The notes beneath the pieces were generated by a model. The model was given only the letters and a program-made list of their open reading frames with translations. It was not told the origin of the DNA and ran no database searches. This document shows positions 1-64,000 of a stretch of 64,000 bases of DNA, piece by piece (the first letter of the stretch is position 1; every line of letters starts with the position of its first letter). Source of the DNA: Roseibium sp. (GTDB lineage: Bacteria; Pseudomonadota; Alphaproteobacteria; Rhizobiales; Stappiaceae); NCBI GenBank assembly GCA_017643215.1, contig JAEPNV010000007.1, positions 62,001-126,000 on the forward strand. Reading direction: 5' to 3'. The position numbers and the translations under genes were made by a program.

Positions 1-768
1 GACAAGCATCGCGTTCGCGTTCAGCCGCGGCGATAGGTACAAAACGCCAAACGCAGCCGCTGGGGCGAAAACGGCAAGTGCGATGGCGGTTTTCGATTCA
101 CTTGCGACGAGAACAATCACTGCGATTGCTGAAACCGCCACAGCGGAAAACCGAATCCACGTTCCGCGGTTGCCAATATGGGCCAGCGCTACAATGAGAG
201 CACATGCGGCCGCCCCACCCAGCGTGTTTTTGTAAGGGTAGATCCCTTGATGTCCGATCGAACCGGGCGGACGCATGACCACGAAAAGGAGGTTGATCGC
301 CATCGCGACGGCAAAGACCCATAAAATGTTCCGGAAAATCTTCAACGGATCGCCTGACATGGCGATCGATAGGGCCAGGAGTGCACATAAGACGCTCTGG
401 TAGGTCGCGAGCATGAAGGACCGGGCTGGCGCGGGCGACCAGGTGGCCGACACAAGTGCGAAACACAGAAACGCGACCAACGGAACCAGAACGGGCAACA
501 ACGCTTGCCACCGGCGCGGGTACACGATCGTTGAAAGAAACGCTAGCGAGACGAACAGAACCGGGATGAGCAACTGCGCCAGCAAGGTGGACTTTTCGAT
601 TTGATCGGCGCCGCCAAGACCGGAATCCGTCACCGGCTGGAGATTGATCAGCGGATCAATCACAAGCGAATAAGCGATTACAACGGCCGGAACGAGTGCG
701 GCATACTGGCGGACAACCGTTTCGAAAGTGGCACCTGAAGCCGATGCATCGCTGGCAATCGCCGTCAT
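1..768 (-). CDS. O-antigen ligase / ExoQ-like polysaccharide polymerase (partial)
   Basis: Integral membrane protein that probably polymerises or ligates polysaccharide repeat units at the inner membrane. I read 256 codons from ATG 768 without a stop to the window edge, so the C-terminus is missing. Several hydrophobic segments are visible (about residues 25-45, 65-90, 95-115, 145-165), followed by the stretch HQGIYPYKNTLGG, which resembles the conserved 'G.y.hKN.lg' segment of the Wzy/WaaL/ExoQ superfamily. A GAGGTG ribosome site lies 5 nt upstream of the ATG. It follows the Wzz/GumC-like gene after 65 bp, a usual pairing of polymerase with chain-length regulator. Polymerase versus ligase cannot be decided from a fragment. 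Confidence 0.75.
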   Translation of the reverse strand, partial: MTAIASDASASGATFETVVRQYAALVPAVVIAYSLVIDPLINLQPVTDSGLGGADQIEKSTLLAQLLIPVLFVSLAFLSTIVYPRRWQALLPVLVPLVAFLCFALVSATWSPAPARSFMLATYQSVLCALLALSIAMSGDPLKIFRNILWVFAVAMAINLLFVVMRPPGSIGHQGIYPYKNTLGGAAACALIVALAHIGNRGTWIRFSAVAVSAIAVIVLVASESKTAIALAVFAPAAAFGVLYLSPRLNANAMLV

Positions 769-833
769 GCCACACCTCTAGATCCGCAACGCAAGGTGAG
801 TGGCCGCACAAAGGGCCTGTGCAATCGTCCAGG

Positions 834-2369
834 TCATCGGTAGATCGTCCTGTATCGGTTGCCCGAAGAACGGGCATCTGCATGGGCCCGGTAAGGCGGT
901 TTGGATGGCGCCGGCTGCCCTGCTCCCAAAAGGTGCCGCGTCCAGACAATCGTCACCCCGAGGATGAGACCCAGAACCGCCGCAGCGGGCAACAGCAGTT
1001 TCACCACCGGCTGGCTGGGCCGTGTCGCGGGATAGGCCTCCGAGATCTTTCGCGCCGTGCTCTTGGGGATACCGATCTGTTCTGTCGCTTCCTTCGAGCG
1101 CGTGAGAAAAGACTGGTAGACCGACTGGGTCGCTTCGGCCTCACGCTGCAATTCCTGTAGTTGGACGGAATTCTCGTTCGAGTTGGCCATGCGCTCTTGC
1201 AAACGGGCAACTTCATCGGACAAGGAACGCGTGTTTTCGACGGCGGTGTCGTACTCAACCTGAAGACGGGCCAGAATTCTGGAGAACTCGACATCGATCG
1301 AATTCTGCAAGGCGATCTTCCGCTCCCGGAGCTCGATCAGGCGTGGGTGTCCGGGCATGAGGGATGACGAAAGCGCTGCTTCTGCCGATTCAACTGATGC
1401 ATAATTCGTCTGCAACTGCGTCATGACCTGCGACTGCGGTCCGCCGTTCACCGGCCCAAATTGGGCCGCGCCAAGCGCGCCTGCAGTTTTGACCTGATTG
1501 AGCGTGGCAAGGGCCTCTTTTTCGCGGCCCTGCGACTGGCTGAGCTGTTCGTTGAGATCTTGCAGTTGTTGCTCGACCACCAGAACATTTTGGGTGCCAA
1601 TGAGATCGTTGACGCGGCGATAATCTTCGACGCGGCGGGCCGCCAGACGGGCATTTTCCGACAACTCGTCCAACCGGGACCGGAGGCTTTGGGCCGCTTC
1701 AAGCGTGGAATCGGCGGCCGCGAGGTTTGATTCCTCGATGTAGATATCGGCAATCCGGTTCGCGAGCCGCGCGGCTTTTGGCGCGCTTTCCGACAGCATC
1801 GAGATTGCGATGACGTAGGTGTTACGCTGCCGCTCGATCCGGAGGCTATCTCTCAAGGTGCTGTTGGCCCGGTCGAACCGGCTCATCGAGTTCCAGTGCT
1901 GCAGCCGCGGACCATAGACTGCGCCCTTGGCTATGGCTTTGAAGATGCCGAACAAAGAAACGCGATCCGAGCCGGCGAATTCGGGATCTTCCGCCAAGTT
2001 TTCTTCGCGAATGAGCCTGCCAATCACTGCCTGTGACTGCATCACCGCAATCTGGCTGTCGAGAAGGAGTGTGTCGGCACCGGCGGCGGATCGGCCCAAT
2101 CCCGTAGGGGAGACTTCATTCTCGACCGTTCGTTTTTGCCGGGGATCAATCAACAGCTCCGCCTTTGCGGCATAGAGCGGTGGGGTGACCCAGACATATA
2201 ACATGGCAAGCAGAACGGCCGCCGCACCACACATGAGAATGACTGGCGTTCCTCTCCGGAAGACGTTGAACAAACGGCGCAACTCGGACCCAACCATCGG
2301 ATCGAATTGCGGTTCGGGTGGAACGGGTCCTGCTCTTTCCGCGTATTTGCGATTGTGATGGAGGTTCAT
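834..2369 (-). CDS. Wzz/GumC-type polysaccharide chain-length and export protein
   Basis: Polysaccharide co-polymerase that controls chain length and export across the envelope. The 511-residue product has an N-terminal cytoplasmic stretch, a first membrane segment at about residues 42-62 (VILMCGAAAVLLAMLYVWV), the Wzz-like beta domain beginning YAAKAELLIDP, a long coiled-coil region (about 215-420), the family segment SVYQSFLTRSKEA near residue 420, and a second membrane segment near residue 460. It lacks the C-terminal BY-kinase domain with Walker motifs found in ExoP/Wzc, so it is the GumC/kinase-less type. Its ATG follows directly on the stop codon of the upstream WecG-type gene, indicating one transcript. 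Confidence 0.88.
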   Translation of the reverse strand: MNLHHNRKYAERAGPVPPEPQFDPMVGSELRRLFNVFRRGTPVILMCGAAAVLLAMLYVWVTPPLYAAKAELLIDPRQKRTVENEVSPTGLGRSAAGADTLLLDSQIAVMQSQAVIGRLIREENLAEDPEFAGSDRVSLFGIFKAIAKGAVYGPRLQHWNSMSRFDRANSTLRDSLRIERQRNTYVIAISMLSESAPKAARLANRIADIYIEESNLAAADSTLEAAQSLRSRLDELSENARLAARRVEDYRRVNDLIGTQNVLVVEQQLQDLNEQLSQSQGREKEALATLNQVKTAGALGAAQFGPVNGGPQSQVMTQLQTNYASVESAEAALSSSLMPGHPRLIELRERKIALQNSIDVEFSRILARLQVEYDTAVENTRSLSDEVARLQERMANSNENSVQLQELQREAEATQSVYQSFLTRSKEATEQIGIPKSTARKISEAYPATRPSQPVVKLLLPAAAVLGLILGVTIVWTRHLLGAGQPAPSKPPYRAHADARSSGNRYRTIYR

Positions 2370-3173
2370 CTAGGCATATCCGACTTCAGCGGTTGTCTCG
2401 GTGCCGGCGTCCGCAAACCGCCGAAGGCCCGTCATTTGAAGGAGGAACAGCAACAGGAAGGAGGTGTTTAGAACCAGATACCGGCGCCAAAGCCGGCCTG
2501 GTTCCTGTGACAACCTGAACAGCCACTCAAGGCCGCGATCCTGCATCCACCGCGGTGCCTGCCGTTTCAAACCGGCGTGAAAATCAAATGCAGCCCCGAC
2601 AGCCAGAAGCGGACGTCCAATCGCGCCGGCGAATTCGTGAACGAACACCTCCTGGCGCGGGCACCCCAATCCGACAAAGACGATTCCCGCCCCGCTGTTT
2701 CGAATTTCCTGCACTATCCTGGCTTTTTCCGCGGGAGGTACTGTTCGAAACTGCGAAGGCGCGCTCCCGGCAACGATCAAGTCCGGGACGGTCTTTCCGA
2801 TACGGGCCAGCAAGGCATCAAGCACGTCCTGCCGGCTGCCATAGAAGTACACCGGCACACCCGCCTCAGCGGCGGCCGCACACACACGCAGCGTGAGATC
2901 GGGTCCATAGACCCGTTCGCGCAATCCGACTCCATAAAGAGCGTTGAGCGCCCACCGGACCGGCTGACCATCTGGTGTGACCAAATCGAAGCCGTTCAAG
3001 CGCCATCGGTGCACCGGATCGAGCACACCGGTCATCACGCCATGGACCGCAAGTGCGGTGACTTTGAGGGGCCGTTTTTCATGCGCGGCGGCAATAACCG
3101 CATCGACCGCAAACGCGTAGTCGAGTGCGTCCACCGACACGCCGAGCACATTGAATTTGCCATGACCCACCAT
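2370..3173 (-). CDS. WecG/TagA/CpsF family glycosyltransferase
   Basis: Transfers an N-acetylmannosamine-type or related sugar onto a lipid-linked acceptor during repeat-unit assembly (family GT26). Family signatures are present: the LVTPDGQPVRW segment, YFYGSR, VFVGLGCPRQE, and the C-terminal APRWMQDRGLEWLFRL block. The reading frame is open for another 27 codons upstream, but ATG 3173 forms a TGATG junction with the stop of the epimerase gene, typical of translational coupling, and gives 267 residues, near the usual length of the family. A hydrophobic stretch near the C-terminus (NTSFLLLFLLQMTG) may help membrane association. The acceptor and donor sugar cannot be read from sequence. Confidence 0.88.
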   Translation of the reverse strand: MVGHGKFNVLGVSVDALDYAFAVDAVIAAAHEKRPLKVTALAVHGVMTGVLDPVHRWRLNGFDLVTPDGQPVRWALNALYGVGLRERVYGPDLTLRVCAAAAEAGVPVYFYGSRQDVLDALLARIGKTVPDLIVAGSAPSQFRTVPPAEKARIVQEIRNSGAGIVFVGLGCPRQEVFVHEFAGAIGRPLLAVGAAFDFHAGLKRQAPRWMQDRGLEWLFRLSQEPGRLWRRYLVLNTSFLLLFLLQMTGLRRFADAGTETTAEVGYA

Positions 3174-4252
3174 CACCCGGCATCCCGCCATTTGTGCCGA
3201 TTGGCCGAGTAGATCTCTTCCAGGATGTCGGTAATCGATCTGTTTGCTGACCAAGCCGGGTAGTCGTTACGGAAACGGCTGGTGTCGGAAACCCACCAAA
3301 TATGATCGCCAATGCGGTTTTGCGGATCGTAGCGCCAGTCAAGCTGCCGCCCTGTGATCCGTTCGCACAGATCGATTGCCTCCAGCATGGAGCAATTGCA
3401 GTCCCGGCCACCACCGATGTTGTAAACCGCCGCCGACGTAGGATTTTGGAAGTAATGCCAAAAGGCCGATACCAGATCCGCACTGTGAATGTTGTCCCGG
3501 ACCTGCTTTCCCTCGTAACCCAGAACCGTGTAGGGACGCTTGGTGGCGCAACACTTGATCAGATAGGCAAGGAAGCCGTGAAGTGCGGCGCCGCTATGGG
3601 ATGGCCCCGTCAAACACCCTCCGCGAAAACAGGCCGTCCGCATGCCAAAGTACCGGCCATACTCCTGGACCAGCACATCCGCGGCCACCTTTGATGCCCC
3701 GAACAAGCTGTGCAGGCACGCGTCGATCGACATTGTCTCATCGATTCCGGACGCGGCAAATCGATGACCGGGATCGAGTTCCCATCGGGCTGTCTGCTCC
3801 ACAAGCGGGAGCTGGTTTGGACGATCACCGTAGACTTTGTTCGTGGAGGTGAAGATAAACGGCGCCTCCGGGCAGTGCTTGCGGCAGGCCTCCAGGAGGT
3901 TCAACGTTCCGTTTGCATTGACGGTGAAGTCGGTCTGAGGATCCTTGGCTGCCCAGTCATGAGATGGTTGAGCTGCGGTGTGAACCACCAGCGCGATTTT
4001 GCCGCCATAGTCTGCAAATACGGCGTTGAGCTCGTCGGCATGCCGAATATCGATGTCGTAGTGGCTGTAGTCTTTGAGCTGCTCTTGGAGGCGTTGTTGG
4101 TTCCAGGCCGTCGAAGCGTCGCTGCCAAAAAAGCGGGCGCGGAAATCATTGTCGATTCCAACAATAAAATAGCCGCGTTCAGCGAAGTATCGCGCGGTTT
4201 CGGAGCCGATCAGGCCGGCCGAGCCTGTTATGAGAACGGTATTCGCTTTCAT
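3173..4252 (-). CDS. NAD-dependent nucleotide-sugar epimerase (extended SDR)
   Basis: Extended short-chain dehydrogenase acting on a nucleotide-diphosphate sugar, probably as a 2- or 4-epimerase. The Rossmann motif GSAGLIGS lies at the N-terminus, followed by [13 protein letters not shown] and [10 protein letters not shown]. The SxxK of the active site is GASKVAADV, where the usual YxxxK tyrosine appears as F (LFGASK), which is unusual. The segments FRGGCLTGP and [14 protein letters not shown] resemble CDP-paratose 2-epimerase homologues. ATG 4252 was chosen; a TTG 21 bases further out lacks a ribosome site. It opens the minus-strand polysaccharide transcript. Substrate assignment is inference. 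Confidence 0.82.
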
Positions 4253-4543
4253 ACGATCGATTGATCCCGGCAAAATGGAACCGCATATTGATGTAAAAAT
4301 TACGCTTTTTTTGACAATATATTAATGGTTAATTGTAGTTGAGGCTCGTTAATTCGTTGTTATGGTTAATGGCACAGTCGTGAAAGTCGAAAAATTTCAT
4401 CGTTTACTATTACTTGATTTTTAGATTGCGCACGGAAAGTTTTGGCAGCAATTTCGATCTTTGATTAACCAAGCGATGGCGACGAAACCTGGGTTGATCC
4501 GATCGGATTCGAAAAACTGGGAAAACCGTCCAACGCCGAAACC
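4253..4543. promoter_or_regulatory. AT-rich divergent intergenic region of the polysaccharide locus
   Basis: This stretch separates the divergent epimerase and ATP-grasp genes and is clearly richer in A+T than its surroundings. It contains ATGGTTAAT twice (4325-4333 and 4362-4370), GTTAATT at 4348-4354, and the inverted form ATTAACC at 4464-4470, so it may bind a regulator. A TTGACA hexamer on the plus strand at 4311-4316 could be a -35 element, but I find no convincing -10 at 16-18 bp. No ORF of interest. Confidence 0.4.
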
Positions 4544-5821
4544 ATGGATCATTCAACTATGTCCAGGTCCGGTAAGCAGATTTTACTACTGGGTAATGGG
4601 CGTCAAAGCCTGACAGTCATTCGCTCGCTGGCGCGCGAAGGCTGGGCACCCATTGTGGGCATCAAAGGCGACAAGGACCGCAACGCCCAGGCCCATCTGG
4701 CCCGCGACGTTGCAGGAACCTGGAAACACAGCGATTTTCAGGACAGCGAATTCAAGAACGAGTTGCTGGCATTTGTTGCCGAAAACAAAGATTGCGCTGC
4801 GATCTATCCTGTAAATGGCGAGGCAGTCCGGTGCATGAACGCGCTTCGCGATATGTTGCCGCACGATATGCCACTGGTATTGCCCAATGAAGCAGCAGTG
4901 ACAGCTTGTTTCGACAAAGATGCGATGCACAAACTCTGCCAGAAGATTGGGGTCCCAATCGCCGCTTATCGCATCGCGCATGGCCGTACCGAATTGTTGT
5001 CTGCCTGCAACACTATTGGCCAGCCGTGTGTGGTCAAACCTCTTGATCAGGCGGACCTGGTGTTTGGCGTCAAAGCCGCCATAGTTTCTGACGAGGCAAC
5101 ACTGTCGGGCTGGCTGCAAGATAGCCGGCTCGATGGCCAGCGTATGATGGTCCAGCAGTATATCGGCCACCCACGCTACAACGCCTATTTCGCAGCCCAA
5201 GACGGCCGCCTGTTGCACGCCGTTGCTGTCTTGATTCATCGAACCGACAGGGTTGACGGCACAGGATTTGCTGTATCGGGACAGACGATTGAACCGCCGC
5301 CAATCCTTCGTGAAGACTGCGAAAAACTGGTTCATTCACTAAATTATACCGGGGTCGGATGTGCACAGTGGCTGATGGACCCAAACTCTGAGGAGCGCAT
5401 TTTTCTCGAACTCAATCCGCGCCTCGGCGGCAACTTCAAAGTTGTTGAAGCGGCAGGAGTGCCTTTGGCTCACACTGCGCTCAAACTGGCGCTTGAGAAA
5501 AAAGTCGTTACTCCGGCTGGTCCATGGACTTACAAGAGACGTGTGCAATACGCATGGACGATTGGAGCGCTCGCCGGATGCCGGTTCGAACTTCAAACAG
5601 GTGCTGTGAACAATCTGACCGCTGCCCGTTTGCTCAGCCTTACGATGTGGGAAGCTCTCACCGCCCAAGCGCACCTGACTTGGAGCTGGCGGGATCCGAT
5701 TCCTACGCTCGCGGAAATGATGCGACCGCTGCGGAAACGACCCACTTTGGACCGGGACAAGGAAGGACTTCGTCTGCTTCGCAACCGCATCCATATTCCC
5801 TCCTCTCGACCCTCGCGCTGA
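4544..5821 (+). CDS. ATP-grasp ligase in polysaccharide locus
   Basis: ATP-grasp enzyme that probably joins a carboxylate (activated as acyl phosphate) to an amine or other nucleophile. The 425-residue product starts with a pre-ATP-grasp fold (ILLLGNGRQSLTVIRSLAREG), then the nucleotide-binding lysine region CVVKPLDQADLVFGVKAA, and the metal-binding ELNPRLGGNFKVVEAAG near residue 290, where E and N bind Mg. The last 100 residues have no recognised domain. An in-frame ATG at 4559 is an alternative start. The stop codon abuts the flippase frame, so the two are co-transcribed. A role in adding an amino acid or amide to the polysaccharide is inferred from position only. Confidence 0.75.
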   Translation: MDHSTMSRSGKQILLLGNGRQSLTVIRSLAREGWAPIVGIKGDKDRNAQAHLARDVAGTWKHSDFQDSEFKNELLAFVAENKDCAAIYPVNGEAVRCMNALRDMLPHDMPLVLPNEAAVTACFDKDAMHKLCQKIGVPIAAYRIAHGRTELLSACNTIGQPCVVKPLDQADLVFGVKAAIVSDEATLSGWLQDSRLDGQRMMVQQYIGHPRYNAYFAAQDGRLLHAVAVLIHRTDRVDGTGFAVSGQTIEPPPILREDCEKLVHSLNYTGVGCAQWLMDPNSEERIFLELNPRLGGNFKVVEAAGVPLAHTALKLALEKKVVTPAGPWTYKRRVQYAWTIGALAGCRFELQTGAVNNLTAARLLSLTMWEALTAQAHLTWSWRDPIPTLAEMMRPLRKRPTLDRDKEGLRLLRNRIHIPSSRPSR

Positions 5822-7141
5822 TTGGCGGCTATTCAGTTGAAGGATGGACACTGGCCGCATGCCAGCATTCGTGACATGCGGGCATTGGTCAGCAGATTAA
5901 CCGGAACCGGCGCGCGTCAGTCACTGATTGCGATAACCGACCAAACCGTTGTCAGCGGCACGCGCTTTGCCGCAACCATATTGATCGGGCGCATCGCCGG
6001 CATGGAAGAACTCGGTCTTTATGCGATCGGGTTCTCCATCATCATCTTGATCAGCACAATCCAGGAAGCGCTATTGATGTCACCGTATTCGGTGCTCGGC
6101 GCGCGCGAAGGTGCCGCAGGCCGGCGGCGGTTTGCCGATAGTATCTTTACCCTTTCCTGCGGCTTGGGCGTTGTTCACATGTGCGCCGCCCTATTCGGTG
6201 CTTTTCTGGCCCCGGCTCTAGGATATGCTGATCAGTTCTACTTTCTCATCGCAATCGCGATCACCGTTCCGTTCGCGCTGCTGCACAACTTTGCCCGGAA
6301 AATGTGTTACGCGCATTTTCGTCTCAGAGATGCGCTTTTCCTCGATACCGGCGTCACGGTCATCCAAATCACCGGTCTGGTCGGGCTCGCTATGACGGCC
6401 TCGCTGTCGGCGGCCACGTCCATCGCCGCAATGGGTGTCGCAAGCGCAGTACCCGGCCTGGTTTGGTTTTACAGCAACCAACATTCTTTCGTTACCAGAT
6501 GGAAAAGGGCTTGGATTCAGTTGCGGCAAAACTGGGCATTCGGGAAATGGATCCTCGGCACGCAACAAATCAGGACGCTGGGCGGTTCGATGATCCTGTG
6601 GTTCATATCAGCGCTATCTGGCGTAGCGGCCGCCGGTGTCTTCGCCGCCTGCTCCATCGTGATCACAGCCGCAAATCCGCTTTTGCTCGGCATGAGTAAC
6701 ATTCTGGAGCCTCGAACCGCAGGAGCATATGTGAATGGAGGACATACGGCGCTGGCGCGGATCGTCCGCAGAACAACAATCGCGTTGGCATATATGCTTG
6801 GAGCTTATGGCGTGGTTGTGTTTTTGGGCGGTACAAACGCAATCACCTGGCTCTATGACGACGAACAATTGCGTGACCAAGCACACATGTTGATGGTCAT
6901 GGCATTCATCGTCTTGCTTCGGGGCCTCATGCTCGCCCCAAGCCTGGGGCTTCGGGCCCTTGGCCGGACCAAATACAACTTCGCGGCCAGCCTGCTAAAC
7001 CTGCTCGTGAGCCTGACGCTTGCGTATCCGCTGATTGTCCAGTTCGGCGCCCTTGGCGGAGCTTACGCCATTTTCGGCGGCGTGATCGCCGGCTCGGCAG
7101 CACGTTTGTGGTTTTTTGCACGGGCGATGAAGAACGGCTAA
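5822..7141 (+). CDS. Wzx-like polysaccharide flippase (MOP/MATE superfamily)
   Basis: Inner-membrane protein likely to flip lipid-linked repeat units or related polysaccharide intermediates. The product has roughly 12-14 hydrophobic segments spread over its length and the superfamily N-terminus pattern (QTVVSGTRFAATILIGRIAGMEELGLYAIGFSI). The start is unsure: TTG 5822 directly follows the upstream stop, TTG 5837 and ATG 5876 are in frame, and the last would still keep the first membrane segment. It is coupled to the ATP-grasp gene and converges on the UDP-glucuronate decarboxylase gene with 15 bp between. Confidence 0.82.
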   Translation: MAAIQLKDGHWPHASIRDMRALVSRLTGTGARQSLIAITDQTVVSGTRFAATILIGRIAGMEELGLYAIGFSIIILISTIQEALLMSPYSVLGAREGAAGRRRFADSIFTLSCGLGVVHMCAALFGAFLAPALGYADQFYFLIAIAITVPFALLHNFARKMCYAHFRLRDALFLDTGVTVIQITGLVGLAMTASLSAATSIAAMGVASAVPGLVWFYSNQHSFVTRWKRAWIQLRQNWAFGKWILGTQQIRTLGGSMILWFISALSGVAAAGVFAACSIVITAANPLLLGMSNILEPRTAGAYVNGGHTALARIVRRTTIALAYMLGAYGVVVFLGGTNAITWLYDDEQLRDQAHMLMVMAFIVLLRGLMLAPSLGLRALGRTKYNFAASLLNLLVSLTLAYPLIVQFGALGGAYAIFGGVIAGSAARLWFFARAMKNG

Positions 7142-7156
7142 TCCCTGACTGTCAAT

Positions 7157-8143
7157 TTAGGCTTCCGCGAGACGTTGCGCATCGACATAGCCAAGTGTTT
7201 CGCGCATGTATGAGATCGTCGGAACAAGCCCCTCCTTCAAGGGAACTTTGGGCATCCAATCCAACAGTTGTTCGGCCCTTGTAATGTCTGGCCGGCGTTG
7301 GCGCGGGTCATCGATCGGCAGCGGCATATGGGTAAAGCCGGACCGCGAACCTGAAATCTCGATAATCCGGTCAGCGAGTTCCCGGATGGTGAACTCGTCC
7401 GGATTTCCAAGGTTGATCGGCCCCTTCACGCTGTAGTCAGATTCCATGAGCGCAATCAGGCCCGATACGAGGTCGTCAACGAAACAAAACGAACGGGTTT
7501 GGTTTCCGTCGCCGTAGAGCGTGATGGGATCGTTCCTAAGGGCCTGTCCAATGAAATTTGTGACGACCCGCCCGTCATTGGGGTGCATCCGCGGCCCGTA
7601 TGTGTTGAATATCCGCGCAACTTTCACCTGAAGTCCGTGTTCGCGGTGATAGTCGAAGAACAGCGTTTCGGCGCAGCGTTTGCCTTCGTCGTAACAAGAT
7701 CGCGGCCCGATCGGATTCACGTTGCCCCAATAGTCTTCTGGTTGCGGATGGACCGTCGGGTCACCATAAACCTCGCTAGTTGACGCCTGGAGGATCGGCA
7801 CTTTCAACCGTTTCGCCAGTCCCAGCATGTTGATGGCGCCGAGTACGGACGTTTTTGTCGTTTGAACCGGATCGTGTTGGTAATGAACGGGCGATGCCGG
7901 ACACGCCAAATTGTAGATCTCATCAACCTCGACATAAAGCGGGAAGCAGATGTCGTGGCGCATGAAATCGAACCTTGGATGCCGATGCAAATGATCGATA
8001 TTGCGCTTTGTTCCGGTGAAAAGATTATCGACACACAAGACTTCATGACCTTGCGCAATCAGGCGATCGCTAAGGTGCGATCCCAGGAAACCGGCTCCGC
8101 CGGTAACAAGGATTCTCTTCCTGCTCTCGTATAAGCGCGCCAT
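7157..8143 (-). CDS. UDP-glucuronate decarboxylase (UDP-xylose synthase type)
   Basis: Converts UDP-glucuronate to UDP-xylose with bound NAD, supplying xylose for glycan synthesis in the cytoplasm. Signatures: [14 protein letters not shown] at the N-terminus, [33 protein letters not shown], the active-site YDEGKR (Tyr and Lys), [19 protein letters not shown], and [10 protein letters not shown]. These are near-diagnostic for the UXS family, and 328 residues matches bacterial single-domain members. A GAGG ribosome site precedes ATG 8143. It is transcribed towards the flippase gene, so it has its own promoter in the gap to 8511. Confidence 0.92.
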
Positions 8144-8511
8144 CTGCGGCCCTCAGGAGATTAATGAATTGTTAACGCAAAACTATGGGCTTCGCGGCAC
8201 GGTGAGAACTCAATTCCTTCCAAATGGTTAACAGCGCCGACTTGAAATTCACGCAGCGTAATCAAAACACAAGCCCGAGTTGTCCACCCATCAGAGGGTT
8301 GCAATGATGGGCGCTGGTACCGTGGGCGAATGAACCGCGCATGTTTGGTCAGGATTTTTGGAAGGCCTGCCATTGTCCCCGGATGCATGACACCCAAAAA
8401 GTGCAGCCCAAATCGGTCGTAACGCACCCCGTCATCCAGCAACTTCAACGCGCAGGGCAGATGATCACAGGATGCCGAATGGTTTAATTCTTAGCAGCGG
8501 CGAGACAGGCT
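8144..8511. promoter_or_regulatory. Gap upstream of the UXS gene, with a CtrA-like box
   Basis: This 368-bp gap holds no gene I accept. Just upstream of the UXS start, 8161-8176 reads TTAATGAATTGTTAAC, which fits TTAA-N7-TTAAC, the binding pattern of the alphaproteobacterial cell-cycle regulator CtrA. It would lie about 18 bp from the start codon. A second isolated TTAAC lies near 8227. Function is inference from the pattern alone. Confidence 0.4.
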
Positions 8512-11500
8512 TTACCGGACCCGCCGGCAGTCTTCACCCGGAATTGCCCACTTTGAGTAGTGCTGACGGCGCGGCGTGCCCGCTGTGCAGCCGAGGATGG
8601 ATCCTGCTCCACAGCTCGTACACAAGTAGAGCGGACCCGATCCATTCTGCTGCCGCTGCGGCGTCTTCTGACGCACTTGTTGCCGGGCGTGGCAGTTTCC
8701 GTTTGCGTAGTAGAAGCCCGGTTCGCACCATCGGCACCGGTAGGATCCGTCCTTATTGAATTGCGTCAGTGCATACACCTTACCGCGCCGCTGCGCTTCT
8801 GCCCGGCACGCTTTTTCGGCCTGCCGCCGGCGGTCCTTTTGCGAGACTTTCTGACGGCATTGGAATTTGCCGGTGTCGGTGATGTTGACCGCCCGCCATC
8901 CCGAGCCGCGATTGTTTGCGTTACACCAACGATTGGCGGTCGCTTGGGTCGGACGGCACGAAAACGACCCATCGGCCTTGAAATTGACCGCATAATAACC
9001 GCGGCCCTTGTTGGCCTTCTCGCAGCGTTGATTGGCTGCTTCTTGGGTCAGAATGCAGGACTGGCCGCTGGCATGCGGCCGATAGCCGGTCTTGCAATAC
9101 TGGCAGCTGAATCCGCCCGAGCTGGTTTTCTTCACCTTTAGAAAGGCATCATCGTATTTCCGCCGGCAGCGGTTTACCGCCTCCTGCCGCGTCTCCGGTT
9201 TCTTTTGGAGTTCGTCCAAAAGACCGCCAAGCTCGCGATCGGCCTGGGTCAGCTGGTCCATCAAGAATCCACAATCGATAGGGTTTGGTATGGCTTTCAG
9301 CGCCCCAATCGCGCCGCTGACATCGCGCCTGATATTGATCACCTTGAACCGGGCCCGTGGCAGGTCTTCCGGCTGGCTGGCCTTCAGAGTGTCAACCATG
9401 GCATCGGATCGCGCCAGGACGGTTTCGGCGTCGACGATGGTGTTTCGCATCCGAAGCAGCCGCTCACGGAACCGATCAATTTCGGGGCTATCTGCAACCC
9501 CGGCATCCAGTTTTTCAACGCGCCTTGAAATGCTGGACCGGCTGCACAAAAGGCCAGTCAGACTGGTGAGTTCTTCCTGTTTTGCAGCTTGCTCCGCTTC
9601 CTCCGGCCCCGTGATGGCCTCAAGACACACACGGGCCTTTTCGGCATGATCTGCGGCCCAATCAATCACGCGGGGGAGTTTGTCGAGTTTCTGGCGAAGT
9701 CCGATGGCGGCAGCCTGTTGCTGTTCCCGCACGGCCGCGTAAGCCTCCTGGTACTCCATGAGGGCCTGCTGCGTGGCCGGCGGCAGCGCCGGAACCAGGG
9801 GCAGCCGCACGCACGCGGATTTAAGGCCGAGGAACTTGGCGACGCACCCGGCATCCATCGGGTGGAGCGCAGCGGTGTTCACGCGGCCCGCCAAGGCGGC
9901 CTGGCGGCCCCGGTAGTCCGGCGCAACGGCGGCCAAAACCTCCAAATTCAAAATGGCATCAAGCTGCGCGAGCTCGGATCGCGCCTTTGCCAGAGCGTCT
10001 ATGGCTTCGGATGTCAGGAACACGGTTTCGGGAATCGCCGACACCTGCTCGCATGCCGATCGCGATGCTTTGTGAACCGCCGTCATCTTGGACAGGATCT
10101 GCTCATTCAGGCTCTCGGGCACGGGCAACGTCTGTTTTGCCGCAGCGATCGCGGCTTCGCCAAGGGACGTGGCACGCTTGCCGACCTGCGCGGCCAACAC
10201 AGCATGATTGCGGGCTTTGACCGCCGCGTCCATTGCCGTGTCCCGCTCACCCTGGCGGTTCGCTGTGCCGCACGCGCGCGCCCGTTCTTCGTCGGCCCGT
10301 GTTTCAGACCGCTGGACCGCTGAAATCAAGATCTCGGCCGACCGGACCCCTTCGCGAATGGTGGAGAGCGTCTGGCGTGCCTTTTCCACCGACGGGGCGA
10401 TAATGGTGGCCTGGATGGTTTCTAGATCCAGACCCTCCCCTACGGACGAAAGATCCGCAAGCCGCGCACAGGCATTGTTCTGTCCGGCGATGGCATTTTC
10501 GGCCAAACCAACGTTGGATTCTATTTCACCCAGAAGCGCTTCCACCTGGCCGGTCAGGCTGCTTACAGCATCCTCATCTTCCGGCGACGAGGATACATCC
10601 CGGTCTGGCACCCTCTCGACCATGTGGTCAATCGGATTGCCGTATCGGATCCATTGGCATGCTTCACGGACCGTCCAATCCTCCTTCATCTGTAGGCGGC
10701 CGTCCTTAATCGCCGATATCAGTCTTGCGCAGGTTGCCGCGCGATTTGCATCCGCGACTGCCGCCCGGCCGGACAATTCATCGGACAGCCGCCAAAGTGC
10801 CTGGGTATGACGATCCAGGCAGGAATCGTTTTGTGATTCGCCCAGCAATGCCGGGTCGATCCCGCTGTCCGCCGTCGCCAGTTCTGTGGTGATGCACCCC
10901 ACGGTCCAGGCGCCGTAGACGGCGGCCACCAACGGGTAGCGCTGCGTGATCGCGCCCAATGCAGCCGAGTCGCGCAGTTCATTTGCCGTCCGGCGGATCT
11001 CCTCCAGAAGAAGGCTGACTTGTTCGGGCGGCGTGTCCGGATCGAGCGCTGTATCCATTTTGCCAAACAGGGCCATCAGTTGACCTGCGGCCACGCCAAC
11101 TTCGACGGCGTCCGCCGCCTTGCCGATCGCCTCGAGGGCTGTGATTGCGGCCCTTAATCCGCGACGCCCCATGCCGGCATCGGCCAGATCGTCAAGCTTG
11201 TTGGCGATGTCGGCGGCTTCGTCGAATTTACTACCAGCGCGCGCCACATCATCGGCCAGGCTGGAGCCCGGCGGCATGCGTCCGGCGCGCCGGCTGGCAT
11301 CGACAATGTCCTCGACCAGCCCGGGGCTGCCGTTCGCCCGGAGTCTTGTGAGAACCCCAGCCCGTCGCTCGGGCGGCAAACTCTCCACGATTTTTGCGAT
11401 ATCATCTGCCGCATTCGCATTAAAGCTTGGATTCTTCTTGGCCACCTGGCCCATCGTTTCGGCAAGATCTTCGAGCGCATCCATGCGCGCAGCGTCGGCA

Positions 11501-12456
11501 AGGGCATGCCCGGAGCGAATGTTGGCCGCATTTCCGGGCGCCCGGTTCGAGCCGAGTTTCGCGCTGGTCACGCCCCGGTTGCGCGGCGGAAGTCCTTCCT
11601 GGGCGCGAAGAAAATCATCAAGGGATTCCAGGCGGGAGACGTATTTCTGTTCCTGGGCCATGGCCCTGAAAAGCTCCGCGCGATTGGCGGGATCACTGAA
11701 ATGGGCCGGACCTTTGGCAAGCAGTTCTTCGATCTTCCGGCTCTTCTTTCCGGCAAATGCATTCATCTCATCCATGTAGCCGGTAACGTGTTCAGGTCCG
11801 ATCTTGGAGCCGTCCTTGGCACGGGAAATGCGCTCATATTGCGCGGCAAACCTGCTCTTGTAGGCATCGTTGTTCATGGCCGCGATCTCCCGGAACTCTT
11901 GAGGATCGGTGATCACATCGGGATCGGCCATGAAGTCGACATCGAGCTTGTTGTGCCAGGTGCTGCTGGCTTGAGGTGCTGAGTCTCTCAACGATTCTTT
12001 CAGATAGTCGTTGACACGTTTGTTGTAGCCCTCCTGCATCCGGCCGATCTGGTCCTTGCTGGTGACCTCCGTGATGTAGTCGGAATCGGTTCCTGGACTG
12101 AACGTGTCGGACGTACGTTCTTGCACAGTGAACCCGGCACCGGCTTCATCGGCGGCCGCTTTTGCAAATGCCTGGTTTCTGCGGTCATACAATCCCTGCG
12201 CCGCCAGATAGGAACCTTCGGGAATCTCATTATTTATGCGCGCGGCATTAACGGCGTCATTGTTTGCGAACAAGAGCGCTTCATCCTGAGCGGAAAAGGC
12301 ATCACTACCGATCCGGTCAAGCGCTTTGCGAACGTCCTCCATGAGGGTGGTTTGGGAGAAGACCGGGCCAGGTCCCACGATGGCCGCGCAAACCGCAAGC
12401 ACACAAATTACCACCAACGCGCGCGGTGATTTTATTCTGCTTGTGCCCCTGTCCAT
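8512..12456 (-). CDS. Very large exported protein with four C-terminal cysteine repeats, function unknown
   Basis: I do not recognise this 1314-residue protein. It starts with a Sec-type signal (LVVICVLAVCAAIVGPGPVFS, cleavage near residue 35), followed by about 1050 mostly helical, Ala/Arg/Glu-rich residues with likely coiled coils and scattered cysteines. From residue 1089 there are four related units of about 33-45 residues (near 1089, 1137, 1171 and 1211). Each has A-x3-C, then a spacer to an aromatic/A(V/L) strand, then DG(S/K)(F/Y)xC-R; units 1 and 4 add a second C-x2-C-x2-G-(Y/F) hook. The tail carries three more cysteines. No catalytic motif is apparent. The Sel1-repeat gene lies 63 bp upstream on the same strand, so the two probably form an envelope or secreted unit. 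Confidence 0.85.
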   Translation of the reverse strand: MDRGTSRIKSPRALVVICVLAVCAAIVGPGPVFSQTTLMEDVRKALDRIGSDAFSAQDEALLFANNDAVNAARINNEIPEGSYLAAQGLYDRRNQAFAKAAADEAGAGFTVQERTSDTFSPGTDSDYITEVTSKDQIGRMQEGYNKRVNDYLKESLRDSAPQASSTWHNKLDVDFMADPDVITDPQEFREIAAMNNDAYKSRFAAQYERISRAKDGSKIGPEHVTGYMDEMNAFAGKKSRKIEELLAKGPAHFSDPANRAELFRAMAQEQKYVSRLESLDDFLRAQEGLPPRNRGVTSAKLGSNRAPGNAANIRSGHALADAARMDALEDLAETMGQVAKKNPSFNANAADDIAKIVESLPPERRAGVLTRLRANGSPGLVEDIVDASRRAGRMPPGSSLADDVARAGSKFDEAADIANKLDDLADAGMGRRGLRAAITALEAIGKAADAVEVGVAAGQLMALFGKMDTALDPDTPPEQVSLLLEEIRRTANELRDSAALGAITQRYPLVAAVYGAWTVGCITTELATADSGIDPALLGESQNDSCLDRHTQALWRLSDELSGRAAVADANRAATCARLISAIKDGRLQMKEDWTVREACQWIRYGNPIDHMVERVPDRDVSSSPEDEDAVSSLTGQVEALLGEIESNVGLAENAIAGQNNACARLADLSSVGEGLDLETIQATIIAPSVEKARQTLSTIREGVRSAEILISAVQRSETRADEERARACGTANRQGERDTAMDAAVKARNHAVLAAQVGKRATSLGEAAIAAAKQTLPVPESLNEQILSKMTAVHKASRSACEQVSAIPETVFLTSEAIDALAKARSELAQLDAILNLEVLAAVAPDYRGRQAALAGRVNTAALHPMDAGCVAKFLGLKSACVRLPLVPALPPATQQALMEYQEAYAAVREQQQAAAIGLRQKLDKLPRVIDWAADHAEKARVCLEAITGPEEAEQAAKQEELTSLTGLLCSRSSISRRVEKLDAGVADSPEIDRFRERLLRMRNTIVDAETVLARSDAMVDTLKASQPEDLPRARFKVINIRRDVSGAIGALKAIPNPIDCGFLMDQLTQADRELGGLLDELQKKPETRQEAVNRCRRKYDDAFLKVKKTSSGGFSCQYCKTGYRPHASGQSCILTQEAANQRCEKANKGRGYYAVNFKADGSFSCRPTQATANRWCNANNRGSGWRAVNITDTGKFQCRQKVSQKDRRRQAEKACRAEAQRRGKVYALTQFNKDGSYRCRWCEPGFYYANGNCHARQQVRQKTPQRQQNGSGPLYLCTSCGAGSILGCTAGTPRRQHYSKWAIPGEDCRRVR

Positions 12457-12519
12457 CGGTTTTGATCCTGGTTGTGCGCGCCGCCCTTTTTAGATCCGTG
12501 CAAAACGGCGCCGTCTGTC

Positions 12520-13989
12520 TCAATCTCCAAATTCAACGCCCAGACCGGCCCGGCATTTTTCGGCGGCCCGGCTCGCCATTTCGTCTGCAAGCCGCTCGTT
12601 TTTCTCAGTGCCCGTACCGTCTCGGTATTTCTCGGCCAGCGATGTCATGGAATAGATGTCACCATCGGCAGCAAGGCGCTTCAGGGCTTCGACCGCACGC
12701 CTGCGCCAGCGCTCAGCTTCGCCAATGTTTTTGGATACGCCCTCGCCGTTTTCATAAAGCTCGGCAAGCTGGTCCATCGAATAGGTCAACCCCGCTTCGG
12801 CAGCCCTTCGAGACCATTCGGCAGAGTGTTGAGGATCATTTTTTCCATCCCCCCAACGGTAATGAAGCGCTAGACTGCGCAACGCCCAGATGTTGCCACG
12901 CTCAACGGCTTGCTTGAGCAATTCGGCTTCCAACCAACCAAAGCGGGCCGCTTGCTGATCCGATTTGGGAACGCCCCATCCAAACTCATACATCGAGGAC
13001 AGAAATCCCGCCGCCGACGCCGTGCCGCTGAACGCCGCCAGCCGGAATTGAGCTGCCGCTCTCTCATACCACACTGAAGCCCGGTCCTTGTCCTCGACCA
13101 GCCCTTCGCTCCTCTCGTAGGCCCGAGCCAGTTGATACATCGCCAGACGATCGCCCGCTTCGGCCGTCTTGCGATAAAGTTCAGCCGCCTGCACGGGATC
13201 CTTTTCGAGTGTTTCGCCATCCCGATAGAGACTTGCAAGGTGATAGGTCGCCGGCATGTGACCGTCTTCGGCGGCGAACCAGAAAGCGTCTATGGCCTGG
13301 CCCAGATCGGCTCCATCGATTTTCCGGCAATCATAATAGAAGTGATAGGCGATCGTGTGGAGCGCGGGAAGGTAACCTGCCTCGGCGGCTCTGCGATGCC
13401 ATTGCTCGGCCTCAATCCAACGTTCAGATTGGTAAAGGCCTCGCCCCAACTGGTATTGGAATCGCGGTTCGTCAGGATGAAGCGCGACCGCCTCTTCGCA
13501 GGCGGATATCGCGGCCTGAACATCGATCGCCTCGTCTTCGGTTCCAACGCCCATTGCATTTTGGTCATCCGGATCCGCGGCGAGCTGGTCACAAACGTGA
13601 AACGGAGCCGGGCCGCTCGCTAAAGAGGGCGGCCGCGCAGCGGTTTCAATCACGCCGCGTCGACGACCCCCATCCCGTTCGCCGATCGCTTCTTGGGCAC
13701 GATCGGTTGGGTTGGCCGGGCCAACATCGCCGTCGTTCGCCCGGGTGCTTTCCAACTCTTCGATGCGTTTCAAAGCCTCTGCCGCAAAGGCACCATCCGG
13801 ATAAAAGTCCAGATAGGTTTGATAGGCCTCCAAGTCGTTATTTGCGCTCAACACCTGCCACAGTTCAAGCTCAGCCGCATCCGCATTCGGCAAGCTCTCT
13901 GGTTCGTTCGCGAGCACACAAAAACTGCTCACGAAAACAATGAGCAGGGCCGAAACCAATGAAAGAAAAGTCGGCCTAACCGTAAACAT
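12520..13989 (-). CDS. Exported Sel1-repeat protein
   Basis: Secreted or periplasmic protein of 489 residues built mostly of Sel1-like (TPR-related) repeats, a protein-protein interaction scaffold. ATG 13989 is preferred over the longer frame start because it opens a signal peptide (PTFLSLVSALLIVFVSSFCVLA). Residues 40-75 carry the 'YQTYLDFYPDGAFAAEALKRI' type unit often seen at the front of Sel1 and caspase-like proteins. At least six Sel1 units follow (for example AEQWHRRAAEAGYLPAL, AAELYRKTAEAGDRLAM, SAEWSRRAAEAGLTYSM). No enzyme domain is visible. Its neighbour is the giant cysteine-repeat protein, a possible binding partner. Confidence 0.85.
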   Translation of the reverse strand: MFTVRPTFLSLVSALLIVFVSSFCVLANEPESLPNADAAELELWQVLSANNDLEAYQTYLDFYPDGAFAAEALKRIEELESTRANDGDVGPANPTDRAQEAIGERDGGRRRGVIETAARPPSLASGPAPFHVCDQLAADPDDQNAMGVGTEDEAIDVQAAISACEEAVALHPDEPRFQYQLGRGLYQSERWIEAEQWHRRAAEAGYLPALHTIAYHFYYDCRKIDGADLGQAIDAFWFAAEDGHMPATYHLASLYRDGETLEKDPVQAAELYRKTAEAGDRLAMYQLARAYERSEGLVEDKDRASVWYERAAAQFRLAAFSGTASAAGFLSSMYEFGWGVPKSDQQAARFGWLEAELLKQAVERGNIWALRSLALHYRWGDGKNDPQHSAEWSRRAAEAGLTYSMDQLAELYENGEGVSKNIGEAERWRRRAVEALKRLAADGDIYSMTSLAEKYRDGTGTEKNERLADEMASRAAEKCRAGLGVEFGD

Positions 13990-14214
13990 GATGCGGCTCG
14001 AAGAGCTCGGTGTCCCGGCGCGTGACGAAATGGCCACCCGTTACAAAGTCATCAAGCAAATGTATTACAAAAACTGGACATCACCAAACCTCAAGACCTT
14101 CATCTGTGTCGGGCGGGTGTGTCGACTGCCACCATAAAAACTGAAGGCAGATGACCTGGATACTGCGGAAAAACGCTTCTCAGGCAATAAGTAAGGTCGG
14201 TTATCTGACGCGGT

Positions 14215-14523
14215 CTAAAGCGGATGGGGCATAGATATACGGATGCCGTCGTTGCCGGGTCCCATAATGATCTGGCAGCAGAGACGCGACGTCGGTGCGA
14301 TATTGAATGCCACGTCCAGCATGTCCTCCTCACCTTCAAGCGGCGTTTCAAGCTTATCGAGCCAGGATTCGTCTACCCACACGTGGCATGTGGCACAGGC
14401 GAGTGACCCGTTACACTCTCCGTCCAAAATCCCCGCATTGCGCAGAACTTCCATGACCGATAGCCCTTCTTGCGCGGCGATTGTACGGGTGGACCCGTCG
14501 GCAAGGGTCACGTTAATCTGCAT
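14215..14523 (-). CDS. [2Fe-2S] ferredoxin, adrenodoxin/putidaredoxin type
   Basis: Small electron carrier of 102 residues. Cysteines C37, C43 and C46 (ECNGSLACATCH) and a fourth at C83 (LCCQI) give the C-x5-C-x2-C-x36-C spacing of vertebrate-type adrenodoxins; C82 is an extra neighbour. GEEDMLD matches the acidic helix used to dock redox partners in this class. It is the last gene of the long minus-strand operon, 3 bp after the amidase stop. The same operon encodes a ferredoxin-NADP reductase and a molybdopterin oxidoreductase, so it probably shuttles electrons between those two. Terminator not obvious in the 225 bp that follow. Confidence 0.93.
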   Translation of the reverse strand: MQINVTLADGSTRTIAAQEGLSVMEVLRNAGILDGECNGSLACATCHVWVDESWLDKLETPLEGEEDMLDVAFNIAPTSRLCCQIIMGPGNDGIRISMPHPL

Positions 14524-14526
14524 GTT

Positions 14527-15966
14527 CTATGCCTCCAGAAGTGGCGAACGCCGTTCGACGAGACCAAGAGCCGCTTCAAGAACTGCGCCGATCCGCAACA
14601 AACGCTCTTCGCTGCCAACCGGCCCTGCAATCTGCAATCCAATGGGTAATCCGCCTGGTTCGAAGCCGGCGGGAACCGCCAATGCCGGTTCGCCCGTCAT
14701 GTTGAAAATGTAGGTAAAGGGGCACCAGCGCCAATCATCGGGCAACTCGCCGGGCGGTGCTTCAGCGTCAATATCAAAGGCCGGCGACGGCATCACCGGC
14801 GCCAACACCGCGTCAAATTGGGTGAAAAAACTGCGACTTGCAGCAGCGATTTGAAGACGCTCGGCAATGGCGCGGTGATAGGTCAGGATATCGATCCGTC
14901 GTCCGCGTCCGGCGATCTCGTGAAGAAGCGGATCCATCTTGGCCGCAATGTCATCCGGATAGGTATCGAGGAATCCGGCATACGTCGCCTCCCAGAAGAC
15001 CATAAAGGGCCCAAAAGGATCCACAGGCCAAACGGGATCGGCTTCCGCAATGATGGCACCACGGGCCGCCAGCGCGTCAGCCGCGTTGAAGAGCGCGTCA
15101 ACGGTGCTTTCATCCGCAGTAGCGCGGGTGCCCAAGGTTCTGGACACCGCGATCCGCGACCCCTCGATAGAAGGATCCGCGGCTGCGGAGAGATTAAACG
15201 GGATGGGCCACGCATAAGGATCACGTGGTTCAGGGCCGGCCATCACAGACGTCATAAGGATCAGGTCTGCGACGCGGCGCGCCATCGGTCCAGTTACGGA
15301 ATGCGGCATGAACATGGTCGGCGGGTAGGACGGAACACGTCCGAAGCCCGGTTTCAGACCCGCGACATTGCAAAAAGCAGCCGGAATGCGAATAGAACCG
15401 GCGCCGTCCGTGCCAAGCGCCAATGTGCCCATTCCGAGAGCCAGGGCTGCGGCCGCGCCACCGCTGGATCCGCCCGGTGTTCGATCGAGGGCATAGGGAT
15501 TTCGGGTAACACCATGCACCTTGCTTCGGGTTACGATCCGCGATCCGGATTCCGGCGTGGACGTTTTGCCGAGGAAAACGGCACCGGCTTCCCGCAACCG
15601 CGCAACCGGCGGCGAATCCTCTGGTGAAGGAACAGCCGGATCCAGCGCCTCCGATCCGCGGCGCAATGGCCAACCGGCGACCGGGGCAAGATCCTTGATC
15701 GATGTCGGCACGCCATCGATGGGGCTCAACATCGCTCCCGTTCGATAGCGATCCTCCGCCGCGCGTGCCATCGATAGTGTCGTCGCCCGGTCAACATGCA
15801 CGAACGCATTGACCTCTGGATCAAAAGCGTCGATCCGATCGAGCGCCGCCTCCGCCGCATCTACGGGGCTGGCGGCACCCGACCTGAACAACGCCGACAA
15901 TTGCTCAACGCCAAGGTCGGCCAGATTACCGTCAGAGGTGTCCACTTCCGACAAGGGCAACATCAA
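14527..15966 (-). CDS. Amidase signature (AS) family amidohydrolase
   Basis: Hydrolyses a carboxamide bond through the Ser-cisSer-Lys triad. The triad is visible as K91 (TSIKDLAPVAG), cis-Ser in PGGSSGG (S167/S168) and nucleophile S191 in GTDGAGSIRIPA. Length (479 residues) is normal for cytoplasmic AS amidases. It overlaps the synthetase gene by 4 bp (ATGA). GatA of the Glu-tRNA amidotransferase belongs to the same family, but no gatB or gatC is present, so a catabolic amidase is more likely. In this operon it could release glutamate or ammonia from an amide intermediate, which is inference. Confidence 0.9.
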   Translation of the reverse strand: MMLPLSEVDTSDGNLADLGVEQLSALFRSGAASPVDAAEAALDRIDAFDPEVNAFVHVDRATTLSMARAAEDRYRTGAMLSPIDGVPTSIKDLAPVAGWPLRRGSEALDPAVPSPEDSPPVARLREAGAVFLGKTSTPESGSRIVTRSKVHGVTRNPYALDRTPGGSSGGAAAALALGMGTLALGTDGAGSIRIPAAFCNVAGLKPGFGRVPSYPPTMFMPHSVTGPMARRVADLILMTSVMAGPEPRDPYAWPIPFNLSAAADPSIEGSRIAVSRTLGTRATADESTVDALFNAADALAARGAIIAEADPVWPVDPFGPFMVFWEATYAGFLDTYPDDIAAKMDPLLHEIAGRGRRIDILTYHRAIAERLQIAAASRSFFTQFDAVLAPVMPSPAFDIDAEAPPGELPDDWRWCPFTYIFNMTGEPALAVPAGFEPGGLPIGLQIAGPVGSEERLLRIGAVLEAALGLVERRSPLLEA

Positions 15967-17348
15967 TACAGCTCGAAATACTCGGCCGTTTCGGCTGGCG
16001 GGATTTCATCTCGCAAACGGGCCGTCTCCTGCCATTTCATCGCAAGGTAGACCTTGATGAATTCTTCGCCGAGCAATTCGCACAGTGCCACATCGGCTTC
16101 AAGCGCTTCGAGTGCGTCCTCAATTGTGGTCGGCAATTTTTCGAACGCGTCGTTGTCCTCCTTCGGGCCTTGACCGGCTGGCACCAGCGCCCGCCTCTGG
16201 GTAACGCCCAGCAGGCCGGCGGCAATCACCGACGCCGAGACAAGATAGGGATTTGAGAGCGCCGAGGGGACACGCACCTCCAAATGCTGCGCCTGGTCGC
16301 GGCTCGCCTTGACACGCACGCTGGCGGATCGGTCCTGGACGCCCCAGGAGATATTGGAAGGCGCATAGGTGCGGGGACGGATACGCCGATAGCAATTGGG
16401 CGACGGGTTCCAGATCGCCATTGAAGCCCGGGCATGGTCAAGGATTCCCTGCACGAATGACTGCATCAGCGGGGACATGCCATTGTCCGGCTCCGGATCG
16501 AGAAACGCGTTTTGGCCCGTTTCCTTGTCGATCAAGGAGACATGGAAGTGTGAACAGCTACCCGAAAGCCCTTTGTAGGGTTTGGTCATGAACGTGGCCA
16601 GAAACCCTTGGGTCTTCATGTATTCCTTCACGGTGTTCTTGAAGATGAACGCCCGATCGGCGGCTGCCACGCCGTCGAGCGCCGAATAATTGATTTCAAC
16701 CTGGCCCGGACCGTGCTCGACATTGTAGGTGATGATGTCGATGCCGGTCTCTTCCAGGGTCCGAATCAGGGCGTCAACCGCCGGAAATTCATGCGTGCGG
16801 GCGGTGACAAAAATGGGTTGCCCGTTGAAGATGGGTTTCCGGCTCGCGGCGTCGACGAGATAAAACTCGTACTCGTGGCCCATCTTGACTGTGTAACCCA
16901 TGGAATCAGCGAGCATGAGCATCTTCTTCAAGAGCAGACGCGGTGTCGCCATTTGCGGTTTGCCGTCGTACCAGATCGTGTCGCAGATCACCCGACAGGT
17001 TTTGTTGAGCCACGGCACCGGCGTCAGCGTGTCCTCGTCAATCACCATGACGCAATCGGTGTAATTCATCTCCTCATTGTAGCCGGACTTGCGGACCGGG
17101 ATGGAATAGCTGTCGAGGGCCACCGTCCCGCCGTATAGATTGAGGCCCGAGCGCATGTAGGACCCGACATGGCCAATCGGGACAGTCTTGCCGCGGGACA
17201 ATCCGGCCATATCCGGAAACTCGAAACGGACATACTCGTAGCCGGCAGCGGCGATCTTTTCGACAAACGCTTCCGATCCATCCCGTGTCGCGAGACTTAT
17301 TTCCGGGACGGTATTGCTGTGTTGACTGAGATTTAAAGTGTCGAGCAT
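15963..17348 (-). CDS. Glutamine synthetase-family ligase (probable gamma-glutamyl-amine synthetase)
   Basis: ATP-dependent ligase of the glutamine synthetase fold, 461 residues. The N-terminal beta-grasp part has VRFEFPDMAGLSRGK. Metal and substrate residues are in GHEYEFYLVD, EHGPGQVEINY and SGSCSHFHVSL, and the nucleotide/glutamate site is in RRIRPRTYAPSNISWGVQDRSASVRV. The canonical GlnA adenylylation-site region is not recognisable near the C-terminus, and the gene lies in a catabolic operon, so I read it as a relative of PuuA, IpuC or AtdA1, which couple glutamate to an amine. It follows the class I amidotransferase gene by 32 bp, the same pairing seen in those pathways. The amine substrate is unknown. 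Confidence 0.87.
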   Translation of the reverse strand: MLDTLNLSQHSNTVPEISLATRDGSEAFVEKIAAAGYEYVRFEFPDMAGLSRGKTVPIGHVGSYMRSGLNLYGGTVALDSYSIPVRKSGYNEEMNYTDCVMVIDEDTLTPVPWLNKTCRVICDTIWYDGKPQMATPRLLLKKMLMLADSMGYTVKMGHEYEFYLVDAASRKPIFNGQPIFVTARTHEFPAVDALIRTLEETGIDIITYNVEHGPGQVEINYSALDGVAAADRAFIFKNTVKEYMKTQGFLATFMTKPYKGLSGSCSHFHVSLIDKETGQNAFLDPEPDNGMSPLMQSFVQGILDHARASMAIWNPSPNCYRRIRPRTYAPSNISWGVQDRSASVRVKASRDQAQHLEVRVPSALSNPYLVSASVIAAGLLGVTQRRALVPAGQGPKEDNDAFEKLPTTIEDALEALEADVALCELLGEEFIKVYLAMKWQETARLRDEIPPAETAEYFELY

Positions 17349-17380
17349 GGATCGTTCCTTTCCAGCACGGCGCGATGCAG

Positions 17381-18121
17381 CTAGCGGACTGAAGCAAGGC
17401 GGTCGGCGTTGATGAGGGACATGAGGTTCGTGTTGAGGCGCTCGGCGGTTGCCCGGTAAGCGGGCAGCCGGCGGTCGGTTTCAGCGACCAGCTTTGGGAT
17501 GTTTTCTTCGCCAACGGCCTCCTCCAGCGAGGCCTTGTAAGCCGGGATCTCACGCCATTCAGCGATTGTGCGATCCGTGATCTCCACGTGGTACTGCAGA
17601 CCATAGGCATGGCGCCGAAAACGGAACGCCTGGATGGCGCAAACTTCGTTTTCGGCCAGGATTGCCGCATCTTCCGGCAAGTCTGACACTTCGGCGGAGT
17701 GCCACTGAAACGTTTCTAGATCCGCGCTGATCCCGGCAAAAAACGGATCGGTCTGTCCTGCTGGGGTAAGCCGTGCGGGCGTCGGCCCAACCTCCGACCG
17801 GCGGCCCGGCGCAACCTTGCCGCCGATCGCCTCCGCGAGCAGTTGATGTCCAAGGCAGATCCCGAGAAACGGTCGCTCAAGGTCCAGCACCCAACGCCGG
17901 ATCGCCGACTTTTCCGGCAAAAGCCAGGGGTGGAGGTCAACATCCCAAACATCCATCGGCCCGCCCATCACGACCAGCAGGTCATAGGGCTCCAGCACCG
18001 GGATCGGGTCTCCAGCGTCGATTTCAATTGCATCCCAATCGAAGCCCGCATCGCTCCAGAACTCCCTGAAAACGCCCGGATGTTCGACATCGACATGCTG
18101 AAAGACAAGTATGCGCATCAT
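17381..18121 (-). CDS. Class I glutamine amidotransferase (possible gamma-glutamyl hydrolase)
   Basis: Cys-His-Glu amidotransferase of 246 residues. Catalytic C89 lies in GICLGHQLLAEAIGG, and H178 and E180 in GLQYHVEIT; the oxyanion segment is VVMGGPMDVWD. No synthetase domain is fused to it. ATG 18121 (a second ATG follows at 18118) is preferred over an upstream extension lying inside the neighbouring reductase gene, because a GAGG site sits directly before it. Beside a GS-type ligase, a stand-alone class I enzyme often hydrolyses gamma-glutamyl amides (PuuD) or assists gamma-glutamylation (AtdA2); either role fits here, and sequence alone does not decide. Confidence 0.85.
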   Translation of the reverse strand: MMRILVFQHVDVEHPGVFREFWSDAGFDWDAIEIDAGDPIPVLEPYDLLVVMGGPMDVWDVDLHPWLLPEKSAIRRWVLDLERPFLGICLGHQLLAEAIGGKVAPGRRSEVGPTPARLTPAGQTDPFFAGISADLETFQWHSAEVSDLPEDAAILAENEVCAIQAFRFRRHAYGLQYHVEITDRTIAEWREIPAYKASLEEAVGEENIPKLVAETDRRLPAYRATAERLNTNLMSLINADRLASVR

Positions 18122-18125
18122 GGCC

Positions 18126-19154
18126 TCAGGCGGTTTGGAAATGTTGGTTTTGCGTGGACACGGGCACACCACGCGTCGTTGAGTATTCGGAGTGCAAGGT
18201 TTTTCCGGGAAACACGCGCGCAAAGGCAGCGTTCGCGGCGGTGGCGGCTTCCGCAAAGCCGGTCAGGATCAAATTCAGCTTGCCCGGGTAACGTGCCACA
18301 TCACCAATGGCATAAATGCCCGACCGTGAGGTTTCGCAGGTCTTGGCATCGACTGGTATGGTTTTTCCGTCAATGTGAACGCCCCAGTCCGCGAGCGGCC
18401 CAAGGTCGCCGGACAGGCCGAAGAGCGCCAGCAGTGCGTCCGCACCAATGCGTTTAGCGTTGCCGCCGATCCGGCCGATATTTACCGCTCGGAGGTGTCC
18501 ATCCACACCGTCCAGCCCGACCAGCTGATAGGGCGTTTCAACCTGAATGCGAGGATCGGCTTGCATGGCGGCCACGGCGGCGGGAAGTGCGCGAAACGTG
18601 TCGCGTCGGTGAACCACCGTCACCGATTGTGCGACCTCGGCCAGCGACAAAGCCCAATCGACCGCGCTGTCACCGCCACCGGCGATCAACAACCGTTTTC
18701 CGGCGAACCTATCGCGCCGGCCAACATGGTAAAAGACACTCTTGTTCTCAAAGGCGCGAATGCCCTCGAGCGGCGGACGGTTGGGACCAAAAGCGCCTGC
18801 CCCGGCGGCCAGAAGAACGGCTCGAGCGAAGACCTTCCGGCTGCCGGATGTCGTGACAACGAAGGTGCCGTCTGAGGTCTCCGAGCACGCCTGCGCATGG
18901 TGCCCGAGGATGTAGTTCGGTTCATACGGCTCGGCTTGCGCCAACAGGTCGTCCACCAGGGCGTCCGCCCGTATTTTCGACCGGCCGGGAATGTCGTAGA
19001 TCGGCTTTTCCGGATAGAGCGCAGTCAATTGACCGCCCGGGTCGGCCAACCCATCGATGACCGCGGTCCGCATGCCGAGCTGACCGCAGGCGAACACGGC
19101 GAAAAGCCCGACGGGACCGGCGCCAACAATCGCTACATCGACATTGACGGTCAT
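18126..19154 (-). CDS. Ferredoxin-NADP(+) reductase, thioredoxin-reductase-like type
   Basis: FAD flavoprotein that moves electrons between NADP(H) and ferredoxin. The FAD Rossmann motif is AIVGAGPVGLFAVF (residues 8-21), the NADP motif is IAGGGDSAVDWAL, and the C-terminal block AIGDVARYPGKLNLILTGFAEAA is characteristic of the TrxR-like FNR family. The redox CxxC of true thioredoxin reductase is absent from the middle of the protein. It overlaps the oxidoreductase gene by 4 bp, and a ferredoxin gene ends the same operon, so a complete NADPH-FNR-ferredoxin-molybdoenzyme chain is encoded together. Confidence 0.92.
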   Translation of the reverse strand: MTVNVDVAIVGAGPVGLFAVFACGQLGMRTAVIDGLADPGGQLTALYPEKPIYDIPGRSKIRADALVDDLLAQAEPYEPNYILGHHAQACSETSDGTFVVTTSGSRKVFARAVLLAAGAGAFGPNRPPLEGIRAFENKSVFYHVGRRDRFAGKRLLIAGGGDSAVDWALSLAEVAQSVTVVHRRDTFRALPAAVAAMQADPRIQVETPYQLVGLDGVDGHLRAVNIGRIGGNAKRIGADALLALFGLSGDLGPLADWGVHIDGKTIPVDAKTCETSRSGIYAIGDVARYPGKLNLILTGFAEAATAANAAFARVFPGKTLHSEYSTTRGVPVSTQNQHFQTA

Positions 19155-21187
19155 TCGGCAGCCTCCTGGACGACCAGATCGACCTCCATCGAATGGACGC
19201 AGGTTGCTTCGCCGATATCGCTTTTTTCACCCTTGTGAAGGACGTTGATGTTGGAGGCAGAGGGCTCGGCATTCGGCCAACGGCCCTTGTAAACAACGCC
19301 CATCCCCGGCTGGGTGAGTTCACTCACGTCAACGGTGACGGGCAAACTGCCGACATCATTTGCCAGGGTAACCTTATCTCCGGTCTTTAGACCGCGAGCA
19401 GTCGCATCGTGAGGATGAACAAGAACCAGGATTTTGCCGATCTGGCGTTGAACACCCCGATCGTTTGCGTAGGACGAATTCATCTGCCACTTGGATGCCG
19501 GTGACAGGATCCTCAGCCGCCCCGGTGCGGTCTGTTCGTCCGCGTGGGGCTCGGGTACACGAGGTAACCCGTCGGCTTCAGCCGTCTCGGAAGCGATCTC
19601 GATTTTCCCTGATGGTGTTGGAAAGCCATCCGGAAACTGCATGCGTGGTTTGTCGAAAACCTGAACCGTACCCGCCTTCGCAAGCTCGGCAAAGCCTCCA
19701 CGATACGGTGTCATCGCAAGAATACGGGACAACAGTTCGTCATCACTCTCGTGAAGAAGCGGTTCTTCAAGGCCCATTTTTGAGGCCAGACGCCGGAAGA
19801 TTTCCTGATTGGGCAACGCGTCGCCCGGCGGATCTTGGATTTTCACCTGCGCAGACAGAGTGTGGTGGAAATAGGGTGCGACGATATCGTCGAACTCGAG
19901 AAAATTTGCCGCCGGAAGAACGATATCTGCATACGCAACGGTGTCGGTCGGGAAGACGTCGCAGGTGACCGTGAAAAGGTCCTCGCGTTCCAGCGTTTTC
20001 CGAAGGCGCCCTTGATCGGGCGACGAGGCAAGCGGGTTGCAGTTCCACGTGAATAAGGCAGCCGACCGGTCGCCGTCTTCAAGGGTTGCGGCAAGATCCA
20101 TGTGGCTGACCGACGATGTGCCCTGGGCCACGTGGGCCGCAGTTGCCGAATCCATATCGATGCCGCGAGTGCCTGGCCCGTTCATGTAACAATACCCGGT
20201 GCCCGGCTTTCCGATCTGGCCCGTCCCAGCAACAAGCGCCAGGATGGACCGAAACGCATTTCCGCCACGCGCAGTGCGCTGCATTCCCTGCCCAAGCCAA
20301 ATCATGGACGGCCCTTTGGCGAAGGCGATCCCAGTCTCAATGACTTGTTCGGGTGTCAGGCCGGTTTTTCCGGCTGTCGTTTCCGGATCTGCGGCATCAA
20401 CATCAGCTTCGATTTCCTCAAAGCCTTTCACAGTGTTTTCGATAAACTCCCGATCGAGCAGCTGATGCGTTTTGGCAACGTGGAGCAGCCCGAAGGCGAG
20501 CGCTGCATCTGTACCCGGGCGGAGCTGCAAATGGGTTTCGGCGATGTCTTGGGCGGTCCCGGTCACAATCGGATCGATCACAATCACTTTTGCTGTTGCA
20601 TCGCGCAGCCAGGCTTTGTGCATGTGCGGCGCCGAATGTGACGGGTTCGCCCCCCAAACCAAAATGGTTGCGGCATCCTTCAACGTTTCAGGATCAAATC
20701 CATCCAGTGAATCGCCGACCGTATAGTCAAGTGCGAGGTGTCCCGCCTTGTTGCAAACCGTGTCCGGATCGACTTCCGTAGCACCAATATGGGAGAAGAA
20801 CCGAAGGGGATACCAGCCGGCAATCAGACCAACTGTTCCGGTGTAGTGCGCATGAACAATTGTGTCATGTCGCCCTCCGTCGATAATCTCCTTTAGCCGG
20901 CTTGCTATAGTTCCAAGCGCTTTGTCCCAGGAGATCGGCTCGAAGGCTCCCTCGCCCTTTTTGCCGGTCCTTTTCAGCGGCCGTGTCAAACGATTGTTCG
21001 GTTGGCGCCAAACCCCGTTGTAGGCGATAGCGCATTTTCCGCACAAGACGCCCTTTGCAATGTGATGATCCGGATCGCCGAGGATCTTGCGAACGTGTCC
21101 ATCGTCGACGGCCGCCACAATTCCGCAGGCGTCATAGCAATCCCGAGGACACGTGGTCTTGATCATCTTGCGAGTTGGCTTGGACAT
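19151..21187 (-). CDS. Molybdopterin oxidoreductase with N-terminal [4Fe-4S] motif
   Basis: Cytoplasmic bis-MGD molybdo- or tungsto-enzyme of the DMSO reductase family, 678 residues. A 4Fe-4S site is formed from C13, C17, C21 and the C49/C52 pair (CPRDCYDAC and GVLCGKC). C145 in DPDTVCNKAGHLAL sits where the metal-ligand cysteine is found in several anaerobic-dehydrogenase-like members. The C-terminal MGD-binding domain contains SPASKWQMNSSYANDRGV and HPHDATARGLKTGDKV. There is no Tat signal, so it works in the cytoplasm. No second-subunit or membrane-anchor gene is nearby; electrons most likely pass through the ferredoxin and reductase of the operon. The oxidised substrate is unknown. Confidence 0.88.
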   Translation of the reverse strand: MSKPTRKMIKTTCPRDCYDACGIVAAVDDGHVRKILGDPDHHIAKGVLCGKCAIAYNGVWRQPNNRLTRPLKRTGKKGEGAFEPISWDKALGTIASRLKEIIDGGRHDTIVHAHYTGTVGLIAGWYPLRFFSHIGATEVDPDTVCNKAGHLALDYTVGDSLDGFDPETLKDAATILVWGANPSHSAPHMHKAWLRDATAKVIVIDPIVTGTAQDIAETHLQLRPGTDAALAFGLLHVAKTHQLLDREFIENTVKGFEEIEADVDAADPETTAGKTGLTPEQVIETGIAFAKGPSMIWLGQGMQRTARGGNAFRSILALVAGTGQIGKPGTGYCYMNGPGTRGIDMDSATAAHVAQGTSSVSHMDLAATLEDGDRSAALFTWNCNPLASSPDQGRLRKTLEREDLFTVTCDVFPTDTVAYADIVLPAANFLEFDDIVAPYFHHTLSAQVKIQDPPGDALPNQEIFRRLASKMGLEEPLLHESDDELLSRILAMTPYRGGFAELAKAGTVQVFDKPRMQFPDGFPTPSGKIEIASETAEADGLPRVPEPHADEQTAPGRLRILSPASKWQMNSSYANDRGVQRQIGKILVLVHPHDATARGLKTGDKVTLANDVGSLPVTVDVSELTQPGMGVVYKGRWPNAEPSASNINVLHKGEKSDIGEATCVHSMEVDLVVQEAAE

Positions 21188-21213
21188 CTTAGGCCTCTGG
21201 TTTTGAAGGTCAG

Positions 21214-22314
21214 TTAATCAATCCGGCGTCCAGTGCTTCGATCGAAGGCAAGAACACGGTCGAGCGCGAGTTCGACCCCGACTGTTGCACCACGCGAAAA
21301 CGCTTGCGCCTTTGCCGCGGAAAGGGTCGCCCGAAGTTGAATTTCGCTGGCCTTTAGCGTCACTGCGGACCGCATGCCGAGCGGCTCGATATCCAAGACC
21401 TCAGCACGAATCGCACTATTATTTGGATGTTCGATTCGAATGTGCTCCGGTCGAATCCCGGCTTCGAACTCGCCATCGATGTCTGCAAATCCGGGAGCTG
21501 TGATAAAACTGGCGCCTAGGAGGTCCAAACGACGGTCGGACATCGTGGCACACGCTGTCGCTGGTATCAGGTTGATCTCGGGTGCACCGACAAACCGGGC
21601 CACGTCCCGGTCCGCCGGCGCATCGTAGATATCCTGCGGACTTGCGACCTGACGGACTTCACCATCAACCAGCATCACAATGGTATCCGCGACAGCAAGC
21701 GCTTCCTGGAAATCGGGTGTGGCCAGCAGGAAAGAGTAGCCATGCTCCTGTTGAAGCCGTTTCAATTCGGTTCGCAGCTCGACACGGAGCATGGCATCGA
21801 GGCTTGACAGTGGCTCGTCGAGCAAAAACAACTTCGGCTCACGAACCAGAGCCCGGCCAAGGGCCACCCGTTGACGTTCGCCGCCACTCATGGTCTTCGG
21901 CAGACGCTTCAGCACGTGACCAATTCGCAAAGTACCGGCAACCGCATGCACCCGCTGATCGATGGCGTCGCGGGGCACGTTCCGGACCTTCAGGGGATTT
22001 GAGACGTTCTCATAGCCGGTCTTATTCGGATAGAGTGCGAGATTGTCGAAGATCATCGCAACGTCACGGTCCTTGGGCTGCAGGCCGTCAGCATCCACGC
22101 CGTTCAAGAGCACTGAACCTTCATCGGTATCTTCCAGGCCCGCGGCGATCCGCAACGTGGTTGTTTTGCCTGCTCCCGCCGCTCCAAGAAGGACGACAAA
22201 TGCGCCTGAGGGAACGTTAAGGCTCACATTCTTCAATGCCGGCCTGTTTCCAAACGATCGAGACACTCCGCTCATGTGCAACGCGGCGGCCGAGGTGGTC
22301 GAATGCGCGTTCAT
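21214..22314 (-). CDS. ABC importer ATPase (MalK/UgpC type) with altered H-loop
   Basis: Nucleotide-binding subunit of the operon's CUT1-type importer, 366 residues. Walker A is GAAGAGKTT, the signature TMSGGERQRVALGRAL and Walker B FLLDEPLSSLD are canonical, but the switch histidine of the H-loop (normally THDQ) is replaced: the segment reads LLATPDFQEALAVAD. A C-terminal TOBE/OB region follows (EFEAGIRPEHIRIEH). It is paired with a second, different ATPase encoded directly upstream with a 4-bp overlap, pointing to a heterodimer. Altered H-loops usually mean one ATP site hydrolyses slowly or not at all. Confidence 0.9.
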   Translation of the reverse strand: MNAHSTTSAAALHMSGVSRSFGNRPALKNVSLNVPSGAFVVLLGAAGAGKTTTLRIAAGLEDTDEGSVLLNGVDADGLQPKDRDVAMIFDNLALYPNKTGYENVSNPLKVRNVPRDAIDQRVHAVAGTLRIGHVLKRLPKTMSGGERQRVALGRALVREPKLFLLDEPLSSLDAMLRVELRTELKRLQQEHGYSFLLATPDFQEALAVADTIVMLVDGEVRQVASPQDIYDAPADRDVARFVGAPEINLIPATACATMSDRRLDLLGASFITAPGFADIDGEFEAGIRPEHIRIEHPNNSAIRAEVLDIEPLGMRSAVTLKASEIQLRATLSAAKAQAFSRGATVGVELALDRVLAFDRSTGRRID

Positions 22315-23432
22315 GCCGCGGCTCCCAGTATCGGGGAAAGCGACAGGTTTCGATCTGTCTCGCCGGAAAACAAAACGATGTGGTCGGCAGGAATTCGAAG
22401 GACGACTTCGTCGCCCCTTGCCGGGCGATCCGCTGCTGGCACAACGACATCTAGGCTCTTGTTTCCAGATCTCACCGTGACAATGGCTTCAGGCCCACGC
22501 GGCTCGACCGATGACACAATGCCGGTCACGCCCGGATGTCCGGGACGGGTGATCATTATGTTCTCTGGGCGTATCCCGAAGATGACAGGCTCGCCGTGAC
22601 CAGGCGCAACACCCGCAAACCGGCTGGGAAGCGGAACCTGTAATTGATCGGAAATGAAAGAAATAGCCGGCCCGTCGCGGCGGATTTCGCCGCGAACCAG
22701 ATTCATCGATGGGGAGCCGATGAAACCGGCGACAAAGACATGCGCCGGATCACCATAAACCGTTGATGTGCGATCGTATTGCCGGATCTTGCCGGCGCTC
22801 ATGACGGCGATCCGATCGGCAAGGGAAAGCGCTTCGGTCTGATCGTGCGTTACGTAGATGATGGTGAGCCCGATCTTACCCTGAAGACGGCGCAACTCCC
22901 GCCGCATCGCCTGACGTGCCTCCGCTTCCAAGTTCGACAGGGGTTCGTCAAGAAGCAAGATCGCAGGCTGTGTTACGAGTGTCCGCCCGATCGCGACCCG
23001 CTGAAGCTGCGACCCGCCAAGATATGCCGCTTTTTCCTTGAGCAGGCTGGAAAGCCCCAGGAGTTCAGCCGCCTCTCCGACCCGGCGCGTGATTTCGCTG
23101 CGCGGAAGACCGCCGATTTCAAGCCCAAAGGAGAGGTTTTTTGCGACTGTCATATGGGTGAAGACGGCATAGTCCTGGAACACAAGGCCGATATTCCGTT
23201 TGCCAGGCGCCAAGCCGATGACCGAACGGCCATCGATATGGATGTCGCCGGCTGTCGGCTCTTCCAGACCAACAATCATATTGAGGGTGGTGGACTTGCC
23301 GCAGCCTGACGGACCAAGCAGTGCGACAGTTTCGCCGCGTTCGACGGTGAGGTCGATGCCATCCACGGCGACCACATCCCCGCCGTCATACTCCTTGCGC
23401 AGTGCGACAAGCTCGAGTTTGGGCTGGGTCAT
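22311..23432 (-). CDS. ABC importer ATPase (MalK/UgpC type) with altered signature motif
   Basis: Second nucleotide-binding subunit of the importer, 373 residues. Walker A GPSGCGKSTT, Walker B LLLDEPLSNLE and the H-loop YVTHDQTEALSLAD are intact, whereas the usual LSGGQ signature reads YLGGSQLQRVAIGRTL. The C-terminal TOBE region has FGIRPENIMITRP. Together with the neighbouring ATPase the two sequences complement each other: one keeps the hydrolytic residues and the other keeps the signature, so a heterodimer would have one consensus and one degenerate ATP site. The gene overlaps the permease gene by 4 bp. Confidence 0.9.
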   Translation of the reverse strand: MTQPKLELVALRKEYDGGDVVAVDGIDLTVERGETVALLGPSGCGKSTTLNMIVGLEEPTAGDIHIDGRSVIGLAPGKRNIGLVFQDYAVFTHMTVAKNLSFGLEIGGLPRSEITRRVGEAAELLGLSSLLKEKAAYLGGSQLQRVAIGRTLVTQPAILLLDEPLSNLEAEARQAMRRELRRLQGKIGLTIIYVTHDQTEALSLADRIAVMSAGKIRQYDRTSTVYGDPAHVFVAGFIGSPSMNLVRGEIRRDGPAISFISDQLQVPLPSRFAGVAPGHGEPVIFGIRPENIMITRPGHPGVTGIVSSVEPRGPEAIVTVRSGNKSLDVVVPAADRPARGDEVVLRIPADHIVLFSGETDRNLSLSPILGAAA

Positions 23433-24289
23433 CGTTTCACCGCTCCAAATGTCATGCCGCGCGCAAGATGGTTCTGGATGAGGAAACCGGCGATCACGAG
23501 CGGAATCATAGCCAGAACGGCGAGTGCAGCCTGGACGCCATAAAGTGTGCCTGCCGTGGCAGTCACATATTTGGCGAGGCGGACGGGAATGGTTTCAATC
23601 GTGGTGTAGGAAAGCACCAGAGCGAAAAGAAACTCGGACCAGTTGAGGATGAAGATGAACAGCGTGGTCGCGAACAACCCGCCCTTGATCAGAGGGATCG
23701 TGACGGTCAAATGGGCTTTAACCCGGGTCATCCCGTCAATCATTGCCGCTTCTTCAACCTCCTTCGGCACTTCGTCCACGAAGCTTTTCAGCATCCAAGT
23801 GGAGAAGGGCAGCGTGACGGCAATGTAAATTGCAATCAGCCCGAAGTAGGTGTCGATCAGTCCGATCGTCGAAAATATAATTACGAATGGCACGGCAATA
23901 GCCGCCGGAGGAAACATCCGGCCGGAGAGAATGACCAGGGGTGTCGCGCGTCCGCCGCCGCTGTATCGGGAAATGGCGATGGCCGCGGCAAGGCCGATGC
24001 CGACGGACAAAGCGGTCGCGACAATTGACGCCAGCAAGGAACCGAAGACAGCCTGCGTCGCCGCTTCACTCACGCCGCCAACCCCATAAACCCCAAGAGC
24101 TTCGGGATCGAACAACGTGCGGAAGTTCACCAGCGTCGGTTCGCCAGGCACCCAAATCGCCGGGACGGCGTTCCAGTCGGTGGGCGGTTTGATGGCGGTC
24201 ATCACGATCCAGAAGACGGGGAACAGAGTGACGATCACAGCCAGCGCCAAAACCAGAGCGAGCGGCATGGTAAGCGGACGGTCGGACAT
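23429..24289 (-). CDS. ABC importer permease (CUT1/MalG type)
   Basis: Inner-membrane channel subunit of 286 residues with about six hydrophobic segments. The cytoplasmic EAA loop that contacts the ATPase is EEAAMIDGMTRVKAHLTVTIPL. ATG 24289 makes a TGATG junction with the preceding permease stop; a longer open frame upstream is a shadow inside that permease gene. The C-terminal NHLARGMTFGAVKR is typical of MalG-type partners. It functions with the permease, two ATPases and Tat-dependent binding protein of the same operon. Confidence 0.92.
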   Translation of the reverse strand: MSDRPLTMPLALVLALAVIVTLFPVFWIVMTAIKPPTDWNAVPAIWVPGEPTLVNFRTLFDPEALGVYGVGGVSEAATQAVFGSLLASIVATALSVGIGLAAAIAISRYSGGGRATPLVILSGRMFPPAAIAVPFVIIFSTIGLIDTYFGLIAIYIAVTLPFSTWMLKSFVDEVPKEVEEAAMIDGMTRVKAHLTVTIPLIKGGLFATTLFIFILNWSEFLFALVLSYTTIETIPVRLAKYVTATAGTLYGVQAALAVLAMIPLVIAGFLIQNHLARGMTFGAVKR

Positions 24290-25257
24290 CAGCCGCGTGC
24301 CTCCAGGAGCTGATTGCGCACCGGAGTGAGCAAAAGATGGACAAGACCGAGCGTTCCGATCAGCACAAGAAACGCGGCTGCAGCGCCGTAGGCGAGCTGA
24401 AAATCGTTGAAGGCGAGCTTGTAGATGTAAAGACTTATGGTTTCGGTCGACGAGCCGGGTCCCCCACGGGTCAACATGAACACTTCGTCGAAGAGCTTGA
24501 TGATTTCCATCGCGCGTATGACGAACGCAATCACGATCACCGGCAGCAGCATCGGCAGCACCACGCGCCAGAACACCTGTCGCGGGTTGGCGCCCAGAAT
24601 GACGGCAGCGCGAACCGGATTTTCCGGGACGGCGTTGAGACCGGAGAGCAGGATCAGGAAGAACAACGGCGTCCAGTGCCAGACTTCCGTGACCACAACC
24701 GTGATTTGGGCTGAAATTGCGCTTTTGAACCAATCGGGCGCAGCCCCTGCCCCGAGCGTGAGTTCAATCAGTTGATTGATCGGCCCATTCGATTGAAAGA
24801 GCATCCAAAACGTGTAGCCAACCACGACGGGCAGCACCATCATCGGCGTCAGCAGCATCGAAAACAGCAAAGCCTTGCCGCGAAACCGTCTCAGAAAAAG
24901 AACCGCGAGACCCAGTCCGATCAAAAACTCAAGCGACAAGCATACGACACCGAAGACAAGCGTCCGCAGCACGGCCTCGACAAATCGCGTGTCATAAACA
25001 AGTAGTTCCTCATAGTTGAACAACCCGATGAACTGGGCGGATGAAAGCGCACCGCGGGTCGGGGACCAATCGGTGAAGCTCATGTAGAACGCCACAAGCA
25101 GGGGAACGACCAGGACAAAAAGCGAGATCAACTGGCCGGGCAGGAGCAGCGTTCTGCCGAGCGCCTTGCGGCGTGTACCGCGCTTTTTCACCGCGTCCTT
25201 GGATGGAGCGGCCGGCAACGATACGTCGGAAGGTGCAATATCGGAGTGCGCGGTCAT
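24289..25257 (-). CDS. ABC importer permease (CUT1/MalF type)
   Basis: First permease of the operon, 322 residues, with an N-terminal cytoplasmic tail rich in Lys/Arg, about six membrane segments starting near residue 37 (TLLLPGQLISLFVLVVPLLVA), and an EAA-type loop (AVPENPVRAAVILGANPRQVFWRVVLPML) whose EAA reads RAA. The tail and the FMLTRGGPGSSTETISLYIYKLAF stretch are typical of MalF-like subunits. It lies 90 bp from the binding-protein gene, with a strong hairpin in between. Confidence 0.92.
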   Translation of the reverse strand: MTAHSDIAPSDVSLPAAPSKDAVKKRGTRRKALGRTLLLPGQLISLFVLVVPLLVAFYMSFTDWSPTRGALSSAQFIGLFNYEELLVYDTRFVEAVLRTLVFGVVCLSLEFLIGLGLAVLFLRRFRGKALLFSMLLTPMMVLPVVVGYTFWMLFQSNGPINQLIELTLGAGAAPDWFKSAISAQITVVVTEVWHWTPLFFLILLSGLNAVPENPVRAAVILGANPRQVFWRVVLPMLLPVIVIAFVIRAMEIIKLFDEVFMLTRGGPGSSTETISLYIYKLAFNDFQLAYGAAAAFLVLIGTLGLVHLLLTPVRNQLLEARG

Positions 25258-25303
25258 CGGTTCACCGGGTGAGGATTGGGCGTCATGGCAACAGGATTAA
25301 GGT

Positions 25304-25336
25304 GCCGATCGTGACCCGCTGCGGGCCACGATCGGC
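25304..25336 (-). terminator. Intercistronic hairpin after the binding-protein gene
   Basis: Inverted repeat with ten paired bases, one mismatch and four more pairs around a three-base loop (arms 25304-25318 and 25322-25336). It begins 11 bp beyond the stop codon of the binding-protein gene in the transcript direction and no T-run follows, so it looks like an mRNA-stabilising or partial-attenuation element rather than a full terminator. That such elements raise binding-protein levels is known from malE-malF; its action here is inference. Confidence 0.6.
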
Positions 25337-25347
25337 GCGCCAGGGTG

Positions 25348-26907
25348 TTACACCCAGCCGTCCGCCCCGCTGGCCTTCTTGATTGGGCCGGCAAGGTTTT
25401 TGGCGAGAGCCATCCACGATGCCTTGACCTTGTCGCGTCCAACGCGGCGGGTGATGCGGTCGACCGAACGGGCCGCATCATCGAGCGCTTCTTTGGGCGA
25501 CTTGGCGCCGGTCATGCAGGCATGGATCTCCTTGTCGAGAGCATCCTGGTATTCGAAGCCACCCGGCAAACAGAAGTCCGGCACGGTGTTGACCATATTG
25601 TCGTACAATGTCTCCAGATACGGGGTGCCATAGGTATCGACGAGCCGCGGCGTCGGATCCTTCATGTGGTTCACCCGATAAGGATCAGAGTAACCTCCAA
25701 GATAGGGAATGGCATCAGCGCCGATTGTCGGCGATGTCATCCATTGCGCATAGGCATAAGCAAGTTCGGGATTGGCCGAATATTTTGACACCGCATAGCC
25801 GTAGCCCCAGCAGAACAGCCCGGCGTGGAGTTCCGTTCCATCGGCGAGTGTGTCTGAAGGCATGACCGTCGCTGCGATTTTGCCGTGTGTCGCCGGACCG
25901 GTCTTCGGATTCATCGAGTACTTATAGCCCGATGGCCAGACGATGTTCATGAAGCCCTCGCCGCGGCCGAACGAATTGTAGTTCGATGACCAGGTGAAAG
26001 AAAACGCATCGGGATGGAGATATGCGTTCATTGCGAGCATGTCTTCGAGGGCGGCAAGGCCTTCATCCGAGTTGAACGTCGGGTTCATATCGCCGTCGAA
26101 ATACAGGCGGCCTTTTGACATCAACCGCTGCATAAACATCCACTTCACATAGTACCGGGAACGATATTCCAGGCTTCCGAAGAAATTGTTCTCCGGATCA
26201 TGCATGAACGAAGCGATTTCGTAATACTGTTTCCAGGTTTTCGGCATCGTCAGCGGATAACCGAATTTGTCCTCGAACTCCTTGGCCTTGGCTTCGATAT
26301 AGTCGCCGCGCCCGATCAACGTGATCTGATCGCCGTCATTCAACAGACCGGCAACGCGGCCGTTGTAGAGTTGCGCGTGGTGGCTTGCCGGAAAGACAAC
26401 GCCAAAATCGGGATTGAACAGTTCCGGATTGTAGGTCTCCGTCCATTCCGTGAGATCGTAGATGACGCCGGAATCGATCCAGTCCGGGTAGGACATGGCG
26501 GTCGGCATCATCACATCATAGCGGCCGGTCTTTGCGACCGCTTCCTGCATGCCTTTCGTGTGAACAACCTCATCCGGCTCTTCGATGAACTCAAGCGCAA
26601 TGCCCAGTTCGTTTTGCCACTTGTCGACATAAGGTGTCATGTTGCCGATTGATCCTGTCGGGATCAAAAGCGTGAGGGTCTTCTTTTCAGCCTTGGCGGC
26701 CATTTCCTTTGCAAGTTCCCACGCCCGTTCCTCCGGCCCCGCGATGGCGGCAAGCGCCTTCGATGCACCGAGCGGCGACTGAACGATAAAGTTGGCAACT
26801 GCGGTCGACACGCCGAGCGCCGCCATCCGCGACATGAATGTACGCCGGCTTATACTTCCTACATCCAATTTTGTGGCCTCAGACTGGAGTTTATCTCTAT
26901 TTGACAT
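25348..26907 (-). CDS. Tat-exported extracellular solute-binding protein (family 1)
   Basis: Periplasmic receptor of the importer, 519 residues, longer than typical sugar-binding proteins. The N-terminus has a twin-arginine motif (ISRRTFMSRMAALGVSTAVANFIV), so the protein is probably exported folded by Tat. The mature part has the cluster 1 solute-binding pattern (LIPTGSIGNMTPYVDKWQNELGI; KTGRYDVMMPTAMSYPDW; YAYAQWMTSPTIGADAI). It opens the 12.7-kb operon and faces the MocR regulator gene. CUT1-type importers mostly carry sugars, but the enzymes downstream suggest an amine, amide or N-containing solute; ligand unknown. Confidence 0.88.
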   Translation of the reverse strand: MSNRDKLQSEATKLDVGSISRRTFMSRMAALGVSTAVANFIVQSPLGASKALAAIAGPEERAWELAKEMAAKAEKKTLTLLIPTGSIGNMTPYVDKWQNELGIALEFIEEPDEVVHTKGMQEAVAKTGRYDVMMPTAMSYPDWIDSGVIYDLTEWTETYNPELFNPDFGVVFPASHHAQLYNGRVAGLLNDGDQITLIGRGDYIEAKAKEFEDKFGYPLTMPKTWKQYYEIASFMHDPENNFFGSLEYRSRYYVKWMFMQRLMSKGRLYFDGDMNPTFNSDEGLAALEDMLAMNAYLHPDAFSFTWSSNYNSFGRGEGFMNIVWPSGYKYSMNPKTGPATHGKIAATVMPSDTLADGTELHAGLFCWGYGYAVSKYSANPELAYAYAQWMTSPTIGADAIPYLGGYSDPYRVNHMKDPTPRLVDTYGTPYLETLYDNMVNTVPDFCLPGGFEYQDALDKEIHACMTGAKSPKEALDDAARSVDRITRRVGRDKVKASWMALAKNLAGPIKKASGADGWV

Positions 26908-27089
26908 GGTTCGTTTCCCGTTTAAGTGATCCAGCCCTTGAATAACTGGTCATATTTTGACGTTTGAACGCGACCGAGTTGCTTCAAATCTGTATCGACA
27001 AAATGGGTTTATCTATTTCATCAGCGCGCATGCACTGTAGCTCGCGCTCACGATTTCTTTTCTGAACGTCGCGTGGCCAGAATTTATGC

Positions 27090-27108
27090 ATGCTCAGGCA
27101 TTGAGCAT
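27090..27108. promoter_or_regulatory. Candidate operator in the MocR-importer intergenic region
   Basis: A perfect 7-bp inverted repeat, ATGCTCA-N5-TGAGCAT, lies in the 256-bp divergent region, 56 bp before the regulator ATG and about 180 bp before the binding-protein start. Its placement fits autoregulation or activation by the MocR protein, although many MocR sites are direct repeats. No experiment or comparison was available. Confidence 0.4.
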
Positions 27109-27163
27109 CAGAGCCATTTTGAGATAATTTGAACGAAATTGGCCCTGATACGTGGAATACCGG

Positions 27164-28669
27164 ATGGCGCGGACCGGCTCTTTGGGAACGCTCGTTTCTG
27201 TTGATTTGGATCGGGAGGCGGAGGTTCCGATCCACGAACAGATCGCAGACGCCTTGCGCCAGGCGGTGGCGGCTGGCCACCTGCAAAATGGCACCCGCCT
27301 ACCCTCCACCCGAGCCCTCGCCCGGGACTGGGGCGTCTCCCGAAACACGGTCATGCATGTTTTCGATACACTGACTGGGGAAGGGCTCCTGGCGTCACGT
27401 GTCGGCGCGGGCACCTACATTGCCGCCAATCAGCAAGCAGATGATGAAGATGACGGAGCAGCGACACCGGTCGCGCCTTCGCCGGCCAGCACCGGCTATC
27501 CCTTTCGAAGATTGTCTGCGCGCGGAAGAAACCTGGTCACCCAAAGCACGGGCGCACTTACGGAAAAGCCCACTCCCTTTATGCCCGACGTTCCGGATCT
27601 GAAGTCGTTTCCGATGCGGTCTTGGCTGCGGCTGATGAATGAGGTGACGGGCCGATTGAAGGGCAACATTCTCGTTAACGTCACGAACGCAGGCTATGAA
27701 CCTCTGCGTGAGGCGATCGTTCACCACCTTAAAGTCACCCGCAAAGTCGATTGTCACACCGATCAGGTCATCATCACGACAGGATCTCAGCAAAGCCTTG
27801 ACCTTGTGAGCCGGCTGTTACTTGAAAGAGGCGATCCGGTCTGGATAGAGGAACCCGGCTACATTGGCACACGCGCGACTTTGATCGCGAACGGATGCAC
27901 GGTCTATCCGGTTCAAACAGATCACGACGGCATCAACATCGAGACTGGCCAACGCTCTTTTCCCGCGCCGCGCATGATCGTGACATCGCCGGCGCGCCAC
28001 TATCCGCTCGGCGGGCGGATGACGCCCGCGCGCAGATCACAAATCCTCGCATATTCCAGAGACTCAGGTGCTTGGATCCTGGAGGACGATTATGACTGCG
28101 AGTTCATATACAAGGGGGGAATTCGTTCAGCGATCAAAAGCCAGGACTCTGAAGACCGGGTCATCATGATAGGAACGTTTTCAAAAACGCTTCTACCGTC
28201 ATTCCGGCTTGGTTTTGTGGTCGCCCCCAAAGATCTCGCGGTCGATTTTGCCCGCGCCAGGGCTGTGATTGACCGGCATGCACCAATTCTTGAGCAGATG
28301 GTATTGGCGGAATTCATGCATCGCGGCCTCTATGCTGCTCATCTGCGGCATATGCGCGAGTTGTACCAATCCCGTCAGGCTTGCATGGTGTCGGTCCTAA
28401 AGGCGACCGTCGGGTACCAGCCTCCAACGCTGGAACTGGAAAGCGGTATGCATATTGTCTTGCCGTTAAAGGACGAAGTGGATGACCGGGACGTTTCCAT
28501 GACGCTTTGGGAGCGGGGGGCGACAGCGAGACCTTTGTCGATCTATTATTCTTCGAAAGCGAAACGGAAGGGACTTCTCCTTGGTTTTGCGGCGTTTCAA
28601 GCATCAGATATCCACAGCCATGGCCCTCGCCTGACACCGCTGGAGACTTTGGTCAACCGCGCGGACTGA
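27164..28669 (+). CDS. MocR-family regulator (GntR HTH fused to aminotransferase fold)
   Basis: Transcription factor with an N-terminal GntR winged helix (VPIHEQIADALRQAV ... LPSTRALARDWGVSRNTVMHVFDTL) linked to a fold-type I aminotransferase domain that binds PLP. The PLP-lysine region FSKTLLPSFRLGFVV is present, as is DDYDCEF. MocR proteins sense amines, amino acids or PLP derivatives (GabR, TauR, PdxR, EnuR), matching the amine-like chemistry suggested by the divergent operon it probably controls. ATG 27164 is given; GTG 27152 is an alternative four codons upstream. Confidence 0.9.
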   Translation: MARTGSLGTLVSVDLDREAEVPIHEQIADALRQAVAAGHLQNGTRLPSTRALARDWGVSRNTVMHVFDTLTGEGLLASRVGAGTYIAANQQADDEDDGAATPVAPSPASTGYPFRRLSARGRNLVTQSTGALTEKPTPFMPDVPDLKSFPMRSWLRLMNEVTGRLKGNILVNVTNAGYEPLREAIVHHLKVTRKVDCHTDQVIITTGSQQSLDLVSRLLLERGDPVWIEEPGYIGTRATLIANGCTVYPVQTDHDGINIETGQRSFPAPRMIVTSPARHYPLGGRMTPARRSQILAYSRDSGAWILEDDYDCEFIYKGGIRSAIKSQDSEDRVIMIGTFSKTLLPSFRLGFVVAPKDLAVDFARARAVIDRHAPILEQMVLAEFMHRGLYAAHLRHMRELYQSRQACMVSVLKATVGYQPPTLELESGMHIVLPLKDEVDDRDVSMTLWERGATARPLSIYYSSKAKRKGLLLGFAAFQASDIHSHGPRLTPLETLVNRAD

Positions 28670-29394
28670 ACATTTCGACAAGACGCCTTCATCTCTCAGA
28701 TCGATTGGAATCGCGCGATTGTTGCTGCGCCAATGATGCGCGTTCGGCAGCCAACCGAACAGGCTATATCGCCTTCCAACCGCGGTCGGCTCAAACCCGG
28801 TGACGGCTAAACCACATGATACGAAAGATCATTGCAGCATTTCGTATAATTGCACGCCTTCATACGTATAAATATCTAATCATAAGTAATTATCCGAATG
28901 CACCGCATCATACGTAAGTCGTCCATACCTAAGTAGCCTTGAATAAGAGCCCGTTGCTGATACTAAACTCCATTAAAACAACGGCGTAATTCAACACCGA
29001 TCAAACAACTCAGGTTGAAAGCAGCGAATAGCCGCTTTCAGAACGATACCTTTTGGCCTGTGATCGTAGAAACCGAAGGTGTAGTGCAACATGATCGTTA
29101 TCGGCTGCAAACGAGTCGGTCATCACATAAGATCGCTTGTTCCGCATCATGCAGACCCCAGCAAAGCCGGCTGGCCGAGTGTTCAGCGCGCTGGCCACGC
29201 GGCGCGACACCCCTTATTTGCGCCAGTCTCGCTGAAAGCCAGCCAATCATCACCTGCGCCGACGCCGGAGGAGCCGGCAATGTGCAGACCGCGCACCGAA
29301 GCGGTCGCCGCTAAGGGTGTCCTGCGGCCAGATGGCCGAGCCATTTCATCAATCCTTACCTCTCAAACAAAGCCGGACTTTTGGAGGAGTCGTC
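28670..29394. other. Noncoding gap with AT-rich repeats before the symporter operon
   Basis: No gene is supported in these 725 bp. An inverted repeat ATACGAAA-N13-TTTCGTAT lies at 28819-28847. An AT-rich patch from about 28810 to 29000 holds related short words: CATACGTATA (28861), CATAAGTAAT (28881), CATACGTAAG (28909) and CATACCTAAG (28924). The rest is GC-rich with only short overlapping frames. The region presumably holds the promoter of the symporter operon. Confidence 0.4.
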
Positions 29395-29655
29395 ATGTCC
29401 GATAACTCATCGAACAACGCATATTGGGCGGCCAATATGCGGATAATTTTGATCAGCCTCGCAATATGGGCGCTGGTCTCTTTCGGATTCGGGATCTTGC
29501 TGCGTCCGATGCTGAGCGGCATCCCCGTTGGCGGCACCGACTTGGGCTTCTGGTTCGCCCAACAAGGCTCAATTCTGGTCTTCCTGGCGATCATCTTTTT
29601 CTACGCCTGGCGGATGAACAGACTCGACCGTGAACACGGCGTCGACGAAGAATAA
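29395..29655 (+). CDS. DUF4212 sodium/solute symporter small subunit
   Basis: Small membrane protein of 86 residues with two hydrophobic segments (IILISLAIWALVSFGFGIL and FWFAQQGSILVFLAIIFFYAW) joined by the GGTDLGFWFAQQGS stretch, which is typical of the DUF4212 family. Members are nearly always encoded right before a VC_2705-type symporter, as here (15 bp apart). ATG 29395 was chosen over the longer frame because TTGGAGGAG lies just upstream. Probably an accessory subunit for assembly or regulation of the transporter. Confidence 0.93.
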   Translation: MSDNSSNNAYWAANMRIILISLAIWALVSFGFGILLRPMLSGIPVGGTDLGFWFAQQGSILVFLAIIFFYAWRMNRLDREHGVDEE

Positions 29656-29670
29656 GGACGTTTGGGACCA

Positions 29671-31455
29671 ATGGATCAATTTACCATCAACCTGTTGTTT
29701 GTGGGCGCGTCATTTGCGCTTTACATCGGCATCGCGATCTGGGCCCGGGCCGGCTCGACTTCGGAGTTTTACGCGGCCGGCCGGGGCGTCCACCCGGTCA
29801 CCAATGGGATGGCCACTGCAGCGGACTGGATGTCGGCCGCGTCGTTCATCTCCATGGCCGGTCTGATTGCCTTTACCGGCTATGACAACAGTTCGTTCCT
29901 TATGGGCTGGACCGGTGGCTACGTTCTTCTGGCGCTTCTGCTTGCCCCTTATCTTCGCAAGTTCGGCAAATTCACGGTGTCCGAATTCATCGGCGACCGG
30001 TTCTACAGCCAGACCGCGCGTATTGTCGCCGTTATCTGTCTGATCGTTGCCTCGGTCACCTATGTGATCGGGCAGATGACCGGCGTGGGCGTGGCGTTTG
30101 GCCGGTTCCTTGAGGTGTCCAACACCTTGGGCCTTTTGATCGGCGCGGGCGTTGTCTTCGCGTACGCCGTGTTTGGCGGCATGAAGGGCGTGACCTACAC
30201 GCAGGTCGCCCAGTATTGTGTGTTGATCACGGCCTACACCATTCCGGCGATCTTCATCTCGCTGCAGTTGACCGGCAATCCGATTCCGGCGCTCGGTCTG
30301 TTTGGCGAACACGCCGCTTCCGGCGAACCGCTTCTGACCAAGCTTGATGCGATTGTCACCGAGATCGGCTTCAAGGAGTACACGCTCCACCATGCCGACA
30401 CGTTCAATATGGTGCTGTTCACCCTGTCGCTCATGATCGGTACGGCTGGTCTGCCGCACGTGATCATGCGCTTCTTCACCGTTCCGCGTGTTGCCGATGC
30501 GCGCTGGTCGGCCGGCTGGACCCTGGTCTTTATCGCGCTGCTTTACCTCACCGCACCGGCGGTCGGCGCCATGGCCCGGTTGAACATCACGGAAATGATG
30601 TGGCCCAACGGCACCAACGCCCAAGCCGTTTCGATTGAAACGATCGAAAACGATGCGCGCTACGATTGGATGTCCACGTGGCAGAAGACGGGTCTGCTCG
30701 ACTGGGAAGACAAGAACGGCGACGGCAAGATCCAGTACTACAACGATGCATCCGAGACCATGCAGGCCAAGGCAGCCGAAAACGGCTGGGCCGGCAATGA
30801 GCTGACAAAGTTCAACCGCGACATCCTTGTGCTGGCCAATCCTGAGATCGCCAATCTGCCCGGCTGGGTGATCGGCCTGGTCGCCGCGGGCGGGCTAGCG
30901 GCCGCCCTGTCGACCGCCGCCGGCTTGTTGCTGGCCATATCATCGGCCGTCTCGCATGACCTCATCAAGGGCGCCATCAATCCGAATATCTCGGAAAAGG
31001 GCGAGCTCTTGTCGGCCCGGATCGCCATGGCGGTTGCCATTGTCGTCGCGACTTATCTTGGGCTCAATCCACCCGGATTTGCGGCGCAAACCGTGGCGCT
31101 CGCCTTTGGCCTGGCGGCGGCGTCGATCTTCCCGGCATTGATGATGGGCATCTTCTCGACCCGCATCAACAACACCGGCGCGGTCGCCGGGATGCTGGCC
31201 GGACTGGTCGTGACGCTGCTCTACATCTTCCTGCACAAGGGCTGGTTCTTCATTCCCGGAACCAACAGCTTCACTGACGCGGAGCCGCTGCTCGGCACGA
31301 TCAAGTCGACCTCCTTCGGCGCGATCGGGGCAATGGTAAACTTCGCGGTGGCCTATGTTGTGGCCGGAATGACCAAGGAAACGCCGCCGGCGATCAAGGA
31401 GTTGGTGGAAAGCGTGCGCATCCCGCGGGGGGCAGGCGCAGCGCACGGTCACTAG
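29671..31455 (+). CDS. Sodium/solute symporter, VC_2705 subfamily (ActP-related)
   Basis: Inner-membrane Na+-coupled symporter of the SSS family, 594 residues, with about 13 hydrophobic segments; related proteins carry acetate and other short carboxylates. Markers: FYAAGRGVHPVTNGMATAADWMSAASF, GLPHVIMRFFTVPRVADAR, and LSTAAGLLLAISSAVSHDL. A hydrophilic insertion of about 90 residues near residues 315-400 includes DKNGDGKIQYYN, matching an EF-hand-type calcium loop. ATG 29671, preceded by AAGGA, is preferred to TTG 29662. The transported solute is not readable. Confidence 0.92.
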   Translation: MDQFTINLLFVGASFALYIGIAIWARAGSTSEFYAAGRGVHPVTNGMATAADWMSAASFISMAGLIAFTGYDNSSFLMGWTGGYVLLALLLAPYLRKFGKFTVSEFIGDRFYSQTARIVAVICLIVASVTYVIGQMTGVGVAFGRFLEVSNTLGLLIGAGVVFAYAVFGGMKGVTYTQVAQYCVLITAYTIPAIFISLQLTGNPIPALGLFGEHAASGEPLLTKLDAIVTEIGFKEYTLHHADTFNMVLFTLSLMIGTAGLPHVIMRFFTVPRVADARWSAGWTLVFIALLYLTAPAVGAMARLNITEMMWPNGTNAQAVSIETIENDARYDWMSTWQKTGLLDWEDKNGDGKIQYYNDASETMQAKAAENGWAGNELTKFNRDILVLANPEIANLPGWVIGLVAAGGLAAALSTAAGLLLAISSAVSHDLIKGAINPNISEKGELLSARIAMAVAIVVATYLGLNPPGFAAQTVALAFGLAAASIFPALMMGIFSTRINNTGAVAGMLAGLVVTLLYIFLHKGWFFIPGTNSFTDAEPLLGTIKSTSFGAIGAMVNFAVAYVVAGMTKETPPAIKELVESVRIPRGAGAAHGH

Positions 31456-31465
31456 TACCTGTCGC

Positions 31466-31488
31466 GGGCAGCCGGCCTCCGGCTGTCC
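31466..31488 (+). terminator. Hairpin between symporter and DUF294 genes
   Basis: Ten-pair stem (one G-T pair) around a CCT loop, 11 bp after the symporter stop, without a T-run. It may be a weak terminator or processing site separating transporter and signalling genes. Confidence 0.4.
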
Positions 31489-31545
31489 GCCTCAGTCTGA
31501 ACCTGTCCTGTCCGGTTCTTTCCGGGCGGGGCCTTTCTTCGTCTT

Positions 31546-33390
31546 ATGAAGGCCGAACACATGTCGTTGAGCCCCGAACGGATCCTGCGGTTTCTGAAAT
31601 CCGTACATCCCTACGACGGCTTGCCAGTGGATGCGCAGGACGGGCTGGCCGACGCATTCGATGTGTGGGAGGTTGACCCCGGATCCAGCATTTACGAGTT
31701 CGGCAATCGACTTCCCGGGCTGTTCATCATCTATGAAGGCGCGGTTGAAGTCAGGGACAAAAACGGCGCCGTCATCAGCCATCTGGGCCTGCACAATTCC
31801 TTTGGCGAGCGCGGACTGTTGCGTGATGGCATAGCCGTGACTTCCGCGCGGGCCGACGAAAAGTCCAAACTGCTCGTCCTGCCGCCGCCTGCCTTTCAAA
31901 AGCTGCTCGCCGAACACCAGAGCGTGGCGCGTTTCTTCGACCGTGCGCGCAAAACACCATCCGCCCGCAATGACCTTGCGACCAGCCTGGCGCGAACGCT
32001 TATGGCGACAAAACCCATTACATGCCCGCCCGAGACGTCCGCACGGGACGCTGCGCGGCAAATGCGTGACAGCCACGTGTCGTCGTTGTGTGTGACCGAA
32101 GATAATGGCGCCCTGACCGGGATTGTGACGGTTCGGGATCTTTCGGCCAAGGTCCTGGCCGACGGCCGTCCCCTGGAGACGCCTATTCGAGACGTGATGA
32201 CCACCGATCCGATCACGTTGGCGCCGTCCGCAATCGGGTCCGATGTCCTTCACTTGATGATGGAACGGCGCATCGGGCATGTGCCGATCGTTGAAGGCGG
32301 GCGGTTGGTTGGGATTGTGACACAAACCGATCTGACCCGGTTTCAGGCCGTCAGTTCAGCGGAACTGGTCGGCGAGATCGCCCGCGCCGCTTCGGCAGAA
32401 GAGATGGCCAAGGTGACTGCGCAGATCCCCGGACTACTCGTGCAGCTTGTCGCGGGCGGCAGCCGCCACGAGGTGGTGACCCGTTTGATTACCGACATCG
32501 CCGATACGGTTACCCGCCGTCTGCTGACACTGGCGGAGGAAAACCTGGGGCCTCCGCCGGCCCGGTACCTTTGGCTGGCGTGCGGCTCCCAGGGCCGCCA
32601 GGAACAGACCGGCGTATGCGACCAGGACAACTGCTTGTTTCTCGATGACAGTGTCACGCAGGAAGACCAGGAGGGGTATTTTGCGGCATTCGCGAAATTT
32701 GTCTGCGACGGTCTCAACACCTGCGGCTATGTCTATTGCCCCGGCGATATGATGGCGATGAACCCGCGTTGGTGCCAGCCGGTCAATGTGTGGAAAGGCT
32801 ATTTCGAAGGCTGGATCCGCAAGCCGGACCCGGAAGCACAAATGCTGAGCTCCGTCATGTTCGACTTGCGTCCGATCGGCGGCCACACCGCGCTGTTTGA
32901 TGACTTGCAAAAGACCACACTCACCGCCGCCAGCCAAAACTCGATCTTCGTGGCACACATGGTGAGCAATTCGCTCAAACACACACCGCCTTTGAACCTG
33001 GTACGAGGACTTGCGACGATCCGGTCGGGTGAACACAAGAACGCGCTGGATATGAAACTGAATGGGGTCGTCCCGGTCGTCGATCTGGCGCGGATCTATG
33101 CACTGCAAGGACAGATCGAGGCGGTCAATACCCGCGCCCGGCTGGTGGAGTCGCGTGAGAAAGGCCAGCTTAGCAAATCCGGCGCCAGCGATCTTCTGGA
33201 CGCCTATGATCTGATCGCCGAAAGCCGGCTCTTGCATCAAGCCGGCCTTGTCAAGGACGGGATGCCGCCCGACAACTTTCTGGTACCGTCGACCCTATCG
33301 GATTTCGAGCGCAGCCACCTGAGGGATGCTTTCGTTGTGGTCAAGACCATGCAATCGGCCATCGGGCACGGGCGTGGCATTTTGAGTTAG
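31546..33390 (+). CDS. cNMP-binding / CBS-pair / DUF294 nucleotidyltransferase-like protein
   Basis: Cytoplasmic multidomain signalling protein of 614 residues. Residues about 15-140 form a cyclic-nucleotide-binding-like beta barrel (LFIIYEGAVEVRDKNGAVI; NSFGERGLLRDG). Residues 155-275 hold two CBS motifs (THPITC-like MATKPITCPPETSARDA and DVMTTDPITLAPSAI). From about 300 is the GlnD-like DUF294 domain with WLACGSQGRQEQTGVCDQDN, where Gly-Ser and the Asp pair form the catalytic pattern, and a helical DUF294_C end. Proteins of this build follow VC_2705 symporters in many proteobacteria, so a control role is likely. ATG 31561 with AAGG in front is an alternative start. Confidence 0.9.
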   Translation: MKAEHMSLSPERILRFLKSVHPYDGLPVDAQDGLADAFDVWEVDPGSSIYEFGNRLPGLFIIYEGAVEVRDKNGAVISHLGLHNSFGERGLLRDGIAVTSARADEKSKLLVLPPPAFQKLLAEHQSVARFFDRARKTPSARNDLATSLARTLMATKPITCPPETSARDAARQMRDSHVSSLCVTEDNGALTGIVTVRDLSAKVLADGRPLETPIRDVMTTDPITLAPSAIGSDVLHLMMERRIGHVPIVEGGRLVGIVTQTDLTRFQAVSSAELVGEIARAASAEEMAKVTAQIPGLLVQLVAGGSRHEVVTRLITDIADTVTRRLLTLAEENLGPPPARYLWLACGSQGRQEQTGVCDQDNCLFLDDSVTQEDQEGYFAAFAKFVCDGLNTCGYVYCPGDMMAMNPRWCQPVNVWKGYFEGWIRKPDPEAQMLSSVMFDLRPIGGHTALFDDLQKTTLTAASQNSIFVAHMVSNSLKHTPPLNLVRGLATIRSGEHKNALDMKLNGVVPVVDLARIYALQGQIEAVNTRARLVESREKGQLSKSGASDLLDAYDLIAESRLLHQAGLVKDGMPPDNFLVPSTLSDFERSHLRDAFVVVKTMQSAIGHGRGILS

Positions 33391-33453
33391 CGGGACGTCA
33401 CGGGCGCGGATCAGCCAACAAGATCATAACCGCGTCCGGCAGGGAGGAAGAGC

Positions 33454-33975
33454 ATGTTTGTGGAACTGATTGCCACCTTTGTTGCGGGCCTCGCCGCGGC
33501 GGGCCTTGTCATGCTGGTCAACAAGGTACTGGGCGGGCGACTGCCGCGTTGGTTCACACCCGTTGGTGCCGGCGCGGCCATGATCCTGACCACGATCGCA
33601 AATGAATACGGCTGGTATCCGCGCACAAAAAACACCCTGCCTGACGAAGTCGTTGTGGCAGAGACGGTCGAAAACACGGCATTTTACAGGCCGTGGACCT
33701 ACATCTGGCCGTTTGTGGAGCGGTTCGCGGCCATCGATACCGCGACCATCCAAACCCACCCCGGACAGCCCGGTGTGAAACTCGCCGACGTCTATTTTTT
33801 CGGACGATGGTCGCCGGTCAACAAGCTCCCGGTTCTGGCTGATTGTCCTGGCCAAAGGCGCGCTGCCCTTGCTGACGCGGTGACCTTCCAGAAAGACGGC
33901 ACCGTGAACGGCGCGGACTGGATCAAGGTTTCGGCCGACGATCCAATCGTTTCCACGATTTGCGGGGTGGGATGA
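33454..33975 (+). CDS. Small membrane-anchored protein of the symporter cluster
   Basis: Hypothetical protein of 173 residues with one or two N-terminal membrane segments (LIATFVAGLAAAGLVMLVNKVLG and FTPVGAGAAMILTTIA) followed by a soluble part of about 115 residues that would face the periplasm (YRPWTYIWPFVERFAAIDTATI, DVYFFGRWSPV). I see no enzyme motif. GGGAGGAAGAGC lies before the ATG. Its stop overlaps the exonuclease gene by ATGA, so it is part of the same unit. Confidence 0.8.
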   Translation: MFVELIATFVAGLAAAGLVMLVNKVLGGRLPRWFTPVGAGAAMILTTIANEYGWYPRTKNTLPDEVVVAETVENTAFYRPWTYIWPFVERFAAIDTATIQTHPGQPGVKLADVYFFGRWSPVNKLPVLADCPGQRRAALADAVTFQKDGTVNGADWIKVSADDPIVSTICGVG

Positions 33976-35387
33976 TGTTCACCTCACTCAGCCTGCGCTT
34001 ACGTATCTTCCTTTTGTTCCTCGGTGTGGCCGTCGCCAGTTGGGGCGTCGTCGGCCTGTCGCTGTATCTTGGGTATCACCGCATTTCAGAGGCAGGTGCC
34101 GAGTCTGGCCTGGTATTTGCCGGGATCCTCTCGCTGTTCGGCATCATGTCCACGTCCGCCGGTTTCTGGCTGCTGTTCGACGAAAACGTCGCCAAGCCCA
34201 TTCAACGGATTTCCGCGATCATGCGCACCCGCGCCCATGCCGATGTTGACGCCTCCCTCGACATGCATGAAGCGCGTTACCTTGGTGATCTTGCCCCTGC
34301 GATCCACGCAGTGACCGGGAAGCTCTCGGAGGCGTCGGCGAATGCCGAAGAGATCGTCGCCATGCACACCGCGCAACTGATGGCCGAACGGGCGCATCTT
34401 GCCATTCTCCTGACAGAAATCCCCGTCGCGATCGTCCTGGTCAGTCCGCGGCATCAGATCATGCTTTACGACGGACAAGCGGCCGATGTTTTGGGCCAGG
34501 TACATGTCCCCCGGCTCAGTGCATCCATATTCGACTATTTTGTCGAGGAGGACCTACGCGCCGCCCACGCACAGCTCACCGGCAAACGCTCGGAAATCAA
34601 GGCCGACGCCCGGGGGACCCGGGGCAACCTGTCTTTCGAGTTGCGGCTGAAAAAGCTCAGCCAGGCATCAGGATACATGATCCTCATCGACAGCACGCAT
34701 GCCCGGATCGCACCGGATGAAGCGCGTCCGCTGATCTATGATTTTGACCTGACCGAACATGACGCGGAACGGGCGATCGAACACAGGCCGCTGAAGGATC
34801 TGAGCTTCGTTGTCTTCGACACGGAAACCACCGGACTCATGCCAAACAATGACGAAATCGTGCAAATCGGCGCCGTGCGCGTGGTCAACGGCCGGATTGT
34901 GCCTGGCGAGATGATGGACCAGCTGGTGAATCCGGGCCGCCGCATTCCGCCCGCTTCGACCAAGGTTCACGGCGTTACCGATACGATGGTGCATGACGCA
35001 CCGCATGCCCCGCACGCGGTGTCTCAGCTCCATGCGTTCGCACGGGGCGCCGTGGTGGTCGCACACAATGCGCCTTTTGACATGGCTTTCCTGCACCGCC
35101 ACGGAAAGGCGTCAGGGCTCACCTGGGATCATCCGATCCTGGATACCGTGCTGTTGTCAGCGGTGATATTCGGCGCCAATGATAAGCACACCTTGGACGC
35201 CCTGTGCGAGCGGCTGACCATCACGATCCCGCCGGCGATCCGCCATACCGCGTTGGGCGATGCGCAAGCGACCGCCGAAGCGCTGTGCAAAATGCTACCC
35301 ATTCTGGCCTCGCGCGGGTTGACGACATTTGGCGACGTCATTCAAGAAACCCGCAAACACGGACGCCTGCTGAAGGACTTGAACTGA
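33972..35387 (+). CDS. Membrane-anchored PAS-like protein fused to a DEDDh 3'-5' exonuclease domain
   Basis: Unusual fusion of 471 residues. Two membrane segments (about 8-33 and 46-68) are followed by a HAMP-like stretch (AKPIQRISAIMRTRAHADVD), a PAS-like domain (about 140-245), and a DnaQ/epsilon-type exonuclease domain with all motifs: FDTETTGL (D283, E285), VAHNAPFDMAFL and HTALGDAQATAEAL. The layout of the first half matches sensor kinases, with the exonuclease in place of the kinase. ATG 33972 overlaps the previous stop (ATGA). Homologues are known near ActP-type symporters, but a role in transport control or nucleotide turnover is inference. Confidence 0.88.
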   Translation: MMFTSLSLRLRIFLLFLGVAVASWGVVGLSLYLGYHRISEAGAESGLVFAGILSLFGIMSTSAGFWLLFDENVAKPIQRISAIMRTRAHADVDASLDMHEARYLGDLAPAIHAVTGKLSEASANAEEIVAMHTAQLMAERAHLAILLTEIPVAIVLVSPRHQIMLYDGQAADVLGQVHVPRLSASIFDYFVEEDLRAAHAQLTGKRSEIKADARGTRGNLSFELRLKKLSQASGYMILIDSTHARIAPDEARPLIYDFDLTEHDAERAIEHRPLKDLSFVVFDTETTGLMPNNDEIVQIGAVRVVNGRIVPGEMMDQLVNPGRRIPPASTKVHGVTDTMVHDAPHAPHAVSQLHAFARGAVVVAHNAPFDMAFLHRHGKASGLTWDHPILDTVLLSAVIFGANDKHTLDALCERLTITIPPAIRHTALGDAQATAEALCKMLPILASRGLTTFGDVIQETRKHGRLLKDLN

Positions 35388-35420
35388 CGAGCCGGTTCGG
35401 GCGGCGGAGTTGACGATCGT

Positions 35421-35450
35421 CCGAAGGGGATCAGCCTTTGGCCTTCGGTT
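35421..35450 (+). terminator. Possible terminator of the symporter operon
   Basis: CCGAAGG (35421-35427) pairs with CCTTCGG (35442-35448) and is followed by TTTAA on the plus strand. It lies between the converging exonuclease and GlpD-like genes. The loop is long (14 nt), so the call is moderate. Confidence 0.4.
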
Positions 35451-35507
35451 TAACCCAAAGCAGCGGACGTGGGATCGCCGGAAAACAACCGTGTGAATGT
35501 ATGGAAT

Positions 35508-37013
35508 TCAGGCCGCCACGCGGGTCCGGATCCAGCGGTCGACGGCTTGCCATTCGGTCTCTGACAAAAAGATGCCGTGTTTCGTCCGCCGCAACAAAAT
35601 ATCTTCCGCGGTTTCGGCCCATTCCGCCTCGATCAGCCAGCGGGCTTCCCGTTCATAGAACAAGCCGCCGAAATGCGTTCCGAGATCTTTGAGGCTGCTC
35701 GCATTCCCGAGCAACCGGCGCGCATTGGTTCCGTAGCTGCGGACATAATGGCCGGCAAGATCATCTGGCAGCCACGAGAATTCTTTGATGAATGCTTCGT
35801 GCCATTGATCGAACAGTCCACCTGGAGCATCTCCGCCCGGGAGCGGAGCATCGGCGGTCCAGTCAGAACCCATCTCCTGGAAATACGGGCGCAGCCGCGC
35901 CAGAGCATGCTCTGCAAGTTTCCGGTATGTGGTCAGTTTTCCGCCGAATGCCGACAGGATCGGCGGGCCGCCGGCGCCGGCCGACAATTCGAACTCATAG
36001 TCCCGGGTCACCGCGGACGCGCCTTTTCGGGCATCGTCATCGAACAACGGCCGGACGCCGGAATAGCTCCGGATGACATGCTCGGCCGTAAGATCCGTGT
36101 CGAAGTAGGTGTTCAGGACACGGAGCAAATAGTCGATTTCATCCGCGTCAATCGCGACGTTCTCCGGCCGGTCGTTAAAGGCGATATCGGTGGTACCGAC
36201 GAGCGCAAGGTCGTCGAAATAAGGATTGACGAAGATCAGCCGCTTGTCCTTTGCCTGCAGGACGAAGCCATGATCGCCCTCCCACCATTTCTTCAAGATG
36301 ATATGGCTGCCCTTGACGAGGCGGATCTGTTTGCTGCTGTTCACGCCGGCAACGTTCCCCAATACCGTCTCCACCCAGGGTCCCGCCCCGTTGAAGATGG
36401 CTTTGGCGCGAACTTCTTGAGACGCGCCGGTCCGGCGATCCCGAACCTGAACACACCAGTGCTCCCGCTCGCGCCGGGCCGAGATCACTTCAGTGCGGGT
36501 CCTGATCTCCGCACCGAGCCGGGCCGCATCGACTGCGTTGAGTACGACAAGGCGGGAATCGTCCACCCAAACATCGTAGTAGGCAAAGCCGTGCTTGAAG
36601 CCGTCCCGCAATGACCCGCCCTCCGGCACCCGGTCCAGCCGCAGCGCAGTGGTCGGCGGGATCGTCTTCCGTCCGCCAAGGTGATCGTACAAAAACAAGC
36701 CGAGACGAATAAACCAGCGAGGCCTTTGCCCCGGGCTGTGCGGCAGAACCAGTTTCAGCGGCTTGGTCAATTGCGGCGCAATCTTGAGAATGACCTCCCG
36801 TTCAATCAGCGCCTCGCGCACGAGCCGAAACTCGAAATACTCCAGATACCGCAGCCCGCCATGAATGTACTTGCCCGACCGCGAGGATGTGCCTTCCGAT
36901 AGGTCACCCTTTTCCGCCAGGAAGACAGAAAGTCCCCGGCCAGCGGCGTCGCGCGCCACGCCGACACCGTTGATGCCGCCGCCGATGACCAGAAGATCGA
37001 AAGGCGTCGTCAT
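35508..37013 (-). CDS. GlpD-like FAD-dependent glycerol-/polyol-phosphate dehydrogenase
   Basis: FAD enzyme of 501 residues that oxidises a polyol phosphate to a keto-sugar phosphate, passing electrons to quinone. The dinucleotide fold is LLVIGGGINGVGVARDAAGRGL; GLRYLEYFEFRLVREALIER, GPWVETVLG and SGVRPLFDDD are GlpD-family blocks, and the C-terminal region (QEMGSDW onward) is the GlpD C-terminal domain. ATG 37013 follows the aldolase stop by 4 bp. It lies in a polyol operon with an erythritol-kinase-like gene, so EryB-like oxidation of a tetritol- or related phosphate is plausible; glycerol-3-phosphate remains possible. Confidence 0.88.
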   Translation of the reverse strand: MTTPFDLLVIGGGINGVGVARDAAGRGLSVFLAEKGDLSEGTSSRSGKYIHGGLRYLEYFEFRLVREALIEREVILKIAPQLTKPLKLVLPHSPGQRPRWFIRLGLFLYDHLGGRKTIPPTTALRLDRVPEGGSLRDGFKHGFAYYDVWVDDSRLVVLNAVDAARLGAEIRTRTEVISARREREHWCVQVRDRRTGASQEVRAKAIFNGAGPWVETVLGNVAGVNSSKQIRLVKGSHIILKKWWEGDHGFVLQAKDKRLIFVNPYFDDLALVGTTDIAFNDRPENVAIDADEIDYLLRVLNTYFDTDLTAEHVIRSYSGVRPLFDDDARKGASAVTRDYEFELSAGAGGPPILSAFGGKLTTYRKLAEHALARLRPYFQEMGSDWTADAPLPGGDAPGGLFDQWHEAFIKEFSWLPDDLAGHYVRSYGTNARRLLGNASSLKDLGTHFGGLFYEREARWLIEAEWAETAEDILLRRTKHGIFLSETEWQAVDRWIRTRVAA

Positions 37014-37017
37014 CGAC

Positions 37018-37737
37018 CTATGCTTTCTCGCTGGCTTTACGCCGGCGCGGCCTGGACGTCTGTGTGATCTTTTTATGATCCTCCTGCACGCCATAGGATC
37101 CGAAAGCTTTGGCGGTTTCGGCGATCTGCGCGTCGCTCAAGAGCACCGGTCCGCCAATCAGCAAAGTGTTGTAATACTGGCGCGCGATCGTCTCCAATTC
37201 GACCGCAAGCCACATGGCCTTGTCCAACGTCGCACCGATCGCAATCGATCCATGGTTGGCAAGAAGGCATGCGTTCCGTCCTTCCAGCGCGGTCAAGGCG
37301 GTCTCGGAAAGCTCCGCCGTTCCAAAGGTCGCGTAGTCTGAACACCTGACATCCGTGCCGCCAAACGCCGCCATCATGTAGTGCACGGGCGGGATGTTCT
37401 TTCGGGCGATTGCAAGTGCCGTACAATAGGTCGGATGGGCGTGGACGACAGCGCCCGCCTCGGGCCTTTTCGCGAGGATATCGAAGTGGAACCGCCATTC
37501 GGTCGACGGCTTGAGCGGCCCGTCCCACGCGCCATACGTCCCATCGAACGGCATCGAGGCGACCATCTCCGGCGTCATCTCCTCGTAAGGGGTCGCCGAC
37601 GGCGTGATCAGCATCCGGTCCTTGTACCGGACAGATATGTTCCCGGATGTGCCCTGATTGAGGCCGGACGAATTCATGAAGCGGCATTTTTCGATAATGG
37701 CCGCCCGAACAGCCATCTCTTCTTTTGTTATTGCCAT
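37018..37737 (-). CDS. Class II aldolase/adducin family protein
   Basis: Zinc-dependent aldolase or decarboxylase of 239 residues, like L-fuculose-1-phosphate aldolase. Signatures: GLNQGTSGNISVR (phosphate binding), TPSATPYEEMTP, EWRFHFDIL (acidic residue), and the zinc histidines in VVHAHPTYCTALA plus a later LLANHGSIAIG. The basic C-terminal tail (SRPRRRKASEKA) is unusual. In this operon it could cleave a keto-sugar phosphate made by the kinase and the GlpD-like enzyme, or decarboxylate a 3-oxo-acid phosphate as OtnC does. It lies 12 bp after the hydroxyacid dehydrogenase. Confidence 0.88.
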   Translation of the reverse strand: MAITKEEMAVRAAIIEKCRFMNSSGLNQGTSGNISVRYKDRMLITPSATPYEEMTPEMVASMPFDGTYGAWDGPLKPSTEWRFHFDILAKRPEAGAVVHAHPTYCTALAIARKNIPPVHYMMAAFGGTDVRCSDYATFGTAELSETALTALEGRNACLLANHGSIAIGATLDKAMWLAVELETIARQYYNTLLIGGPVLLSDAQIAETAKAFGSYGVQEDHKKITQTSRPRRRKASEKA

Positions 37738-37749
37738 TCCTTCAGCTCC

Positions 37750-38793
37750 TTAACACGGATTAAGCGGTGGTTCGCCGTTGATCCAACGGCGCACTTCTTC
37801 CGCGGCCTTCGATGCGGCGATCTTCACGGTTTTCAATGAGGCACCAGCGATATGCGGCGTTAGCGTGACATTGGGCAGCCGCAGCAGCGGCCAGTCCGGC
37901 GGGGTCGGTTCGATCGAAAACGTCTCTAGCATCGCCCCGCGCAAATGTCCCGATGTGAGCGCCTCGTAAAGGGCGTCATAATCCATCAGCGGACCCCGCG
38001 CGGTATTGACCAGGACGGCGCCCGGCTTCATTTGCGACAGGGTATCCGTGTTCATCATCTGCCGGGTTTCATCGGTTACCCGCGGATGGAGCGACACGAC
38101 ATCGCTTCTCGACAGGAGCGTCGTCAGGTCCACCAGTTCAACACCGGCATTGCGATCTTCAGGCGAGAGTTGAACATACGGATCGCAAACCAGCACCTTG
38201 CATTCAAAGGCCCGCAACAGCTTGACCACACGCGTTCCAATGTTTCCGTATCCAATCACACCGACGACCAGCTCCGACAGTTCTTCCCCGGCAACATCGG
38301 CGCGATAAAGATCGCCGCGATAGTCGCCGTTGCGCAGGGCATCGTGTCCGCGCGTGATGTTGCGCGTTTCCGCCAAAATGGCCCCGATCGTGAATTCGGC
38401 AACGGCGGAGGCATTCCGTCCCGGCGTATTGACAACCAGAACACCGGCCGATTCCGCCGCGTTCATGTCAATGTTGACGGGTCCGCCCCGCGAGACCGCG
38501 ACGAGTCCCAGATTGGGAAGGGCATCCAGCATGGATGATGAAAGCGGCGCCAGATGCGTCACCAGCACCGATGCGGTGCCGATGTGATCAACCACTTCGT
38601 CCGGCGTTCCCATATACTCCTTGAGACCTTCCATCCCGGACACCGCATAGCCGTGTTCCATCGGTTCGTCCGGCCAGGGAAGGTCCAGCTTCCGGCATGT
38701 GATCCCGGCATCGCCACACGCCTGAGTCAACGCGGCTTCAAACATGTCGGATTGCATGAAGCGATCGCCAATGATCGCGATCTCAACACTCAA
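37750..38793 (-). CDS. D-isomer-specific 2-hydroxyacid dehydrogenase
   Basis: NAD-dependent oxidoreductase of 347 residues. The NAD motif is VVGVIGYGNIGTRVVKLL, the substrate/catalytic Arg region is VSLHPRVTDETRQMM, and TARGPLMDYDALYEAL and PHIAGAS carry the family Asp/Glu-His relay. TTG 38793 is chosen as start: it overlaps the kinase stop (TTGA) and has GGGAGG eight bases upstream, whereas an ATG at 38829 lies inside the kinase gene with no site. It resembles phosphoglycerate-dehydrogenase-like proteins of sugar operons; its substrate in this pathway is unknown. Confidence 0.88.
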   Translation of the reverse strand: MSVEIAIIGDRFMQSDMFEAALTQACGDAGITCRKLDLPWPDEPMEHGYAVSGMEGLKEYMGTPDEVVDHIGTASVLVTHLAPLSSSMLDALPNLGLVAVSRGGPVNIDMNAAESAGVLVVNTPGRNASAVAEFTIGAILAETRNITRGHDALRNGDYRGDLYRADVAGEELSELVVGVIGYGNIGTRVVKLLRAFECKVLVCDPYVQLSPEDRNAGVELVDLTTLLSRSDVVSLHPRVTDETRQMMNTDTLSQMKPGAVLVNTARGPLMDYDALYEALTSGHLRGAMLETFSIEPTPPDWPLLRLPNVTLTPHIAGASLKTVKIAASKAAEEVRRWINGEPPLNPC

Positions 38794-40349
38794 TTGACCG
38801 TCCTCCCGGTGCAAGCCTGCCGTTCCCACACCGGCGCAAGCGCATGCCGGGTGGCGACATAAACGTCAAAAAGCTCGCGATAGTGGCGGGCCAGTTCCGC
38901 ATCGGGCGGCTCCGGCGTGTTCAACAACGGAAGGATCCAGCTCTTTGATACAGCCTCGATATCCGGGAAAACGCCTGCCGCCACAGCAGCGATCATGACC
39001 GCCCCGGCAGCCCCTGCCTCGGGTTGGTCCACCGTCCGTGTTGGTGTGTTTAAGGCGGCGGAGAGGATTTTCCGCAGCGCCGAGGATTGCGCGGCCCCGC
39101 CGCTCAGACGTATTTCGCCCGGCATCTCGCCCATCACCGCATAACAGTCACGCGACGCGAAGGCGAGACCTTCGTAGACGGCCCGCACCATGCCAAACCA
39201 GTCCGTTTGTTGATTGAGCCCGGTGAAACTCGCGCGCGCATAAGGCTCGGCGAACGGGCCACGCTCGCCCGCCTCGGAAATGTAAGGGTGATAGAGGGCC
39301 GCCCCGGGCCGCGCGGCTAGGACGCGGTCGTCAAGCTTGTCGAGCAAATCCGAATGGGACCGCGCAAGCCCGTGCGAGGCAAGCACCTGTGACGCGAGCC
39401 CGAGCATCCAGTCAATATTCAGCGTTGCCGCCATATTGGTCTGCATTTGCGCAAGCTGAGTGCCCGGCAATGTCATCGTGTATCCGGATCGCTCCGCGTT
39501 CAAATGAACGTCCTTCGGGTCCGGCACGAAACGGATATGCACGCCCGTCGATCCCAAGACAGTCAGACCTGGCCGTTGCTGGGGGTCGTACAAACCGCCA
39601 CCCAGCGCACTGCACATGACATCGACATAGGCCAGCGATACCGGCAACCCTTCCGGCAATCCGGTTGCCCGCGCAGCCGATGCCGACAGCGGATGGGCTT
39701 CAACAGCGCCATCGACGATCGGCGGAAGCAAGTGGCGAAGGTCGGAAAGATCGAGCGCGCCAACAACGTTCTCGCAATATCCGCGCGTCCTGAAATCTCC
39801 GAACGTAAACACGCCTTCGGACGGATCCGCCGCGCGGATGCCGGTCAGGTTGAAATAAATCCAATCCTTGCAGTGAAACGCGGTCGCCGCCTTGGCCAGA
39901 AGATCCGGAGCATTGCACTTCATCCACCGCAGATGCGTCCGCATCTGGCACACATTCACGCCTGTGCCTGTCTTTTCGTAGATGACGCCGATACCGTCCG
40001 ATGACGCGATCTCCCGGGCCTCGGCGACGGCGCGCGCATCCAGCCAGAGCCAGGCGTCGTGGACCGGTTCGCCGTTTGCATCGACAAGCCACGTGCCGTC
40101 GCCCTGCCCGGTCACGGCGAGCGCGAGAACCCGCTGGGCCAGGCCGTCGACGCGCTCGGTGAGTTCGCGCAGCACATTCGCCGTGTCGCGCCATGTTCGG
40201 CCCATGTCCTGGACGACACCGCCACCCGGTTCATTGACATAAGCGTTGCGCCGGCTCGCGATCGCGACCTGCCGGCCGGACAGATCGAAAGCGACGGCCT
40301 TGATGACCGAGGTTCCCGCATCGATGCCGATGAGGATATCCTGCCTCAT
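38790..40349 (-). CDS. FGGY carbohydrate kinase, erythritol-kinase-like
   Basis: Phosphorylates a polyol or sugar with ATP. The product of 519 residues begins with GIDAGTSVIKAVAFD (phosphate-1 loop) and has the FGGY_C adenosine motif LSGGAAQSSALRKILSAAL. TGQGDGTWLVD, VLGSTGVHIRFV and the length match erythritol kinase (EryA) better, in my reading, than xylulokinase or glycerol kinase. The presence of a GlpD-like dehydrogenase and a SorC regulator in the same operon supports a tetritol or related polyol substrate, as in ery loci of Brucella and rhizobia; the substrate is inferred. Confidence 0.86.
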   Translation of the reverse strand: MRQDILIGIDAGTSVIKAVAFDLSGRQVAIASRRNAYVNEPGGGVVQDMGRTWRDTANVLRELTERVDGLAQRVLALAVTGQGDGTWLVDANGEPVHDAWLWLDARAVAEAREIASSDGIGVIYEKTGTGVNVCQMRTHLRWMKCNAPDLLAKAATAFHCKDWIYFNLTGIRAADPSEGVFTFGDFRTRGYCENVVGALDLSDLRHLLPPIVDGAVEAHPLSASAARATGLPEGLPVSLAYVDVMCSALGGGLYDPQQRPGLTVLGSTGVHIRFVPDPKDVHLNAERSGYTMTLPGTQLAQMQTNMAATLNIDWMLGLASQVLASHGLARSHSDLLDKLDDRVLAARPGAALYHPYISEAGERGPFAEPYARASFTGLNQQTDWFGMVRAVYEGLAFASRDCYAVMGEMPGEIRLSGGAAQSSALRKILSAALNTPTRTVDQPEAGAAGAVMIAAVAAGVFPDIEAVSKSWILPLLNTPEPPDAELARHYRELFDVYVATRHALAPVWERQACTGRTVN

Positions 40350-41473
40350 GCCGCCACCTTTCCGTGACCGATGGCCACCCCGGTGTCCGCATCGAAAATG
40401 TGCAAATCCTCCGCGCTGATCGCGATCGACGCGGTGTTTCCGGGCGCAAACCGCGCCCGGTCATGAATGACAGATACAAGTGTCCGGCTGGCAAACTGGG
40501 CCGCGATGTGGGTTTGATCCCCGAGCCATTGAACGACGGAGACCGTCACCGGCAGGCCACCATCAACCAGGCGGACCGCGTGCGGACGGATGCCCAGACA
40601 CACATCGCTTTCCTGCGATAGCCGCGACCGGAGATCTGGGGGAAAAATCGCGGCTGGGTATTTCAAGCTGACACCGGACCCCAAATCGAAGACCGTCTCG
40701 CGTTCCGAGCTGCTGACACGGGCGGGGAACACGTTCATCGGTGGTTCTCCAATGAACGTGCCAGTGAACAGATTTGCGGGGCGGTCCTTGAGCTTTGCCG
40801 GCGTATCATATTGCTGGAGGATGCCTTCCTCCATGACGGCGATGCGATCGGCGAGCGCGTTTGCCTCGGTTTGATCATGCGTCACCAGGATCGCCGTCAG
40901 CCGCCGTTCGTGGATGAAATGCTTGATCCGGCCGCGCAGCAACGCCCGCAATTGTGGCTCAAGCTGGCCCATCGGCTCGTCGAGAAGATGAAGATCCGCG
41001 TCACGCACGAGGGCACGCGCGAGGCTGGCGCGCTGCTGCTGCCCGCCTGAGATCGAAGCCGGATAACGCTCCAGAACATCCGATATTTCCATCAACTCGG
41101 CGATTTCGGCGACGCGACGCGCAGCCTCGTCGGGGCTGATCCTTTGTGACTTCAAGGCGAATGCGATGTTTTCGCGCACGGTCAGTGGCGGATAGAGGGA
41201 GTAACCCTCAAATGCCATCGCGACGCCACGTTTTGCGGGCGGTAAATGCTGGATCTCCCGTCCCGCAATCTTGATTTTTCCTTTGGTGACGCCTTCAAAT
41301 CCGGCGACCATCCGCAGCGTGGACGTTTTTCCGCAGCCGGACGATCCGAGCAGAGCGACGATTTCGCCTTCATTGACCGTCAAACTGAGGTCTTCAACCG
41401 CGCGGACCGCGTTGGGCCGTCCAAAACCGTAGACCTTGTCGACATCGATGAGTTCAAGGACCGGTGGTCTCAT
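40346..41473 (-). CDS. ABC importer ATPase (UgpC/MalK type), canonical catalytic residues
   Basis: Nucleotide-binding subunit of 375 residues. Walker A GSSGCGKTS, signature SISGGQQQRASLARAL, Walker B HLLDEPMGQLE and H-loop LVTHDQTEANALAD are all intact. The C-terminal regulatory domain has CLGIRPHAVRLVDGG. It is encoded after a second ATPase whose catalytic site looks damaged, so the active site of a heterodimer would be supplied mainly by this protein. Overlaps of 4 bp with both neighbours show tight co-expression. Confidence 0.92.
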   Translation of the reverse strand: MRPPVLELIDVDKVYGFGRPNAVRAVEDLSLTVNEGEIVALLGSSGCGKTSTLRMVAGFEGVTKGKIKIAGREIQHLPPAKRGVAMAFEGYSLYPPLTVRENIAFALKSQRISPDEAARRVAEIAELMEISDVLERYPASISGGQQQRASLARALVRDADLHLLDEPMGQLEPQLRALLRGRIKHFIHERRLTAILVTHDQTEANALADRIAVMEEGILQQYDTPAKLKDRPANLFTGTFIGEPPMNVFPARVSSSERETVFDLGSGVSLKYPAAIFPPDLRSRLSQESDVCLGIRPHAVRLVDGGLPVTVSVVQWLGDQTHIAAQFASRTLVSVIHDRARFAPGNTASIAISAEDLHIFDADTGVAIGHGKVAA

Positions 41474-42582
41474 GCGGCGGCCTCCGTCCGTCCGGATTCG
41501 CCTTCAGGAACGATCCGCTGCCCGTTCTGGCGATCAAAGAGCAGGAGCGCCCGCCAGTTGACACTGACGAACGCGGACTCGCCTTCCGCCGGGCCCGGCA
41601 TGCCGGCCGGCCTTGATACGAGGACTTCCCGCCCGCGTTTGGTCAGCGCCAAAGTGACGGTCTTTTCGTTGAACGGGGTCTCGGCCTCGATCACGACCGG
41701 AATGCCGGTTTCCAGGTCCGTGAACGCCAGCGCCTCCGGCCGCAGACCGAGCGTGCAGGGCTTGCCGACTGCGGCGTCGTAGCCGTCGCCGAGCGGGATC
41801 CTCTGATCGGACAGCGTGATGTAAATCCCGCGCTCATCGCGTTCTGGCACGACGTCCAGGAGATTGATTGTCGGGTCGCCAAAGAGTTCGGAAATCCCGA
41901 TCGTCGCAGGACGGAGGTAGATGTCCTCCGGGGTTCCGGCCTGAACGATACGGCCGCCATCCAGAACCGCGATCTGATCACCAAACGCCATCGCCTCCTT
42001 GTAGTCCTGGGTCACGTAAATGACCGTCGCACCTTGATCAGCCAAAAGGCGCGGCAGCTCGAGCCGCATTTCGTAGCGCAGTTTGGCATCGACGTTCCTG
42101 AGCGGATCGTCGAGCAACAGATAATGGGGCTGCGCGACCAGCGCCCGCGCCAGCGAGGTTCGCTGCTTCTGGCCGTTGGACAGCGCCTTGGGCGGGTGGC
42201 TGAGCACATGATCGATCTTTAAAAGCCGCGCGACCGCGTCGACGCCCTGGCGAACGATCGTCTTGGTGCTTCGCCGGGCTTTGAGCGGGCTTGCGATGTT
42301 TTCTTCCGCTGTCATGTGTGGAAACAGGGCGAAATTCTGGAATGCCATGCCCACACCGCGGTCTTCCGGCTCAAACCCGGTAACATCCACGCCGCCAAGG
42401 ACAACCTTTCCCGCGTCCGGGTCGACTGCCCCGGCGATGCATCGCAACAGAACGGTCTTCCCCGCGCCCGAAGGTCCGAACAGGACCAGCATCCGGCCTT
42501 CCGGCACGGTCAGCGAGACACCGTCCAGAACGGTTTCGCTCTTGTAGCTCTTGGACAGATTTTCCAGGACAATCCCGTTCAT
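41470..42582 (-). CDS. ABC importer ATPase with degenerate catalytic site
   Basis: Nucleotide-binding subunit of 370 residues paired with the canonical ATPase downstream. Walker A GPSGAGKTV is normal. The catalytic Glu after Walker B is Asp (LLLDDPLRNVD), the H-loop His is Gln (YVTQDYKEAMAFGD), and the signature is ALSNGQKQRTSLARAL instead of LSGGQ. The protein probably binds ATP with little hydrolysis and works in a heterodimer. The gene is tightly packed between the permease (4 bp gap) and the other ATPase (4 bp overlap), so it is unlikely to be a decaying pseudogene. Confidence 0.9.
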   Translation of the reverse strand: MNGIVLENLSKSYKSETVLDGVSLTVPEGRMLVLFGPSGAGKTVLLRCIAGAVDPDAGKVVLGGVDVTGFEPEDRGVGMAFQNFALFPHMTAEENIASPLKARRSTKTIVRQGVDAVARLLKIDHVLSHPPKALSNGQKQRTSLARALVAQPHYLLLDDPLRNVDAKLRYEMRLELPRLLADQGATVIYVTQDYKEAMAFGDQIAVLDGGRIVQAGTPEDIYLRPATIGISELFGDPTINLLDVVPERDERGIYITLSDQRIPLGDGYDAAVGKPCTLGLRPEALAFTDLETGIPVVIEAETPFNEKTVTLALTKRGREVLVSRPAGMPGPAEGESAFVSVNWRALLLFDRQNGQRIVPEGESGRTEAAA

Positions 42583-42586
42583 GCCG

Positions 42587-43444
42587 TCAGCCTTTCACCG
42601 CGCCGAGTGACAGTCCCTCAACGAGGTAACGTTGCGCATAGAGCGCCAGCAAAAGCGTCGGCGTGATCGACAAAACAATCGCGGCCGCGATCTGCCCGTA
42701 TTGGATCCCGGACGCGGTGACGAACGCGAGTGCGCCGACGGTCACCGGCTGCTTGTCCGCCGAGGCCAGAACCAACGCGAAGATGAAGTTGTTCCAGGCG
42801 AAGATGAAGGCCAGGAGGCCGGCCGCCGCGATGCCGGGCCCGGCAAGTGGCAGTGCTATTTTTCGGAACGTTGCCGCCCAACTGTGACCGGCGATCCGGT
42901 ATGCGTGCTCCACATCGGCGGGAATGTCCTCGAAATATCCGCGCACGATCCAAAGGATCAAAGGCAGCACAATAAGCTGGTAGACCCAGATCAATCCGAC
43001 ATAGGTGTTTGCCAGGCCGATTTGCTGAAAATAAATCGTGAGCGGCAACAACACCAGCAGCGGCGGTGCAAAGCGAAAGCTCAAAAGCGTGAAGGCAATG
43101 TCCTCCGAGCCGCGGAATTTCAATCGGGCAAAGGCATAGGCTGCCGGAACACCAAGCAGCAATCCGACCGCCACGGACGACACCGACAGGAAGAACGAAT
43201 TCCATAAATTGCGCATGAACTCGAACTCCAGCAAACCGGCATTGGTTTCCAGCTTGCCGGTGATCAAGGCGCTATAGTTCGACATCGTCGGCTCGAACAC
43301 GATCGAGGGCGGCACCCGCAAGATTGTCTCGTTGGTCTGAAAGCTCATCAAAAAGATCCAGAAGATCGGAAACATGAAAAACAGAATGACCAGCGTGATC
43401 GCGATACCGCGCAAGATCCGTTCGATCGGCGAGATGGTTATCAA
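42587..43444 (-). CDS. ABC importer permease (CUT1/MalG type)
   Basis: Channel subunit of 285 residues with about six membrane segments and a cytoplasmic loop DVEHAYRIAGHSWAATFRKIALPL at the EAA position, where EHAYRIAG departs from the consensus EAA---G. The C-terminal YLVEGLSLGAVKG is the usual MalG ending. It precedes the ATPase with the degenerate site by 4 bp. Confidence 0.92.
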   Translation of the reverse strand: MITISPIERILRGIAITLVILFFMFPIFWIFLMSFQTNETILRVPPSIVFEPTMSNYSALITGKLETNAGLLEFEFMRNLWNSFFLSVSSVAVGLLLGVPAAYAFARLKFRGSEDIAFTLLSFRFAPPLLVLLPLTIYFQQIGLANTYVGLIWVYQLIVLPLILWIVRGYFEDIPADVEHAYRIAGHSWAATFRKIALPLAGPGIAAAGLLAFIFAWNNFIFALVLASADKQPVTVGALAFVTASGIQYGQIAAAIVLSITPTLLLALYAQRYLVEGLSLGAVKG

Positions 43445-43453
43445 GATCGCCTC

Positions 43454-44377
43454 CTAAATCGCGCCGCGCTGCTTTTCCCGCAGCCGCAACCAGTTTTTGA
43501 CGAAGATGTTGGACAGCAGGTAGGTGATCACCCAAAGGATCATCAAGAGCGCCGCCGAGCGTCCGACATTGGTTGATTGAAAGAAGTTCAAATAGGCTTC
43601 CACCTGGAACACGGTGAGTTTGTCTCCCGGTCCGCCCTGGGTCATGGCGTAAATGATGTCGAACTGCTGGATGCTCTCGATCATCCGGAAAAGGGTCGCT
43701 GTCAGCAAAAATGGCGTCAGCATGGGCAGCGTGATCCGCCAGAACACGAACAGGCGCGGCACGCCGTCGAGCGCCGCGGCTTCGAAGGGTTGCCGGGGCA
43801 ACGACCGAAGCCCTGCCAGAAGCAGGATCATGATGAACGGGGTATAGACCCACACATCGACCAGGACGACCGTTAGCATCGCGGTCGACGGGTCGGACGC
43901 CCAGCGGAAATCCTCGATGCCAATCAGCGTTGCGAAGTAACTCAAAATGCCAAAGCCCGGGTTGGTCATCAGCTTCCACATCAACGACGCAAGAGCCGGG
44001 GCCGTCATCAACGGCATCAGCAGCATGATCGACACGAAATTGTTGAAACGCGTACGCCGTTGCAAAAGCAGGGCAATCCCAAGACCCAGAAGCAACTCGA
44101 TGCCGACCGTTAAAAACGCGTAGGTCATGGACACCTGCAAGGTGTTCCAAAACGACGGATCTGACAAAAAGTTCAGATAGTTCTCGCCCCAGTTCCATTT
44201 TCGCGCCCAAGGCTGCGACAGGCGGTAACGCTGCAACGAATAGGCAACGGCGGTGAAGAAGGGGATCAAGATGCCGATGCACGCCAGAAGCGCGGGCAAG
44301 CTGAGCAGATAGGGCAGCGCCTTGCGGCTGATGCGCACGCGCCGCCTCGGCACCCGGTCTAGGACCGCATCGGTCAT
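43454..44377 (-). CDS. ABC importer permease (CUT1/MalF type)
   Basis: Channel subunit of 307 residues. An Arg/Lys-rich N-terminal tail leads into a first segment (LLSLPALLACIGILIPFFTAV) and about five more. The EAA loop is RQPFEAAALDGVPRLFVFWRITLPML. IIYAMTQGGPGDKLTVFQVEAYLNFF is typical of MalF-like permeases. It is separated from the binding-protein gene by 97 bp holding a strong hairpin. Confidence 0.93.
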   Translation of the reverse strand: MTDAVLDRVPRRRVRISRKALPYLLSLPALLACIGILIPFFTAVAYSLQRYRLSQPWARKWNWGENYLNFLSDPSFWNTLQVSMTYAFLTVGIELLLGLGIALLLQRRTRFNNFVSIMLLMPLMTAPALASLMWKLMTNPGFGILSYFATLIGIEDFRWASDPSTAMLTVVLVDVWVYTPFIMILLLAGLRSLPRQPFEAAALDGVPRLFVFWRITLPMLTPFLLTATLFRMIESIQQFDIIYAMTQGGPGDKLTVFQVEAYLNFFQSTNVGRSAALLMILWVITYLLSNIFVKNWLRLREKQRGAI

Positions 44378-44438
44378 CGCATGGTTCTCCAGCGTCCTTG
44401 TGGACGCAGCAGGGGCATTTGGATTGTTATCTTGGAAT

Positions 44439-44463
44439 AGTGAGCGCGCAATGCGCGCTCACT
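44439..44463 (-). terminator. Intercistronic hairpin after the polyol binding-protein gene
   Basis: Perfect 11-bp stem (arms 44439-44449 and 44453-44463) with a 3-base loop, beginning 11 bp after the binding-protein stop in transcript direction. No T-run follows. It is likely an RNA-stabilising or partial-termination element that keeps binding protein above permease. Confidence 0.6.
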
Positions 44464-44474
44464 GTGTATTCGGA

Positions 44475-45914
44475 TCAGCCCAAGCCGGCATCTTTCAGCT
44501 GACGGTCGATGCTGGCGGCCAATTGATCAAGGCCCTCGTCGACGGGCACTTCCTTGGCGACCATCTTCTGCAGCGTCGCCGCCCATTCCGTTGTCACATC
44601 AAAGAACAAGGGTTGGGCCGTGAACTTGATCGACGCGCCGGGAGCGGAAACGTCATGCATTTCCACGTAGCCCGGATAGCTCCCCGAAAGCCGTGCCCGG
44701 AAGTCGGCATCATCCCACACCGACTGACGCACGGGATTGACGAAGTCCATTTCGGCCGCACCGAACAATCCATGTTCAGGACCGGACGCCCACTGCATGA
44801 AGTACCAGGTCGCGTCGAGATCCTTGGAGAATTTCGACATGGCGAGCGACCAGATCCAGATGTTGGGTGTGGGTGCCCCGTTGCCGGAGGCCGCGAACGG
44901 CGCGTAGGCCAGTTTTCCGGCCATGGCGTTGTCGCCGCCATTCATGAAGTATCCGAGAATATCGGCGTCGTAGATCATCGCCGACTTGCCGGCGCCCAGA
45001 TCGGTCCCGACCTGATACCAGGTGTGCGTCGACCAGTCCGCGGCGCCAGAATCCTGGATCATTTTCACCCATTTGGCGTGAAAAGCCTTTGAACCGGCCG
45101 TGTTCATTGCCGCCGACAATTTGCCGTCGTCAGAGACATTCAGGTCAATCTCGCCCATATTGGCATAAGCCGACAGGAATCCTGGATGGATGGTTGCCCA
45201 CGACCGGGACCCACGCACGCCAATGCCGTAAATGCCGTCGTTGCCCGCCTGTGCCCTTGCCGCGGCTTCGATCATTTCGTCCATGTTGGTCGGGACGGCG
45301 GCGCCGGCCTTTTCCATCATGCCCGCGTTATAGGCCAGATTGTTCTGCTCATAGCCCCACGGGATGCACCACTGCTTGGCATCGTCCGATCCGAGTTCGC
45401 CGCCCGGGCGGCCGTTCCAAGCGCATGATTTCCGCACGCCTTCCAGCATGTCGGTCCAGTTGTAGCCCGGGTTCGTCTTGGACGAATCCTGGATCCATTC
45501 GTTGTGGTCGACGATCCAGCCGGCCGGCCCGTAGGTCCAGGTCATGTAGGCGCCGGTCATGAAGGCGTCGTATTCGCTCGAACGGGACGACAGTGCTGCC
45601 GTCACCTTGTCGAAGTAAACGTCTTCGGGGAACACATCGTAGCTGACGTCCATGCCGGTCAGCGCCTTGAAGTTGTCAAGGTTAGCGATCATGGCGTCGG
45701 TGTAAGGATGCTTGTTTAACAGCAGCTTGATGCCCTTGCCGGAGTGTTTCTTCCAGTCGAAATCGGCGGCCAGAGCCTGCGTCTGCATCATGTTAAAAAG
45801 CGTGCCGGCCGTTGCGCCGGTAACGCCCAGCGCGGCCAGGCCGCGGATTAGGCCCCGCCGGCTGAGTTGGCCGCGTTGCCACGCGCTGATGAGGTCCTTT
45901 TGCTTTTCGTACAT
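44475..45914 (-). CDS. Tat-type solute-binding protein of the polyol importer
   Basis: Periplasmic receptor of 479 residues. The N-terminus LSRRGLIRGLAALGVTGATAG is a twin-arginine signal, ending near ALA-A (about residue 49). The mature protein has the cluster 1 features (LDNFKALTGMDVSYDVFPEDVYFDKVTAALSS; ADILGYFMNGGDNAMAGKLAYAP; TWYFMQWASGPEHG). GGGAGGAG precedes the ATG. It resembles the polyol-binding proteins of rhizobial tetritol/pentitol loci, but ligand identity is inference from the operon. It is the second gene of the operon, 33 bp after the regulator. Confidence 0.9.
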   Translation of the reverse strand: MYEKQKDLISAWQRGQLSRRGLIRGLAALGVTGATAGTLFNMMQTQALAADFDWKKHSGKGIKLLLNKHPYTDAMIANLDNFKALTGMDVSYDVFPEDVYFDKVTAALSSRSSEYDAFMTGAYMTWTYGPAGWIVDHNEWIQDSSKTNPGYNWTDMLEGVRKSCAWNGRPGGELGSDDAKQWCIPWGYEQNNLAYNAGMMEKAGAAVPTNMDEMIEAAARAQAGNDGIYGIGVRGSRSWATIHPGFLSAYANMGEIDLNVSDDGKLSAAMNTAGSKAFHAKWVKMIQDSGAADWSTHTWYQVGTDLGAGKSAMIYDADILGYFMNGGDNAMAGKLAYAPFAASGNGAPTPNIWIWSLAMSKFSKDLDATWYFMQWASGPEHGLFGAAEMDFVNPVRQSVWDDADFRARLSGSYPGYVEMHDVSAPGASIKFTAQPLFFDVTTEWAATLQKMVAKEVPVDEGLDQLAASIDRQLKDAGLG

Positions 45915-45947
45915 GCTGCTCCTCCCTATCGCCCACAGATTGTGGAG

Positions 45948-46937
45948 TTATGGTGCCTCCGTGGCATCAAGCTCATGGACAAGACTGCGAGCGGTCGCCT
46001 CATCCAAAAGCAGTCCGGACAGAAGCTTGCTGCGCAGGACAGCCCGGATAGCATCGCGTTTATCGTCTCCCCCTGCGATCGCCACCACTTCCTTGTCCCT
46101 CAAGGCTTCAAGCTCAAGTGCCATGACCCGGTCATTCAGCGGCGTCTCCATGATGCTGCCGCTTTCATCTATGAACTGGCCGAGGACTTCGGCCTGGGCG
46201 CCGTGCTCTTGAAGCCAGGTCGTCAGCTCCGAACCGGCAATCGACCTGAGCGAGGCGGCGTGACCGGTCTTCACCTCACCAATCCCGACGAACGCGATCG
46301 TCGCCTCGCGCATCAGCCTGATCGTTCCGGTCATGCCCGATTGCGCGTTCAACACCGCCTTGTCCTCTGGCTTGTCGACAAACAGCGGCACTGGCATGAG
46401 ATAGGCTTCAGCGCCTGTCTTGCGCGCCAACCCGTGGATGACGTCGTATGGATTGGCCGCGAAGGAGCGTGTCAGCCCGCCCAGCATCGAGACAATCCGC
46501 ACAGCCTTGGCCGCGCAGCGTGCCATGGCTTCGACCGAGGCGGCAATTGTGCGTCCGTGGCTGACACCGATCACCGAATGCGCGCCTGAGCTGACCGTGT
46601 TTGAAAGCCATTCGCCACCGATCACGCTGAGCGTCCGAAGCGGGAGCGGCCCCTCCTCCGGCACGCTCATGGCGACGCGGCACATCTTCAGCCCGTACGC
46701 TTCCATCAGACGCGTTTCGAGCGCGACGCAATCGGACGGCTGCAAGTCCACCGACACCCGCACGAGGCCAAGCTTCTGGGCGCGGGCAATTTGCCGGTGC
46801 GCGCGGGTCACCGGGACGTTCAGGCGTTTCGCCACTTCGCTTTGCGTCAGGCCGCCCACGAAATGCAGCCAGGCAGCCCGAGCAGCCATGTCCAGGTCGA
46901 GGACACTGTCGACGGCGGCCGTTTCCTTCACGTTCAA
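45948..46937 (-). CDS. SorC/DeoR-type sugar-binding transcriptional regulator (EryD-like)
   Basis: Regulator of 329 residues. An N-terminal helix-turn-helix (LTQSEVAKRLNVPVTRAHRQIARAQKLGLV, about residues 30-60) is followed by the SorC sugar-binding domain (VIGVSHGRTIAASVEAM; VSMLGGLTRSFAANPYDVIHGLA; GIGEVKTG; VVAIAGGDDKRDAIRAVLRS), which senses phosphorylated sugars. It opens the polyol operon and so probably controls its own transcription. Two matching 15-bp half-symmetric sites lie 18-50 bp before its start codon. EryD of ery loci belongs to the same family. Confidence 0.92.
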   Translation of the reverse strand: MNVKETAAVDSVLDLDMAARAAWLHFVGGLTQSEVAKRLNVPVTRAHRQIARAQKLGLVRVSVDLQPSDCVALETRLMEAYGLKMCRVAMSVPEEGPLPLRTLSVIGGEWLSNTVSSGAHSVIGVSHGRTIAASVEAMARCAAKAVRIVSMLGGLTRSFAANPYDVIHGLARKTGAEAYLMPVPLFVDKPEDKAVLNAQSGMTGTIRLMREATIAFVGIGEVKTGHAASLRSIAGSELTTWLQEHGAQAEVLGQFIDESGSIMETPLNDRVMALELEALRDKEVVAIAGGDDKRDAIRAVLRSKLLSGLLLDEATARSLVHELDATEAP

Positions 46938-46954
46938 ACGCCACTCCTGAATCT

Positions 46955-46987
46955 TGAATTATATTTCATTACTGAATTTTTTTTCAT
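46955..46987. promoter_or_regulatory. Tandem TGAAT-N5-TTCAT operator of the SorC regulator
   Basis: TGAATTATATTTCAT (46955-46969) and TGAATTTTTTTTCAT (46973-46987) differ at only two positions, are spaced by 18 bp, and are each half-palindromic (TGAA...TTCA). They begin 18 bp upstream of the regulator ATG, overlapping where the operon promoter must be. An extra TGAAT lies at 46948. This fits cooperative binding by a tetrameric SorC protein, which is inference. Confidence 0.6.
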
Positions 46988-47420
46988 ATCGCTTTTTTTG
47001 TCAATGAGAATCGCCGAAGGAACGTGGTGCGATGCAGCGGTGTCAAGGGAGCAAGTGGTTCGCACTTGCGGCAGCGATCCGGGGCTCCAACCGGTTAGAC
47101 CTCGCCCAACATCTGGCCAGACCTCAGATTTCATTGCTCCCGTTTTGGAAAGCCCTTTCGCGCCGCGCCGCAGCGAAATTCGACGGCCGTGATCACCTGA
47201 AAGCGCAAGACTCATCCCCAAGAGCCGCGATCGCGTGCAGTCATTTCGGGCTGATACCGGTCGACGAAGCCGGTTGGCAGGCGCGGATTGTTTGGACCAC
47301 GGGTTGGTGGCATGTGGCACGCCATGGTCCGCCTCCCTCGCCAAGAGAGCGGTCTAAGACGTGCGGCGGCCCCTCGCGAAAGCCCCTCTGAAATGCCGCC
47401 CTTTTCCGTCAAAACAAAAT

Positions 47421-47438
47421 AATCCAAACGTTTGTATT
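47421..47438. promoter_or_regulatory. LacI-type operator before the CUT2 importer operon
   Basis: AATCCAAACGTTTGTATT is an 18-bp palindrome with one mismatched pair, centred 82 bp upstream of the binding-protein ATG. It differs by a single base from the perfect palindrome at 60563-60580 beside the LacI regulator gene, so the same regulator probably binds both. Central CG and flanking AAA/TTT are typical of LacI-family sites. Confidence 0.7.
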
Positions 47439-47510
47439 GATGTTTTTCAGCCATTCTGGTGTTCTAGGTGAAGCCATTTGTCGAGGTGGCTCACATTGGG
47501 AGGAAGAGCG

Positions 47511-48557
47511 ATGATCGACGCACGCAAAACGGGCGTGACGACGCGCCTTGGGCTGACCGCCGTTGCTGTCCTATTAAGCGCAATAATCGCGTCAACGAGC
47601 CTTGTCACAGCGCAAGACGCCTGTTTGGGGACCGCCGAGGCACTCCATTTGACCGATGCGCAAAAGGCAGATCTGAAAAGCCGAAATCTCAGGTTCGGAT
47701 TTCTCACCAACAACATTTCCGACGACTTCAGCCGCACGCTTGTGAAGGGCGGCGAGGACTACGCCGCGGAGGTGGGAGTCGAGCTGATCGTGAATTCGGC
47801 GGATTTCGATGCCAACACCCAGTTGTCCCAGTTCGACGCCCTGGTTCAGCAGCAGGTTGACGGCATCTTTCTCACAGCCGTTGACGCCGGGTCGATTGGT
47901 CAAGCCGTGCGCCGGGCCAATACAGCCGATATCCCTGTATTCATCGTGGGCGGCGCGCCGGCACGCGGCGACGTAATATCGGTGATGAATGCCTCCTCCT
48001 ATCAGGGCTCCTACGACGCCGGCATTGCGCTGATGGACAAAATCGGCACGTCGAACGCCAAAATCGCCGTGCTCGGGATCCCGTTTGCCCTGCAAACCAT
48101 CCGCGATCGGGAAAAGGGCATTCTTGATGCGATCGGGGCGCGCGGCGGTCAGTTGATATCCATGCAATCCGACTTCAGTCAGGACACGCTCCTGCAATTG
48201 GCCACCAATGTCATTCAGGCCAACGAAGACCTTGCCGGAATATTTGCGACGTGGAGCCTGGCGGTGAATGCGGCGACCGAGGCGGTCAAGCAGTCCGGCC
48301 GGGACATTCCAATCGCAGGCTATGATTCAGAGGCACCGGGTTATGCCGAACTCGCCAGCGGATCGACCCCGATTGTGGCCTTGTCCGGCCAGCAGGCGGC
48401 TGTTCAGGGCCGGGCCGCGATCGAAGGATTGGCGCAGGCGATCTTCGGGGCGACGTTGTGCGAGGAGATCATCACGCCCAACCTTCTCGTCACCGCCGAC
48501 AACCACAAGGACATGTGGCCTGTCCAATATCCCGGCACACCAGCACCTTGGGAATAA
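47511..48557 (+). CDS. Periplasmic sugar-binding protein, CUT2/RbsB type
   Basis: Type I periplasmic binding protein of 348 residues for a monosaccharide-like ligand. A Sec signal peptide (LGLTAVAVLLSAIIASTSLVTAQ) is followed by FGFLTNNISDDFSRTLVKGGEDYAAEVGVEL, ALVQQQVDGIFLTAVDAGSIGQAV, and AATEAVKQSGRDIPIAGYDSE, which match the RbsB/LacI fold. ATG 47511 has GGGAGGAAG upstream; the longer open frame starts too far out. It opens an operon of binding protein, double ATPase, two permeases and lactonase. Confidence 0.92.
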   Translation: MIDARKTGVTTRLGLTAVAVLLSAIIASTSLVTAQDACLGTAEALHLTDAQKADLKSRNLRFGFLTNNISDDFSRTLVKGGEDYAAEVGVELIVNSADFDANTQLSQFDALVQQQVDGIFLTAVDAGSIGQAVRRANTADIPVFIVGGAPARGDVISVMNASSYQGSYDAGIALMDKIGTSNAKIAVLGIPFALQTIRDREKGILDAIGARGGQLISMQSDFSQDTLLQLATNVIQANEDLAGIFATWSLAVNAATEAVKQSGRDIPIAGYDSEAPGYAELASGSTPIVALSGQQAAVQGRAAIEGLAQAIFGATLCEEIITPNLLVTADNHKDMWPVQYPGTPAPWE

Positions 48558-48588
48558 GACCGGCAAAAACAGCCAACACCAATTGGAC

Positions 48589-48617
48589 GGAGACTGGCCG
48601 CCATTCGGCCGGTCTCC
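48589..48617 (+). terminator. Intercistronic hairpin after the CUT2 binding-protein gene
   Basis: A 12-bp stem with one G-T pair and a CCATT loop (arms 48589-48600 and 48606-48617) starts 31 bp after the binding-protein stop and ends 12 bp before the ATPase ATG. No T-run follows. It is likely an RNA-stability or attenuation element; it may also sequester part of the ATPase ribosome site. Confidence 0.55.
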
Positions 48618-48629
48618 GGAGTCGGGCCC

Positions 48630-50138
48630 ATGACCGAATCCCTTGAACTCCACGCGGTTTCCAAGCGGTTTCCAGGCGTTCTGGCGCTGGATGGCGTGTC
48701 GTTGCGGGTCCTGCCCGGCGAGGTTCACGCCGTCATGGGGGAAAACGGGGCCGGCAAATCCACGCTTATGAAGATCGCGGCCGGGATCCACACACCCGAC
48801 AGCGGCTCCATTGTTTTGGATGGACAGTCCCTCACCTTCCGCGGGCCACATGATGCGGCTCTTGCGGGCATCAGCACCGTCTTCCAGGAATTGACGGTTC
48901 TGGAAAACAGGGACGTGGCGCACAACGTCATGGTTGGCCGGGAGCCGGTCCGCATGGGCGGGCTGCTCGTTGACCGAAAGAGCCTTTACCGCCAAGCGCA
49001 GGCCGTGCTCGACCGGCTGGGCATTGATCTTTCGGCCGAAACGCCGGTTGCAAGTCTTTCTGCCGGCGAGCGTCAGATGATCGAGATTGCGCGGGCTTGC
49101 GCGGTCAATCCCAAAGTGTTGATCCTGGATGAGCCGACTTCATCCCTTGGACGGGAGGAAGAACTGGTCTTGTTCGCGCTGATCGACCGGTTGCGCGGCC
49201 AGGGGACTTCCATCATCTACATCACGCATCGCATGTCCGAAGTGTTCCAACTGGCCGACAGGATCACGGTCTTGCGCGACGGCCGTCGGGTTGCCACCGG
49301 TCCGACCGGAGACTTTTCCAAGGACAGTCTCATTAAGGCGATGGTCGGAAGGGATGTCCCCGAGCGCCGGCATGGTGTCACCGTGGACAATCTGCCGATC
49401 GCGCTTGAGGCCGCGGACCTTGGACGCCGCGGCCATGTGAAGAACGCGACGTTCACGCTTCATGCCGGCGAGGTTCTGGGCGTGGCCGGCCTCATGGGTG
49501 CTGGACGAACGGAACTGGCCCGTCTTCTGGCCGGGATCGACCGTCCTGACCATGGCCACATGCGTTTGTTCGGCGAGGAGTTTGCGCCATCCGGTGTAAA
49601 GGACGCCGCGGCCCGGGGCGTGGCATACGTTTCCGAAGATCGCAAGCAGCTCGGCCTGCTTTTGTCGCTCACTGTCGCCGATAACATCGCCTTGCCAGCG
49701 CTTCGGCGATTTTCGGGATTAGCCGGACTTTTGTCCTTCACGAAGCTGCGTGCGTTTGCGCGCAAATGGATGGAAGAGCTGAGCGTCAAGGCCAAGACCC
49801 CGGATACGGTGGTCAACACGCTGTCCGGTGGCAACCAGCAAAAGGTTGTTCTTGCAAAATGGTTGTCGACCGAGCCCCGTGTGCTTCTTCTCGATGAGCC
49901 GACGCGCGGGGTCGATGTCGGCGCAAAAGCGGAAATCCACCAGCGCATCCGCAATCTGGCGGACAGCGGCGTGGCGGTCCTGGCGATCTCCTCCGAATTG
50001 CCGGAGATTCTGGCGATTTCAGACCGGGTCCTGGTGATGGCACAAGGCAGGATCGCCGGCATCGTCAACGCGGAAGACGCGACGGAAGAAAGCCTGCTGG
50101 AGCTTGCATTTTCCGAAATGGGGGCGGATGCAGCGTGA
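48630..50138 (+). CDS. Double-domain sugar ABC ATPase, RbsA/XylG type
   Basis: Fused pair of nucleotide-binding domains, 502 residues. Domain 1 has Walker A GENGAGKST, signature SLSAGERQMIEIARA and LILDEPTSSL; domain 2 has a modified Walker A GLMGAGRTELARLL, signature TLSGGNQQKVVLAKWL and LLLDEPTRGVDVGAK. This mix of a canonical and a weakened site is normal in CUT2 ATPases. It serves both permeases of the operon. Confidence 0.95.
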   Translation: MTESLELHAVSKRFPGVLALDGVSLRVLPGEVHAVMGENGAGKSTLMKIAAGIHTPDSGSIVLDGQSLTFRGPHDAALAGISTVFQELTVLENRDVAHNVMVGREPVRMGGLLVDRKSLYRQAQAVLDRLGIDLSAETPVASLSAGERQMIEIARACAVNPKVLILDEPTSSLGREEELVLFALIDRLRGQGTSIIYITHRMSEVFQLADRITVLRDGRRVATGPTGDFSKDSLIKAMVGRDVPERRHGVTVDNLPIALEAADLGRRGHVKNATFTLHAGEVLGVAGLMGAGRTELARLLAGIDRPDHGHMRLFGEEFAPSGVKDAAARGVAYVSEDRKQLGLLLSLTVADNIALPALRRFSGLAGLLSFTKLRAFARKWMEELSVKAKTPDTVVNTLSGGNQQKVVLAKWLSTEPRVLLLDEPTRGVDVGAKAEIHQRIRNLADSGVAVLAISSELPEILAISDRVLVMAQGRIAGIVNAEDATEESLLELAFSEMGADAA

Positions 50139-51106
50139 CGATGGCGCAAGAAACAGCTCGCACGCACGGTCTGGCGCAATGGGTTCGCGACCTTCTGCCC
50201 TATGCGGGGCTGGTCTTACTCATCGTGTATTTCTCCTTTGCCAGCGACTTCTTCTTCAACCTGCGCAATTTCGAGAGACTGGCAACGGATTCCGCCACAC
50301 TGATCCTCGTCGCGCTTGGCATGACGCTGGTGATCCTTGTTGCGGAAATCGACCTTTCCGTCGGTGCTGTGGTGGCACTTTTGTCGGTCGTGGTCGCGCA
50401 GGCGATGGCCGCCGGGATTCCCTGGCATTTGTCTGTCTTATTGATCCTGTGCCTGTCCGTGCTCATTGGCGCGTTCAATGGCGTGATCACGGTCATCGGA
50501 CAAATTCCGTCCTTCATTGTCACGCTCGGCACCATGGCCATCGCGACCGGGGCCGCTTTTGTTTTTACAGGCTCAATCTCGGTTCCGATTGCTGACGACA
50601 CCTTCTTGGACCTGTTTTATTCCGACACCGTTTGGGGCATTCCGGTCCCGCTCTTGATCGTGATTATCGCGTTTGCCGGGTCTTTGCTCCAACTGCAACG
50701 CACCGCCTTTGGCCGCGAACTGTTTGCCATCGGTACCAATATCGAGGCGGCACGGCTGTCCGGCGTCGCTGTCAAGCGCAACAAGATCGCGGTCTTTGCG
50801 ATCATGGGCTTCCTTGTCGGCTGGGCATCCGTCTTGAGCGCCTCGCGGCTTGGCAGCGGTGCGCCGGGATCAAGCCCGGCGCTGACGCTCGATGCGATTG
50901 CCGCGGTGATCATCGGCGGGGCAAGCCTTTTTGGCGGCAAGGCATCGATCCTGCGCGCGCTGCTCGGCGCCCTGCTGATCGCCGTTTTGAACAACGGAAT
51001 GGTGCTTCTCAACATCAACGTCGATTCCCAGTACATCGTGAAGGGGCTGATCATTCTGCTTGCGGTCGTCCTAGAACGGATCGCGGCGCGCGAGGTGGCC
51101 CGATGA
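50135..51106 (+). CDS. CUT2 sugar ABC permease (RbsC type) 1
   Basis: Membrane permease of 323 residues with about eight to ten hydrophobic segments. LVILVAEIDLSVGAVVALLSVVVA and GIPWHLSVLLILCLSVLIGAFNGVI are family marks, as is FAIGTNIEAARLSGV. GTG 50135 overlaps the ATPase stop by 4 bp; ATG 50141 is an alternative start. It partners with the next permease. Confidence 0.93.
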   Translation: MTMAQETARTHGLAQWVRDLLPYAGLVLLIVYFSFASDFFFNLRNFERLATDSATLILVALGMTLVILVAEIDLSVGAVVALLSVVVAQAMAAGIPWHLSVLLILCLSVLIGAFNGVITVIGQIPSFIVTLGTMAIATGAAFVFTGSISVPIADDTFLDLFYSDTVWGIPVPLLIVIIAFAGSLLQLQRTAFGRELFAIGTNIEAARLSGVAVKRNKIAVFAIMGFLVGWASVLSASRLGSGAPGSSPALTLDAIAAVIIGGASLFGGKASILRALLGALLIAVLNNGMVLLNINVDSQYIVKGLIILLAVVLERIAAREVAR

Positions 51107-52077
51107 CCTCGCCGACCGCTGAACTCGAACGACGCGCACGGCTACGCCGCGCGATGATCGCAACCTCCGGAATTTACATCGCATTCGCGGTTTTGGTGGT
51201 TGCCTTGGCCATGATCAGTCCGGCCTTCCGCTCGCCGGACAATCTGGTCAACATCGGCCGGCAAGTGGCGATCCTCGGCATCGCCTCTTCCGCCATGACA
51301 TTTGTCATCATCCTGGGTGAGATCGATCTGTCGGTCGGCGCGGTCGCGTCAGTTTCAGGGGTGATCACGGCGCTGGCCCTGAGCGCCGGCATTGGACCGC
51401 TCGCCATACCCGTCGGCCTGGCGGTCGGAGCCGGCTTCGGCCTCTTGAACGGCCTGCTGATCGTCTATGTCGCCGTGCCGTCTTTCATCGCCACGCTGGT
51501 CAGCTTTTTCATCGCGCAAGGCCTTGCGCTCACGCTGACCACCGGCCAGACGATATTGTTTGCCGCAGACGGGTTCCGGCTCCTGTTCGCCACCGGATCG
51601 GTTTTGGGCTTCAGCAGCGCGTTCATTTGGCTGGTCCTCGTCTTTGGCCTTATGGGCTGGCTGCTCGCCCGGACCCGGTTCGGCGCCCATCTTTATGCAA
51701 TCGGCGGAAGCCAAGACAACGCGCGCATGCTGGGACTGGCGGTGGACCGGATGAAGATCGTGATCTTCACCCTTGCCGGCGCGCTGATGGGCCTGGTCGG
51801 CATGATCCTGATCGCCAGGATCGGCAACGCACGGGCCGATGGCGCCATCGGCCTGGAATTCGACGCCATCGCCGCCGTTGTGCTGGGCGGAACCGCTCTT
51901 GGTGGCGGTTATGGGTCGATCCTTCGAACCATCGTCGGTGTGATGCTGATTGGCGTGATGAACAATGGCCTTGCGATCCTGAATGTCGATTTTAACACCC
52001 AGCAGATCATCAAGGGCGTTCTGGTGATCGCGGTCGTCCTCGTCGATCGATGGGCGCGCAACATCAAGATGAACTGA
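51103..52077 (+). CDS. CUT2 sugar ABC permease (RbsC type) 2
   Basis: Second permease, 324 residues, related to the first (FVIILGEIDLSVGAVASVSGVITAL; YAIGGSQDNARMLGLAV; VLGGTALGGGYGSI). Two non-identical permeases in one CUT2 operon imply a heterodimeric channel. ATG 51103 overlaps the previous stop (ATGA); a much longer open frame upstream is only a shadow of permease 1. Confidence 0.93.
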   Translation: MTSPTAELERRARLRRAMIATSGIYIAFAVLVVALAMISPAFRSPDNLVNIGRQVAILGIASSAMTFVIILGEIDLSVGAVASVSGVITALALSAGIGPLAIPVGLAVGAGFGLLNGLLIVYVAVPSFIATLVSFFIAQGLALTLTTGQTILFAADGFRLLFATGSVLGFSSAFIWLVLVFGLMGWLLARTRFGAHLYAIGGSQDNARMLGLAVDRMKIVIFTLAGALMGLVGMILIARIGNARADGAIGLEFDAIAAVVLGGTALGGGYGSILRTIVGVMLIGVMNNGLAILNVDFNTQQIIKGVLVIAVVLVDRWARNIKMN

Positions 52078-52092
52078 AATCTGGGGGATCAC

Positions 52093-52989
52093 ATGGTGCA
52101 TACACATCCGGTGGCCGGCGGTGTCGAACGCATTGCAACCGGCTTGGCGTTCACCGAAGGCCCCTGTTGGCTCGCCGAGCATGACACACTGCTTTTCACG
52201 GATATTCCCGGCAACACGATCCAGGCCTGGAGCGCGGCAGGCGGGCTTCGCACCTGGTCTAAAAATGCCCATTTCTCCATCGGCCTGACGCGGGATCTGA
52301 CCGGACGCGTCATTGCCTGCGAGCACTCGACAAGGGCCCTTTCGGCGCTTTGGGTCGAGCCGGACGGCACATGCGGCCGCCGGGATATCCTGGCATCATC
52401 GATTGGCGATCAGGTGCTGAACTCGACCAACGACGTGATTTGCACATCGGGCGGCACGATCCTGTTCACCGATCCGCCCTTTGGGGTCCGCGCCGAAGAC
52501 AGCCAGCTCCACGGATACCAGCAGGCAATGGAATTGCCGGAATGTTATGTTCTTGCTGTCGGGCCGGCGCCTGACGCGCCACGGATCATCATTGAGGGCA
52601 TTTACCGGCCGAACGGCCTGTGTTTGTCGCCTGACGAGAAGACGCTTTATGTCAGCGACTCCTCGGAAATCCATCACAAGGTGATCGCGTTCGGTGTGGG
52701 GACCGATTGGACCGTGAGTAACCGGCGGGATTTCGCCGTGATACCGGTCGGCGTTCCCGATGGCATGCGTGTCGACGCGGAGGGCAATCTCTGGGTTGGC
52801 GGCGGCGATGGGATCTACATTTACGCGCCGAATGGCGGCCAGATTGCCCATGTCCCGGTGCCCGAGATGGTCACCAATCTGGAATTCGGCGGCGATGATT
52901 TTTGTGATGTCTACATCACCGCGGTGTCCTCGCTCTACCGGGTCCGGTCGGCTATTCCCGGCGGGCGCAAGATGCGGCCCAGCATCTGA
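52093..52989 (+). CDS. SMP-30/gluconolactonase-family lactonase
   Basis: Six-bladed beta-propeller, 298 residues, that hydrolyses sugar lactones with a divalent metal. Metal residues are in AFTEGPCWL (Glu), LNSTNDVI (Asn/Asp), RPNGLCLSPDEKTLYVSDS (Asn, Asp) and DGMRVDAEGNLWVGGG (Asp). No signal peptide, so cytoplasmic. GGGGGATCAC precedes the ATG. It ends the CUT2 operon; together with the SDR of the neighbouring operon it could carry a sugar to a lactone to an acid, a pairing inferred from the shared operator. Confidence 0.9.
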   Translation: MVHTHPVAGGVERIATGLAFTEGPCWLAEHDTLLFTDIPGNTIQAWSAAGGLRTWSKNAHFSIGLTRDLTGRVIACEHSTRALSALWVEPDGTCGRRDILASSIGDQVLNSTNDVICTSGGTILFTDPPFGVRAEDSQLHGYQQAMELPECYVLAVGPAPDAPRIIIEGIYRPNGLCLSPDEKTLYVSDSSEIHHKVIAFGVGTDWTVSNRRDFAVIPVGVPDGMRVDAEGNLWVGGGDGIYIYAPNGGQIAHVPVPEMVTNLEFGGDDFCDVYITAVSSLYRVRSAIPGGRKMRPSI

Positions 52990-53026
52990 CGAAACGTAAG
53001 TTCCGAACGATTGCCCACCCTTGCGG

Positions 53027-54118
53027 TCAATCGCCTAAGGTGATCCCGGTCTTGGGATCAAACAGGTGCACCCGATCGGGGGCGATCTTGAAGCCGACCG
53101 TGTCTCCGGCGCGCGCGCTGTGACCACCGGCGGCAACGATAATTAGCTCCGGATCATCATCGGAAAATAGGTAGGTGGCTGAGCCGGTCGCCTCGACCGC
53201 ACTGATCTTGATCGGGGCATAGCCGGCCGCGTCCGGGTCACCGATGTCCACATGTTCCGGCCTTAATCCCGCGACAACATGGGTCCCGGGCGGAAAGCGG
53301 CGCGCGATCGCGATGGTGGGCTGACCCTTCAGATCCAGCCGGATCGTCTGGCCCGTATCGTCGACTGTCGCCGGAACGAAATTCATCGCCGGTGAGCCGA
53401 TAAACCCGGCGACGAACCGGTTGACCGGTTTTTCATAGAGCGTCAGCGGTGCGCCCTGCTGCTCAATGACACCGGCCTGCATGACGACGACGTGGTCGGC
53501 CATGGTCATCGCTTCGATCTGGTCGTGAGTGACGTAAACCGATGTGGACCCAATTCGGTCATGGAGTGCCCGGATTTCCTTGCGCATACGCACCCTGAGT
53601 GAAGCATCCAGGTTGGACAGCGGCTCATCGAATAAAAACGCTTTCGGCTCGCGAATGATGGCCCGGCCCATCGCGACCCTTTGGCGCTGTCCGCCCGAGA
53701 GTTCGCGCGGTTTCCGGTCAAGCAGGTTGTCCAGCCCGATCACCGCCGCGACCTCGTCCGCCTTGCGGGCCCGCTCGGCTTTGGAAACACCTTTCAAGCG
53801 CAGCGCATAGGTGAGATTGTCACGCACATTCATGTGCGGATAAAGCGCGTAGGACTGAAACACCATGGCCAGATCGCGTTTGCGCGGTGGAATGTCGTTG
53901 ACCCTCTCGCCGGCAATGTTGAGCGTGCCGGATGTAATCTTTTCCAGACCCGCCAACGTGCGCAATAGGGTTGACTTGCCGCAGCCGGACGGCCCGACCA
54001 GGGCGACGAACTGGCCTTTTGGAATGGCGAGATTAATCGCTTTCAGCGCGTGAAATGATCCGTAGTGTTTGTCGACATCGATGAACTCGATTTGCGGCTT
54101 CTGATCGGTTGCGGTCAT
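53027..54118 (-). CDS. Sugar ABC importer ATPase (UgpC/MsmK type)
   Basis: Single ATPase of the CUT1 importer, 363 residues. Walker A GPSGCGKST, signature LSGGQRQRVAMGRAI, FLFDEPLSNLDASLRVRM and YVTHDQIEAMTMAD are all consensus, unlike the two-ATPase operons of this window, so a homodimer is expected. ATG 54118 overlaps the permease stop by 4 bp; upstream open frame is a shadow of the permease gene. TOBE region: AGLRPEHVDIGDPD. Confidence 0.94.
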   Translation of the reverse strand: MTATDQKPQIEFIDVDKHYGSFHALKAINLAIPKGQFVALVGPSGCGKSTLLRTLAGLEKITSGTLNIAGERVNDIPPRKRDLAMVFQSYALYPHMNVRDNLTYALRLKGVSKAERARKADEVAAVIGLDNLLDRKPRELSGGQRQRVAMGRAIIREPKAFLFDEPLSNLDASLRVRMRKEIRALHDRIGSTSVYVTHDQIEAMTMADHVVVMQAGVIEQQGAPLTLYEKPVNRFVAGFIGSPAMNFVPATVDDTGQTIRLDLKGQPTIAIARRFPPGTHVVAGLRPEHVDIGDPDAAGYAPIKISAVEATGSATYLFSDDDPELIIVAAGGHSARAGDTVGFKIAPDRVHLFDPKTGITLGD

Positions 54119-54951
54119 TTCAAGGCACCGGATGTGAGGCCGCTGACGATTTTTCGCTGAAGCAGCACAAAGGCGGCGAGGATGGGTGTGACATAAGTCG
54201 CGGCGAACGCCATGATCGCGTTCCACGTCACGACATTGGGCTGGAGATAGTTGGTCATGCCAATCGACGCGGGCTGAAGCCGGTTGTCGGCGATCAGGGA
54301 AGCTGAATAGACGTACTCCCCAAACCCTTGCATGAAGATCAAGAGCGCGGCGACCAGAATGCCATTGCGCGCAAGCGGCAACACGATCATGACGAAGGCT
54401 CCGGCCCGCGAATTGCCGTCGACAAGAGCCGCTTCCTCCAGTTCGCGCGGGATGCTCATGAACGCCGCCCGGCATAAAATGACGAAGAACGGCATCGTCT
54501 TAGCGGAAATGGCAAGGATGGTTCCAATGCGCGGATATTCCAGGATCCCCAGCGATGTGAAGGCCACGAAAATCGGCGTCACCATGAGGCTTGGCGGCAG
54601 CACCTGCAGCATCAAGATCGTGAACAAGGCGATATCGATCCAGATGCTCCGGTAGCGCGCCAGAACGTAGGCCGCACCCGCGCCGACGATGACGGTCACG
54701 AGCGTCACACCGGTTGCGATGAAGATCGAGTTTTTCAAATAGCGGAGGATATCGGATTCGTTCCAGATCAGGGCATAGGTCTGCCACTGCGGCGCGCCGG
54801 GCAAGAACTCCGGTGGTACGGCGAAAATCGAGGAATTTGTCTTCAGGCTGGTGACATACATCCAGTAAAGCGGGAACAGATAAATCGCTGCGATCACCAA
54901 CGCGATGGTGAACAAAACCGCGTTTTTCCGATTTTCGTTCAGCGCGCTCAC
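54115..54951 (-). CDS. Sugar ABC importer permease (CUT1/MalG type)
   Basis: Permease of 278 residues with about six membrane segments; EAA loop RELEEAALVDGNSRAGAFVMIVLPL; C-terminal RKIVSGLTSGALK. It overlaps both neighbours by 4 bp (ATGA), indicating co-translation. Confidence 0.93.
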   Translation of the reverse strand: MSALNENRKNAVLFTIALVIAAIYLFPLYWMYVTSLKTNSSIFAVPPEFLPGAPQWQTYALIWNESDILRYLKNSIFIATGVTLVTVIVGAGAAYVLARYRSIWIDIALFTILMLQVLPPSLMVTPIFVAFTSLGILEYPRIGTILAISAKTMPFFVILCRAAFMSIPRELEEAALVDGNSRAGAFVMIVLPLARNGILVAALLIFMQGFGEYVYSASLIADNRLQPASIGMTNYLQPNVVTWNAIMAFAATYVTPILAAFVLLQRKIVSGLTSGALK

Positions 54952-55850
54952 AGCCGCGTCTCCTGGCGCGTGGACCGGACATAGATCGCCGCAACGCCGA
55001 GGACGACGACGATCATCATGACCGCAATGACGGCACCGCGGCCGAAGTCGAACTGGCGGAACGACAACTCCCAGGACCAGTATTGCGCGACCATGGACGA
55101 GCCGGCCGGACCGCCGGATGTGATCGCCGCAAAAAGATCGAATTGCTGCAGCGTGAAGATGATGCCGAGCGCAATCACAGCGCCGATCGTGGACCGCATC
55201 ATTGGAAGGGTAATGGTGAAGAACCGCTGCACGGCGGTCGCCCCGTCGAGCTCGGCGGCTTCATAGAGGTCTTCGGGAATAGCGGCCAGCCCGACCGACA
55301 GCAGGATCATGTTGAACGGCACGCCATACCAAATGTTGGCAAGCATCACCGCGAGCAGGGAATAGTCCGTATCCGATCGCCAGAATATCGGGTCATCGAT
55401 GATCCCGGTGTTCAAAAGCAGCCAATTGATGACACCGAAGTCGCCGGACAAGAGCCAGTTCCACAAAACGCCCACGACCAGGCCTGGCATCACCCATCCG
55501 GCGAGAAACAGCCCGCGGAACCAGGTCGAGCCGGGAAACGCCTGATTGAAGAACAAGGCCAGGGCGAAGCCGAGCGTGAACTGAAACAACACCGAGCCCA
55601 GCGTGAACAGGATCGTGTTCCACAACACGGTCCGTGCCAGCGGATCTTCAAAGACGGCCCGGTAGTTCTCCAGGCCCGTGACTTCGTGAAACAGGCTGCC
55701 GAGCGCGAACATATCCACGCTCTGAAAGGACAGGACGATGTTGTAGAGAAGCGGCAGGCCGGCAAATGCCAGCAGGTAAGCGAGCGTGAAAAACACCAGC
55801 AGCGTATCGAAGCCGATACCGTCCCGCAAAGACCGAGCCAACCGCCCCAT
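54948..55850 (-). CDS. Sugar ABC importer permease (CUT1/MalF type)
   Basis: Permease of 300 residues with about six membrane segments, first at LLVFFTLAYLLAFAGLPLLYNI; EAA loop PEDLYEAAELDGATAVQRFFTITLPM; LFAAITSGGPAGSSM is the MalF-type stretch. It is preceded by a 218-bp spacer rich in hairpins that separates it from the binding-protein gene. Confidence 0.93.
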   Translation of the reverse strand: MGRLARSLRDGIGFDTLLVFFTLAYLLAFAGLPLLYNIVLSFQSVDMFALGSLFHEVTGLENYRAVFEDPLARTVLWNTILFTLGSVLFQFTLGFALALFFNQAFPGSTWFRGLFLAGWVMPGLVVGVLWNWLLSGDFGVINWLLLNTGIIDDPIFWRSDTDYSLLAVMLANIWYGVPFNMILLSVGLAAIPEDLYEAAELDGATAVQRFFTITLPMMRSTIGAVIALGIIFTLQQFDLFAAITSGGPAGSSMVAQYWSWELSFRQFDFGRGAVIAVMMIVVVLGVAAIYVRSTRQETRL

Positions 55851-55869
55851 AAGATCCTTTCCCCGATCA

Positions 55870-55894
55870 AAGGCCCGCCCGTCGGGCGGGCCTT
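55870..55894 (-). terminator. GC-rich hairpin just before the permease gene
   Basis: Nearly perfect inverted repeat of about 11-12 bp per arm, with the sequence AAGGCCCGCCC mirrored as GGGCGGGCCTT; followed by TTT on the minus strand. It ends 20 bp before the permease ATG, so it may attenuate transcription into the permeases. Confidence 0.6.
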
Positions 55895-55926
55895 AGAGGG
55901 TGATGAAAATCCCCAACTTTTCCGTC

Positions 55927-56002
55927 GTCATCCTCGGACAAGGTTCCGAGGGCCCATAAAAATCAAAGCGTTATGGATGCTCGGGACATGCCCGAGCATG
56001 AC
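55927..56002. repeat. Inverted pair of alphaproteobacterial palindromic repeats
   Basis: Two related 33-bp units face each other around a 10-bp spacer: 55927-55959 begins GTCATCCTCGGACAAGG and 55970-56002, read on the minus strand, begins GTCATGCTCGGGCATG. Both end in CCATAA-type tails. Each unit can fold; the right one has a 9-bp perfect stem (55977-55985 and 55991-55999). The motif resembles the dispersed GTCATGCTCGGG-type palindromes found between genes in many alphaproteobacteria. Confidence 0.6.
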
Positions 56003-56038
56003 TGCTGAAAGATAAACTGGTTTGCCAGCAGTCTGAAA

Positions 56039-56059
56039 AGCCCACCCAAAGGGCGGGCT
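56039..56059 (-). terminator. Terminator-like hairpin directly after the binding-protein gene
   Basis: In minus-strand RNA a 9-pair stem (one G-U) with a UUU loop is followed by UUUU, 9 bases after the stop of the binding-protein gene. It looks like an intrinsic terminator inside the operon, allowing partial read-through to the permeases. Confidence 0.6.
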
Positions 56060-56068
56060 GTCTGCCAG

Positions 56069-57280
56069 TCAGTTCATGATTTTCTGAATCGCCGCCGCCG
56101 CATCGTCAAGCGCGTCCTTCGACGACTTCTGCCCGGTCAAAGCGGACTGGAAACCATCCTGGATCGCCTTGGAAATCCGCGGCCATTCGGGATGCGGACC
56201 ACGGTTGCGGGCATATTGAAGCTGCTCGACGAAGACCGGCGCGGCCGCATCGATCTTGGCATTGCCCGTCGGGGCCAGCGCGACGCCTTTGCGCGACGGC
56301 ATCCTTGTGAATTCCGGCCAAACCCGCTCGACTTGGCTGTCATAGTATTCCAGGAACCGGAAGGCCTCGCTCGGATGCTCTGAATTCGCGAAGACGGCGA
56401 GATTGAAGTCGCCGAGCGCGGAAGCCCGTGGTGCCCCGTCCGAAGGGACCGGCAGAAGCGTCACGCCCCAGTCAAACTGCGTGTCGGCGGCCATGCGCTT
56501 CAATTCCCACGGGCCGGAAATGACCATCGCCGCGTTGCCGCCATTAAAGGTGCCGGTGGAATCCCATTGGCCACGGGTCAGCGTATCGGGTGACGTCAAG
56601 CCCTCATCGAAGAACGCCTTCCACAAGTCCAGCGCTTCGGCCGCGCCGTCGACATTGATGTTGTCGAACGAACCGCCCGCCATTTGGACCCACGGCAGGA
56701 ATTGGAACGTGCCCTCCTCCGACGCCTTGGCGGAAAACGCGATGCCATAGACATCGTTCGACGGATCAGTGAGTTTCTTGGCGGCCTCGTAGAGCGCATC
56801 CCATGTCGCCGGCGGGCTGTCCGGGTCGAGACCGGCCGCGCGGAACATGTCTTTGTTGTAGTAAAGCGCGATCGTGTTCGATGCCCGCGGAATGCCGAAC
56901 ACACCATCGCCCCAGGTCAGCGATGAACGAGGGCCATCGAAATAGTTGTCCATGTCGATCTGGTCCGATTGTTCCACCATCGGTGTCAGGTCGAGAAACG
57001 CCCCGCGCGAGGCGAAGGCCGCGTGATCCGGGTTGTCGATCGCGATGATGTCGGGATTGGTCTTTGTCGCGAACGCCCTCAGCGTCTCGGCGACCAGATC
57101 ATCGAACCGGACCTCCCGCACGTCGATCTTGATGCCGTTGTCCATATCTGAGAATTCCTTCGCGAACACGCCCTCCGGCGCGTTGGAGGATTCGGTCCAC
57201 ATGGTCAGCGTCACATCTTCGGCAAACGCCGCCGAGGCCATGAGCCCGGAGGCGAAGGCTGCTGCAGCAAGTCGTTTCAT
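56069..57280 (-). CDS. Sugar-binding protein of CUT1 importer (family 1)
   Basis: Periplasmic receptor of 403 residues with a Sec signal (LAAAAFASGLMASAAFAE, cleavage after AFA). Cluster 1 marks: VTLTMWTESSNAPEGVF, NTIALYYNKDMFRAAGLDPDSPPATWDAL, and NAAMVISGPWELKRM. It lies 36 bp from the GH31 gene on the same strand. With a cytoplasmic alpha-glycosidase in the operon, the ligand is probably an alpha-linked oligosaccharide, which is inference. Confidence 0.93.
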   Translation of the reverse strand: MKRLAAAAFASGLMASAAFAEDVTLTMWTESSNAPEGVFAKEFSDMDNGIKIDVREVRFDDLVAETLRAFATKTNPDIIAIDNPDHAAFASRGAFLDLTPMVEQSDQIDMDNYFDGPRSSLTWGDGVFGIPRASNTIALYYNKDMFRAAGLDPDSPPATWDALYEAAKKLTDPSNDVYGIAFSAKASEEGTFQFLPWVQMAGGSFDNINVDGAAEALDLWKAFFDEGLTSPDTLTRGQWDSTGTFNGGNAAMVISGPWELKRMAADTQFDWGVTLLPVPSDGAPRASALGDFNLAVFANSEHPSEAFRFLEYYDSQVERVWPEFTRMPSRKGVALAPTGNAKIDAAAPVFVEQLQYARNRGPHPEWPRISKAIQDGFQSALTGQKSSKDALDDAAAAIQKIMN

Positions 57281-57316
57281 CTTTCTCGCTCCCTTTGTGT
57301 GCGCTTAGGTGCGCGA

Positions 57317-59416
57317 CTACGACATCTCGGCCAGGGCCGGGAAGACAGTGTGGAACTGGGATACGGCGTGCTCGCGGATGAACACCGGGCACCGGCCCCA
57401 AGGGCACTCCACCCTTGCAATAGTCCCGCCTTCAAACCGCCGGCCGGTCCAGCCGTGAATCCAGTCCGCACCCGCCGGCAACTTCACGCGCATTGTCATG
57501 GCGCCAGGCTCCAGGACCGGCGCGACAAGAATGTCCGGCCCAAGCATGTACCGGCCGGCATCACTGTGGGCGTCCGTTTCCTCTTCGAAGTGGTAGTAAA
57601 CCGGAGCCATCACCGGATCGCCGGTCCTGGCATAAGAGGCGAAGACTGTTGTCAGATAAGGCCGAAGCGCCTCGCGGACGCGGAGCAGCTCGATGAGCAC
57701 CGTCTCGACATCCGCGCCGAAGGACCAGATTTCGTTTGGGCCGCCGGAATCGGTGAAGATGTTGAAGGTGTCCTGACCGTAAGACACGCGCTCGCCCGAT
57801 GCCGGTGGCGGCACGCCCTCCGGCACGCGAAAACCGTGGAGCCGGCAGATCGGCGAAAACACACCGAACTCGAACCATCGAACCAGCAGCTCGCGAAATT
57901 CAGGCGACCCGCCGTGCCCGTCGTAAAAACCGCCGATATCGGTTGTCCACCAGCCAAGACCCGACATGCCGGCGTGAAGACCCGCGGGGATCTGGGCGCG
58001 ATACCAGTCCCAGTTCGACCAGACGTCGCCACTCCAAAGGATAACGCCAAGTCGTTGCGCCCCGGCCCAGGCGGACCGGCACAACAGCACACTGTCACGG
58101 CCTTCCTGGCGAAGCCCTTCGCGATACCGCTGTTCGTGGAGAAGCGGATAGGCGCACAACATCTCCGCGCCATTGCCTTGCGCCGTTCGCACGTTTTCCG
58201 GATGGGCCGGGCGCATTTCCGGCTCGCACGCATCCAGCCAGAAATGATCAAATCCGTTATCGACATAATTGCGCTTGACCACCGACCAATGGAAATCGCG
58301 CGCCTCCGCGTTGAACGGATCGTAATAGGTGAAAAATCCGGGTCCGAACGGGTCCTTGTCCGGAAACGGAATAACGGCCGGCACGCCGCGCTCGGTCGTC
58401 AGCAAGTAGCCGTTTTCCGTCATCGTTCTGTAATGCTCCGACGATGCGGACACCGTGGGCCAGACCGACACCATGGTCTCAATGCCCATGGACCGCAATT
58501 CGTTGACAAGCGCGTTTGGGTCCGGCCATTCGTCGGGATCGAACTTCCATTCGCCCTGGCGGGTCCAGTGAAAAAAGTCGATGACGATGCAGGACAACGG
58601 CAATCCGCGGCGAACGTGCTCGCGCGCGACCGACAGAAGCTCATCTTGCGTCCGGTACCGCAGCTTGCATTGCCAGAAACCGAGCGCCCAGTCGGGAATA
58701 TCGGGCGAATGGCCGGTCACATCGTGGTAGGCGCGCAGGATGTCGCGGCTGTTGTCGCCGGCCACGACCCAATAGTCGAGACCGTTGGTGGCATCGGCCG
58801 TCCAGCGGGTGATGTTGGAGGCAAATTCGCAGCGCCCCACGGCCGGGTTGTTCCATAAAAAACCGTAGCCCCGAGAAGACACGACAAACGGGACGACCGC
58901 ATGGGCATTTTGTTGCAAGAGCGTCGTGGAGACACCTTTCAGGTCCGCCTTGCCGTGTTGCGGCTGACCGAGACCTGCCAGATGTTCGCCGTCATAGGCC
59001 TTGAACGTGGCCTCCAGTTTCCAGGAGCCGGAGGCGATCGCCTTGAAGTTCCGTGTCTTCGGTCCGGCAAAATGGCTCCGTGTTTCGGCAAGCAGTTCCT
59101 TGTCAATATCGGACCGTGAAAATCGAAGCACGGCTTCGCGTTTCACCTCGGCGCCGTAGCGGTCGAGGATTTCAAGATCCGCGCGCAATCGGCCGTTCAC
59201 GATGCTGGCGCGCGTCGGCGTGATCGTTACGACAGGCGTACCATCCGGCTTGCCGCCCAGTGCACTGACATGGGGTTCAGCGACGCTTGAACCCGGCCGC
59301 GCCCGAACCCGCAAGGCATCCGCCCCCCAGGCTTCAATGCGCACGGTCTCACCGTGAAACCGGCTGACAAGCGCGCCGTCCTCTTCAAAGAATGGGGTCG
59401 AAACGGCGTCCATCAT
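57317..59416 (-). CDS. Glycoside hydrolase family 31 alpha-glycosidase
   Basis: Cytoplasmic retaining alpha-glycosidase of 699 residues (alpha-glucosidase or alpha-xylosidase). The catalytic nucleophile D395 lies in HFWLDACEPE and the acid/base D464 in WSGDVWSNWD; other GH31 blocks are PDWALGFWQCKLRYRTQDELL, VIDFFHWTRQGEWKFDPDEWPDP and WWTTDIGGFYDG. No signal peptide. It lies directly after the SDR stop, 2 bp apart. The LDACEPE sequence and short N-terminal domain fit the xylosidase/sulfoquinovosidase-like branch as well as glucosidases, so specificity is open. Confidence 0.92.
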   Translation of the reverse strand: MMDAVSTPFFEEDGALVSRFHGETVRIEAWGADALRVRARPGSSVAEPHVSALGGKPDGTPVVTITPTRASIVNGRLRADLEILDRYGAEVKREAVLRFSRSDIDKELLAETRSHFAGPKTRNFKAIASGSWKLEATFKAYDGEHLAGLGQPQHGKADLKGVSTTLLQQNAHAVVPFVVSSRGYGFLWNNPAVGRCEFASNITRWTADATNGLDYWVVAGDNSRDILRAYHDVTGHSPDIPDWALGFWQCKLRYRTQDELLSVAREHVRRGLPLSCIVIDFFHWTRQGEWKFDPDEWPDPNALVNELRSMGIETMVSVWPTVSASSEHYRTMTENGYLLTTERGVPAVIPFPDKDPFGPGFFTYYDPFNAEARDFHWSVVKRNYVDNGFDHFWLDACEPEMRPAHPENVRTAQGNGAEMLCAYPLLHEQRYREGLRQEGRDSVLLCRSAWAGAQRLGVILWSGDVWSNWDWYRAQIPAGLHAGMSGLGWWTTDIGGFYDGHGGSPEFRELLVRWFEFGVFSPICRLHGFRVPEGVPPPASGERVSYGQDTFNIFTDSGGPNEIWSFGADVETVLIELLRVREALRPYLTTVFASYARTGDPVMAPVYYHFEEETDAHSDAGRYMLGPDILVAPVLEPGAMTMRVKLPAGADWIHGWTGRRFEGGTIARVECPWGRCPVFIREHAVSQFHTVFPALAEMS

Positions 59417-59417
59417 C

Positions 59418-60173
59418 CTACCCGATCGCCAGATAAGCGCCGTCGAGGATCACGGCCGTTCCGGACATGTAATCGGCTTCCTCCGAACCAACAAAAGCGG
59501 CAAGTGCGGCGACTTCCTCCGGATCCGCGCCGCGTTTGGCCGGAATGCCGGTAATCACCTCCTCCATCACATCGTCCGGGATACCCTCAACCGCCGGTGT
59601 CTTGATGAGACCTGGCGCGATCGCAACGGCACGGATATCGGGGGCGTGATCCACCGCCAGCGAGCGGGTCATCGCCAACACGGCCCCCTTGGTCGCTTGA
59701 TAGGCGGAAAATCCCTTCTCGCCGACAAAGCTTTGCACGGACGCGGTGTTGACGATCACGCCCTTCCCGCCCCGTTGCAGCATGTGTTCGACCGCGACCT
59801 TGGCGCCCATCCAGTAACCACGAATGCCCACGCCGGTGATCGCATCGAACTCGGCAAGCGTTTGGTTCTGGATGGGTTTGAAGACGGCGGAAAACGCGTT
59901 GTTGTGCCAGATGTCGATCCGGCCGTAGGTATCCAACGTGGCAGCGCAAAGTGCACAAACCTGGACCGGATCGGACATGTCGGCCCTGAAAAACGATCCT
60001 CCGATCTCGTCCGCGACCCCCTGTCCTGCCGCATCAATGTCGGCGACCATGACCTGCGCACCCTCTTGCGCAAACCGGTGCGCGCAGGCACGCCCGATCC
60101 CGCTGGCACCGCCAGTGATTACATAGACCTTGCCTTGGTGCCGGGCCGGAACCGGGAACATGCGGGCGTTCAT
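59418..60173 (-). CDS. Short-chain dehydrogenase/reductase (sugar dehydrogenase candidate)
   Basis: Classical SDR of 251 residues. Cofactor motif GGASGIGRA, catalytic Ser in TASVQSFVG and Y-x3-K in SAYQATKGA are present; the NNAG motif reads HNNAFSA. V-A-D-I-D after beta-2 suggests NAD preference (acidic residue). ATG 60173 overlaps the EthD-like stop (ATGA). In this regulon it may oxidise a sugar to a lactone that SMP-30 then opens. Confidence 0.9.
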   Translation of the reverse strand: MNARMFPVPARHQGKVYVITGGASGIGRACAHRFAQEGAQVMVADIDAAGQGVADEIGGSFFRADMSDPVQVCALCAATLDTYGRIDIWHNNAFSAVFKPIQNQTLAEFDAITGVGIRGYWMGAKVAVEHMLQRGGKGVIVNTASVQSFVGEKGFSAYQATKGAVLAMTRSLAVDHAPDIRAVAIAPGLIKTPAVEGIPDDVMEEVITGIPAKRGADPEEVAALAAFVGSEEADYMSGTAVILDGAYLAIG

Positions 60174-60514
60174 CGAGCCCACTCCCGTCCGGATGCATCG
60201 AGGATAACCGCTTCGTTCTCACATACGAGAAACACAAGATCGTCCGCGAAATTGGCCACATCAGCGCCGGCAATATCGTTCTCAGGAGAGGCAAGCCCCT
60301 TGAGCATTGCAGCGCGATCGTCGAACCAGATCTCGGCCGATCCGTCATAGGGCGCGGCCGGCAAATCGCCGCCTGGATCGGCGACATTAATGCGATAACC
60401 ACGCATGCCGGGGATCGTTTTGGCGAGGGGCGCATGGGTGTTCACCCAATAGTCTTTAAATGCGCCGACACTCATGCCTGATTTCTTTTTGACAAGCGCA
60501 ATCAGTTTGATCAT
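60170..60514 (-). CDS. EthD-like small protein
   Basis: Protein of 114 residues with the EthD/dimeric alpha-beta barrel pattern (MIKLIALVKKKSGMSVGAFKDYW, THAPLAKTIPGMRGYRINV). Exact role unknown; relatives accompany oxidation pathways. ATG 60514 follows a near-ideal AGGAGGAG site nine bases upstream, so a longer frame to 60547 is unlikely. It is first in the CUT1 operon, 57 bp from the centre of the operator. Confidence 0.88.
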   Translation of the reverse strand: MIKLIALVKKKSGMSVGAFKDYWVNTHAPLAKTIPGMRGYRINVADPGGDLPAAPYDGSAEIWFDDRAAMLKGLASPENDIAGADVANFADDLVFLVCENEAVILDASGREWAR

Positions 60515-60562
60515 CGCGTGTCTCCTCCTGTAAAAAACATTGCGCACAAACGGAAATCAGTC

Positions 60563-60580
60563 AATACAAACGTTTGTATT
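60563..60580. promoter_or_regulatory. LacI-type operator in the divergent regulator/importer promoter
   Basis: AATACAAACGTTTGTATT is a perfect 18-bp palindrome between the EthD-like gene and the LacI regulator gene. It allows the regulator to control itself and the minus-strand operon. Its near twin at 47421-47438 precedes the CUT2 operon. Confidence 0.75.
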
Positions 60581-60648
60581 TTGCAATAACCGTTGTGTTG
60601 AGCGGGGCAAAAAAGCACTGTATGAGCCTTGAGTCGTCCGGAGGAACC

Positions 60649-61674
60649 TTGGCACGTGTCGGTCTAAAACAACTCGCAGAACATCTTGGAGTTGATGTTT
60701 CCACGGTTTCGCGCGCCTTGCGGAACGATCCGCGGGTCAAACCGGAGACCACGCGCTCGGTTCACCAACTGGCCGCCGAGCTTGGCTATCGGCCAAATTC
60801 GGCCGCCCGGGCCCTCAAGGGCGGGCGCAGCGGCCGGGTCGCGGTCTTGCTTTCTCCGCCGCAGCAACGCTTCGCCAGCCCGATATTTCTGGAATTGCTG
60901 GCGACACTGGACCAGTATCTGCGCGAGCAGTCCCTGTCGTTGACGGTGTTCGCGGCCCGACAACGGTCAGAAGAACTCGATATCATACGCTCAGTGGTCG
61001 AAGACCGGCTCGCCGACGCCATTGTGCTCGGCCGGACGTTGCAGGACGATCGCCGGGTCGCCTATCTCCTTGAAGCTGGATTTCCGTTTATCACTTTCGG
61101 CCGTACGTCATGGCCGGACGCGCATTCATGGGTCGAAATCGACTACACAAAAGCCGGGCAACTCGCGATCGCGGCCCTGGCGACGAGCGCCCCCGACGCG
61201 ATCATGATCGTGGCGGCGCCGGACGGGTTGAGATTCGCCGACAACTACGCGAAGGGCGCGCTTTCGGAGGCTGAGCGGCTGTCGCTGCCTGACCCGCAAT
61301 TGATCCGCATTGAAATGGCGGAGGCCGAGGGCGAGGCCCTTGCCATGCAACGTCTTCCCGGTCAGCGGCGTCTGGCGGTTGCCTGTATTCAGGATTCACT
61401 GGCCTTTGGGTTTTATCGCGCAGCCACCCGCCTCGATCTCCGCATCAGCCGGGACTTCGCAATATTCGGCGGCCAGAATTTTCCCGGATCGGAACACGCC
61501 GCACCGCCGCTCTCGACCTTTTCGACCCAGGACCGTCACGTGGCCGACCTTCTCAGCCAGGTCATGTTGAAGCGGCTCAACGCCGACGGCCGGTTCACGC
61601 CGGAGCATTATGTGATTGAACCGACACCGCTGCTTCGGTCCTCTCATCTGCTCACCGTATCCGACACTTCATAG
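60649..61674 (+). CDS. LacI-family transcriptional regulator
   Basis: Repressor of 341 residues with the N-terminal LacI helix-turn-helix (LKQLAEHLGVDVSTVSRALRNDPRV) and hinge (LGYRPNSAARALKGG), followed by a periplasmic-binding-protein-like sensor domain (FITFGRTSWPDAHSWVEIDYTKAGQLA). The TTG at 60649 is taken as start: CGGAGGAA lies eight bases before it and LacI proteins begin only a few residues before the helix-turn-helix; ATG 60622 and longer forms lack a site. Likely controls both sugar operons flanking it by the twin operators. Confidence 0.93.
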   Translation: MARVGLKQLAEHLGVDVSTVSRALRNDPRVKPETTRSVHQLAAELGYRPNSAARALKGGRSGRVAVLLSPPQQRFASPIFLELLATLDQYLREQSLSLTVFAARQRSEELDIIRSVVEDRLADAIVLGRTLQDDRRVAYLLEAGFPFITFGRTSWPDAHSWVEIDYTKAGQLAIAALATSAPDAIMIVAAPDGLRFADNYAKGALSEAERLSLPDPQLIRIEMAEAEGEALAMQRLPGQRRLAVACIQDSLAFGFYRAATRLDLRISRDFAIFGGQNFPGSEHAAPPLSTFSTQDRHVADLLSQVMLKRLNADGRFTPEHYVIEPTPLLRSSHLLTVSDTS

Positions 61675-61734
61675 CCCTCGATCAACCTCTGAAACCTGGG
61701 GCAATCGCATTCGCTCGCTTCAAGACAAGAACGG

Positions 61735-62718
61735 CTAAGCTTGAACCCGATGATGCGCCACGTTTTCAGCAATAAACGCATCCAATTCCGATGTCGTCGG
61801 CATCGCCGGGGCACATCCAATAGCGGAGACGACCATCGCAGCGGCCGCCGATCCGCGAAGCACAGCGTCCGGCAGCGCGTGTCCTGCAGCTAGGGATGCC
61901 ATCATCGACGCCATGAAGGCATCGCCGGCGCCCATCGGCTTGAGGGCGGCAACCGGGAACACCCCAGTCGTGATGGCGTCACCCTGTTGAAACGTCACCG
62001 AACCGCGCTCCCCCATCTTGTAGATCACGGTCTTGTCGCCTTGCCCGAGCGTGGCCGCATAACGCCGCCCGTCCTCGAAACTCGCGCCGGCGACGACCCC
62101 GAATTCTTCATCATTGCCGACGATGACATCCGAGATTTCTACAGCCGCGCGATAGGTTTCCGCGGCTTCCGGTCCGCTTGACCAGGAATAAGGCCGGTAA
62201 TCCAGGTCGATGACCACAAGCGCCCCGGCGCCGCGTGCACGCTTCACGGCCAGCATCGACGCGTTTCGGGACGGTGCCACGGCCAGGGCCGTGCCGGTCA
62301 GGATCAGCGCGTCAAAGCCGTCAAACGGCACATTTTCGACATGATCCGCGCTGAGCTGCAGGTCCGACGCGTTGTTGCGGTAGAGCGTGTTTTGGGTGTT
62401 TTCAATCCGTGTTTCAGTGACTGCCAGGGACGTCCTGGACTCGTCCTTCAAAACCGCAACATGCCTGGTATCGATCCCGTAGTGCTTGAGCTGAGAAGTC
62501 ACGAACCGGCCGACGGCATCGTCCGAAACACAGGTCAAAAGGCTCGTGGCGATCCCGTGTGTTGCCAGACCAGCCGCAATGTTTCCCGCCGATCCGCCAA
62601 GCGCTGTAACAAACCGGGCCGCCGTCTCAACCTGGCTGCCGGCCGGGTCGGCGTAAAGATCCATCCCGGCACGGCCGAGGACGAGGAATTTCGAATTTGA
62701 GTTCAGTGCGTTGAGCAT
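61735..62718 (-). CDS. iolC: 5-dehydro-2-deoxygluconokinase (IolC)
   Basis: PfkB-family kinase of 327 residues that phosphorylates 2-deoxy-5-keto-D-gluconate in myo-inositol catabolism. N-terminus LVLGRAGMDLYADP, GGSAGNIAAGLA, VSGTALA-type segment LTGTALAVAPSR, VIDLDYRPYSW and catalytic KPMGAGDAFMASM agree with IolC of Bacillus subtilis over the whole length, as best I can judge from memory. Many rhizobial IolC proteins carry an extra domain (DUF2090), absent here. No other iol gene follows in the window on this strand; the gene is divergent from a Gfo/Idh/MocA gene. Confidence 0.82.
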   Translation of the reverse strand: MLNALNSNSKFLVLGRAGMDLYADPAGSQVETAARFVTALGGSAGNIAAGLATHGIATSLLTCVSDDAVGRFVTSQLKHYGIDTRHVAVLKDESRTSLAVTETRIENTQNTLYRNNASDLQLSADHVENVPFDGFDALILTGTALAVAPSRNASMLAVKRARGAGALVVIDLDYRPYSWSSGPEAAETYRAAVEISDVIVGNDEEFGVVAGASFEDGRRYAATLGQGDKTVIYKMGERGSVTFQQGDAITTGVFPVAALKPMGAGDAFMASMMASLAAGHALPDAVLRGSAAAAMVVSAIGCAPAMPTTSELDAFIAENVAHHRVQA

Positions 62719-62981
62719 CCGGTGACCTCGGCTTGGGCGTACGTGTGTCGAGTCCGATTAGGCCTGCCAGCCCGACTGTCCTGGTCCCGGCCCAGCGCGC
62801 GGGAATGCCGGCAACCACAGCATGAACCGGCGCCCATTCCGGCACCGTGACAACGATCCGCAAAGGCACGTGGCAGGCAAATATCCGGCGGCAAGGTGAT
62901 CGTCTGATTTTGCTCGCCAGTGCCCTTTTTCGGCGTCTCCCCCGAACTCTTGACCGGAAAAGCTAATCAGTGCTTAGGTGC

Positions 62982-62999
62982 TTTGCAAGCGGTTGCAAA
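62982..62999. promoter_or_regulatory. Second LacI/GalR-type operator in the iolC divergent region
   Basis: TTTGCAAGCGGTTGCAAA is an 18-bp inverted repeat (arms TTTGCAA and TTGCAAA) with one mismatched central pair. It ends 16 bp before the dehydrogenase ATG. The core differs from the ACAAACGTTTGT sites, so another regulator is likely. The remaining about 260 bp of this 297-bp gap show nothing else I can name. Confidence 0.55.
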
Positions 63000-63015
63000 A
63001 ATCAGTTAGGACCGT

Positions 63016-64000
63016 ATGGACAAGCGCAACATCGGGATAGGTATCGTCGGCGGCGGCTACATGGGAAAGGCCCATGCCGTGGCGATGCACAGCGTCGGCC
63101 CGGTCTTCAACACGGCGCTGCGGCCGGTGCTCGAAATGGTCTGCACAACGACGCCGGACGGTGCGGCGAAAAAAGCCCAGGAACTGGGTTTTTCCAGCTC
63201 GACGGCGAACTGGCGCGAGCTTGTCGCCAATCCGGCCGTTGAGGCGATCGTAGTCGCGTCCCCACAAAACACCCACTTGGACATCGCCAAGGCCGCGTTT
63301 GAGCTCAAAAAACCGGTCTTCTGCGAAAAGCCCCTGGGCCGGAACCTTTCCGATAGCCGGGAGATGGTTGCGGCCGCCAAGGCCGCTGGTGCGGTCAATA
63401 TGGTGGGCTTCAACTACATCCGGACACCGGCCTCCCAACTGGCCCGTGAAATCATCCAATCCGGTGAAATCGGCGATGTCACCTATCTTCGCGGCGAACA
63501 CACAGAGGACTTTTTCGCCGATCCGCAAATCCCGGGAACTTGGCGTGCTGAGGGCCGGTCCAACGGCACCATGGGAGATCTTGCCCCGCACATCATCAAC
63601 GGCTCACAGGCCCTCGCCGGGCCGATCGAAAAACTGGTCGCCGACATTGAAACCGTGGTCGAGGAACGGCCATCGGAAACCGGCATGGCTCCGGTCACCA
63701 ACGACGATCACGCACAGATCATGTGCCGCTTCACCTCTGGAGCGTTGGGAGCTTTGTATGTCAGCCGCACGGCCTTTGGCCGCAAGATGGGCTACGCTTA
63801 CGACATCTATGGAACGAAAGGCGCCATCCGATTTGATCAGGAGGATCAAAATGCGCTCTGGCTCTATGAAGGCGGCCAGAACCCCGCCCGGGATGGCTTC
63901 AAAAAGATCCTGACTGGTCCCGCGCATCCCGACTACGTTCATTTTTGTCTCGGCCCCGGACACGGCACCGGCTATCAGGATCAAATCATCATTGAAGCGC
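63016..64000 (+). CDS. Gfo/Idh/MocA-family oxidoreductase (partial)
   Basis: NAD(P)-dependent dehydrogenase truncated by the window end; 328 codons read without a stop. The Rossmann motif is GIGIVGGGYMGKAHAVAM, the EKPLGR motif (FCEKPLGRNLSD) is present, and GDLAPHIIN carries the C-terminal catalytic His. It faces iolC, so an inositol or inositol-like dehydrogenase is possible; related sugar-oxidising roles (glucoside 3-dehydrogenase) cannot be excluded. A LacI-type site lies just upstream of its start. Confidence 0.9.
   Translation, partial: MDKRNIGIGIVGGGYMGKAHAVAMHSVGPVFNTALRPVLEMVCTTTPDGAAKKAQELGFSSSTANWRELVANPAVEAIVVASPQNTHLDIAKAAFELKKPVFCEKPLGRNLSDSREMVAAAKAAGAVNMVGFNYIRTPASQLAREIIQSGEIGDVTYLRGEHTEDFFADPQIPGTWRAEGRSNGTMGDLAPHIINGSQALAGPIEKLVADIETVVEERPSETGMAPVTNDDHAQIMCRFTSGALGALYVSRTAFGRKMGYAYDIYGTKGAIRFDQEDQNALWLYEGGQNPARDGFKKILTGPAHPDYVHFCLGPGHGTGYQDQIIIEA

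Follow-up and report, generated by a model that had tools for sequence, protein, structure and literature searches.

What pathway would place a glutamine synthetase (GS)-like ligase and a glutamine amidotransferase-like hydrolase (GATase) in the same operon as a molybdoenzyme? The question is raised by a locus of the marine-type bacterium Roseibium sp. (GCA_017643215.1), found in a stretch of 64,000 nt, here called the window, which covers positions 62,001-126,000 of the forward strand of contig JAEPNV010000007.1. Eleven genes follow one another on the minus strand from 26907 to 14215, spaced -4 to +90 nt apart as measured from the frames (the MopB and FNR genes share 4 nt), and a divergent gene for a MocR-type regulator lies opposite (Table 1). 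A preliminary description of this DNA had placed all the genes that it named on one minus-strand unit, which coordinates, strand and domain matches bear out; its gene list, however, omitted the MocR gene, which is part of the unit and is retained opposite the operon in three other loci (L016, L043 and L114).

Table 1. Genes of the operon and the divergent regulator, in window coordinates, with their domain matches.
Feature	Position	Strand	Domain match
Solute-binding protein, 519 aa	25348..26907	-	PF01547, 59 bits
ABC permease A	24289..25257	-	PF00528, 64 bits
ABC permease B	23429..24289	-	PF00528, 45 bits
MalK/UgpC-like ATPase 1	22311..23432	-	PF00005, TOBE_2, OB_MalK
MalK/UgpC-like ATPase 2	21214..22314	-	PF00005, TOBE_2
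MopB, DMSO-reductase-superfamily molybdoenzyme	19151..21187	-	PF04879, PF00384, PF01568
TrxR-like ferredoxin-NADP+ reductase (FNR)	18126..19154	-	PF07992
Class I glutamine amidotransferase-like hydrolase (GATase)	17381..18121	-	PF00117
GS-like ligase	15963..17348	-	PF00120, 287 bits
Amidase-signature hydrolase	14527..15963	-	PF01425, 322 bits
Putidaredoxin/adrenodoxin-type [2Fe-2S] ferredoxin	14215..14523	-	PF00111
MocR-type regulator (GntR HTH and aminotransferase-like domain)	27152..28669	+	PF00392, PF00155

The solute-binding protein has a Tat-type N-terminus (SRRTFMSRM, a motif identified by eye), and reading of the frame puts the true start of permease B at MSDRPLTM, internal to a listed ORF of 434 aa. 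In the GATase the triad Cys89-His178-Glu180, numbered from MMRIL, is present in all seven family copies aligned; its frame, too, was overlong in the ORF list. The Lys/cis-Ser/Ser motifs of the amidase read KDL, GGSSGG and GAGSIR. By phmmer, the nearest solved sequence relative of the FNR is the ferredoxin-NADP reductase 5ygq (E 1.8e-81), and the ferredoxin matches 3hui (E 8.4e-24) and putidaredoxin (E 1.6e-20). Domain matches over the unit agree with the earlier view that MopB is the only redox catalyst encoded, FNR and ferredoxin aside; the unit contains neither an aldehyde dehydrogenase nor genes of a downstream carbon pathway.

The same order of 11 genes with a divergent MocR gene occurs in Roseibium sp. 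MMSF_3544 (L016), where the solute-binding protein is 92% and permease A 87% identical, and, divided between the ends of two contigs (L043 and L132), in a genome of another family (G072; solute-binding protein 87% identical). Three genomes from two families thus share this order, while the genes past the ferredoxin differ between them, which argues that the grouping is more than chance. Plasmid pRACO34Ab of Rhizobium sp. ACO-34A (CP021374; L114) likewise carries importer (solute-binding protein 79% identical), GATase, GS (73%), amidase, ferredoxin and MocR in the same order, but it has no MopB and no FNR, the gap falling exactly between ABC2 and GATase, and it has an extra glyA (SHMT) at the end of the operon. 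Conversely, a Methylobacterium MAG (L017) holds a MopB-FNR-Fdx-GATase-MocR set, in which FNR and ferredoxin come after MopB and the GATase is near MopB on the far side of MocR, and no GS or amidase was found within the 22,010 bases examined of this 30,089-base contig. Since, in addition, 24 of 29 MopB loci have no GATase within 8 kb, the operon consists of two separable modules. The single gamma-glutamyl amine pathway of the preliminary description is partly supported, by the GS and by the neighbourhoods described below, but that the two modules form one pathway can only be inferred.

If the ligase were an ordinary or duplicate GS, the operon would serve general nitrogen scavenging, and the protein does have the GS catalytic fold, an Asp50-equivalent (D46) and the EVR-motif Glu. 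Against this, and in answer to the check proposed at the outset, whether the GS falls with true GlnA, the tree places it in a separate clade of nine rows with 100/100 support, whereas the organism's own GlnA, encoded on another contig, pairs with that of E. coli (100/100). The clade includes ligases beside glutamate-synthase-like genes (Mgs-like, as judged by eye), and two GS rows beside Rieske genes fall in another clade. At the Glu-flap the window GS has Tyr328, aligned with the E of YEAP in both E. coli GlnA and the own GlnA; the catalytic Glu of this flap is Glu304 in B. subtilis GS, according to excerpts of PMC7948447. The match to the GlnA model falls short of its cut-off (242.7 against 429 bits), and the best solved sequence match is the amine ligase NpaA1 (8wwu). 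By phylogeny, then, this is a predicted amine-type ligase and not a GlnA, given its separate, supported clade, the Tyr in place of the Glu-flap base and the own GlnA elsewhere, and a role as ordinary GS is very improbable. The two retained acidic residues can be set beside published ligases. Excerpts of PMC11335346 and PMC7948447 report Asp50' as lost in the amine ligases NpaA1 and RhGmaS; PuuA and the Rieske-linked rows also have Asp in the alignment that contains D46. Glu357 of StGS is printed in the excerpted PMC11335346 as a Glu-flap residue lost in amine ligases; the EVR-motif Glu, which we took as position 357, is unchanged in the window GS and throughout the remaining 21 rows, among them those of amine type, and the paper's number may denote another residue.

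MopB has its Fe4S4, molybdopterin and dinucleotide-binding domains in order, all three Pfam models above cut-off, and a [4Fe-4S] motif of the form C13-x3-C17-x3-C21-x27-C49; no export signal was seen by eye. In fold, domain order and [4Fe-4S] motif it resembles formate dehydrogenases, NapA and TorA, but structural alignments give only about 22% identity to them, and MopB has FNR and ferredoxin as neighbours. The formate dehydrogenase model TIGR01591 scores 241.5 bits against a cut-off of 666, and none of the 25 curated models listed reached its cut-off. Opposite the presumed active-site Arg of formate dehydrogenase, R333 of FdhF, stands N336, and Asn occupies this position in 21 of 21 clade rows. 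C145 is present in all 32 aligned rows (31 distinct genes) and is a candidate Mo ligand by alignment, the structure model containing no cofactor. A phmmer alignment that put Gly opposite the formate dehydrogenase selenocysteine had suggested that MopB has no protein ligand to Mo; this was dropped when alignment to thiosulfate reductase put C145 opposite a Cys that we take to be the ligand of that enzyme. The alignment omitted L043, L070, L072, L073, L074, L077, L079, L080, L092, L096, L106 and L111, and three of the 14 distant loci requested (L020, L022 and L025) yielded no row. Two MopB copies, in G276 and in G418, had looked broken, but the stop within each match is the terminal one and the frames are open over 674 and 681 aa; only the G617 copy (L111) is divided between two frames.

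The neighbourhood search suggested for MopB, GS and GATase gave a mixed answer: MopB-GATase and MopB-GS pairs recur in separate lineages, but most loci have neither partner within 8 kb. Thirty loci were taken, leaving 29 after removal of L043, which has no complete MopB; the counts exclude L070, a second copy in G161, as well as L092 and L096, whose contigs are about 3.5 kb long, and neighbour families were defined at 28% identity over 60% of length. Within 8 kb of MopB, with some contigs short, a GATase occurs in five of the 29 loci and a GS in three, the window included in both counts. Outside the counts are a cut-off GS in L071 (45%), some 7.4 kb away from MopB, and a MocR in L076 (29%), at about 2.7 kb. 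Among MopB relatives at 48-68% identity the GATase adjoins MopB in one genus and is nearby in one MAG; in L102 and L104, of a second clade, it follows directly after gaps of about 85 and 81 nt. In L107 the gene immediately before MopB encodes a GmaS-type ligase (645.7 with TIGR03105, cut-off 469.6), and the same operon includes a protein that scores 734.7 with the TMAO-permease model NF053774 (cut-off 690), a name that is a family assignment. This ligase and this neighbour weakly favour small or methylated amines as the substrate class; nothing was found that points to the N-heterocycle once considered.

Several known systems share parts of this arrangement. In the Puu pathway of E. coli (PuuA, PuuB, PuuC and PuuD) a GS-like ligase starts and a GATase-fold hydrolase ends a gamma-glutamyl amide route. 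The operon likewise has a ligase, a redox enzyme and a gamma-glutamyl hydrolase fold in one unit, but Puu relies on an oxidase and an aldehyde dehydrogenase for its redox steps, the E. coli cluster (L112) has no molybdoenzyme, ferredoxin or ABC importer, and the window GS lies outside the PuuA clade. The AtdA (aniline) and NpaA (1-naphthylamine) systems also combine a GS-like ligase, a GAT-like protein and a redox enzyme acting on the glutamylated amine, with a Rieske dioxygenase where the window operon has MopB; the GAT, by hydrolysis of the adduct, gives the amine back (PMC11335346, in excerpt). The N-methylglutamate pathway uses a GS-family ligase, GmaS, for methylamine (excerpts of PMC7948447 and PMC5520151), and relatives of the window GS stand beside Mgs-like genes; the unit, however, has no Mgs/Mgd genes, the window GS scores 250.3 bits with TIGR03105, below its equivalog cut-off of 469.6 (six matches in the own genome, none above it), and it keeps the Asp50' that RhGmaS lost. 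A Microbacterium plasmid combines a GS-GATase set with a P450, a ferredoxin and a reductase, and a Stutzerimonas plasmid carries a GS with a Rieske oxygenase and reductase, which suggests that the redox slot accepts different enzymes fed by ferredoxin/reductase-type chains. No GS-GATase-MopB unit was described in the literature searched (titles and abstract openings of open-licence papers).

The operon probably encodes a route, not yet described, by which some amine serves as a nutrient. Our tentative reading, which we regard as quite possible, is an inducible operon for the catabolism of a small solute that bears an amine; each reaction and its place in the sequence, the direction of the electrons and the substrate are all inferred. 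The ABC importer would take up the compound and the GS-like ligase would couple glutamate to its amine at the expense of ATP; MopB, linked to NADP(H) through ferredoxin and FNR, would catalyse a redox reaction of either the imported compound or its gamma-glutamyl adduct, the GATase would hydrolyse the gamma-glutamyl amide, the amidase would cleave a second amide, and MocR would sense the amine or a product. Counted against this explanation are the lack of MopB and FNR in L114 and of GS and amidase in the stretch examined of L017, the low counts of GATase and GS near MopB, the retention of D46, the missing aldehyde dehydrogenase and downstream carbon genes, and the importer of the window, which gave no pointer to a substrate. 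A more specific version is rather unlikely: that MopB replaces the flavin, Rieske or P450 catalyst and dehydrogenates or hydroxylates the gamma-glutamyl amide, passing electrons by ferredoxin and FNR to NADP+, as an oxygen-independent amine route partly common to the wider alphaproteobacterial MopB clade.

Electrons may also run the other way. FNR and a putidaredoxin-type ferredoxin are a common means of electron delivery to an acceptor, and MopB might be a reductase that receives electrons from NADPH by this chain and reduces an N-O or S-O group, as of an amine oxide or hydroxylated amine, the freed amine then being glutamylated by the GS. The invariant C145 as candidate Mo ligand, the absence of the formate dehydrogenase-type Arg, the L107 operon and a TMAO-permease-family gene about 6 kb from MopB in another genus (L042, which meets the model at 807.5, and L101, L106 and L111, assigned by 47-50% identity to the L107 protein) all speak for it. 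Yet the fold does not tell reductases from dehydrogenases, the permease name comes from family membership with no test behind it, and 26 of the 29 loci have no FNR of the window type within 8 kb. We consider a reductase unlikely, if still to be reckoned with. Slightly less likely again is that two unrelated modules share one promoter, MopB-FNR having been inserted into an older amine-glutamylation operon, where it would turn over a different compound or have a housekeeping oxidoreductase role. The Rhizobium operon, which lacks exactly these two genes, the rarity of GATase near MopB and the Methylobacterium set are what this would predict, but MopB-GATase neighbourhoods occur in two separate clades, MopB adjoins a different GS type in L107, and the MopB and FNR genes overlap in the window.

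If MopB does act on a glutamylated amine, amine breakdown by gamma-glutamylation could dispense with oxygen, flavin oxidases and Rieske enzymes, and a first testable function would be at hand for a clade of unassigned alphaproteobacterial molybdoenzymes. The Rhizobium operon without MopB, the Methylobacterium MopB without GS and the MopB beside a GmaS-type ligase are natural variants for a comparison of substrates.

The minus-strand operon claimed in the preliminary description was borne out: its genes, eleven in all, were found in a single tight run, to which a divergent MocR-type regulator can be added (Table). The solute-binding protein (SBP) has, as judged by eye, a Tat-type N-terminus; the ferredoxin-NADP reductase (FNR) is TrxR-like and the [2Fe-2S] ferredoxin is putidaredoxin-type. 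The nearest named relative carrying the operon, Roseibium sp. MMSF_3544, has the same order of all eleven genes plus MocR, with identities of 92% (SBP), 91% (the GS-like ligase, GS), 80% (the DMSO-reductase-superfamily molybdoenzyme, MopB), 74% (amidase), 73% (the class I glutamine amidotransferase-like hydrolase, GATase) and 68% (both FNR and ferredoxin). In G072, from another family of the order, the operon lies in two halves with contig ends inside MopB and FNR; one contig holds MocR and SBP through MopB, the other FNR, GATase, GS (81%), amidase and ferredoxin. Genes past the ferredoxin differ between genomes and the unit therefore ends there. Of the 347 genomes searched from the order, 2 had an SBP match at E 1e-120, one of them being that of the window (5.0 Mb), and among 81 genomes (the window's and 80 relatives) MopB above 75% identity was confined to the window, G032 and G072. 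The eleven-gene operon with its MocR is a real unit, and a rare one. Elsewhere in the window, a 1314-aa open frame gave no Pfam match at E 0.001.

Positions of the operon, its regulator and other features in the window and at comparison loci
Feature	Location	Strand	Remarks
Operon: SBP, two permeases, two MalK-like ATPases, MopB, FNR, GATase, GS, amidase, ferredoxin	window 26907-14215	minus	11 genes; junctions -4 to +90 nt
MocR-type regulator	window 27152-28669		divergent from operon
1314-aa open frame	window 8512-12456	minus	downstream of Sel1-repeat gene
MopB split over two frames	L111:9064-11078		genome G617
Nitrile hydratase alpha, beta, activator-like genes	L017:2193-3905		Methylobacterium MAG
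glyA	L114:18256-19539		Rhizobium sp. ACO-34A, pRACO34Ab
P450-associated gene row	L116:5293-13375		Microbacterium sp. YJN-G plasmid

A tree built from 22 GS proteins grouped the window GS with those of MMSF_3544 and pRACO34Ab (100/100) within a clade of nine (100/100), which includes GS genes adjoining glutamate-synthase-like (Mgs-like) genes in three genomes, as named by eye. The window genome also has a GlnA of its own, which paired with that of E. coli elsewhere in the tree (100/100). The phylogeny, initially named as a possible refutation, sets the window GS apart from the true GlnA pair and, judged by sequence, it is not a GlnA. Its Tyr328 replaces the catalytic Glu of the Glu flap, a position given as Trp for RhGmaS in the portion of PMC7948447 cited here. 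The Asp50 equivalent (D46) is retained, which counts against an amine-type reading, as the enzymes of PMC7948447 and PMC11335346 are reported, in the portions cited, to be without Asp50. The Glu that we ourselves assign to position 357 of StGS, named in the cited portion of PMC11335346, is retained in 22 of 22 rows. The window GS did not reach the GmaS-type model TIGR03105 (250 bits against a cut-off of 469.6). Since PuuA and the Rieske-linked GS proteins sit in other clades, its substrate cannot be transferred from them. The row from locus L107 sits at the end of a long branch, and its placement is unsure.

Relatives of MopB (48-68% identity) were gathered from named contigs and from four sets of genomes: 81 related ones, 385 of the class, 397 of the order and 398 of the phylum. 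Neighbours were counted at 29 loci that have a MopB frame; the window is one of these, several come from a single genus and some lie on short contigs. In the suggested search for MopB, GS and GATase together, the same GATase was present within 8 kb of MopB at 5 of 29 loci (the window, MMSF_3544, the Methylobacterium MAG L017, L102 and L104) and GS at three (the window, MMSF_3544 and L107). A same-family MocR accompanied MopB at the identical five GATase loci, and FNR at three (the window, MMSF_3544 and L017), by the same distance. The GATase starts ~85 nt (L102) or ~81 nt (L104) past MopB, with MocR divergent in both. In the MopB tree these two loci grouped with L103, apart from the window, MMSF_3544 and L017; the GATase link therefore arose twice or was lost between.

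At L107, MopB follows GS by 5 nt or ~55 nt, according to the MopB start chosen; this GS meets the GmaS-type model (645.7 against 469.6), and the permease upstream of it meets the TMAO-permease model NF053774 (734.7 against 690). Four loci of another genus carry a TMAO-permease-family gene, a designation checked against the model at L042 only, and an aminomethyltransferase-like gene ~6-8 kb from MopB. A dimethylglycine-dehydrogenase-like gene lies tail to tail with MopB in four species of one genus. The aminomethyltransferase-like and dimethylglycine-dehydrogenase-like proteins, named by eye, had no NCBIfam match at E 1e-60, and no such partner was found at the remaining MopB loci in these neighbourhood scans. 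The neighbours of MopB lean weakly toward methylated or other small amines.

Several further features were seen at these loci. A Liv-type ABC transporter set, named by eye, separates MopB from the TMAO-permease-family gene at L042 and L101. The split MopB of L111 reflects either gene decay or an error in sequencing. The nitrile hydratase genes of L017, also named by eye, lie ~6 kb from its MopB-FNR-ferredoxin unit. More distant MopB relatives occur on plasmids of Streptomyces (L047, 38%) and Agrobacterium vitis (L048, 35%), where both clusters hold an iron-containing redox enzyme, a 2OG-Fe protein, a dapF-annotated epimerase and an aldo/keto reductase, in what looks like an uncharacterised biosynthetic set.

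Gamma-glutamylation routes are known for putrescine and isopropylamine. They are also known for aniline and naphthylamine, according to the cited portion of PMC11335346. The slot held by the molybdoenzyme in the window is filled by a P450, ferredoxin and reductase in a Microbacterium plasmid gene set and by a Rieske oxygenase and reductase in a Stutzerimonas one, which makes a molybdoenzyme a sensible swap in this redox slot. The Microbacterium row (L116) runs GATase, APC permease, GS, SDR, gamma-glutamyl-GABA hydrolase-family protein, P450, ferredoxin and reductase, and by its gene content is a predicted P450 version of the glutamylation cassette. In our literature searches on this combination and on known amine pathways, none of the titles and abstract openings listed joined such a cassette to a molybdoenzyme. 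As for the undescribed amine or N-heterocycle pathway initially proposed, the amine part is fair, but nothing was found in support of an N-heterocycle.

Two layouts count against a single pathway. The plasmid pRACO34Ab keeps the operon order with MopB and FNR absent (MocR 51%, SBP 79%, GATase 56%, GS 73%, amidase 51%, ferredoxin 43%, permeases and ATPases also present). Likewise, L017 has MocR and GATase together, divergent from MopB-FNR-ferredoxin, and neither GS nor amidase was found in the 22,010 bases examined of its 30,089-base contig. From these layouts, importer-GS-GATase-amidase-ferredoxin and MopB-FNR are therefore two modules able to part; the genes absent from either operon could lie elsewhere in those genomes. 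The glyA (serine hydroxymethyltransferase) that closes the pRACO34Ab operon hints that the product may be glycine or a one-carbon unit. It is improbable, though worth weighing, that MopB-FNR and the glutamylation cassette are two unrelated modules. MopB may oxidise the adduct; a reductive MopB, acting instead on an amine oxide or similar precursor, is unlikely, if somewhat less so. Our preferred reading, held tentatively and at a little under even confidence as a whole, is a pathway under MocR control in which the importer would take up a small amine-bearing compound, GS would glutamylate it, MopB with ferredoxin and FNR would carry out the redox step, and GATase and amidase would release glutamate and the product.
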